Program-made: the position numbers and the translations under genes
The notes under the pieces: generated by a model
The model's database searches: none
The model's input: the letters and a program-made list of their open reading frames with translations, nothing else
Told to the model about the DNA's origin: nothing
DNA from: a virus
Length of the DNA stretch: 32,450 nucleotides
IMG/VR virus record: IMGVR_UViG_3300025327_000111
Coordinates: 1-32,450 of that record
Reading direction: 5' to 3' (one strand)
Shown here: positions 1 through 32,450 of the stretch, piece by piece
Layout: each line of letters starts with the position of its first letter
How positions within the stretch are numbered: the stretch's first letter is position 1

Positions 1-164
1 AATTCTTCACGAATTTTCCATTCACCACAACGAGAACAACTTTTCTTCCAGACCTCTTCCGGCCCCTGACCATCACAGCCGCAGCCCTTAGACAGGCATA
101 CACCGATCCCGCCCCCGGAATGGGGGTCTGTGTGGCCGCAGTTACAGCAGGTAGAGTCAGTCAT
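1..164 (-). CDS. Small cysteine-rich protein, C-terminus cut by window edge
   Basis: The reading frame starts with ATG at 164, sharing an ATGA overlap with the stop of the upstream gene (161-163), and stays open for about 54 codons to the left edge, so the 3' end is missing. The visible part has CCNCGH near residue 6, a CGC pair near residue 28 and a CSRCG knuckle near residue 43. This pattern of paired cysteines is typical of small phage zinc-ribbon-like proteins that bind a metal ion. No specific family is recognised and the function is unknown. The tight stop-start overlap is the main argument that it is a real translated gene rather than chance open frame. Confidence 0.6.
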   Translation of the reverse strand, partial: MTDSTCCNCGHTDPHSGGGIGVCLSKGCGCDGQGPEEVWKKSCSRCGEWKIREE

Positions 165-487
165 TCGTCGCACACACAATCAGCAAGATAGGTAATAACT
201 TCGACTAAAAGACGTTTGGCTAATCTGCTCACATCAGTGCCTAAAATTCCTTGCAGAAGATCCCCCGGATCCTCGGAGACAATACACCAATATCTATCCC
301 GTTCGCCTTCTACTTTTGTTCGCCCAACACCTTGGAGAATATGCTCCCCATGCTCACTGATAAAATAACTGAACTCAGTGTGCCGCTCTTTCGATGGCAA
401 TTCACTACTGACATAAGCTACACGTTCACCTAAGAACTGAGTAACTGTACCTGTGTTGTTCTGGAAAAACAAGGTTTCCAAAGCCAT
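161..487 (-). CDS. Hypothetical protein, 108 aa
   Basis: The protein is 108 residues with no family that I recognise. It has a mixed alpha/beta look, a central charged stretch (EHGEHILQGVGRTKVEGERD, about residues 45-64) and a C-terminal helix followed by CVCDE. The start at 487 is preceded by a purine-rich AAGGAAGGAAAG ribosome-binding region, and the stop overlaps the next small gene by ATGA. It lies downstream of the endonuclease VII-like gene, separated by a 59-base gap that contains a strong hairpin, so it may belong to a separately controlled transcript segment. It is probably soluble and cytoplasmic, since no signal peptide or membrane helix is visible. Confidence 0.6.
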   Translation of the reverse strand: MALETLFFQNNTGTVTQFLGERVAYVSSELPSKERHTEFSYFISEHGEHILQGVGRTKVEGERDRYWCIVSEDPGDLLQGILGTDVSRLAKRLLVEVITYLADCVCDE

Positions 488-510
488 TTTCCACTTTCCT
501 TCCTTCCATC

Positions 511-539
511 CGGGTCAGGGGTCTATGACCCCTGGCCCG
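511..539. promoter_or_regulatory. Strong hairpin between nuclease gene and 108-aa gene
   Basis: Two 13-base arms (511-523 and 527-539) pair around a 3-base loop. Twelve of thirteen positions are Watson-Crick; the remaining one is C.A in the minus-strand transcript and U.G in a plus-strand transcript. No U-run follows on either strand, so it is not a classical intrinsic terminator. It occupies most of the only gap in this part of the operon and could stop, pause or protect the transcript end. Confidence 0.55.
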
Positions 540-546
540 TGGCAGC

Positions 547-1083
547 TTATATTATAGCACGTTGTCTAGTCATCAGATATTTGCCTATGGCATGAACCCG
601 GATGATATCATCTTTTAACATCCCAAGAGCAGCATTACAATTCCAACATAAAATGCCTCGTATACATTTTCTACATCCCTTATTGCTGGGGCAACATTCA
701 TGATCATGGTCAATATGGATATTTCTATCAGGGATATCTTCAAATGAAGTAAAACAAGCAGCACAAGAATTATTTTGTTTTTCAATTAAAGTAGTAAGCT
801 CTTCAAATGTTATCCCATAACGATGAGCTTTCATTTTTTGCCGATTAATAGGATCAGCTGCGTAAGCCGAACTTTGAGCATTATATTTCGCTGGATCTTC
901 TTCATATCTTTGTTTTCGATCTGCCTTCGTACATTCTTTGCAAACCGAATGAACATGATCGAATTTGCGCGGGTCAGGATAGTAATCATTAAGCGTTTTC
1001 ATTACTTCACACTTAATGCACTCCTTAAGCCATTCAATTGGTCTAGCAGGACGAGGTTTGCGTTTATAAATCCCAGGAGGCAT
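547..1083 (-). CDS. Recombination endonuclease VII-like HNH nuclease
   Basis: The 178-aa protein matches the phage endonuclease VII family (His-Me finger nucleases that resolve branched DNA). An N-terminal zinc knuckle, CIKC (22-25) with CKEC (48-51), precedes a basic linker. The nuclease core follows the RYGIT motif (88-92): CAAC (107-110), IDHDHEC (124-130), RGILCWNCNAALG (142-154). The two CxxC pairs would hold the structural zinc, while the DHDH histidines and the asparagine of NCNAALG fit the catalytic site. The start overlaps the stop of the metallophosphoesterase gene (ATGA), so the two are coupled. In actinophages such genes act in resolving replication or packaging intermediates. A free-standing mobile HNH nuclease is the alternative. 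Confidence 0.88.
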   Translation of the reverse strand: MPPGIYKRKPRPARPIEWLKECIKCEVMKTLNDYYPDPRKFDHVHSVCKECTKADRKQRYEEDPAKYNAQSSAYAADPINRQKMKAHRYGITFEELTTLIEKQNNSCAACFTSFEDIPDRNIHIDHDHECCPSNKGCRKCIRGILCWNCNAALGMLKDDIIRVHAIGKYLMTRQRAII

Positions 1084-2105
1084 CAGTCGAGCCAGATTTT
1101 ATAGGCCGAGGTCACGCGTCCTTTGACCGGATCAACGAAGTGGAGCCTCTGAGATGGGATACCAGCAGACGATAGAGCGTTTTGTGCGTAGCGATTGTCT
1201 GATTCCGTTGATCCAGTCCAATAAACTGCACCTTCCCCATTGGCCAGAGGATCCTCGGCATGGAGATGGTAATGGTGAACGTAGCAGTCCCGAAATTCCC
1301 ATGCCAGACCATCAACCCGATAGGCACCAGAGCGCCAGCGATTCACATGCTGGACGATTGTGCTCCGAGAAGCGAAGCCATTCCTACCAAATTCATCCCC
1401 ATGAATGACAAGGGCTCGATAGCTTCCAACTTCCAAGCGCTGAATATCTTCTGGGCAATCTTGCCAGGTTAAACGCCATTCTCCAGCCAAAAGTTGACGA
1501 GCAAGCTCATAGCACATACGGTCAACATTGTCGGATCGAGGTACAGCCGAACGTTTTGAACCAATTCTTCCGTGGTTGCCCCATTCACTAACAACAGTTA
1601 CTTTGTCATATACTGAAAGAGCAAAACGAACGACATCAACTAGAAGTCGGCTAACATTGACGTATTGTTCAAAAAGTGAAGAATCAACCTCAAAGGGTTG
1701 CTGAGGAAAATTAAATAAACCCTCAACTTGATCCCCTCCAAAAATAATAACACAACGTTTTACTGGATGATCTGCTCGTTGAATCATCGTAATTCGTTGG
1801 GCTTTAGTACAGAACTGCATGACTCGATCACGCATTACTTGCGAATTATAAGTCGAGGTAAGTTTAGCTCCCTGCCAGTCACCTAAATCCCATAAAGCAA
1901 CTTCTTCCTTGCGCCTATTATCTTTTGATGGAACAGGAGTTAAAGGTAGCGGGCCTGCAATCAAAGCAGCATCATAAGCAGCCTTAGTGACAGCTTCGAC
2001 CAAATCGTCTGTCTTCGCAGTTGCCTTCCTTAGCTGCTGCTGTAACCTCTGGTTCGCTGCCCGCAAGGCATCGACTTCAGCATAATTTTCCAGCGACTCA
2101 GTCAT
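1083..2105 (-). CDS. Calcineurin-like metallophosphoesterase
   Basis: The 340-aa protein has an N-terminal coiled-coil-like segment (about 1-50), then a metallophosphoesterase core. The usual metal-binding blocks can be followed in order: LWDLGDWQG (71-79), GGDQVEG (123-129), GNHGR (176-180), HGDE (235-238) and HHYH (277-280). The family hydrolyses phosphoester bonds with a two-metal centre. In phages it may act on DNA ends or nucleotides, but the substrate cannot be read from the sequence. The first block is LWDLGDW rather than the common DxH, so one metal ligand may differ. The start forms an ATGA overlap with the upstream small gene and the stop overlaps the nuclease gene, suggesting a shared nucleic-acid function. 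Confidence 0.8.
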   Translation of the reverse strand: MTESLENYAEVDALRAANQRLQQQLRKATAKTDDLVEAVTKAAYDAALIAGPLPLTPVPSKDNRRKEEVALWDLGDWQGAKLTSTYNSQVMRDRVMQFCTKAQRITMIQRADHPVKRCVIIFGGDQVEGLFNFPQQPFEVDSSLFEQYVNVSRLLVDVVRFALSVYDKVTVVSEWGNHGRIGSKRSAVPRSDNVDRMCYELARQLLAGEWRLTWQDCPEDIQRLEVGSYRALVIHGDEFGRNGFASRSTIVQHVNRWRSGAYRVDGLAWEFRDCYVHHYHLHAEDPLANGEGAVYWTGSTESDNRYAQNALSSAGIPSQRLHFVDPVKGRVTSAYKIWLD

Positions 2106-2350
2106 TCAGACCGGCCCTCCTTGTGGTGAAATTTCTGGAAGTGGCGGTCTAAACGATTCTCTGTGGCTTCCTTCTCACCATATCCCATTTCTTGAACCAA
2201 CCAGTTATTGATAATCCGGCGGCTAACTCCATTCGCTGCAGCCTTCTCGATTTCCTCCCGCTCTGGTAGTTCGCAGTAAAAACATCTTTGCGAACGTTTG
2301 AACTGATTATCAGATGCAAACTGCTCTAGGCTTATTTTCGGCTTTGTCAT
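2102..2350 (-). CDS. Small putative zinc-binding helical protein, 82 aa
   Basis: The protein is 82 residues and basic. CFYC (about 23-26) and a C-terminal HFQKFHH (about 69-75) provide a possible C2H2-type metal site. Between them lies a helix-turn-helix-like stretch, with GVSRRIINNWL resembling a recognition region. This suggests a small DNA-binding protein, but I cannot assign a named family. It begins after an AGAGGAAAC ribosome-binding site and overlaps the metallophosphoesterase start by four bases, which suggests the two are made together. A small-terminase-like or regulatory role is possible but unsupported. Confidence 0.6.
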   Translation of the reverse strand: MTKPKISLEQFASDNQFKRSQRCFYCELPEREEIEKAAANGVSRRIINNWLVQEMGYGEKEATENRLDRHFQKFHHKEGRSE

Positions 2351-2372
2351 TGGTTTCCTCTTTCTCTATGAA

Positions 2373-2564
2373 CTATTTATGCACGCTTCCATTAAGCAAA
2401 GTAGCCAACCCTCCTGCACCGGCTGCTCCAAGTGCAATCAATCCTTCTGGGACATCCTTCCCCATGTAAGCCAAAAGTGCAGTAGCAATGATGGATAGAC
2501 AAACAGCTAGACCCACCACCTTGACTGTCAGTCTTAGGACTGAGGTTCCGTTGGGCTCCATCAT
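2373..2564 (-). CDS. Holin
   Basis: The 63-aa protein has two hydrophobic helices, about residues 10-35 and 38-59, separated by a short charged turn (GKDVPEG), with a short polar N-terminus and the basic tail HK. Size, two-helix topology and position directly after the amidase gene (ATGA overlap) fit a small phage holin that forms inner-membrane lesions at the end of the lytic cycle so that the endolysin reaches the peptidoglycan. Sequence alone cannot separate a holin from another small membrane protein, so the call leans on the neighbouring endolysin. Confidence 0.75.
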   Translation of the reverse strand: MMEPNGTSVLRLTVKVVGLAVCLSIIATALLAYMGKDVPEGLIALGAAGAGGLATLLNGSVHK

Positions 2565-3328
2565 CCGTAGTCGTACCTTTCGCCTGAGCCCACCGCTACA
2601 ACGGTGTACCCCTCTCCAAACGGCTCTAGTCTAGCAGCCTTCCGGGTGCCCCAGTAGCTCTGACCTGCAGGTTGACCTTTGTGTTGGGAATCGAAGGCGT
2701 AGATGTGACCCTCATACCCTAGCACCCAGACCCCACCTCCTGGGGCCTTCAGGTGTGCGGCCACACCACCCGGAATATTGAAGGGCGGATCGTACATCGG
2801 CTTTGCCTCCAGTAGAGTAGCAACTTTAGCCCGGAAATCTGACATATCGATCCCCTTGGGATCTATCTTCCTCCCTGGGGGCGTTGCATATTCGGCGTGA
2901 CTTGCTACCTTATCAGCACCAACACCCAGGCTCTTCACAAGAGCCGCCGCTAGCTTGTAATACGCATCCAACTGCACTTGCGGCCACGGTGTGCCGTCGC
3001 CCTTGTTCACCGCTTCAATACCGAAGAAATAGAGGTTCCCAGACAGCCCTGCCCAAGAGCCCTCTCCTGTATGGTTGGCCTTGCCAGCTGCGATTACATA
3101 AACTGTGCCGTCTTTGCCTAACACAAATTGGGAGAGAGGCCCTGGTAAATCAGGGCGCCCTTTAGTAACCACCCGGACAGAAATGGCATCATCGTCTATT
3201 GCTGTGTGATGAGCGAGAACTGCTTTAGGATTGAAAACACTGGATCCTCTTGTCTTCCACCCAGGTTGCTCGGCAACCTTCAGTCCTGCTGCTCGTGCTA
3301 CGTCAGCGATCCAAAGTTGATAAGGCAT
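2561..3328 (-). CDS. Endolysin, N-acetylmuramoyl-L-alanine amidase (amidase_2/PGRP type)
   Basis: The 255-aa lysin cuts the amide bond between muramic acid and L-alanine in host peptidoglycan. The N-terminal amidase_2 domain (about 25-170) shows VLAHHTA (zinc histidine at 40 or 41), NHTGEG (86-90), GIEAVN (103-108), ASHAEY (zinc histidine 144) and KIDP (zinc aspartate 156). The C-terminal part (about 178-255) is a short beta-rich module with GGGVWVLGYEGHIYAF, likely a cell-wall-binding or repeat domain. There is no signal peptide, so export depends on the adjacent holin. Its place after the tail fibre genes and before the holin is the normal end of a late operon. Confidence 0.92.
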   Translation of the reverse strand: MPYQLWIADVARAAGLKVAEQPGWKTRGSSVFNPKAVLAHHTAIDDDAISVRVVTKGRPDLPGPLSQFVLGKDGTVYVIAAGKANHTGEGSWAGLSGNLYFFGIEAVNKGDGTPWPQVQLDAYYKLAAALVKSLGVGADKVASHAEYATPPGRKIDPKGIDMSDFRAKVATLLEAKPMYDPPFNIPGGVAAHLKAPGGGVWVLGYEGHIYAFDSQHKGQPAGQSYWGTRKAARLEPFGEGYTVVAVGSGERYDYG

Positions 3329-3805
3329 TTAAGGCACCACAACCAGTCGTCTTCGACCGAATTGAACTGTTCCTGCAGCTTGTGTTTTATACTTCGCAGT
3401 AAATGTATTGGAACCTGCTGTTAATCCTTCATAAAGCGCCATAAATCCAGCAGCAAAAGTAGTTACCGATGGGTTTGAAAGCGCTCTATTATCATCTGCC
3501 CCAATAGCACTGGCGCCGGAAACTTCTACGCTCATCTTTGCTGGGCCGCCAGAGGAGATAAAGAGTTCAGCATCTATTATAACTAAAGCGCTTGTTCCAG
3601 TTACTATTGTTACACTAGGACCGACTGTTGCTAGATCTGTATAAGCAGTAGATGTGGTTGTTTCTCCTGCATCAACGTAAGCAGTACTAGCTGCGAAAGT
3701 GGCTGCTAAACCTGCATCAGAGCAAGATAAACCTCCTCCAGCTTTGAGGTGGAGATTTAACTGACCAGCAGTAACTTGCAGTCCACAATTTACACAAACA
3801 GCCAT
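3329..3805 (-). CDS. Tail fibre-like paralogue 3, N-terminal CxxC motif
   Basis: The 158-aa protein is the last of three tandem paralogues. Residues 1-35 carry a CVNCGL motif and a second cysteine in LSCSDAG, which form a small knuckle. The rest is Ser/Thr/Gly-rich beta-sandwich-like sequence with blocks shared by all three copies: STxYTDLATVGPSV, the G-T-x-ALV strand, MSVxVSGAS, NTFTAKY and a final RRRLVVV. The shared C-terminal layout suggests a receptor-binding or decoration domain with strand-forming ends. It starts by TAATG overlap with the next copy upstream, and its product is followed at once by the endolysin gene. The exact function is not known; a tail-tip adhesin is the best guess. 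Confidence 0.72.
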   Translation of the reverse strand: MAVCVNCGLQVTAGQLNLHLKAGGGLSCSDAGLAATFAASTAYVDAGETTTSTAYTDLATVGPSVTIVTGTSALVIIDAELFISSGGPAKMSVEVSGASAIGADDNRALSNPSVTTFAAGFMALYEGLTAGSNTFTAKYKTQAAGTVQFGRRRLVVVP

Positions 3806-4299
3806 TATGCCATCACCGTAAGTCGCCTATTGCGGAATGTTCCGGTGGCCCCACTATCTGTCGCATATTTCGCAGTAAATGTGTTTAATCCTGCATTCAA
3901 TCCCGTCAAAAGAACACCGTATCCAAGAGTCCAAAAATTATCTTGTAAGAAACTGAAAAGCGCATACGTTACACTAGCAGCAACCGTTGAGGCACCACTT
4001 ACTGCAACACTCATATATGCGCCAAAACTAGAATCGCTGGTAGTAAGTTCCGCATCGAATAAAGCTAAGGCAATTGTCCCAGTTTGAATACTAACTGAAG
4101 GTCCAACTGTTGCAAGATCTGTAAAAGTCCCAGACGTTGTAGTTTCGCTAGTGGGAATAATGGCTGTTTGGCTATTAGAATAAAAAAGGCCATTGGTTAC
4201 CCCTGCAGAGGAGTCACAAAAAATATGATCAGCAGGGTCAAGTTTAATCTTAAGAAGACCCCCCTCAACTTCTAGTCCGCATCCTAAGCAATCAGGCAT
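3805..4299 (-). CDS. Tail fibre-like paralogue 2, N-terminal CxxC motif
   Basis: The 164-aa protein is the middle member of the triplet. The N-terminus has CLGCGLEV and a further cysteine in IFCDSSAG; the C-terminal body keeps TFTDLATVGPSVSI, GTIALALFDAEL, MSVAVSGAS, NTFTAKY and NRRLTV. It is the most diverged in the middle (SFLQDNFWTLGYGVLL), suggesting altered surface loops over a common scaffold. It follows copy 1 after a 7-base gap and overlaps copy 3 by one base. Three linked diverging copies suggest a hetero-oligomeric tip or a reservoir for host-range change; this is inference. Confidence 0.72.
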   Translation of the reverse strand: MPDCLGCGLEVEGGLLKIKLDPADHIFCDSSAGVTNGLFYSNSQTAIIPTSETTTSGTFTDLATVGPSVSIQTGTIALALFDAELTTSDSSFGAYMSVAVSGASTVAASVTYALFSFLQDNFWTLGYGVLLTGLNAGLNTFTAKYATDSGATGTFRNRRLTVMA

Positions 4300-4306
4300 A
4301 ATTTCC

Positions 4307-4798
4307 TTAACCTGGAGTTACAACAATTCGTCTATTAGCGAATTGAACTGTTCCTGCAGCTTTCGCTTTATATTTAGCAGTAAAAACATTGGTACCTGGA
4401 GTGAGATTTGTAAATAGAAGAGCATAACTTATTTGAATATTCACTACTGTTGGATTATGAAATGCATATTGATCATCAGCCGGAATAATTGTTGCACCGC
4501 TTACTGCAACACTCATTCTGGCTGCTTCTCCTCCAGCTACAATATCATGATCCGCTGAGAACATGACTAAAGCTTTGGTTCCAGTAACAATCGATACACT
4601 TGGGCCAAATGTTGCTAAGTCAGTGTAAGAAGTAGATGTAGTACTCTCTTGAGTAGTGACGAGTGCTTGCCCGGAGGATTGAGCCAGACTTAAAGATAAT
4701 CCATCTGCATCTGAACAGATAATACCGCCATTAGTGCGTGGCTGCACCTCAATGACATTGTCCTCTTCAGTTAGCCCGCACCCCACACACGTCGGCAC
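4307..4798 (-). CDS. Tail fibre-like paralogue 1, N-terminal CxxC motif
   Basis: The 163-aa protein is the first transcribed of the three paralogues. CVGCGL at residues 4-9 and a cysteine in GGIICSDADG form the N-terminal knuckle. The body carries TSYTDLATFGPSVSIV, GTKALVMFSAD, MSVAVSGAT, FTAKYKAKAAGTVQF and NRRIVV. The start codon is GTG at 4798, overlapping the stop of the upstream minor tail gene by one base (TAGTG). No enzymatic motif is seen. Position between minor tail genes and the lysis genes supports a role in the tail tip or fibres. Confidence 0.72.
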   Translation of the reverse strand: MPTCVGCGLTEEDNVIEVQPRTNGGIICSDADGLSLSLAQSSGQALVTTQESTTSTSYTDLATFGPSVSIVTGTKALVMFSADHDIVAGGEAARMSVAVSGATIIPADDQYAFHNPTVVNIQISYALLFTNLTPGTNVFTAKYKAKAAGTVQFANRRIVVTPG

Positions 4799-5595
4799 TA
4801 TGCTGCTCCGATGTCTTCGACTAGAATATAAGCGGGATTAGTTGCTGAAGCTTTGACATCAAGAGTACCTGCACTAGTAGAAGCAGTCAGCTTATAAGTA
4901 TGAGAACCAGCACTAGGAGTTAGAACAACACTGGTATCCCAAACTGTTCGCTGTCCGGCTGAAAGATCATCACTTCCCAATCGACCAAGAACAGTTGCTC
5001 CTTCTTGAAAATTTCCATCCGGAATCCCAGTGCTCGTGTTCTGAAGAACGAACACATGTCCGCTAATCTTGATACGCCGACTCGTTGCCACAATTACGAC
5101 CACAGACAAACCGGTTAAATCTGTAACTGTGGTAATGCCAGTCTGGTCTGCCACAACCTGTGCATAACCAAGTTGTCCGCCAGCACCGTAAGGCGCCCAG
5201 TCTGTTCCATTAAAAACATAAAGTTTATTAGTATCAATTTCATGAATAGTTTGTCCTTCAAAAATATCTACTGTAGGTCTAGTCCCCGAAGTAAATTGCC
5301 CAATGTAGTCATAAGTCGTAGGAGCCAGGATCCACTTAGTTCCCTGCGGGTGATCCCTAGCAACGCTTCCTTCATCCCCTCTGGTAACCGTAGCTGTGGT
5401 TGTCGCAGCGGTGTGGGAGATAACGGTGATGATTTCCGGGTCGCCGTTAACGCCTGCTGGATCCAGAACAAGGATGCAGTGTTCTGTTGCATCAATGGCA
5501 GGGAGTTCGGTGGCGAATTCGGCTGAGTTAACGGAAAGAGAAGCTGCTAGGAGGGGATTATCCGTTAAAACTCCGTGCCGTTGATTTTCTCTCAC
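4798..5595 (-). CDS. Minor tail protein (RVRENQ-type tail fibre/baseplate protein)
   Basis: The protein is 265 aa from a GTG at 5595. The N-terminal half resembles a common actinophage minor tail family: RENQ, then TDNPLLA, ATEHCILVLDP, GDPEIITVISHTAAT, ATVTRGDEGSVARDH and GTKWILAPTTYDY. The C-terminal half (about 140-265) is a beta-rich domain resembling a fibre knob. The family normally begins MAN.RVRENQ, and here the same frame reads ANERRVRENQ upstream of the GTG, led by an ATC codon at 5613 that lies six bases after a GGAGG site. True initiation is therefore probably at 5613 rather than 5595, adding six residues (see findings). It lies between the C1q-like gene and the paralogue triplet. 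Confidence 0.85.
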   Translation of the reverse strand: MRENQRHGVLTDNPLLAASLSVNSAEFATELPAIDATEHCILVLDPAGVNGDPEIITVISHTAATTTATVTRGDEGSVARDHPQGTKWILAPTTYDYIGQFTSGTRPTVDIFEGQTIHEIDTNKLYVFNGTDWAPYGAGGQLGYAQVVADQTGITTVTDLTGLSVVVIVATSRRIKISGHVFVLQNTSTGIPDGNFQEGATVLGRLGSDDLSAGQRTVWDTSVVLTPSAGSHTYKLTASTSAGTLDVKASATNPAYILVEDIGAA

Positions 5596-5605
5596 ACGCC
5601 GTTCG

Positions 5606-5662
5606 TTAGCGATTGTGAACCTCCAAATATGCCATTGCTCTTTGTAGCAAGGACTTCTTCAT
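5606..5662 (-). CDS. Possible 18-residue leader peptide before minor tail gene
   Basis: An 18-codon frame, starting ATG at 5662 after an AGGATAAA site and ending TAA at 5606-5608, fills the 75-base gap before the minor tail gene. Its stop falls just inside the presumed start region of that gene (ATC at 5613, GTG at 5595). Such an arrangement could deliver ribosomes by termination-reinitiation. The peptide (MKKSLLQRAMAYLEVHNR) has no recognisable function and the frame could be chance. Confidence 0.25.
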   Translation of the reverse strand: MKKSLLQRAMAYLEVHNR

Positions 5663-5670
5663 TTTATCCT

Positions 5671-6261
5671 TTATCCTGCGCTAACCCATACAGCGGAGAA
5701 TTCGGGAGATGCTTGGGCATTGTTAATTAGATTTCTGGCTGCGTCAGCCGTATTGTCTTGGAATACAATCGCCTCTACGTAATCGCCTATAATAAATTTA
5801 TACGGCATAGAGAAACCGATACGAGGTGCCCCAGCTATCGTCCAAGTTCCTCCAGACGGTCCAAAAGTGATTTTCGTTGCCCCATTTAGCCTCAAGTCAG
5901 CATAAGTAGCCACATAATCACCTGATGGAGCGAAGGCACCACTAAATGCCACAATATAGACACCAGCCGTATTAAATGTAATTCGGCTATTCGTCACCAC
6001 CAAATCGTGCATAGTATCATTATCAAATCGTTCAGAGTCCAGAGCAACAACTGTCTCAGTATTGTCAGCGATAGATTGGTCAACACTATGAAAAGCTCGT
6101 ACAGCAGGATTAAGGCTATCAGCCGTTTCACAAATAAACTCAGACGTGATCACATAGGGATTGGCAACTGATCCCGTACCAGTGACAGTTGTTTCTATGC
6201 ATTCAGTGTTTGCGCCAGTCAGCACGCAGGCGCAAGTCGATTCACATCCGCATCTCGGCAT
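5671..6261 (-). CDS. Minor tail protein with C1q/TNF-like C-terminal domain
   Basis: The 196-aa protein starts with a cysteine cluster (CGCESTCAC, 4-12) followed by VTGTGSVANPYVI, a segment typical of actinophage fibre N-termini that attach to the tail tip. Residues about 55-196 look like a C1q-like jelly roll: an F-H-S opening, SERFDNDTMHD, RITFNTAGVYIVAFSGAF, ADLRLNGAT, GDYVEAIVFQD and a final FSAVWVSAG strand. C1q-like domains form trimers and often bind carbohydrate, so this is a good candidate receptor-binding protein. It lies directly downstream of the 60-aa tail-tip protein gene (1-base gap). Confidence 0.75.
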   Translation of the reverse strand: MPRCGCESTCACVLTGANTECIETTVTGTGSVANPYVITSEFICETADSLNPAVRAFHSVDQSIADNTETVVALDSERFDNDTMHDLVVTNSRITFNTAGVYIVAFSGAFAPSGDYVATYADLRLNGATKITFGPSGGTWTIAGAPRIGFSMPYKFIIGDYVEAIVFQDNTADAARNLINNAQASPEFSAVWVSAG

Positions 6262-6262
6262 T

Positions 6263-6445
6263 TTAATCTTCTCCTACCACTAAAACTGTTTTTGATCCTG
6301 TTTTCAGATCAACTGCCACTAGATCCCCATCCTCTTCAATTATCTGCCAGTTCCCTATTACCAAAACTTTAGAAGATTGCTGCCTTCCGGCCCGACGAAG
6401 CTGTCTGATAGTGCGATGCAAGGCGGGCTGTCGGACTACGGCCAT
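6263..6445 (-). CDS. Small tail-tip associated protein, 60 aa
   Basis: The 60-residue protein has a basic helical N-terminus (RTIRQLRRAGRQQ) and a short beta-rich end (VIGNWQIIEEDGDLVAVDL). It overlaps the stop of the large minor tail gene (TAATG) and precedes the fibre genes. Short genes of this size and place are common between the hub-type and fibre genes in actinophages. No specific function is known. Confidence 0.65.
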   Translation of the reverse strand: MAVVRQPALHRTIRQLRRAGRQQSSKVLVIGNWQIIEEDGDLVAVDLKTGSKTVLVVGED

Positions 6446-7536
6446 TATAGCCCCCCGCTTGATAGATTTACAGGGCTCAGGCTCAAGGATACCGCCTCCC
6501 CTTCTACGTCCTGTTTAATTTGGACGCTCTCAAGACGAAATGACTGAGAGGCCGAAACACAAAGCCTGGCCAAGGCTACATCTACCCTAGCCCCAGGGAT
6601 CATCTTGTCAATCGTCCAAGGCGTTTCGGGGCTCAACCGGGCACCCTCCTGAAGCTCTAGGAGCCGAGGGGCCGTTCCCAGGGCCTCTGCGTAGGCTTGG
6701 GCGACTTCGTTAGCTGTGGTGGCGTCCTGGATGCCGTCATCGTTCTGGCGGAGACGTTCGATCAGCCCGTAACATTGCGGGTCTACTTGGCCCACGCCTG
6801 GAATCCCTCCATCGCCCTCATAATGAACAAACCATCTGTTACCTTGCAGCAGCCCCGCTTTTGTTAGAGTTACATCCGAGAGAATCATATCATCCGTTAA
6901 TGTCGCAACCGGAGCCAAAGGCAGATCTTCACCTCCCAAGATTATGGTCCGTCCAATCGTAGTGTAATTGAGTTTGATGTTGGACAGCTGCTCTATTTGA
7001 TCAAAAGCTGTAGCCGAAAAAGCCTCCGAGAAGTAACCAGTCGGATCTCCACCTGCTGGGGTGGACGAAATAAATTCCAAAATGCAGGGGTCATCCTCAT
7101 TGAAAGCTTCGGTAAGCACAGCCTCAGCAATAGTCACGATATCGGCTGGTGTAGTGAAGTCGATATCATCATCTGCGATCCGAACGGTTGTCCAACTCAT
7201 AAGATCTCTGGCCCGGATGGTTACCTGCTCAAATCCGTAGAGAACTTCATAGATAGGTCCTAGCCAAACAATTTCTCCATCTCTCACAATGTGTAGCTCG
7301 TGACACCAGGGCTCAGCCTCCCCTAAACACTCACAACAAGTGTCTTCTCTTGATCCAGCAAGACTGACTACAACCTCCGCTTCTGAAATATCATCCAACC
7401 GACGATCCCAGTTGATAGAAGTTGCTCCAGTAAGATGACAAAGACGAGGCGAACCACAGCGCCATGTGATAAAAGCTTCACTCAGTCCACAGCCAAGCCT
7501 GCCAGTTGTTGATGGTGTAGTTGGTTTAGGCGCCAT
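6445..7536 (-). CDS. Minor tail protein, probable baseplate hub (Gp37-like)
   Basis: The 363-aa protein resembles the phage tail-associated family annotated as Gp37-like or minor tail protein, which forms the hub under the distal tail ring. Early features are RLGCGLSEAFITWRCGSP and WDRRLDDISEAEVVVSLAG, typical of hub N-terminal domains, followed by HELHIVRDGEIVWLGPIYEV. The central part GPIYEV to DLMSWTTVR to PADIVTIAEAVL is followed by a beta-rich core and a C-terminal domain with MIPGARVDVAL. It contains a CCEC cluster near residue 67. It sits three bases after the upstream minor tail gene, within the standard tail-tip order. Confidence 0.82.
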   Translation of the reverse strand: MAPKPTTPSTTGRLGCGLSEAFITWRCGSPRLCHLTGATSINWDRRLDDISEAEVVVSLAGSREDTCCECLGEAEPWCHELHIVRDGEIVWLGPIYEVLYGFEQVTIRARDLMSWTTVRIADDDIDFTTPADIVTIAEAVLTEAFNEDDPCILEFISSTPAGGDPTGYFSEAFSATAFDQIEQLSNIKLNYTTIGRTIILGGEDLPLAPVATLTDDMILSDVTLTKAGLLQGNRWFVHYEGDGGIPGVGQVDPQCYGLIERLRQNDDGIQDATTANEVAQAYAEALGTAPRLLELQEGARLSPETPWTIDKMIPGARVDVALARLCVSASQSFRLESVQIKQDVEGEAVSLSLSPVNLSSGGL

Positions 7537-7539
7537 TGG

Positions 7540-9645
7540 CTACATTTCTCGTGGAACTACACTCATTGAAAAACAAGCATCTTCAGAGGCTGTCAACCCG
7601 TCAACCCTAGCGCAAACGCAATAGTCCGAACAAGAGAATACGGGCCACTCAAAACCGCCGGTCAAGAACGGTTCTCCAGGCTGCACCTCTCCGCCTGGGC
7701 ATTCGATTGTGATCCGGCGGTTGACCCCATCAATAGTCAATGTGGAGTTGGCTGGGATGAACCGGATGCCGATTGTAGTGCAGGCCAAGCAAGGATCTTC
7801 TGCCAACACATCACAGGTAAGGCCAACTGAATTCTGGATGATTCGGATCTGGGTCGAATAGATCGGCTGACTTCCCGAGAAGACTTGGAAGATAGGGACA
7901 CCTTGGAAGTCCCGACCCCATGTCGAGGCCGGTACCGCTACACAAGTCTCCACAGGATTGATCGGAGTACAGACGCACTCCTCCGAGGTAGTTACAATAA
8001 CCGGAAGAGTTGGTGTGGGGCAGTTAGGATCCGTTGTACAAGGCACAGGATCCGGGCATTCCTCTTCAGCACAATCAGCGGGGTCGTTGGATTCAACCCA
8101 TGGGCAATCTGTTGATTCTGGGAACCCAACACAGTCCGCCAAAACAATCGGTTCCCGATAGAAGTGGGGATTACCAGCTACCAGAGAGAACTCGATCTCC
8201 ATGATGGTAGAGCAGCCACATCCACAAGAAGACTGACGCTCACTCAAAACAAGTGGTCCTTCAACCAAGCCAACATTGAAGAAAGATCGGAAGGCAGTAT
8301 CCGAGAAGCTAGCTATAACTTCAGCTTCTGTTGGAACAATATCAGCAGCTCCAGCATATTCACATCCTCCATACTCAAATCCCCCATAATACCAACACAA
8401 TTCTTCTGGACATGCTTCAATCCCACTACCTACTCCGCCCCATTCCCAATCATTCCCATTAATAGTCCAAGTCTCGCCTGTATTTGATGGAACTGTTGTA
8501 GGAGTTTGCGGGCCAGTAGCTTCAACAGCATTAGCATCAAATCGTCCAACAACTGGGCCGTCTATGCCATTGCGAATCTCGGCGTAATAGACATTGCCCG
8601 CCAAGGTCGAAGATCCGCCGACGGCTCCGATCTCGACGGCGGCGGTGCCATCGAAGATCGTCAGAACCTGGGCAACGGTGACTGTGGTGCCTAGCTGGGT
8701 CCAAGTGGTTCCATCGTCAGAGGTGTAGAATTTGGTGTCGTGGCCAGCGGCACCGTTGTCCACATCGACAGTGACCCGTACCCATTTTGTGGCTCCGTCC
8801 AAGACCCCTGTTACCACAGTCGAGGCATCCTGGGCCTCGACGTCGGTCCCGTTGGATGAGGTCAGAACCTCCAGGTTACTAGCCGGGGTAAGCCGGAACT
8901 GCCAGGATGACGTCGTACCGGACCATTTTGTGATGAAGTGAGAGTTGGCAGCAGGGGTCCAATCATCCATTGCCACCTTTACCCGGATGTCGATGTCCCC
9001 CGTAATCGATAAGGCAGCAGAGTCGGGGGTCGAGATGAAGTTGCCCGATGTGCCAGGAAGATCAATCCACTGCTGCCAGCAACATGGTTCGGGTGTGCAT
9101 TCTTCGGGAATAGTCGCTATAGCGTCTTCTATTTCTTTTTGAGGGCAGCAAATCATCATATCCAGCTGCTCGCCCGAACACTCCGCTCCACAACGAGCGC
9201 CAGCCAGCGTTTCGGTAAGCCATCTCAAACCGTACCCAACACCACAACAAGTTCGGCCAAATAAAAACCCACGCCACGATAATGTTCTAGGCGCTGCTCT
9301 CAATCTTCCGAGAATTCCTCCTCCACCAATAACGGGGAATACTTCTCTCGTGTAAGTTGATCCTATTCCATTGAAGTCAACTGTATAAAAACCTGCGAAC
9401 TCGCTACTTTCTGGATAAGCGGGGTCATACCAGGGTGCTGGATCATTTACTGGTGTAGAGTAGCTGCCAGTTACCGGATCGCATCCAATCAGACCAACGA
9501 CTAGATTCTCAGGACAGGTACATCCAGACAAAACTCGTAGATTTTCTGGCCCAAATCCTGCTTGAATATAAGCAGTAGTGCGTGAATTATTGACAATCTC
9601 GACTCCCTCAAGAAAAGCAATTTCTCCAGCTATATTGTCACTCAC
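7540..9645 (-). CDS. Minor tail protein with inserted LamG-like domain (distal tail-like)
   Basis: This 701-aa protein follows the tape measure gene by GTGA overlap (GTG start at 9645), the usual place of the distal tail protein. Residues 1-190 and about 405-701 are a cysteine-rich tail protein (RTCCGVGYGLRWL, MMICCPQKE, SSCGCGCST). Between them, about residues 193-404, lies a concanavalin/LamG-like beta-sandwich: LPGTSGNFISTPDSAALS, DIDIRVKVAM, HFITKWSG, SWQFRL, KWVRVTVDVDNG, KFYTSDDGTTW and VYYAEIRNG. Such domains commonly bind glycans, so the insert probably gives surface adhesion. The insert's DNA looks richer in GC than its flanks, suggesting acquisition from elsewhere. Confidence 0.82.
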   Translation of the reverse strand: MSDNIAGEIAFLEGVEIVNNSRTTAYIQAGFGPENLRVLSGCTCPENLVVGLIGCDPVTGSYSTPVNDPAPWYDPAYPESSEFAGFYTVDFNGIGSTYTREVFPVIGGGGILGRLRAAPRTLSWRGFLFGRTCCGVGYGLRWLTETLAGARCGAECSGEQLDMMICCPQKEIEDAIATIPEECTPEPCCWQQWIDLPGTSGNFISTPDSAALSITGDIDIRVKVAMDDWTPAANSHFITKWSGTTSSWQFRLTPASNLEVLTSSNGTDVEAQDASTVVTGVLDGATKWVRVTVDVDNGAAGHDTKFYTSDDGTTWTQLGTTVTVAQVLTIFDGTAAVEIGAVGGSSTLAGNVYYAEIRNGIDGPVVGRFDANAVEATGPQTPTTVPSNTGETWTINGNDWEWGGVGSGIEACPEELCWYYGGFEYGGCEYAGAADIVPTEAEVIASFSDTAFRSFFNVGLVEGPLVLSERQSSCGCGCSTIMEIEFSLVAGNPHFYREPIVLADCVGFPESTDCPWVESNDPADCAEEECPDPVPCTTDPNCPTPTLPVIVTTSEECVCTPINPVETCVAVPASTWGRDFQGVPIFQVFSGSQPIYSTQIRIIQNSVGLTCDVLAEDPCLACTTIGIRFIPANSTLTIDGVNRRITIECPGGEVQPGEPFLTGGFEWPVFSCSDYCVCARVDGLTASEDACFSMSVVPREM

Positions 9646-12600
9646 TGGAGATTCCTTTCAATTTTTCTAGCAATTTTTCTAGCCAATAAGTCTGGATCTT
9701 GAATCGGTGTTATTACCTGTACAGGAGCTTCAATCTTTATCTCAGATTTCCCGTTCTCCTTCAGCAACCGAATGATCTCATCGGCCTGGTCAGCTGTCAT
9801 CGGCCCTGCGCCAGGCCGCAAAGGCATCCCAGAAGTTGGGAGTTTGACAGCTTGTACAACAGAAGGCGCTATAGCTGATTGGGCAGCTGCGAGCGCTCTA
9901 GGATACTTCGGTAAGGTGTTTGAAAGCAATTGCCAGACACGATCAGGTCTTCCAAGAGGCAACACCATTTCATGGCCCGCCTCACCGATTCTCGCAAAAG
10001 TTTCTTTCTGGATTAAGCCGCCTTCGGCTAGAGGGAGCCCAAATCTGCGAAGTATATCACGCAAAGCATTGGGATTTTTTAACAAGGCGTCTGCGATTGG
10101 GCCAGCGATATCCCCCTGTGTGAATCCAAAAGCCTCCCCACCAAGACTTGCAAAAACTGCGGCGGTCAGCTGATCTACGGTTTGCTTGAGGAGTTCAGGA
10201 TTCTGAGCGAGAAGCTGTTGATTCAGGCCGATACGGTCTAGTAAAAGCTGATTAATAGCAGATTGATCACCCTTGATAGTAGCTACAGCTTCACGCTGTT
10301 CAAACTGGGCGTCCCGAACTTCTCGTTCGGCATCTCGTACACCTTGGGCTGCGGTTATTTGTTCTCTCTTAGCGTCTCTGATTTCCTTGTCTAGATCCCT
10401 GAGTTCCTTAGCACGGGCAGTATCCCCAGATCGAAGAGTATTTAATTCTGATTGAGCGACGCCTTCGTCTCGGAGTGCTGCTGCACGGTCCAGAGAAAGA
10501 GTTACCAGTCGCTCCTCAAGCTCCCTGATCGCAACAGCGTTATTCTTGACTTTATTATCTAATTCTGTGCGCTTTTCAAGAACATCGTTAAGAGCTTGTT
10601 GCGCATCTGCGACATTGAGTCTAGCTTCAGTTTGCTTTTCTTCTAGAGATTGTTCACCTTCTTCTATGTCTTTATTAGCAGCATTAGTTGCACGTATATT
10701 CGCTAGTTTCGCCCTTATCTGCTCTAGGGTGAGATTAGATAAGTTAACTGATTCTCTCTGCGTTTTAGTAAGAGTTTTATTGAGAGAAGCTTCTTCTCTG
10801 AGAGCCTTGTTAAGAGCGAGCTTAGCCCGCTCAATTGAGCGGTCAGCAGATGCGAGATCCTCAAGACTCGCTGGATTGCGAAGTTCATTGAGCTTCTCTT
10901 GGATCTCAGCCTCTTCCTGACCGAGATCTCTGAGAGTGAAGCGTATCCGGGTGAGCTTTTCCTCTGCGTCTGCAACTTCTCGCACGTCTCTGGCAGTATC
11001 AGCGAGGAGGGCGGTTCGCTCCGCTTCTAGGTCTCTCAGTTTCTGTGTAGAGGCAGATAGAGATTGGTTGGCAGTGGTTAAGCCTGCCTGTGCAGTTGTG
11101 ACTTTTTGCGCTTCTTTTGCAAGCTTGTCAAAATTTTCAACGAGCGGAGTAAGAACGGCATTGATTTCTGTGAACCCAGGCTTGATCGTTTCTTTTGCCT
11201 TTTTAACAGCTTCTTCAACACTGTTTACAGCTTTAGCCCCCTGGTTCAGTGTTCCCCCAGGACCAAAAAGTCTCTTTAAGGCTGCCTCTTCTTCTGGGCC
11301 TCCACCAAGAATAAGATTCTTCAGGCCCCCCGACCTCTCGATACGTTTTCCGGCCTCTTCAATCCCCTTAACAACAGCAACACCAGCGGCTAGGGTGGCA
11401 AGTAGAGGGAGAATCGGACTAGCAGCAAGAGCAGCTAATGCACCCCGAAGAGTTGCAATACCGGCGGTAAGTCCTGGAAGAGCGCCAGTTAAAGTAATGA
11501 CTGCTCGACCCAGCGAACCAACCAAGCCAGTAGAAGAAAGGACCGCTTTACCAAATGATTGAAAAGCGAAAATAGTACCACCAACTAGGAGAGCAGCCGT
11601 AAGCGCTTTGAATGCAACTGAGAGCGGGCCTAGATCATTAATAAGAACATCAAAAGCCTTAGCCAAAGCGTTTAAGGCTGGGAGAAGAACCTGTGCAATT
11701 TGGGAGCTAATCTTTACTATTTCAACAAAGACAGGTCCAATAGCTTCGACCAAAGTGACAAATAGATTTGCAAGCTGAGGGAGAAGAGGAATGATCTGTC
11801 TCAATACCTCAGCAAAGGACGTCCCTAAAGTAGTTCCAAGACGCTCGATAAGTCCTCTTAAATCTTCTCCGCCTTCCGTAAGATTTGTTATTGCTTGACG
11901 AAGCGGGCCTGCTGCTTCAGCAGTCCCTACTAGAGCTTCAATGAATGGTTGGAAACCATCCTGAACAGCTTGGGTAAAGATTTCCCTGATAACACCCATA
12001 GTTCCAGCAAGGGTGTTTAGGCGCAAGGCAAATACATCAATACCTTTCGTAGCTTCATTGACCGTTGCAATTAGGGCAGGAATACCTTGCTCAGCAGTGA
12101 TCTTGCCTTGCTCTTGAAGCTTCCGGGCCTCTGCTGTAGTGATGCCCAACTGCTGGCCGAGGATCTCAAAGAACCGGGCAAGGTTCACAGCACCAGGGAG
12201 GTTCTCAGCGATCTGCCGACGAAGCTCCTCCATCGAAACAACGCCCTTGGAGGCGATCTGCGCCACACCATTGAGAGCAAGTTCCAATTGGCGGTTAGAA
12301 GCACCAGTGAGATTGGCCGCCTTTGTGAAGGCCGTAAGAACTTCAATTGTCTTATCGCCTGAGAAACCAAGGGCTAAGAACTGCCGTCCTGTATTAGCAA
12401 GGGTTGCAGATGCTCGCCCGGATTGAACGGCAAGCCTGCGAAGAGATCCAACAAATTTGTCTGTAGTAGTGTTTGCCGTATCAGAAGATCGGATAATAGC
12501 GTCGATAGATTGACGAAGTTCTTGGAAGGCTCCTGCTGTATCAGCGAAGCTCTTGCCAATTTTAATAGCAGCAACACCAACAGCCGCCGAAATAACAGCA

Positions 12601-12890
12601 AACCCTACAGCTAATCCCTTAGTTGCTGAAGAAGCTTTTTGTATGGCATCTTGAAATCTTCCTACTTCCCTAGTAGCAATCTGGACATTCGCAGCAATAC
12701 CACCAAAAACTTTACCTATATTCTCTGCGGCGGCAGCTTGTTGCGCTCTAGAAGCAAATCGACCTTGAACCCTTGCAAATTGGCGATCAAAAGCCTGTGC
12801 CGCACGAGTAGCTGCTGCTTCAATTTGTCGCTCATCAAGCTGAGCTTGGAGAATGATAGAAGCTCTGGCGACGGCATCTTCAAAAGCCAT
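9642..12890 (-). CDS. Tape measure protein
   Basis: The 1082-aa protein sets tail length and is ejected during infection. The N-terminal region (about 75-290) matches the tape-measure N-terminal domain (SIDAIIRSS, GASNRQLELALNGVAQIASKG, SMEELRRQIAENLPGAV). Residues about 365-510 hold several hydrophobic segments able to span a membrane. Residues about 575-900 are long heptad-like coiled coil rich in Ala, Glu, Leu and Arg. The end has GGLIQKETFARIGEAGHEMV followed by LPLGRPDRVW, the usual C-terminal signature. At roughly 0.15 nm per residue the tail would be near 160 nm, which is inference. ATG at 12890 overlaps the stop of the chaperone fusion (TAATG). Confidence 0.95.
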   Translation of the reverse strand: MAFEDAVARASIILQAQLDERQIEAAATRAAQAFDRQFARVQGRFASRAQQAAAAENIGKVFGGIAANVQIATREVGRFQDAIQKASSATKGLAVGFAVISAAVGVAAIKIGKSFADTAGAFQELRQSIDAIIRSSDTANTTTDKFVGSLRRLAVQSGRASATLANTGRQFLALGFSGDKTIEVLTAFTKAANLTGASNRQLELALNGVAQIASKGVVSMEELRRQIAENLPGAVNLARFFEILGQQLGITTAEARKLQEQGKITAEQGIPALIATVNEATKGIDVFALRLNTLAGTMGVIREIFTQAVQDGFQPFIEALVGTAEAAGPLRQAITNLTEGGEDLRGLIERLGTTLGTSFAEVLRQIIPLLPQLANLFVTLVEAIGPVFVEIVKISSQIAQVLLPALNALAKAFDVLINDLGPLSVAFKALTAALLVGGTIFAFQSFGKAVLSSTGLVGSLGRAVITLTGALPGLTAGIATLRGALAALAASPILPLLATLAAGVAVVKGIEEAGKRIERSGGLKNLILGGGPEEEAALKRLFGPGGTLNQGAKAVNSVEEAVKKAKETIKPGFTEINAVLTPLVENFDKLAKEAQKVTTAQAGLTTANQSLSASTQKLRDLEAERTALLADTARDVREVADAEEKLTRIRFTLRDLGQEEAEIQEKLNELRNPASLEDLASADRSIERAKLALNKALREEASLNKTLTKTQRESVNLSNLTLEQIRAKLANIRATNAANKDIEEGEQSLEEKQTEARLNVADAQQALNDVLEKRTELDNKVKNNAVAIRELEERLVTLSLDRAAALRDEGVAQSELNTLRSGDTARAKELRDLDKEIRDAKREQITAAQGVRDAEREVRDAQFEQREAVATIKGDQSAINQLLLDRIGLNQQLLAQNPELLKQTVDQLTAAVFASLGGEAFGFTQGDIAGPIADALLKNPNALRDILRRFGLPLAEGGLIQKETFARIGEAGHEMVLPLGRPDRVWQLLSNTLPKYPRALAAAQSAIAPSVVQAVKLPTSGMPLRPGAGPMTADQADEIIRLLKENGKSEIKIEAPVQVITPIQDPDLLARKIARKIERNLQ

Positions 12891-13279
12891 TATTTATCAA
12901 CTCCCTTCTGGAAGCCGATAAATGATTGGGCGGCTTTGTATGACCTCTCTTCGTTCCATCCAGGAGGCTGCCACCCCTCCGGGGCTCTCCAACGTTCCTG
13001 CGCTACCACAGTCGCTGGAGCGCCTGTAGGAACGGCTCTGAGCCTGGGACGACGAGATTGCAGTAGAGGATGACGGATAAGGGCGGCCTTGTTCAAGCTC
13101 TCATCTAGAGATAGTCTGCCTTCCTCATCCAAGTGTTCAACCATTTTGTAATACATAATGTTCATCATTCTTCTTGATGGTAATTCTAGTAAATCACATC
13201 CCCGTGCTGTAGCCCATCCTTCCGTTGCCGCCCAGTCCTCTAAAGCACAAAGGATTAAGGCTTGGGCGGCGCCGTACCT
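12890..13279 (-). CDS. Tail assembly chaperone, -1 frame extension (gpT-like part)
   Basis: This is the downstream half of a gpG/gpGT-type pair, translated only after a -1 shift at 13279-13285. From the slip site the frame gives 129 residues beginning RYGAAQALILCALEDWA and continuing through DLLELPSRRMMNIMYYKMVEHL to the stop at 12890-12892. It has an internal ATG at 13168, which would give 92 aa, but no good ribosome-binding site was found there. The predicted fusion is 226 aa. In lambda and many siphoviruses the long form binds the tape measure and recruits tail-tube subunits. The gene overlaps the tape measure start by one base, as expected for this pair. Confidence 0.8.
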   Translation of the reverse strand, partial: RYGAAQALILCALEDWAATEGWATARGCDLLELPSRRMMNIMYYKMVEHLDEEGRLSLDESLNKAALIRHPLLQSRRPRLRAVPTGAPATVVAQERWRAPEGWQPPGWNEERSYKAAQSFIGFQKGVDK

Positions 13280-13569
13280 AAATTTGAGTATTGTTCAGTA
13301 AGCCATTCTGCGATTTGGGCCATCGTACTCAGGGTAATAGGATTTTCTTTGGAGTCCAAACGAAAAGCAAAAAGTTCTGCAGACTCCTTCTCCAAACAAC
13401 GACCAAAGAAAGTCTGATGAGCCTCGTAGAGGCGGCCTTCATTCACATTTTCAGCATATTTCATCAAAATATTGCCTGGTAGTCTTCCAGGGGCGATAGC
13501 CCGAAACGTATCGTCTCCAACCTGGAATTCAAGGGGTTCAGCATCATTGGTAACTTCAAATTTCTTCAA
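13255..13569 (-). CDS. Tail assembly chaperone (gpG-like, unshifted product)
   Basis: The 104-aa protein begins at a TTG (13569) preceded by a strong GGAGGTAAGGAAGG region. The layout PLEFQVGDDTFRAIAPGRLP resembles the short actinophage tail chaperones located just before the tape measure. The slippery heptamer lies seven codons before its stop, so most ribosomes would end here and a minority continue into the -1 frame. The product is a cytoplasmic assembly factor not expected in the finished virion. The phage family order (neck, chaperone pair, tape measure) agrees. Confidence 0.82.
   Translation of the reverse strand: MKKFEVTNDAEPLEFQVGDDTFRAIAPGRLPGNILMKYAENVNEGRLYEAHQTFFGRCLEKESAELFAFRLDSKENPITLSTMAQIAEWLTEQYSNLGTAPPKP
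13279..13285 (-). promoter_or_regulatory. -1 ribosomal frameshift site A AAT TTA
   Basis: In the zero frame the codons read TCA AAT TTA GGT, giving the canonical X XXY YYZ heptamer A AAT TTA. After a one-base slip the two tRNAs re-pair with AAA TTT, and the next codon is AGG. The -1 frame has a TGA at 13295-13297 just upstream and stays open downstream to 12890, as expected for a shift confined to this site. GC-rich sequence follows (GGTACGGCGCCGCCC), which could help pausing. Confidence 0.8.
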
Positions 13570-13577
13570 TTCCTTCC

Positions 13578-14024
13578 TTACCTCCGATTAAAGGCCCGAA
13601 GGGCCTGGACTAAGAAATTATCAGCTTTAGTGCCTGGGTGGTTAACTTGTGGAAAATATACAACACCTGCATTCCTTTTCACCCAATCGAACCTCAGAAC
13701 TCGCCCGGATCTGGGACGGATGATATGGGCTTTTGTTCCTCTTACTACGAATCGGGCATAGGATTGGCCTCTATCATTCGTGGCGTTAGCGAATATCCGT
13801 ATCTGCCTCCCATCCCTGGTCGTCTGCACTGCTGTCTTCCTCAGCGAGTCCGCTAGAGTACCCGATCGCACTGACGGGATCGAATTCCCAGTCCCTGACC
13901 GGGGGGCTAACCTCTTTGCTTCGGCTAGAACGTTGTCGGCTCTTCGATTTAGCTCCGTTGCCCCCACTCGATCCAGCATCCGCTGGACGTTCCTCTGGAT
14001 CAGTTGTACCCTTACTACTGCCAC
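13578..14024 (-). CDS. HK97 gp10-like neck/tail completion protein
   Basis: The 148-aa protein matches the HK97-gp10 family involved in joining the tail to the head. Visible features are an N-terminal helix, RLAPRSGTG (a typical basic loop), SGTLADSLRK, SYARFVVRGTKAHIIRP, and HPGTKADNFLVQALRAF at the C-terminus. The start is GTG at 14024, with GAGGAG located 4-5 bases upstream. That start lies well inside the upstream 130-aa gene, giving a 239-base out-of-frame overlap. The match in length and motif order makes this the firmer of the two overlapping genes. Confidence 0.85.
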   Translation of the reverse strand: MAVVRVQLIQRNVQRMLDRVGATELNRRADNVLAEAKRLAPRSGTGNSIPSVRSGTLADSLRKTAVQTTRDGRQIRIFANATNDRGQSYARFVVRGTKAHIIRPRSGRVLRFDWVKRNAGVVYFPQVNHPGTKADNFLVQALRAFNRR

Positions 14025-14178
14025 TGGGCTCCTCTAGGGTGAGGGGGTCTATAAGGGTTGCATGTTTTCCTTCTGTAAGTATATTACGAAGAACTGGTGT
14101 TAGGGAAGTGGTTACTATTTGACCGGGGGACCAACCAAGGAATCTTCCTCCTACCAAAAAAGTTACTTCCATGTTCAT
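13786..14178 (-). CDS. Neck-region protein, 130 aa, overlapping the gp10-like gene
   Basis: Residues 1-50 look like a folded small protein (VTFLVGGRFLGWSPGQIVT, then LTEGKHATLIDPLT), similar in size and place to short actinophage proteins between adaptor and gp10-like genes. The rest (about 50-130) is low-complexity, rich in Ser, Gly, Arg, Glu and Asp, and most of it is encoded opposite in phase to the gp10-like gene. The start at 14178 follows GAGGTAA; a second ATG lies at 14172. The folded part ends before the overlap begins, so the tail may simply be an extension that arose by loss of a stop codon. Function is not known. Confidence 0.6.
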   Translation of the reverse strand: MNMEVTFLVGGRFLGWSPGQIVTTSLTPVLRNILTEGKHATLIDPLTLEEPSGSSKGTTDPEERPADAGSSGGNGAKSKSRQRSSRSKEVSPPVRDWEFDPVSAIGYSSGLAEEDSSADDQGWEADTDIR

Positions 14179-14183
14179 TTACC

Positions 14184-14690
14184 TCACGGTGCAGGGTCAG
14201 GAAGCTCAACTGAGAATTTAATAGTAAAACCGATACATCCTCCCTCAGGGCCTACTATAACGCTATCTCTCATAATAAACTTACGATTCCTTTTACTAGC
14301 TGCTAAGCAGCAAATAATAGCTCTAATGGCGATGTACAATTCTGTATAAACAAGCTTGGCTGATTCAGAAAGCTCAGCACAGGCGGGTGTGGTGCCGTCC
14401 TGATGGATGGTAGGAGCACAGCGAAGTAGGGTGACTGTGAAATCAGCAGCTAAGGGGCTGAAACAGAAAACTGGTCCTGTTGCTGCAGAGGGAAAATTGT
14501 CATGGACCCAGAGCCGATCGAGATTGACATGAAGCGCTCCAACACAACAATCGTCCCATGATGGAGGCCCCGCCACCACGCATGTTTGACAGGGGCATGG
14601 GCAAGGGGACTCCTCTACAAGGGCACAGCACACACAATCAAGAATTTCTTGCTGGAGATCAAACAGAAGAGTTGGAGTTAATACCGGCAT
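14184..14690 (-). CDS. Cysteine-rich neck/tail-terminator-like protein
   Basis: The 168-aa protein contains 15 cysteines, including CVCC, CPCPCQTC, DDCC and ICC. The pattern (N-terminal helix LLFDLQQEILDCVCCAL, then a beta region, then VTLLRCAPTI, a helix ending in IICCL, and GGCIGFTIKF) is one I associate with the actinophage protein following the head-tail adaptor, possibly a tail terminator or stopper. It abuts the adaptor stop with no gap. The cysteine richness is shared with the adaptor and suggests disulfide or metal stabilisation of the neck. The precise role in the neck is uncertain. Confidence 0.65.
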   Translation of the reverse strand: MPVLTPTLLFDLQQEILDCVCCALVEESPCPCPCQTCVVAGPPSWDDCCVGALHVNLDRLWVHDNFPSAATGPVFCFSPLAADFTVTLLRCAPTIHQDGTTPACAELSESAKLVYTELYIAIRAIICCLAASKRNRKFIMRDSVIVGPEGGCIGFTIKFSVELPDPAP

Positions 14691-15581
14691 TTAGGGGCAA
14701 TCCTCACCCGGAGGAGAAGTGGTCACAGTCCAGGTCTTTGCATCCGGGCTCCATATGGCCGGTCTTCGGCTCAAATGGTGGGGATTAAAGGTTTGAACTG
14801 CTAAATCCACTAAGTAGATTCCTGTTCGTCCTTCTCTCCAGAAGTCCATTGGGTCCAAGAAGCCAACAGTTACCCCTTGTCTTGTTATTGAAGAGGTGCG
14901 ACTAGGAAGTTGGCAGGGCTGCCCAACACACTGATTGATTAGTTGGCAAGCCATTTCAGCGGCTGCTAGGAGGGCAAGCTTAGGAACTGGTCTACCATAT
15001 GTTACCGTAACGCTCCAAGTACCTTCTTCGGTGTCTTCTTTATCTAAAGCCTGACAAGCAGGCCAACAGGCGCCACCACCGCCTGAGACCGGTACGGTGT
15101 TTTCTAGGCGGACAAGGCGCCTGAAATCGTCTACCCGATAAGTGTCTGGGTCCTGAACAATCCCATCAACTTTGACTTCATTGATACAGCAGACCGGATA
15201 GGGAAGATTGATCTCACAAACTTCCGTACAGGAGCAGTCTGAGCAGGTATTGCATGCAAAGTTAAACCACTGACCATCGATGAGAGTAGCCCTGGGGCCA
15301 CCACCCCACCATCCCCAGTAATCAAACACGGGAAGATCCGGGCAGGGAGAGCAGCTTTTACGGCAAGGCCTTAGCTTAACTTCACATTGCCCGAATTGTC
15401 GCCCCGTCAACGCCCAGACCAGCTCGGTAGCGGCTTGAATTGCTCCATCGATGATGGCTGGATCGATGGGTGTGCCGTTTTCAAGGCAAGGGGATTGAGT
15501 TTGCCCGGTAGGGCCGAGACAACAGAGATCAAGGGAGGTAAGGGGCCAAGAACAAGGCCCTACGGACGGGCATGTAGCCAT
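14691..15581 (-). CDS. Head-to-tail adaptor, cysteine-rich
   Basis: The 296-aa protein resembles actinophage head-to-tail adaptors (gp6/gp15-type connector), which dock on the portal. The N-terminal helical part (about 38-62) reads PAIIDGAIQAATELVWALTG followed by RQFG, the recognisable family signature. A long cysteine-rich insert follows (KSCSPCPDLP, CNTCSDCSCTEVC, YPVCCINEVKVDG), then VTYGRPVP, a helix with LLAAAEMACQLINQC, and RTSSITRQGVTVGFLDPMDF. I count 22 cysteines. ATG at 15581 follows AGGAGGTGAGGA. It precedes the other neck genes as expected, but the major tail gene lies upstream of it, which is unusual. Confidence 0.85.
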   Translation of the reverse strand: MATCPSVGPCSWPLTSLDLCCLGPTGQTQSPCLENGTPIDPAIIDGAIQAATELVWALTGRQFGQCEVKLRPCRKSCSPCPDLPVFDYWGWWGGGPRATLIDGQWFNFACNTCSDCSCTEVCEINLPYPVCCINEVKVDGIVQDPDTYRVDDFRRLVRLENTVPVSGGGGACWPACQALDKEDTEEGTWSVTVTYGRPVPKLALLAAAEMACQLINQCVGQPCQLPSRTSSITRQGVTVGFLDPMDFWREGRTGIYLVDLAVQTFNPHHLSRRPAIWSPDAKTWTVTTSPPGEDCP

Positions 15582-15606
15582 TCCTCACCTCCTGTGACTG
15601 CCAAAA

Positions 15607-16059
15607 CTACGTATATTCCCATTTTTTCTTGCGTCTTTTATAGGAAGCCTTATTAGCACAAGATGTATTACAATAACGAGAATTCATGTGTGGTTGAAGA
15701 AAAAGGGCATCACAATTAGAACAATTAATTACTTTAGGTGTTCTTTCTTCGTGGTACTGGAGGACTCTTTTAAAAGTTGTTTTTCGTCGTTCGCACACGA
15801 GATCAGAAATCATAGATATAAGCATTATGACTTCCGCTCTTTTATGCACTTTCCAAAACCATTTAGTTTTGTGGCCCTTTTGAGACGGTGGATTATAAGG
15901 GCCATATTTTCCTCCAATATTCGACATCATATATAGACGGTCAATAATATCTTCATCTGTCGATGATACATCCAGACTTATGCTAGATTTTCCAAAACTT
16001 ACCGTGCCCTCTCCATCAAAAATACCAGCAACATAACCAATAGTAAGATCATCCCACAT
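15607..16059 (-). CDS. LAGLIDADG homing endonuclease with C-terminal zinc knuckle
   Basis: The 150-aa protein has one LAGLIDADG helix, YVAGIFDGEG (9-18), so it would act as a homodimer that cleaves a long, nearly palindromic target. Downstream parts include ISLDVSSTDEDIIDRL, GGKYGPYNP and WFWKVHKRAEVIMLI, which follow the usual core fold. The C-terminus carries CSNC (about 123-126) and RYCNTSCANKA, a zinc-knuckle-like tail that probably helps target recognition. It starts with ATG at 16059 after AGGGAGGG and sits between the major tail gene and the adaptor gene without breaking either. The coding sequence looks more AT-rich than its neighbours, in keeping with a mobile gene. Confidence 0.88.
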   Translation of the reverse strand: MWDDLTIGYVAGIFDGEGTVSFGKSSISLDVSSTDEDIIDRLYMMSNIGGKYGPYNPPSQKGHKTKWFWKVHKRAEVIMLISMISDLVCERRKTTFKRVLQYHEERTPKVINCSNCDALFLQPHMNSRYCNTSCANKASYKRRKKKWEYT

Positions 16060-16083
16060 ATTCCCTCCCTAACAGGGTTTTTT

Positions 16084-16116
16084 GAGGAGGGTGGAGGTTA
16101 GGGCTCCACCCCCCTC
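16084..16116 (-). promoter_or_regulatory. Strong hairpin just after major tail protein gene
   Basis: The transcript arms (16104-16116 and 16084-16096) pair over 13 positions, including one G.U wobble, around a 7-base loop. U/A pairs just outside can extend the stem by three. It lies 12 bases past the stop of the major tail gene. An A-run rather than a U-run follows on the minus strand, so a role in pausing or mRNA protection is as likely as termination. Confidence 0.6.
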
Positions 16117-16128
16117 AAATTTATATAA

Positions 16129-16782
16129 TTAACCAGTCAATGGTTGGCAACCACAAAACTCTACAGGTGGCGGTATAGTGGTGAACTGGACGTGAAGCGC
16201 AGTATCCGATGCTAGTGGACTGAGTAGAGGCCCAGGAGTATTAGCAGCATCCTGAGCAACTACATCGAACGGACCTTCACCCCAGACACCAGACGGCACA
16301 GCTTCTGCAGTCAGTGTCCAAGTAAGAGGGCCGTTCTCTACTGTAAGATCGCCAACCCTGCCATTTGAGACACAAGGGAGCAGCCAATATAAGAATTGAG
16401 AAGCTCCAGTAGAAGGATCAACACATTCTTCACCCACTACCTTAGTCCAGAACTCAAGAGCGAATTTGTTACATTCACCAAGATTCTCATCTACGGCAAA
16501 TCCAACAACATCACCATTGAAGTCCAGAACAGTGTTAACACCTGACACAACCTCAAAGAGGTCAGGGTCGGCGTTACAGATGTTCAACTCCACGTTATAT
16601 CGCTTGAGAGTTGCACACCCAGTCTCGTTGATACATAGCTTGCCATTAGCAAGCTTAACAAGGAACTCATCCGGCTCTTCGATCTCAGCCGTGAGGTTGA
16701 GTGTAACGAATGACTCCGAAGTGACAAAAGCGCAAGCTCCTGTTACAACTTGGCAACATTCGTCCAGCCTCGTGACTCTCAA
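16129..16782 (-). CDS. Major tail protein (tail tube)
   Basis: The 217-aa protein from a TTG at 16782 resembles the actinophage major tail protein family. Recognisable parts are LRVTRLDECC at the N-terminus, TAEIEEPDEFLVKLANGKLC, LKRYNVELNICNADPDLFEV, FALEFWTKVVGEEC, FLYWLLPCVSNGRVGDLTVE and VWGEGPFDVV; it ends with HVQFTTIPPPVEFCGC. It polymerises into the tail tube. The family normally has about 15-20 residues before LRVTRLD, and codons for such an extension exist upstream in the same frame without a usual start (see the next entry). The strong hairpin after the gene fits a high-copy product. Its place before the adaptor gene is out of the usual order. Confidence 0.85.
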   Translation of the reverse strand: MRVTRLDECCQVVTGACAFVTSESFVTLNLTAEIEEPDEFLVKLANGKLCINETGCATLKRYNVELNICNADPDLFEVVSGVNTVLDFNGDVVGFAVDENLGECNKFALEFWTKVVGEECVDPSTGASQFLYWLLPCVSNGRVGDLTVENGPLTWTLTAEAVPSGVWGEGPFDVVAQDAANTPGPLLSPLASDTALHVQFTTIPPPVEFCGCQPLTG

Positions 16783-16857
16783 GGCGAGCCCCTGGATTGA
16801 CCTAAAAGCAGCGTGTTGCCACGCTACACCACCTCCTCGCAGGGACTCGGCCCCGCC
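16783..16857 (-). other. Upstream coding extension of major tail gene, possible +1 frameshift
   Basis: From the TAA at 16858-16860 to the TTG at 16782 the major tail frame is open and encodes RSIQGLA just before LRVTRLD. No ATG, GTG or TTG stands near the strong AGGAGGTGG site (about 16830-16840). The only start at proper spacing is a GTG at 16822 in another frame, which reads V-A-T-R-C-F and then TAG at 16802-16804. At TTT TAG G a +1 slip of the Phe tRNA on TTTT would join it to the major tail frame. A one-base sequence error gives the same picture. Confidence 0.45.
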
Positions 16858-16867
16858 TTAGACAGGA

Positions 16868-17887
16868 CTACGATTTAATACTACACCATGCTTCCCACCA
16901 GCGGAAGGCATTTCCCTCCACAGTTTGCCCAGAAGCGAATTCCCTAGCAGCAGCGGCAAGATCCTCCCTCTTACCACGATCCACAATAAGAGATCTTACC
17001 TGATCCATCCACTCCCTAGGCGTACCAGCTCCTAAAGCTGCCCCCGCCTCAACCATTCGCATATTGTCCGGTGTTGGCGATAGTACCGGTGCAACCCCCA
17101 CAGATGCCATCTCCAGTCCTTTAAGCCAGCTTTTCGCCTCATTAAACGGAGTTGGAGCCAAAGGCACAATGCCGATATCCATCTGCGCAACCGCCGCCGG
17201 ATACTCATTGATAGGAACTCCTTCCTGCCAAGTATGAGGATAGCGATTCCGGATCCCTAGCTTTTCTAGCGTCTTAGCCTCCCCCAAAGCAAGGAAGCGG
17301 GCGTCCTGCTTAGCAAGAGCTTCGTTCACTGCACCATGAGTGACTTGGAGATCCTCCGGGTGAGTAGCTGTATATCCAGCCCAGCCCACAGTCACAAGCG
17401 GGTCTCGGTCCGCCTTGATCTCCAAGTAGGATTCAGGAACGCAGTTAGGAAGCACAGCCACCCGGCCATGCCCTCCATACCGTTCCGCCAAGGCAGGAGT
17501 AGTCACTGTTACTAGATCTGCCATCTCGCAAGCTTCATTAGCAAACGCCCAATTCATGCCATTAGTTTGGTATGCATTGTAGGCCGGATTCTTAGGATGG
17601 ATACAAGTCAGATCGTCGTCCATATCTATGACAACCCGCACCCCATTCTTCTGGTATAACCGCAAAGCATCAACAATTGTCTGCTTGCACGGGCGCTGAA
17701 AAACTATGACGTCCGCATCCATAGGCATAACGCCTTCAATGCGATCAGTATTCGGATTCTTGATAACTGGTGGCATTTTCCTAGCCACCACAACATCATG
17801 CCCTTGTTCAGCCAATGCCTGCCCAGGCCAAATCATACGATAATATCCACAGCCACCACGGTCGGATGGGAAAATCTTAATTCTCAT
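16868..17887 (-). CDS. Glycosyltransferase, GT-B fold (group 1-like)
   Basis: The 339-aa protein fits a GT-B enzyme that moves a sugar from a nucleotide donor to an acceptor. The N-terminal Rossmann half opens with a Gly-rich PSDRGGCGYYR (7-17), has VVIDMDDDL (85-93) and VTVTTPALAERYG (126-138). VLPNCVP (145-151) leads into the C-terminal half with TVGWAGYTATHPEDL (167-180), MDIGIVPLAPTPFNEAKSWL (236-255) and LEMASVGVAPVLSP (258-271), where E249 and K252 occupy the usual nucleotide-sugar contact positions. It overlaps the preceding glycosyltransferase by ATGA. The acceptor is unknown; virion protein or host envelope are options. Confidence 0.85.
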   Translation of the reverse strand: MRIKIFPSDRGGCGYYRMIWPGQALAEQGHDVVVARKMPPVIKNPNTDRIEGVMPMDADVIVFQRPCKQTIVDALRLYQKNGVRVVIDMDDDLTCIHPKNPAYNAYQTNGMNWAFANEACEMADLVTVTTPALAERYGGHGRVAVLPNCVPESYLEIKADRDPLVTVGWAGYTATHPEDLQVTHGAVNEALAKQDARFLALGEAKTLEKLGIRNRYPHTWQEGVPINEYPAAVAQMDIGIVPLAPTPFNEAKSWLKGLEMASVGVAPVLSPTPDNMRMVEAGAALGAGTPREWMDQVRSLIVDRGKREDLAAAAREFASGQTVEGNAFRWWEAWCSIKS

Positions 17888-18585
17888 CTAATTACCTTCA
17901 TAGCTTCCTTAGTGTATCGAGTCTCTACTGGTCCGATTGTGACCGGATAGTGTTGCCCGATGCAGTCATGGCGAACATATGTCGGCATCCCAAGCAATTC
18001 TATAGCATCCTTATGATAGGCCGGATCATCGGACAGCCCGTCCTCGGCGTCCCATCTCCATCTTAACCTCTTGAACACGTCCCGCCGAATCAGCACGAAG
18101 GCAGCGGTCGCCATATGTTCCTGCACCTGGAGGTGCGCCAGATGAGGCACCTCCGCCCCCCTGAGACAGTAGGTCCCGACATGCCCGCCTACCAGCCCGT
18201 GATCCACCTCTAGGAGCTTAGGAAGGGCGTCAGCGGGCGGCCTACAGTCTGCAGCCATAAAGAGCAGGTGCGAAACTCCAGGGGCCGTACAGTAGTCCAC
18301 CACAAGGTTCTGGCCCATAGTTATGTGTCTGAGTCTGTTTGCCGTGGAAATAGATTCCCTGCCGTCATCTAGCGAGAAGGTCCAATACTCTCCGCCAATT
18401 TCTTTCAACCTCTGAAGCAATGGTTGGAAGGGCTCAACTCCCCTAGCATCGGTCTCGATAGCAGCGAAAAATTGAACAGGCTCCTCCACGCTCTGAACCA
18501 TGGCTTCAGCGTTGGCTAGCCAGGAGGACCAGCGATCTTCTATAGACATTGCGAAACTGGCTAAAGTTGTCCCAACAACGATCAC
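17884..18585 (-). CDS. Putative glycosyltransferase, GT-A-like
   Basis: The 233-aa protein looks like a single-domain GT-A-type transferase. HLLFMAADCRPP (107-117) stands where the DxD-like nucleotide-sugar motif is expected, although the motif itself reads ADC, so metal dependence is uncertain. GLSDDPAYHKDA (183-194) and the histidine in GQHYP (211-214) match features of phage and bacterial GT-A-like proteins near the catalytic base. There is no membrane helix. The GTG start (18585) overlaps the upstream sulfotransferase-like gene (GTGA) and the stop overlaps the next glycosyltransferase (ATGA), so the three are likely translated in step. Confidence 0.7.
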   Translation of the reverse strand: MIVVGTTLASFAMSIEDRWSSWLANAEAMVQSVEEPVQFFAAIETDARGVEPFQPLLQRLKEIGGEYWTFSLDDGRESISTANRLRHITMGQNLVVDYCTAPGVSHLLFMAADCRPPADALPKLLEVDHGLVGGHVGTYCLRGAEVPHLAHLQVQEHMATAAFVLIRRDVFKRLRWRWDAEDGLSDDPAYHKDAIELLGMPTYVRHDCIGQHYPVTIGPVETRYTKEAMKVIR

Positions 18586-19100
18586 AACTGATACCCCAAT
18601 CGATCCGCCATCTTTACTATTTCCTTTTTATATTCAGATGGAATCGGTGGAACTGGGATAGAAGTGGACAAAGGACCGACATTAATTGGGGCACTTAAGT
18701 GAGAGATATCTTCAAGATGAATTCTCACAGATGCAACCGATTCACAAAGATCTATCCAACGTAACCAAAATACCCAAGGATCCCATGTTTCTGCATATCG
18801 ATAAGCGTAATCCCCCCATGAATTGCCCGGCTGCAGCCATCCACCGGCTGCGTTAGAACGAACAACGTCATTCGGATTACGAATCAAATGAAAAACAAAA
18901 GCTCCACGTTGAAGATGAGGAGCAGCGAGCCACGATACTTCTGGTTCTTTTGCTGGGCCCTCACTTATATAACCTTTTTCATTAATTCCATATGCATATT
19001 CATGGGACCAATTTAATAAATGAGCCAGAAATAAGGTTCCAGAACGTGGCACTCCAGTAGCAACTATTTCAACTGAGTCAACTAATGAATTAATTTTCAT
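18582..19100 (-). CDS. Sulfotransferase-like P-loop protein
   Basis: The 172-aa protein carries GVPRSGTLFLAHLLN (16-30), matching the 5'-phosphosulfate-binding loop of PAPS-dependent sulfotransferases, and LIRNPNDVVRS (72-82), matching their 3'-phosphate-binding RxPxDxxxS region. It is shorter than cellular family members (often 250-300 aa), so it may be a compact phage version or partly reduced. It would transfer sulfate from PAPS to an acceptor, perhaps a sugar placed by the adjacent glycosyltransferases. A P-loop kinase acting on a small molecule is the main alternative. The start overlaps the HNH gene by 11 bases, and the stop overlaps the next gene (GTGA). Confidence 0.7.
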   Translation of the reverse strand: MKINSLVDSVEIVATGVPRSGTLFLAHLLNWSHEYAYGINEKGYISEGPAKEPEVSWLAAPHLQRGAFVFHLIRNPNDVVRSNAAGGWLQPGNSWGDYAYRYAETWDPWVFWLRWIDLCESVASVRIHLEDISHLSAPINVGPLSTSIPVPPIPSEYKKEIVKMADRLGYQL

Positions 19101-19494
19101 CTATATTGCCATGGTTCCGCAGAAATCTCTTCCCCATGATGCCCGCATCTATATCGTATTTCCTGTGGCACGAGCGGCACATCTGTGACCACTCTTCTCT
19201 CACACGACGATACTCATGGTCCAGATTGGCCCATTCAATCCAGCCCTCAGTCTTGCCACAGTTGGAGCAAGGACCCTTAGCGGCCCCCCAATTACGTCGT
19301 ACCCAATCATGCACAGAGGGGTAAGCAGCCGCATCTCCCTTGAAATCTCGTAGATTAGGCACACCCCTTCTAGAATCGTATTGACAAGTTGTTGAACAAT
19401 ATTTTCCACGTCCATGTTTACGGATGCTGGCTGGAATAGAAAATATTAAACCACATTGTTTACATGTTGTATTAGTATAAATTGTACTCATCAT
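19090..19494 (-). CDS. HNH endonuclease with N-terminal zinc finger
   Basis: The protein is 134 aa from ATG at 19494, chosen because it gives an ATGA overlap with the methyltransferase stop; a GTG at 19500 and an ATG at 19491 are alternatives. The N-terminal zinc finger (CKQCG and YCSTTC) is followed by the HNH core: CSNCGKTEGWIEWANLDHEY, then MCRSCHRKYD. The LDHEY and CHRKYD blocks supply the nuclease histidines, and the four cysteines of CSNC and CRSC hold zinc. Such free-standing HNH genes are typical phage homing endonucleases. It interrupts the sugar-modification cassette between two of its genes. Confidence 0.88.
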   Translation of the reverse strand: MMSTIYTNTTCKQCGLIFSIPASIRKHGRGKYCSTTCQYDSRRGVPNLRDFKGDAAAYPSVHDWVRRNWGAAKGPCSNCGKTEGWIEWANLDHEYRRVREEWSQMCRSCHRKYDIDAGIMGKRFLRNHGNIDEN

Positions 19495-20051
19495 CGGCAC
19501 GCAACAATTTGATAATTATAACCATGATTAGGAGTAAATAATTCAACTCTAGCGATTACTTGCTTCCACCCAGTTTCGTTGAGCATTGCTTCTACAGCCT
19601 CAACATCCCAACCGTGATAGTGTTCGGGATTACCAAGATCATTCTCTCCAATAGGAGTAGACAAAAGCAAGAACCTGGATTTCTTTCTAATTTGTTCTAG
19701 AGCAAATTCTGGGTCATCTAGATGTTCGATTGTCTCCGAACAAATGAACAGATCTACTGGATGGATTTGCTGAACAGTCTCTTCAAGAGGGCCAGTTAAC
19801 TGATAACCCGATGCAAAATCCCCAAGAGTCTTTATCTGCAATGGAAGAGCATTAATTATCGCACCATTACCACAAGAAAGATCTGCTCCAGATTTCAGTT
19901 TAAAATCAGCAACCATCCATTGCCCTAATTTGATGGTGTGCTCCACCCGGAGATGGTGACCGTATCCATAAATCTTGTGATCATGCGGTTTGGCGTAGAT
20001 CTTGGCAAGTTCCTCTGGAGACCAAGCAGGACGAAGACGCCTTCTAAACAT
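19491..20051 (-). CDS. SAM-dependent methyltransferase, class I
   Basis: Starting at ATG 20051 (preceded by AAAAGGAAA) the protein is 186 aa; a longer in-frame start at 20117 would run deep into the epimerase gene and is less likely. SGADLSCGNGAIINAL (54-69) matches the SAM-binding Gly-rich loop, and DLFICSETIEHLDDP (100-114) is the typical motif IV region of small-molecule methyltransferases. LLLSTPIGEND and HGWDVEAVEAML fit later strands. It would methylate a sugar or other glycan component, though a DNA or protein target cannot be ruled out. It overlaps the epimerase by eight bases, supporting a joint role in glycan synthesis. Confidence 0.8.
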   Translation of the reverse strand: MFRRRLRPAWSPEELAKIYAKPHDHKIYGYGHHLRVEHTIKLGQWMVADFKLKSGADLSCGNGAIINALPLQIKTLGDFASGYQLTGPLEETVQQIHPVDLFICSETIEHLDDPEFALEQIRKKSRFLLLSTPIGENDLGNPEHYHGWDVEAVEAMLNETGWKQVIARVELFTPNHGYNYQIVACR

Positions 20052-20925
20052 TCGTTTCCTTTTTAAGCGCTCGTTCGACGGCGTCCTCAAGCTGAATCCG
20101 AGGCTTATAGACATCAAATAACGCCCTAGTGTCTGCCACTCGTCTATGAACCCCTATAGGTGCATCCAGATGCAAGTTAACTTGCGGATTGTAGCTTGCA
20201 GTTTTGCAGACCATTTCCTTAAGCTGAAAGAAGGATGTAGCCCTCCCAGTACCGATATTAAGCGGACCATCAACTCCTTCATTGATGCAGGCAAGGGTAG
20301 CCCCAACAATGTCATCGATGTGGATCCAATCTCGCATCTGGAGCCCATCTCCCCAAATCTCAAAGGGATCTGCCCTTCGCCTCGCCCGGTCGATGAAGGA
20401 GGGCCACGGGTAGTCAAGATCTTGGCCCTCTCCATAGCCACTGAAGGGTCTGAGAACTGTAACAGGCACGCCCTCAGCCCTAGCGTAACGAGCTAACTGC
20501 TCCCCCGTCAACTTGGCCCAGCCATAGGTGAGGTCAGGAGTCCGGACATTGTCCAAATCAATCATGGACTCGAACAGCTTCACCATGCTGGTGCGGCCCT
20601 GGAATTCGATAGGGTAGGCAGCCGAACTAGAAAAGTAGACCACCCTACCTGGACGAGTCCGCAGAGCCCACCCGAACATCTCAGCGTCAATCGCTAGATC
20701 TACAGCAACGGATAGCGGAGCGCCTTCTATTGTGGCTCGCCCACCCACCACGGCAGCCAGATGGATCACCAGATCATAGTGCGCACCAGACATCCGAAAA
20801 AAATCTCGGGCATCCATGCCTTCTTGGACATCAACACCAAGGACATCCCAGCCCTCAGCTTCTAAAGCTGGAACCATGTGGCGGCCTACAAAGCCCAAGT
20901 GCCCTGTTACAAGCGCACGTTTCAT
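20044..20925 (-). CDS. NAD(P)-dependent sugar epimerase/dehydratase (extended SDR)
   Basis: The 293-aa protein is a classical extended short-chain dehydrogenase acting on nucleotide sugars. The Rossmann loop TGHLGFVG (7-14), acidic VDV (31-33), LAAVVGG (56-62), the catalytic serine block SSSAAYP (99-105) and YGWAK (134-138, Tyr and Lys of YxxxK) are all intact. RDWIHIDDI follows in the C-terminal substrate domain, typical of GDP/UDP/CDP-sugar epimerases and dehydratases. It would make the donor sugar used by the two downstream glycosyltransferases. The start follows AAGAAGGAA. Of the cassette's genes this and the glycosyltransferases look more GC-rich than the methyltransferase, HNH and sulfotransferase genes. 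Confidence 0.9.
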   Translation of the reverse strand: MKRALVTGHLGFVGRHMVPALEAEGWDVLGVDVQEGMDARDFFRMSGAHYDLVIHLAAVVGGRATIEGAPLSVAVDLAIDAEMFGWALRTRPGRVVYFSSSAAYPIEFQGRTSMVKLFESMIDLDNVRTPDLTYGWAKLTGEQLARYARAEGVPVTVLRPFSGYGEGQDLDYPWPSFIDRARRRADPFEIWGDGLQMRDWIHIDDIVGATLACINEGVDGPLNIGTGRATSFFQLKEMVCKTASYNPQVNLHLDAPIGVHRRVADTRALFDVYKPRIQLEDAVERALKKETNV

Positions 20926-20947
20926 GTTCCTTCTTCCTATTAAAAAA

Positions 20948-23719
20948 CTAGTTCCCTAACTGCTGGGTATCAGGAAGGGTGTAACCAAGAAGTAGAGCTT
21001 GTCCTGATACTAATAAAAGATCATAGAGAAGATTAGGAATCACTTGTAATTGAATTCCTAATCCTGTTGCTACTTTAATTGGATTAGTGAATACTATATG
21101 GTCTCCTATTCCAAATGATCCTCTAAACAAAATGTCATTAACTCCAAATGGCTCGAAAAATAAAATCCAGTCACTGATAAGAACATCAGAGGCAGTAAGG
21201 CCCAGTAGAGTATCGATTCCTACCGAAACAGCAGTTATGTAATGATTACGATTAGGCTCCCCCGCCTTTGTTGCCACGGCAATTGGGCTTCCTGGTGGAG
21301 GAACTCCATCATCAAATTCAATCCAAGATTCTAGGACACGCACCGTAGTCGGCACACCAGTAGCCAAAGTCGGCATATCAGCTTCTGGGAGTAAGGTAGT
21401 CTCTAGCTGGAATTCAGTTTGAGGATCTGGGCCGTTGAGATAACGAACTCGGAAACAACCAGCCCTGATAGGAAGAGTGATAGAACGGAGAAGACCGGCC
21501 AGAACTGTGTATTTGTCGAAGGGTCTCCAAGTTACTCCTCCATCCTCCGACCAATCAACTACAAGGCCATCCGTAGCAGAAGCTACGTCTGAGTAAGCGA
21601 ATATCCTAATCCCCTGGAAGTCGTCAAGATCAGGGTCGCAACAGTCTCCAATGAATTCTCCACCACCTGAAGCAGTTGGAGGAGAAAGGACGACGAAACC
21701 GGAAATCTCATCTACAGCAGCCCCAGTGAATGGCCAGGTTCCCGAGACTGCCCCAGCGACCGTTGGAACGATATCGTCAACGGAGTGTGACAGTGCTGCC
21801 GATGAAGTATCGATTCTCTCAGCAAAGCTCGTGATAGGTGTGAAAGTTCTAGCTCCTGCTCCTAGAACCATGGAAGCATAGACTACACCGTTGTTCACGG
21901 CAGAGGCCGGGCCGATGGAAACGGGGGAGATTCCTCCGGCCTGAGCAACCAAGTTCGATTCCAGGACCGGATCACCGACTGGGAGGAGATCTTGATAAGC
22001 AGAGATTGATCCGATAGCCTCGGCAGATGTATCAAATGTCCAAGTATAGGACGCTGGCTCCGCTGCTCCTGCTCGGAGCCACCAGAGGCTCATTTTAAGG
22101 GTGCCAAGAGATTCGTCTTGAATCAGAGTCCAACCTGTTGGAGGAATGATGGCTGGAGAAGCAATTTGTCCTGCTGTCAAAGCAACCATGGAACCGAGGA
22201 GGTTTTCCCCAGTTCCAACCCCACTTCCTGCAGATGTTCTTGTACCAGTATCTCCTCCTGCAACGAATACCTCATCATCAAGCGAACCGTTTGAGTCAGC
22301 TCGCTCAGTCATTCCAGCAGGCGTAGACCAAGTACCGGTTCCTGTAGTTCCTCCAAAATAGCAAGCCACTAATAACGTATTCGGGAAGGTGGCTGGAATC
22401 GAAGGGATAACAACATCATCCTCGACTACTCCAGATAGATCAGCGACACCAGAACTACCGTTAACCGGTGAACCTACATTTATTACATTACGGTAAGCAG
22501 ATATACGACCAAATGCGTTTCCGTTTCCACTTCCAGTTTGATGAATTATATTAAAAGAATGGATAACAGGCTCGCTGGCTGTTGCTCGTTTCCAAAACAA
22601 CAATTGCTGGAGAGGCTGCGCTCCAACAGGTGAATCATCTTCTCTGATCAGAGTCCAACCGACAGGAGGATTAACTACATCTGGTGTGACGCTGGTGGGA
22701 CTTGATATACCTATCTGAGCAATCATCACATCATCTAAAATAACACCGGCCGGTCTTGAAACAGGCAGATTGTTGCTCCCAGCTAGTATGCCAAGAGATA
22801 ATTGTACCCCAACCGCCACAAAGGTTGGTGTTGCGAAGGCAGTCGGAACAGGGGTTACTGCCACCATTTGGGAGACGACGAAAGTAGAGTTTAGGCCAAT
22901 ATCAGTCGTCGCACTACGAATACCTGTGGTCCCACCTGCACTGAAAACCTCATCATCAAGACAAGTACTGTTGGCACTCTCCACAGGGAGATCTCCATTG
23001 CCATCTGCTCGTTCAGTCATTCCGGCTGGGGGATTCCATCCTAATATCCCATTACCAGAAAATGTGGCAAGTAACAATGAAGCAGATGATACCCCAGAGA
23101 TAGATGGCGCAACTGCCGGATTAGCAGGAGATCCTGCGCTGATCTGTGATTGTCCAGAGCTACCAGAAATCGGGTTGCCAGTAGTAACAATATTTATATA
23201 GGCAGCAATCCGGGCAAGAACTACACCGCCAGTAAGAGATGAATTAATAGTGAAGGTATAAGTGGCAGGCTCAGCGGCAGTAGCTCTTTTCCAAAATAGG
23301 AAGACATGAACTGTACCACTCATGTCGTCTCTAATCGGAGTCCAACCTGCTGGGGGGACTATTGTTGGGTTGACAACCGATCCTGTTTCTATCTGTGCAA
23401 AAAGAAAATCATTTAAAACAGTACCAGTTGGCTTAGTAATAATAATTGATTCGCTGGTTGAATCCTGTGCATTCGTTGCATCTGGAGACACAGAACGGAA
23501 CGTCGGAAGAGTAGCCCCACCAGCACCCTTAGCAGCTATAGAAGCCACCATAATATCGTCAGCAACTACCCCAGCAGGCTTCGTAATAGGCAGTGAAGCA
23601 ACAGCTGAACCAGATGCTGAGGATGCAGCAACGAAGGAAGAAGGCGGAGCGCCACCTAATAGAGCACCACCTGTAACACTGTTACATTCGCTTAACCGGG
23701 TGGCCCACTTTCTAGACAT
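20948..23719 (-). CDS. Large fibre/decoration protein with repeated domains
   Basis: The best start is ATG 23719, three bases past the upstream stop and after AGGAG, giving 923 aa. Repeated beta-rich units are recognisable: one from about residue 94 to 291, one from 320 to 517 and a diverged third from 520 to 681. Shared blocks are KPxGxxxDDxMxAxI, PPxGWTxIRxD, LFWKRATAxEP, GSSG, PAGMTERAD, DDEVFxAGG and MVAxT. After about 687 comes a different region (GLVVDWSEDGGVTWRPFD, FRVRYLNGPDPQTEFQL) typical of phage structural beta domains, and a last 90-110 residues starting near NRNHYITAV shared with the next upstream gene. It is probably a head or tail fibre; a bacterial-adhesin-like origin of the repeats is possible. 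Confidence 0.72.
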   Translation of the reverse strand: MSRKWATRLSECNSVTGGALLGGAPPSSFVAASSASGSAVASLPITKPAGVVADDIMVASIAAKGAGGATLPTFRSVSPDATNAQDSTSESIIITKPTGTVLNDFLFAQIETGSVVNPTIVPPAGWTPIRDDMSGTVHVFLFWKRATAAEPATYTFTINSSLTGGVVLARIAAYINIVTTGNPISGSSGQSQISAGSPANPAVAPSISGVSSASLLLATFSGNGILGWNPPAGMTERADGNGDLPVESANSTCLDDEVFSAGGTTGIRSATTDIGLNSTFVVSQMVAVTPVPTAFATPTFVAVGVQLSLGILAGSNNLPVSRPAGVILDDVMIAQIGISSPTSVTPDVVNPPVGWTLIREDDSPVGAQPLQQLLFWKRATASEPVIHSFNIIHQTGSGNGNAFGRISAYRNVINVGSPVNGSSGVADLSGVVEDDVVIPSIPATFPNTLLVACYFGGTTGTGTWSTPAGMTERADSNGSLDDEVFVAGGDTGTRTSAGSGVGTGENLLGSMVALTAGQIASPAIIPPTGWTLIQDESLGTLKMSLWWLRAGAAEPASYTWTFDTSAEAIGSISAYQDLLPVGDPVLESNLVAQAGGISPVSIGPASAVNNGVVYASMVLGAGARTFTPITSFAERIDTSSAALSHSVDDIVPTVAGAVSGTWPFTGAAVDEISGFVVLSPPTASGGGEFIGDCCDPDLDDFQGIRIFAYSDVASATDGLVVDWSEDGGVTWRPFDKYTVLAGLLRSITLPIRAGCFRVRYLNGPDPQTEFQLETTLLPEADMPTLATGVPTTVRVLESWIEFDDGVPPPGSPIAVATKAGEPNRNHYITAVSVGIDTLLGLTASDVLISDWILFFEPFGVNDILFRGSFGIGDHIVFTNPIKVATGLGIQLQVIPNLLYDLLLVSGQALLLGYTLPDTQQLGN

Positions 23720-23721
23720 TC

Positions 23722-24711
23722 CTAAACTCCTGTATAGCCAATAAGGGTGATCTTCCCGATAACATTGATTCCTCCGGGCCCCAGCGTCAAAACCACTGAT
23801 GTATTCACAGGGCACTGAATTGGGAAAGTAAACATGTAATCGAAATTCTCGTCAACAAATTGATCGATAAGTGTGCCGCCCGATGCAAGCGTGTATGTCT
23901 TTCCAGTTGTTGGGCTGACATCATAGCCTAGCAGAATCGCTGTGATGTAGTGCCGCAATCCGACTTCCGCTGGCCGTGTGATGACTACGGCCGTGTTGCC
24001 AGCGCTTGTAGCATTCATAGTCCAAGTGGCTGGTTGTGCTGTAGAGGTAACTGTGCCAGTTACACAAACACAGTCATCCAGATGAACTATAACAGGTTCA
24101 TTTGGTACATTATTAATCGTTACTCCGCCAGTAATACAAACACACTCATCTAGATGAACAATAATAGGCTCTTCACCTGGGCAGATAGTAACGGAATCCT
24201 CAGCGCAGGTTAGGGGCCTAATATCAAAGTTATTTCCAGTTACTCCGACCGTTCCACCATCAAGTACAACTACTATGGGTTCAGCCCCGGGACAAATGGT
24301 TACGGAGTCCTCTGCACAGGTAAGAGGACGAATATCGAAATTGTTACCTGTTACGCCAACTGTACCGCCGTCGAGGATGACTACTATTGGCTCATCGCCT
24401 GGGCAAATTGTGACTGAATCCTCAGCACAGGTAAGAGGTCTAATATCAAAGTTATTGCCAGTAACTCCAATAGTTCCACCATCAAGCACTACTACAATAG
24501 GATCATCACCTGGGCAGATAGTGATTGAATCAGTAGAACAGTCCCGAGGCGCTTGGACGAAAGTACCAGAAACTGCGATTGGCTCATCAAGGTGGACAAT
24601 CCAGGGAGTAGTTCCTTGACAGACGGTTACGGAATCAGTGAGACAGTCCAGGTGACAACACCCTCCGCTACCGCCACCCGATGTACAAGGATTTGGAGTT
24701 ACAAAGCTCAC
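23722..24711 (-). CDS. Repeat-containing structural protein, shares C-terminal domain with next gene
   Basis: The 329-aa protein starts at GTG 24711 in a GTGA overlap with a 51-aa gene. After a Cys/Gly-rich N-terminus comes a run of repeats: a diverged unit (23-57), three near-identical 37-residue units (58-94, 95-131, 132-168), and partial units to about 219. Each has CxxDSVTICPG, then PIVVxLDGGT, then GVTGNN. The regular spacing suggests a beta-solenoid or strand-stacking shaft. The last 90 residues (RHYITAILLGY onward) resemble the end of the downstream 923-aa protein, implying a common attachment or trimerisation function. It lies between capsid and neck genes, so a head decoration fibre is a fair guess. 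Confidence 0.7.
   Translation of the reverse strand: MSFVTPNPCTSGGGSGGCCHLDCLTDSVTVCQGTTPWIVHLDEPIAVSGTFVQAPRDCSTDSITICPGDDPIVVVLDGGTIGVTGNNFDIRPLTCAEDSVTICPGDEPIVVILDGGTVGVTGNNFDIRPLTCAEDSVTICPGAEPIVVVLDGGTVGVTGNNFDIRPLTCAEDSVTICPGEEPIIVHLDECVCITGGVTINNVPNEPVIVHLDDCVCVTGTVTSTAQPATWTMNATSAGNTAVVITRPAEVGLRHYITAILLGYDVSPTTGKTYTLASGGTLIDQFVDENFDYMFTFPIQCPVNTSVVLTLGPGGINVIGKITLIGYTGV
24208..24540 (-). repeat. Three in-frame 111-bp tandem coding repeats
   Basis: Three 37-codon units (24430-24540, 24319-24429, 24208-24318) encode nearly the same 37 residues. The DNA copies differ at many third positions while the amino acids stay constant, for example the encoding of CAEDSVTICPG. This shows selection on the protein after duplication rather than a very recent copy event. 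Diverged partial units lie on both sides. Confidence 0.9.
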
Positions 24712-24863
24712 TTAGAAGTCTTTCCAGACGGAAGTGATGTTATCCGGGCTATGTTATGGCTGACCATTTTGGCTGTGCCGCCGACACTTAGTATCTTGTG
24801 TATGAAGGAGAATAGCTCAGAATGAGAGCCTTGAAATTCATCTCCCACCTGAAACCTAGCCAT
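24708..24863 (-). CDS. Small unknown protein, 51 aa
   Basis: ATG 24863 lies just inside the end of the homing endonuclease gene (8-base overlap) and the stop TGA at 24708-24710 overlaps the GTG start of the repeat protein (GTGA). The peptide begins MARFQVGDEFQG and ends PSGKTSK. It fills almost the whole 144-base interval between two larger genes. The double overlap in an operon that uses this arrangement throughout is good evidence for translation. No family is recognised. It might be a native gene displaced or a remnant left at the endonuclease insertion. Confidence 0.6.
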   Translation of the reverse strand: MARFQVGDEFQGSHSELFSFIHKILSVGGTAKMVSHNIARITSLPSGKTSK

Positions 24864-25410
24864 TACGCTCTTTTTGTCTCTCTAATTTACAAGTTCGACA
24901 ATGGCGTTCACCAGAGGGGGTGAAATAAGCATGTTCCAGACTAGTTTGATCGTGTCCTTTGAAACAGGTTTTCTTTTTTAGAGGACCGTAATTCCGATTA
25001 CTACTAAATTTAGACATAAGTTCAGTTTGATTTGCGATATATTCTCTATGCTCCTTTTGCATCTCTAGAATTCTCTCAATAACTTCTGCAGCTGCTAATC
25101 GTCGTCGTTCACTTAAAAGAGGTACAATAGAGCAAAGAAGATGAGCAATATCATTTGCGGCGCCAACATGCCAGCGCTTCATAGGTTTATCTCCAAGTTG
25201 TGTTTCACTTGGAGTAAAATCATAGATTTTACCTATACCAGTTATAGTCTGTAAACGTTCAATTGTATCGAAATCACACATACTTACAACAATATTAGGT
25301 TGCTTTCGAGCGAATCCCATAGAACCTTCGCCTTCGATAATCCCAGCAACCCATCCAATTTCTACAAGATTCATACGATTAATAGAAGTTTTCTTTAGAT
25401 ATTTAATCAT
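24856..25410 (-). CDS. LAGLIDADG homing endonuclease with zinc-binding C-terminus
   Basis: Starting at ATG 25410, one base past the upstream stop codon, the protein is 184 aa; a longer frame to 25491 would overlap the upstream gene heavily. The single LAGLIDADG helix reads WVAGIIEGEGSMGF (about 20-33), with acidic catalytic E. VVSMCDFDTIERLQTITG, KIYDF and RWHVGAANDIAHLL match the core fold. The tail has CFKGHDQTSLEH and RHCRTCKLERQKER, a CxxGH...CxxC zinc-finger-like module seen with phage HNH nucleases. It separates the capsid-associated gene from the fibre genes. The single motif implies a homodimer. Confidence 0.88.
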   Translation of the reverse strand: MIKYLKKTSINRMNLVEIGWVAGIIEGEGSMGFARKQPNIVVSMCDFDTIERLQTITGIGKIYDFTPSETQLGDKPMKRWHVGAANDIAHLLCSIVPLLSERRRLAAAEVIERILEMQKEHREYIANQTELMSKFSSNRNYGPLKKKTCFKGHDQTSLEHAYFTPSGERHCRTCKLERQKERNG

Positions 25411-25411
25411 C

Positions 25412-26293
25412 TTATACACACGGTCCAGAACAAAGCGCAACTTGCACGGCAAAGAGGCAGCACACGAACGACAGAGCCCACTCAGTCTCAAGACGAACAG
25501 TTAGATCGTTAACCTGCTTGTCGAAAGCTTCTTCTAGTTCAGGAGGATTGAAGAAGGCTTCGCCTCTCCAACCAACGATTTCACTTGTTGCGAAGATCCA
25601 GGTTGTGCCGTCAACTGGAGCGACACCTGCGGGACCAGTGCCAGGATACCCGGCGCCAGCAATTACCTTGTTGCAGGAGAAAGTCTCAAGTCGGTCCTCT
25701 CGGCGTACCAGAAGATCGGCAGTGGCGAAGAAGGGGACTGCGCCAAAATTCATGTGGATGGTGCCAGGGCCTGGCCAGCAGTCAGCGAGGGCTGATTCAA
25801 GGACGCCCAAGGCGGCTACAGGAGAAAGAGCAACACCTGGGGATAGATCAACTGGAACGATTCCGCAGGAAGGATTGCCGAAGGCGAGGCTAGGGCTTAC
25901 TGGGCCATTAGAGGTGGTGCCGGTCCAGAAGATGTTCTCTAGCGCCCGTTCAACGTTCGCACCATAACGATCTTTGACTATCTGGTAAAACTGCTCACCG
26001 GTCCAGCCAACAGGAGGACAAGATAAACTTGAGTAAACTATAAAAGGATCTGATTCGCAAAAATCGACACCACGGTCAAAAGACTTGGCAGGAAGATCCG
26101 GGCCACCAGTTACTGGGGGGCACTCAGCAAAGGTTGAGTCGAGATCTGAGCAGAACCAGCTGGGGACTTGGACACCAGACCTCCAGTGCGGGTCCGTAGG
26201 TTCAGTTAATGACTGGAGGCCGGTCAACAGGCCGTAGCAGTGCCGGTCCGGCTGGGGCGGGTCCAGAATTAGGCCCGGCGGAATTAAAGCCAT
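25412..26293 (-). CDS. Capsid-associated structural protein downstream of major capsid
   Basis: The 293-aa protein follows the capsid gene and a hairpin, and starts at ATG 26293 after TGGAGGAAAC. It contains early DPHWRSGVQVPSW, cysteines in FCSDLD and SCPPVGW, then GEQFYQIVKDRYGANVERAL, ALGVLESALADCWPGPGTIH, NKVIAGAGYPGTGP and TWIFATSEIVGWRGE. The helix followed by the GAGYxGTGP and TWIFATSE blocks recalls HK97-fold proteins, so it might be a second capsid or vertex (pentamer-like) protein. A minor head protein is the simple alternative. It is not a membrane protein, though its last 25 residues are hydrophobic and cysteine-rich. Confidence 0.6.
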   Translation of the reverse strand: MALIPPGLILDPPQPDRHCYGLLTGLQSLTEPTDPHWRSGVQVPSWFCSDLDSTFAECPPVTGGPDLPAKSFDRGVDFCESDPFIVYSSLSCPPVGWTGEQFYQIVKDRYGANVERALENIFWTGTTSNGPVSPSLAFGNPSCGIVPVDLSPGVALSPVAALGVLESALADCWPGPGTIHMNFGAVPFFATADLLVRREDRLETFSCNKVIAGAGYPGTGPAGVAPVDGTTWIFATSEIVGWRGEAFFNPPELEEAFDKQVNDLTVRLETEWALSFVCCLFAVQVALCSGPCV

Positions 26294-26320
26294 GTTTCCT
26301 CCAGAAAGAAGTCTTAGGTT

Positions 26321-26350
26321 GAGGGGAGGAGCCTTTCGGCCCCTCCCCTC
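26321..26350 (-). promoter_or_regulatory. Strong GAAA-tetraloop hairpin after major capsid gene
   Basis: In the transcript, arms of 13 bases (26338-26350 and 26321-26333) pair completely with one G.U wobble and close on a GAAA tetraloop, a very stable GNRA-type loop. It begins 11 bases after the capsid stop. The sequence after it is AACCUAAGACUUCUUUCU, not a clean U-run, so it may cause partial termination or shield the 3' end of the abundant capsid message. Confidence 0.65.
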
Positions 26351-26360
26351 GATATATCAA

Positions 26361-27986
26361 TTAAGCAGCAGGACAAGCAGCCGTGTCGTCAGCGTTGACA
26401 TTACGACCACCAACCGTACCGAGCGGGCAAATGGGAACTGTCACCAAAACACCTCTTGGCCCTCTACGGCCTATACAATAGAAGTCTTCAGTGAAAATAT
26501 TATAGTCGTTGACTGCATTGAGTACACTATCCCTCGTAATCCCGAGATCCAGCGTCCCACCATCGAACTGAACGTAAGATCCAGGAGTATTGAACAGGAT
26601 CTGAACAGTTGCGGGCCAGGTAAGAGTATTACCAGGAACGGGATCCTCAAGTGCCTGCCAGAAGGACAGGAAGTTGATAGAAACACCGAAACTAGCAAAC
26701 CATGCCCGAATAGTGGCATCAGACACTAGCCCGGAGTTGCCAACCCCACCAAAGTCCTGGCGAGCGATGTCAGCCCGGATGGCTTCCTTCAGCCAGCAAG
26801 GAGCCCAAGCCTCAACTAGTGAGTCACAGCAGTGCCCATTACGGTCACGGTAGGCCTGCACTTCAAGAAGAAGAGCAGCAACAACCGCTGAACCAGCAGC
26901 AAATGTGGCTCCAACCGTGACAGCATCAGCATCTGCAATAACGGCGTTGATCTTGAAAAGGCTCTCGGCACGGTCATGCAGGAAGAATACCCGGTTGAGG
27001 AACCAACGAACCTGCTCAGGATATGCCCGGTCGATGAGGTTGCCGACGATCACGCAAACGCCGTGGGCATCAAGACGGCACTCTTCAAACTCAGGACAGT
27101 CCACTCTGATACAAGGCTTAGTGGGCTGGCCAGTTACGGCAGCGATGTCATCAGCCTCGGTCCAGATCCAGTCAACCACGTCAGTGAAATCAATTGGCGC
27201 AAAAGTTGGCCAACGAACTCCGCCTCGGTTAGCCCGGAAAGTAGGCAGAGAGAAGAGTGCAGGACGAGGACAGACAGACTCATACAGATCGTAGAGGATT
27301 TCAGAAGGAGCGCACCAACCACCAGCAGCGAGAAGAGTTTCATAATTCTTCACACTAGCAAGGTCGTTGATGGCCTGCCAAGCATCGCTCTGGTTCATCT
27401 GAGTGAGATCAAAGCCGTCCCGGAACTGCTTCTCCATCGTGGCAATAGGGAACTTCTGCTTGCTGTTCCCAATGACACGGGCCTTCTGATAAACAGCGTT
27501 TGCCAAGCCGCCCATGTCGAGGCTAGAACCCATCTGAACCTGAGGGATGTCCGCTGCGGCGGTGATCACCAAGCGGGGGCTAGCAGGAGCCTCAGGAACA
27601 GCCGTAGAGGGCACAGGCGCCTTTGCAACCACAGGAGCGGGCTCCGGTGGCTCAACAGGCTCTGAGGCCGCTACAACAGGCGCTGGAGGCGCTGGTGCGG
27701 GAACGGGAGCAGGAGCCGCTATAACAACCGGCTCAGGCACAGGCTCGGGGGTGGGCTCTGGGGCGTCCAGATCTGCCAGAGTGGAAGCGAACTCCGCACG
27801 AGAAGCACGCTCAGCCTTTAGAGCAGGACGAGAAGCCTTGATAGCAGCTAGCTCCGCGACGTCATCCCCAGTTGGATGCTCCACGCTCCGGAGAGCAGCA
27901 AGGCGCTCATTTGCCTTACCTTCTAGCTCATTTATCGCCTCGTCGGATAGCCCACCGAGGCTGTCGGGAAGAGCGAAACGCTCCAT
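26361..27986 (-). CDS. Major capsid protein with fused scaffold-like N-terminus
   Basis: The 541-aa protein starts at ATG 27986 behind a strong AGGAGGT site. Residues 1-75 are helical and charged (LSDEAINELEGKANERLAAL), like an HK97 delta-domain scaffold. Residues about 76-136 are a Pro/Ala/Glu/Val linker with PEPTPEPVPEPV and alternating PAP repeats. From about 140 the HK97-fold capsid follows: MEKQFRDGFDLTQ, APSEILYDLYESVCPRPALF, GGVRWPTF, a CPEFEECRLDAHGVCV cysteine loop, and ending DFYCIGRRGPRGVLVTVPIC. The scaffold and linker are expected to be cut off by the upstream protease. The mature capsid protein should be about 400 aa. Confidence 0.92.
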   Translation of the reverse strand: MERFALPDSLGGLSDEAINELEGKANERLAALRSVEHPTGDDVAELAAIKASRPALKAERASRAEFASTLADLDAPEPTPEPVPEPVVIAAPAPVPAPAPPAPVVAASEPVEPPEPAPVVAKAPVPSTAVPEAPASPRLVITAAADIPQVQMGSSLDMGGLANAVYQKARVIGNSKQKFPIATMEKQFRDGFDLTQMNQSDAWQAINDLASVKNYETLLAAGGWCAPSEILYDLYESVCPRPALFSLPTFRANRGGVRWPTFAPIDFTDVVDWIWTEADDIAAVTGQPTKPCIRVDCPEFEECRLDAHGVCVIVGNLIDRAYPEQVRWFLNRVFFLHDRAESLFKINAVIADADAVTVGATFAAGSAVVAALLLEVQAYRDRNGHCCDSLVEAWAPCWLKEAIRADIARQDFGGVGNSGLVSDATIRAWFASFGVSINFLSFWQALEDPVPGNTLTWPATVQILFNTPGSYVQFDGGTLDLGITRDSVLNAVNDYNIFTEDFYCIGRRGPRGVLVTVPICPLGTVGGRNVNADDTAACPAA

Positions 27987-28041
27987 TATTACCTCCTAGC
28001 CCTTAGGGCTGTCGTAGTTACTGCTATTAGCATACTATAAC

Positions 28042-28221
28042 TTATCCTGCACGGCTAGTTATACGCACACGGCCGCCTGCCGCTGTGGCAGCCTTCCGAG
28101 CATCTTCAACAGAAGAAAACTCGGCAACTAAGGCCCCTTTTGGATCGAGGGCCTGAAATATTGTAGATCTAGCTTGACCAACAACTCCCTGAGTTTTTCC
28201 TTTATTACAGCCGCAACCCAT
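28042..28221 (-). CDS. Small head-region protein, 59 aa
   Basis: ATG 28221 directly follows the stop of the protease gene (TAA then ATG) and has GGAGGAA just upstream. The 59-aa product starts MGCGCNKGKTQGVVG and continues with a compact alpha/beta pattern (TIFQALDPKGALVAEFSS, VEDARKAATAAGG) to the stop at 28042-28044. Small proteins with an N-terminal GCGC or CGC motif are common in actinophage head operons, but their function is unknown. The 55 bases between it and the capsid gene contain only a small 5-bp hairpin next to the capsid ribosome-binding site. Confidence 0.75.
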   Translation of the reverse strand: MGCGCNKGKTQGVVGQARSTIFQALDPKGALVAEFSSVEDARKAATAAGGRVRITSRAG

Positions 28222-30129
28222 TTATTCCTCCATCCCTTCCAAATCAGTAGTAAACATTAATTCAATAAATTCTTCAGCAATAGTGCAGTTACAAGTATCT
28301 GTGAGAACAATTGTTTGGGTCTCGCCTCCAGAAGCAACCAAAACCTTGGCCCTCGGAATAGGGAATCCAGGAACATTTACAGCATGAGCAGCAATCAATT
28401 GGAGCTTAGAGCCTATGCTCCTCCAATCCCCGGATAAAGGTGCGCTCCGGACTTCTCTCAGTTCAATATCAGACAATCCAGGTCGCAGCGCACCAACAAC
28501 CCAGATGCCAAACTCATCCTCTCCAGCCCTAATGTCAGCTGAAACAGTACTTGTGCTGTCGTAGAACCGACCTGCTGCCTGCGCATTCAGGTTTGCTGGA
28601 GCGTGGCCTCCTCCAAAAGTCATATGCCCAACGTTTATCATCTCCCCATCCTCGGTCTTTAGAGAACCAAGATGGAAAAAGTTATCAAAATCGCATCCCT
28701 TAGGAGCAGTAGTGCAGGATCCGTAGCCAATATGGCAAGTATTCCAGCCCGCCAAATGCCCAAAGACCTGTCCCTCCTCAGTGATAGTAATTGGAACAAG
28801 TGCTTCAAATTTGGGCTCATCGAACCAATTAGAGGGGGGATCGACCGGGACGGCACTGGCTAAGATGGTCTCGATCTCGCTATACATCCAACGGCGGCGC
28901 TTCCGGCGCTTTCTAGCAAACTCTTCCTCATCAGTTAGTGCTGCGTCTCCCACATCTGACTCCCAAGGAGGGGTTACTGGGGTTTCGTCTGCTGGGAGAG
29001 AGGAATTGATCTTCCCGTAGAGGGTGGCAAGCTTCCGGCGGATCCCTGATTTGTCGGCGTCGGGAATATTGACTCCTCCTCTAGCTCCCTCAATAGCAGC
29101 AGCAGCAGCGAAGACAGCCTTTGGAACAATCGTAAGTGTTCCATCTATTAGCTCCGTAAAGGGAAGTTTGTAGGAGCCACGAAGTTCAGGGTCGCCGTCA
29201 GAATCTCTCCAAAGGAAGGCTCTGTTGAGTTTGGCGGTATCAAAGCCATCCTCCGTTTTGGCATCTGCAAAAATAGCTTTCTGAGCGGCTAGACCATCCC
29301 AGCGCCGGTCACGATCAGCAACAGGAAGATCAGTAGAACCGATAACAGCTGCAACAAAGCTTTCCTCCTTGAGGCGGATCTTTGCGCCCGCAAATGCAGG
29401 GATGTCAACGGCAGTGAGTGCCCGGATGTTGATGCGGGAGAAGACTATCTGATAGTCTTCCGGGTTAGTCTCATCTTGGAGGATCTCAAACTCGGCATCG
29501 TCGCCGTCGATCGAGACGCCACCTGCGGCGCCCGTCTTGAGAAGCGTTAGGTATTGAGCTGCTTCCGGGGGGGCATCATCACCCTGAATTATGATGCCTT
29601 CGGCGAGGATGGCTCCGTCTCCATCTTCTCCTCTAAAGATGCGGTCAACTCTGCCAATCGTAACGCTGGCGTTATGACCGTCAGCAGATACCCGTTGAAA
29701 TTTGAACGGGAAGGGCAAGAGATCTTCGTTCCAGACAACTGCTCCTGCTTGGAAGAGTCTCTTATCCCCGGAGTAGATCCCTTCGTAAGTGATTGGCCCT
29801 TCCCATGCTGCGTATTCCTCAGGTAGTACTGGTGCGGGCGCTGGCGTGGGTACTTCAACATCCTCCTCTTCGTGAGTATTGTGTTCGCCTACTAGACGAT
29901 CTGCAAGAGACCGAAGTTCGGATGCGATCTCTTCCATTTGCTGGAGATGCTCTTCGGGAATGCCCTGACCGTGGGAGTGCAGGCTAGAACTAGCATCGTC
30001 CTCGGAGGCGTACAAAGCACGCAACTGATCGGCTGCATCGCTTCTAGTGGCGTGGCAACCCTCTACCTCGTTTGTGCCAATTTTGACGACACAGAACTCA
30101 TCGCCCCTCTTAGAAATTTCCCAAGGCAC
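28222..30129 (-). CDS. Prohead (capsid maturation) protease, long form
   Basis: The 635-aa protein starts at GTG 30129 behind AGGAGG. The N-terminus has WEISKRGDEFCVVKIGTNEV followed by GCHATRSDAADQLRALYAS (to about 42), a motif common in such phage proteases. After an acidic Pro-rich stretch (86-104), the protease core includes the histidine in DGHNAS (about 150-154) and the serine in GVSIDGD (about 204-210), a plausible catalytic His/Ser pair. A C-terminal region follows: KLNRAFLWRD, YKLPFTELIDGTLTIVP, RKLATLYGKIN, then HLAGWNTCHIGYGSC. It would cut the scaffold from the capsid protein during maturation. The protein is longer than a bare protease domain, as in many actinophages. Confidence 0.86.
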   Translation of the reverse strand: MPWEISKRGDEFCVVKIGTNEVEGCHATRSDAADQLRALYASEDDASSSLHSHGQGIPEEHLQQMEEIASELRSLADRLVGEHNTHEEEDVEVPTPAPAPVLPEEYAAWEGPITYEGIYSGDKRLFQAGAVVWNEDLLPFPFKFQRVSADGHNASVTIGRVDRIFRGEDGDGAILAEGIIIQGDDAPPEAAQYLTLLKTGAAGGVSIDGDDAEFEILQDETNPEDYQIVFSRINIRALTAVDIPAFAGAKIRLKEESFVAAVIGSTDLPVADRDRRWDGLAAQKAIFADAKTEDGFDTAKLNRAFLWRDSDGDPELRGSYKLPFTELIDGTLTIVPKAVFAAAAAIEGARGGVNIPDADKSGIRRKLATLYGKINSSLPADETPVTPPWESDVGDAALTDEEEFARKRRKRRRWMYSEIETILASAVPVDPPSNWFDEPKFEALVPITITEEGQVFGHLAGWNTCHIGYGSCTTAPKGCDFDNFFHLGSLKTEDGEMINVGHMTFGGGHAPANLNAQAAGRFYDSTSTVSADIRAGEDEFGIWVVGALRPGLSDIELREVRSAPLSGDWRSIGSKLQLIAAHAVNVPGFPIPRAKVLVASGGETQTIVLTDTCNCTIAEEFIELMFTTDLEGMEE

Positions 30130-30131
30130 AA

Positions 30132-31712
30132 TTAGCCTCCTACCTCGTTGTTATTCTCATCACCCTCGGCTGTTGGGCCTGGAGGCGGTGCAGTTTGCTT
30201 GTCTTGACTTCTCTCACCAGGAGTAGAAGGTTGTTCTTCAATATTAACAGACTGATCCCCAGGAGGTCTACCTTCGGGGGCAGCAGTGGGTTCAATGGCT
30301 TCGGGCAAATCTATGATGCCCTTCTCTGAAAGAGAATTAATTGCATATGCCTGGAGGGTCGAATTGGTTCGGATTAGATGGAGAAGGATCTGCTCCTCAA
30401 GCTCCCTCTTGTCAGGTTTGTCGGCTTCTGTGAGTCCGCTAGTGAGCCGTAGATTTGATCCGTCAGCTTCAAATCGATCATAGAGTGCCTGAGAATCTTC
30501 AGATTTATTGGGTCGAACAGCAAGATTTGAGGTATCGAACCAGACCGTGAGTTGGGGAATCTCATTGCGTACGGTCTCCGGGAGCCGCATCTTCTCTAGG
30601 GCTGGTCTGAACCACCCAACGGTAAGCGCATTTGCAATGAGTTGCAGCAGAGGCACGGTATGCAAGCGCACCGTAGACTCGTCCGTTTGCCAAGCAGACC
30701 ACTGAGTAGATTCTGACATTCCAAGCAAGACTTCAGGTGGGACATCCATCCCAAGGGCCAGTCTTCGGAGCGCAACATTCCGCAAGTCCGGCACTTTGTC
30801 ATCAAATGGGGTTGAGAAAGTGAGGTGCTTGATGGCTTGGATTGCTTCACCTGGGCCTCTGAGCATAATAGGAACCATCGCCGCTGCGCTTTTTCGGTTT
30901 TTGATGGCGATGGACATTACTTCTGTGAGATGTTTAATGAAAGGGTCTACCTCGATACCGTCTACTTCTACTTCGTCCGCAGGGAACGTGATATCGTCAG
31001 GCAAGAGGAGCAGACCCGCACCTGCCAAACGTGAGATGGCGCTTGCGTGTACGTGCTGATCAAGTAGGTCAATCTCCCGCAGCACGGTGAAAGAAGAGAG
31101 GACCGGGCTATCTGCTCGTTCCCAACGGAGGGGATGTGGTCTCCAGATTCGGACTGCGATAGTGCCAGAGGGTAGTGGTTCATCTCGTCCGGATCCTGTG
31201 ATCTTTCTGTAGTAAATTATGCCTTGGCGTGAATAAAGCTCCTGAGTGCTGTAGACTCGCCATTCATTGAATGGATATGGGGGCATTTTCCCTGGCTCCG
31301 GGCCAGCCAGAATCGAGTCGCCTGCAACGGTAAGATGCAACCCGAGCCTATCGAGAATCTCGGATTGACCTTCAAATCCGCCCGCAAACTCCTGTAAAAG
31401 CTGTGTTGCCGGGTGCCTAGGACCTACTGGGGAGGGGTTGTAAGGATCTGCGCCAACTCTTCCAACAAAAAGTCTGGCTTGAGAAAGAGAATTAGCAACG
31501 TAGCGTGCAATGTAGCGTAATTCGGGGATTGTCTGGTAGAAAAACCAAGCTAAACCATCATCATGCAGTGAATCGCCCTGCAGCATGATGTCAATAGTGC
31601 GGTTAGCTTCTCTGGAATCCTGCCCCTGGCGTGGTTTGAGAGGGTATGCGGCAGCTTGAAGGGGGGCTGGAGTGGGAGGCGGTTGAGTGGCAGAACGATT
31701 ATGCGTTCGCAT
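30132..31712 (-). CDS. Portal protein
   Basis: The 526-aa protein matches actinophage portal proteins, forming the dodecameric channel for packaging and ejection. Visible parts are the N-terminal YIARYVANSLSQARLFVG, LTVAGDSILAG, RIWRPHPLRWERADSP, the helical INRK/HLTEVMSIAIKN region, KVPDLRNVALRRLALGMDVP, PPEVLLGMSESTQWSAWQTD (a strong portal signature) and LTVGWFRPALEKM. The C-terminus is disordered, Pro/Glu/Asn-rich. No clear Shine-Dalgarno sequence precedes the ATG at 31712, so its expression may depend on coupling. Its place between terminase/DUF1360 and the protease is standard. Confidence 0.92.
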   Translation of the reverse strand: MRTHNRSATQPPPTPAPLQAAAYPLKPRQGQDSREANRTIDIMLQGDSLHDDGLAWFFYQTIPELRYIARYVANSLSQARLFVGRVGADPYNPSPVGPRHPATQLLQEFAGGFEGQSEILDRLGLHLTVAGDSILAGPEPGKMPPYPFNEWRVYSTQELYSRQGIIYYRKITGSGRDEPLPSGTIAVRIWRPHPLRWERADSPVLSSFTVLREIDLLDQHVHASAISRLAGAGLLLLPDDITFPADEVEVDGIEVDPFIKHLTEVMSIAIKNRKSAAAMVPIMLRGPGEAIQAIKHLTFSTPFDDKVPDLRNVALRRLALGMDVPPEVLLGMSESTQWSAWQTDESTVRLHTVPLLQLIANALTVGWFRPALEKMRLPETVRNEIPQLTVWFDTSNLAVRPNKSEDSQALYDRFEADGSNLRLTSGLTEADKPDKRELEEQILLHLIRTNSTLQAYAINSLSEKGIIDLPEAIEPTAAPEGRPPGDQSVNIEEQPSTPGERSQDKQTAPPPGPTAEGDENNNEVGG

Positions 31713-31732
31713 TGGTTATAGGATAACAGTCT

Positions 31733-32047
31733 TTAGTCTTCTTCGCCAGGCTCTAGCACATGGAGCAGGGATTGCGCTCCTGAGAGAGCGGCAATGTTGA
31801 GGAAAACTGGAACGGAAAGCTGAAAATCTCTGATATAGAGCCAGTAAATAGCGGCAGAAACCCAGACTCCGGTGCAGAATGTGCAGCTGATAAGTTCGTA
31901 AAGCTTGTCCGTTACGAGGTTGTGTTTATTGAGAAGATAGAGATGCAGTTTGTGGCGAGTTCCTTCAAACAGTGAATCAAAAACCAAAAAGCGGGTCGTG
32001 CGGAAACTAGCGAGAGCGAGCAGAATGAGCGTCGTCAATTCCAACAT
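31733..32047 (-). CDS. DUF1360 family membrane protein
   Basis: The 104-aa protein has an N-terminal hydrophobic helix (LTTLILLALASFRTTRFLVF), a charged middle and the characteristic CTFCTGVWVSAAIY block, followed by further hydrophobic sequence. CxxC-GxW is the signature of the DUF1360 family, common in actinophages between terminase and portal genes; its role is not established. Two to three membrane helices are likely. It starts at ATG 32047 behind CTAGGAGGAAGAG and overlaps the terminase 3' end by 41 bases. Confidence 0.85.
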   Translation of the reverse strand: MLELTTLILLALASFRTTRFLVFDSLFEGTRHKLHLYLLNKHNLVTDKLYELISCTFCTGVWVSAAIYWLYIRDFQLSVPVFLNIAALSGAQSLLHVLEPGEED

Positions 32048-32450
32048 TTTCTCTTCCTCCTAGATCAACGCTATAGGCCCTTGAATGTCTGCTGAGAGTT
32101 AACTGTGAGATGTCTTGGATGTTGGCTCGGGGATCGTATGGGGGTAGGTCTCGGGCGTTAGCTGCCGTTTGAATTGTAGCAAACTTCTTGCTGGAAAGTG
32201 CGTGATTTTCTCCGAAGATGTGTAGGAGGGTGTAGACGGCGCTGTCGAGACGGTCCGGGCTCTCTTTGCTGTCTGGGCCCCAAGTTACCATCTGATCCTC
32301 TAGGCTGGCTCGGCAGGTCTGGATGTGACAGATTGGAAGGCCGTTGGTGGGGTGATGAACCCGATGCTGTTCGTAGTTGATGGCGGCCAGTTCTGCCCGT
32401 AGGACTTTAGAGGCTCTGGCATGAATAGCATAAAGAATGAAAGAAAATGG
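32007..32450 (-). CDS. Terminase large subunit, C-terminal part (5' end outside window)
   Basis: The frame is open from the right edge to the stop at 32007-32009 (about 147 residues visible). It reads KVLRAELAAINYEQHRVHH, CRASLEDQMVTWGP, then KESPDRLDSAVYTLLHIFG, which is the usual end of the terminase nuclease domain (the LEDQMxTW and SPDRxDA motifs). An apparent ATG at 32291 is internal, since the same frame continues upstream with no stop. The ATPase part and nuclease centre lie outside the window. The protein packages DNA through the portal encoded two genes downstream. Confidence 0.85.
   Translation of the reverse strand, partial: PFSFILYAIHARASKVLRAELAAINYEQHRVHHPTNGLPICHIQTCRASLEDQMVTWGPDSKESPDRLDSAVYTLLHIFGENHALSSKKFATIQTAANARDLPPYDPRANIQDISQLTLSRHSRAYSVDLGGRENVGIDDAHSARSR

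Follow-up and report, generated by a model that had tools for sequence, protein, structure and literature searches.

A candidate glycan-modification cassette between the capsid and tail genes of an actinobacterial phage, with a core that recurs in unrelated environmental phages

Why does a phage carry a chain of sugar-modifying enzymes between its capsid and tail genes, and which molecules would these enzymes decorate? The question is raised by a virus of actinobacteria (record IMGVR_UViG_3300025327_000111), of which a stretch of 32,450 nt, here called the window, was analysed. The ends of the window overlap both ends of a second contig, so that together they close into a circle of about 69 kb, and a DNA search retrieved no close cultured relatives of the phage. 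The cassette (16868-20925, minus strand) is flanked upstream by the capsid pentamer gene and downstream by the major tail gene (Table 1). The interval between these two genes is a variable spot among related phages in a comparison of backbones, and in DSL-LC01 they are separated by 17 bases; this comparison places the cassette as an insertion into the spot. The explanation that we favour, with a probability of about 0.6, is that the phage uses this set of enzymes as a module to modify its own proteins with glycans.

Table 1. The cassette, its candidate acceptors and the landmarks on either side, in the order of the minus strand.
Feature	Coordinates	Strand	Basis
Major capsid (hexamer) protein, MCP, upstream landmark	26361..27986	-	phrog_777, E 2e-97
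Capsid pentamer protein homologue, upstream landmark	25412..26293	-	phrog_779, E 5e-35; position as in JAMaL's annotated pentamer gene
329-aa protein with repeats of ~38 aa, candidate acceptor	23722..24711	-	repeats visible in translation; no function assigned
Repeat protein, 955 aa (923 aa from ATG at 23719), candidate acceptor	20948..23815	-	phrog_3329 in three stretches
EPI293, extended SDR, nucleotide-sugar epimerase/reductase, NAD-sugar type	20044..20925	-	PF01370, E 2.5e-36
MT208, class I SAM methyltransferase	19491..20051	-	family alignment, motifs, profile matches
HNH136, HNH-type protein	19090..19500	-	phrog_1271, E 2e-6
ST172, short sulfotransferase-like protein, 172 aa	18582..19100	-	two motifs
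GT233, GT-A-fold glycosyltransferase, 233 aa	17884..18585	-	Foldseek on predicted model
GT339, GT-B-type glycosyltransferase, 339 aa	16868..17887	-	phrog_7162, E 8e-40
Major tail protein, downstream landmark	16129..16782	-	phrog_792, E 2e-66

The six genes follow each other in the order EPI293, MT208, HNH136, ST172, GT233 and GT339 with intact frames, and successive overlaps measure 8, 10, 11, 4 and 4 bases. Overlaps of at least 4 bases are found at all five cassette junctions against 4 of the 28 other junctions in the window (hypergeometric p ~5e-4). An earlier note on this DNA had named these genes, described overlaps of 4-11 bases and placed the set between capsid and tail genes; the frames, the five overlaps and the landmark genes on both sides agree with that description. 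Scans for promoters and terminators gave sites no commoner than in shuffled sequence.

Family matches, fold and motifs likewise bear out the linked set for sugar-nucleotide conversion, methylation and glycosyl transfer that had been proposed. EPI293 carries the GxxGxxG and YxxxK (Tyr134, Lys138) signatures of the extended SDRs, invariant in 11 relatives, and its closest solved structures are MoeE5 and GDP-fucose synthase. A catalytic Cys and His are expected in GDP-fucose synthases and 3,5-epimerases. The aligned positions in EPI293 are occupied by Ala102 and Tyr172, so that the protein is more likely a 4-epimerase or reductase. MT208 gives a weak match singly and is clear as a family, with a 13-member alignment and the motifs DLSCGNG, for SAM, and SETIEH; the family profile matches HEN1 (2'-O-) and UbiG-type O-methyltransferases in the PDB (E 9e-4 to 9e-3). 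Its relatives begin near the ATG at 20051, while the start in the ORF list is 20117. Relatives lack the HNH gene between methyltransferase and GT233, and HNH136 is probably a homing-type insertion between the methyltransferase and ST172. Two LAGLIDADG genes also stand nearby.

Two glycosyltransferases had also been claimed, and both hold, GT339 by its PHROG and its 25 viral relatives and GT233 by the GT-A fold of its model. Although sequence family databases assigned no family to GT233, the Foldseek matches of the model (pLDDT 61) are GT-A enzymes, the best at E ~3e-6 with probability 1.00. A DxD-like site lies at D113, and D186-D187-P188 and H212 are invariant in the family, which would represent a new glycosyltransferase family of GT-A fold as judged from the predicted model. 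A pattern search found no GT233 among bacterial genomes, and a host origin could consequently not be named.

ST172 is a putative sulfotransferase, a call that rests on two short motifs: a 5'-PSB-like loop from G16 to T22 (GVPRSGT, containing the pattern PxSGT) and a 3'-PB-like motif, R74-x7-S82 (RNPNDVVRS). No second ORF in the 6200 segments of the loci has the pair, which likewise arose in 0 of 200000 shuffles. The profile PF13469 scores 8.6 bits over its first 20 positions, below the cut-off of 27, no family is assigned at E 0.1, and the single-sequence structure model (pLDDT 34.7) is too poor for fold comparison. No relatives of ST172 were found by tblastn of phages and plasmids, by scanning viral contigs and genome contigs for patterns or in 25 carrier records, and PF13469 is absent from the records behind loci L002-L030. 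Its third positions are AT-rich (GC3 0.27). ST172 appears to be a locally acquired gene. Neither a PAPS donor gene nor an APS kinase was found in the phage. The sulfation suggested in the earlier note thus retains its two motifs, while the profile score below cut-off, the lack of relatives and the missing PAPS gene count against it. Should the sulfate step be real, it would alter the charge of the phage surface by a modification absent from the papers searched.

The combination of GT233, methyltransferase and epimerase is a recurrent module across many unrelated phages, a new observation, and its core genes move between them. Of 22 non-redundant carriers of GT233, 17 have the epimerase within 6 kb of it, 14 have the methyltransferase and 13 have a 339-type glycosyltransferase at this distance, and 20 have at least one partner. 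The order differs among carriers, from EPI>MT>GT233>GT339 here to GT339>GT233>MT>EPI in locus L003, yet the partners stay near, so that their linkage has outlasted the reshuffling. The backbones of the carriers are unrelated: the module lies by a protease and HK97 MCP in L003, by a protease and phrog_777 MCP in L036, by baseplate and tail fibre in L041, by terminase in L048 and L044 and, in L039 and L053, by a tail fibre or a head-decoration gene, so that two protease-MCP junctions as well as fibre/baseplate and fibre/terminase regions are among its sites. Record IMGVR_UViG_3300005805_000094 (L040/G035) has the GT233-MT-EPI triad like our cassette and a bona fide sulfotransferase, but the two stand at separate places; this sulfotransferase, beside two GT339-type genes and near long fibre-like ORFs interleaved with glycosyltransferases, has the full length of such enzymes (295 aa) and resembles ST172 at the first loop alone. 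A far-reaching reading, which seems rather unlikely, is that the phage builds a virion glycan both methylated and sulfated, by means of a mobile module of three to four genes that occurs in many unrelated phages of the environment and that a sulfotransferase has joined independently at least twice. Two unnamed families, GT233 and MT208, belong to an enzyme set found again and again across several unrelated lineages, in no fewer than 22 non-redundant groups of environmental phages, which suggests that glycan coats may be a general phage strategy and that the set could serve as a marker for finding them.

The target of the enzymes is the more difficult question. The two repeat ORFs stand upstream of the epimerase gene, the larger 22 bases from it, and position, repeats and one PHROG of unknown function suggest that they are fibre-like structural proteins. 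The larger has no relatives in viral contigs and a single 12% fragment match in phages. It had been asked whether the cassette always accompanies these two proteins; none of 50 other GT233 loci has them, and they need therefore not be the acceptor. Alternatively, the target during infection could be the surface of the host cell, or a secreted surface protein that the phage itself encodes, for instance to block superinfection, and the glycan would never enter the virion. Among 26 representative carriers, 7 have near the cassette a member of a secreted mucin-like ORF family, recognised by its signal peptide, an extended run rich in Thr and Ser and a basic C-terminus that is conserved; several of these carriers are from freshwater, and in L044 the ORF lies nine bases after the epimerase. 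Some carriers moreover lack recognisable structural genes nearby and stand close to replication or integrase genes, adjoining an exonuclease (L060/L061) or an integrase (L069), and the GT339 homologue of Arthrobacter phage Racecar is close to tRNA and DNA-repair genes. Such sites and neighbours weaken the virion-modification reading of the earlier note, which is supported by the structural-region sites here and in several unrelated carriers. No secreted mucin-like gene adjoins the cassette in the window, however, and that family also occurs without it; among 42 long loci collected with the mucin-like family as seed, GT233 was found in 8, and an obligate companionship was rejected. Here, as in L003 and L036, the cassette lies inside a block of capsid genes, and it lacks the flippase and membrane-bound transferase by which Gtr-type seroconversion would be recognised (19-residue hydropathy maximum 0.5-1.3 across the six proteins, a strong membrane segment in none). 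Modification of the host surface is on this evidence unlikely.

Hypermodification of phage DNA with glycosylated, methylated or sulfated bases is the least credible of the alternatives. There are proposals of phage DNA systems that include glycosyltransferases and sulfotransferases (Iyer et al. 2013, cited in PMC10829341). The thymidylate-synthase-type hydroxymethylase PF00303 is nonetheless absent from both contigs, with positive controls, which favours the protein target proposed earlier; in a search for a Tet_JBP oxidase the controls themselves gave no match. Polymerase, dNMP kinase and further replication genes lie outside the cassette, and most carriers keep it near virion genes. That the block is decaying or neutral cargo of no selected function, with ST172 and the HNH gene as insertion remnants, is also improbable: the size, composition and isolation of ST172 and the homing-type genes nearby would fit, but the frames are intact, and the catalytic motifs of EPI, GT233, MT and GT339 are invariant across many phages, with their linkage kept.

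In the favoured explanation, modification of the phage's own proteins, EPI293 would convert a host NDP-sugar, GT233 and GT339, glycosyltransferases by fold and family, would attach sugars to acceptors, MT208 would probably O-methylate the sugar and ST172 may add sulfate from host PAPS. The acceptors would most likely be late virion proteins made simultaneously, namely the neighbouring repeat proteins, the capsid or the tail tube. With a single sugar-nucleotide enzyme of its own, the phage must draw the donor mostly from the host, and the full donor-to-modification path proposed earlier was overstated. To our knowledge, virion glycosylation is established for no more than a few mycobacteriophages.

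The module, inserted between pentamer and tail-tube genes and with core genes mobile among unrelated phages, would work like the block of Corndog and cluster O, with other enzymes. There, the O-methyltransferase gp35 and the glycosyltransferases gp36-gp38 are chained in the structural operon of a phage of an actinobacterial host, a few genes away from the capsid. PMC12363180 reports glycosylated proteins in Che8, Corndog and Myrna, and for Corndog virion protein glycosylation is reported there and in PMC4351075. Both the Corndog block and our cassette have phage-encoded glycosyltransferases (here GT339, and GT233 by model) among virion structural genes. The Corndog-group site is between portal and protease, and its block lacks epimerase and sulfotransferase, both represented here, the latter putatively. 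Neither blastp nor hhalign gave a significant match of the window enzymes to the Catdawg block of this group; homology was accordingly rejected, and the cassette is an analogue of the Corndog type and not a sequence relative. In Streptomyces phage KimJongPhill, where GT233 or ST are not annotated and a UDP-glucose dehydrogenase takes the place of the epimerase, genes 4-6 similarly combine a sugar-nucleotide enzyme, a methyltransferase and a GT339 homologue (26% identity), and they stand immediately upstream of the terminase and portal genes.

The genes of this viral record of 32,450 bases lie almost all on the minus strand and are transcribed in the order portal, protease/MuF-like, major capsid protein, a 293-aa protein, a LAGLIDADG ORF and the 329-aa and 955-aa (923 aa from ATG) repeat proteins. 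There follow an epimerase (EPI), a methyltransferase (MT), an HNH gene, a 172-aa sulfotransferase-like protein (ST172), two glycosyltransferases of 233 and 339 aa (GT233, GT339) and the major tail protein, and then a second LAGLIDADG ORF, the head-tail adaptor, tape measure and minor tail proteins, and an amidase. The 293-aa protein (phrog_779) is read as the capsid pentamer because the gene following the hexamer in mycobacteriophage JAMaL is so annotated. The six genes from EPI to GT339 thus form a linked cassette just before the major tail gene. The 4-11 base overlaps described in the earlier note were confirmed at all 5 internal junctions, as against 4 of 28 among the other junctions of the window, which supports probable co-translation of the set. 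The pentamer-tail spot is variable, since the major tail gene starts 17 bases after the ORF in pentamer position in Actinomycetia phage DSL-LC01, while one small ORF intervenes in Streptomyces phage Abt2graduatex2 and four in JAMaL; the window holds a long insertion there.

A second contig (IMG/VR 3300025313_000035; 44,146 bases) is 99.05% identical to window 25401-32450 and 100% to 1-518, and together they would close into a circle of about 69.0 kb (32,450 + 37,058 - 518). The two are close strains and not a single genome, so the cassette region is known from the window alone. Through this contig the remaining genome includes DNA polymerase A, dNMP kinase, an SNF2-type helicase, an AAA_24 protein, a PD-(D/E)XK nuclease and a dCMP-deaminase-like protein; neither a thymidylate-synthase-type enzyme nor an APS kinase was found in the same check, and the Tet/JBP search was run without a positive control. 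A WhiB-like protein, recognised by reading the sequence, and the phage backbone point to a probable actinobacterial host.

EPI is an extended SDR with MoeE5 and GDP-fucose synthase as nearest solved relatives, and family membership (phrog_7162) marks GT339 as a GT-B-type glycosyltransferase. Since 3,5-epimerases have a functional Cys and His where EPI has Ala102 and Tyr172, EPI is more likely a 4-epimerase or reductase. MT (208 aa) is barely recognisable as a single sequence, and a 13-member family alignment reveals the SAM loop and O-methyltransferase matches. GT233 matched no Pfam, PHROG or NCBIfam name; its predicted model, of moderate quality (pLDDT 61, pTM 0.69), resembles GT-A glycosyltransferases and related nucleotidyltransferases and places it in the GT-A fold class, and relatives carry D-x-D variants (LDADT and VDSDV, for example) where the window reads AAD.

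ST172 carries GVPRSGT (residues 16-22) and R74-x7-S82, which correspond to the two PAPS-binding motifs of sulfotransferases. The pair occurred in no other ORF of 6,200 loci segments and in 0 of 200,000 shuffles; the Pfam sulfotransferase profile gave only 8.6 bits, a single-sequence structure model stayed at low confidence (pLDDT 34.7), and homology and pattern searches found no relatives. The odds that ST172 is a working sulfotransferase are about even. ST172 and HNH look like later arrivals, judged by deviating GC3 (ST172 0.27, MT 0.34 and HNH 0.41 versus EPI 0.53 and GT233 0.585); in relatives, MT and GT233 directly adjoin. Sulfotransferase and GT339-type enzymes in a phage with the GT233-MT-EPI triad are not unique to the window, since a PF13469 sulfotransferase of full length (E 6e-18), to which ST172 aligns in the first loop only, is present in the uncultured carrier IMGVR_UViG_3300005805_000094 (L040/G035); this lends independent support to a sulfate step. 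The full-length enzyme has as neighbours a GT-like ORF and two genes of the GT339 family, one of them confirmed as phrog_7162. More GT genes lie nearby, as do ORFs of 427-722 aa that are fibre-like by sequence and received no function from PHROGs.

A scan with the GT233 alignment yielded 50 loci on environmental contigs, in 22 groups at 85% DNA identity; the number of independent acquisitions is smaller than the number of groups. Within 6 kb of GT233, EPI was present in 17 of the 22 groups, MT in 14, GT339 in 13 and at least one partner in 20. Gene order varies, from EPI>MT>GT233>GT339 in the window to GT339>GT233>MT>EPI in L003 and most freshwater carriers. Terminase and capsid families differ among carriers, which argues for at least four lineages carrying the module; neighbours without a PHROG name may be structural or non-structural. 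The cassette does not always accompany the 923-aa and 329-aa proteins, as neither was found in any of the 50 loci. In uncultured actinophage-like contigs (L006-L030), GT339 relatives are often part of a series of small genes for GTs, methyltransferases and epimerases that comes immediately after the tail genes.

Features and module neighbours in the window and in compared viral loci
Locus	Coordinates	Feature
Window	16868-20925 (-)	cassette
Window	20948-23815	955-aa repeat protein
Window	23722-24711	329-aa repeat protein
Window	24856-25491	LAGLIDADG ORF
Window	15607-16059	second LAGLIDADG ORF
L002	12575-12630	site without LAGLIDADG ORF; a small ORF follows directly
L082	13042-14820	592-aa AAA_24 protein
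L175 (G035)	45000-60647	mixed array of GT-like ORFs, methyltransferase, sulfotransferase, two GT339-type genes and, between them, three or four long fibre-like ORFs that are paralogues
L003		neighbours: protease, HK97-type MCP
L036		neighbours: protease, phrog_777 MCP
L041		neighbours: baseplate wedge, tail fibre
L040, L048, L044		neighbour: terminase
L039		neighbour: tail fibre
L053		neighbour: tail fibre/head decoration
L060/L061		exceptions; neighbour: exonuclease, 61% homologue of window ORF 1083-2105
L069		exception; neighbour: integrase
L044	12152-14245	mucin-like protein
L048	6737-8644	mucin-like protein
L058	4246-6870	mucin-like protein
L068	7085-8659	mucin-like protein
L072	7362-8567	mucin-like protein
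L079	12237-16565	mucin-like protein

In phages of the Corndog group, an O-methyltransferase and GTs occupy the stretch from portal to protease (PMC4351075), and glycosylated proteins are reported for Che8, Corndog and Myrna (PMC12363180). The window cassette probably works in the manner of the Corndog-group block, but homology between the two is not detectable; the cultured phage KimJongPhill has a set partly homologous to that of the window. Given these parallels, the cassette is, by analogy, a variation on an already known type of system and not a new type. EPI would take a host NDP-sugar, the GTs would transfer the sugar to a phage protein, MT would O-methylate it and ST172 may sulfate it with host PAPS. 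Candidate acceptors are the adjacent repeat proteins, the capsid or the tail tube; in the known mycobacteriophage case, glycans were reported on capsid and tail tube subunits, at their C-termini (PMC12619734). In a freshwater group the acceptor may instead be a secreted Thr-rich protein encoded next to the cassette, but its family is also present in phages without the cassette.

The mucin-like phage proteins (about 400-1440 aa) combine a signal peptide with a long stretch rich in Thr/Ser and with acidic helical repeats, and end in a basic C-terminus that is conserved. The family has at least 235 viral matches, the two members scanned had no PHROG, and these proteins possibly form a secreted coat on infected cells.

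The first LAGLIDADG ORF shares 80 bases with the 3′ end of the pentamer gene. Contig L002, although near-identical, lacks this ORF, and its pentamer gene departs from that of the window in the last part, apparently as after homing with co-conversion. The second, between the major tail protein and head-tail adaptor genes, is about 30% identical to the first. In the L082 AAA_24 protein, an intein-like stretch splits the P-loop region (GASKSGKG / LPYSTPTLTPTGW).
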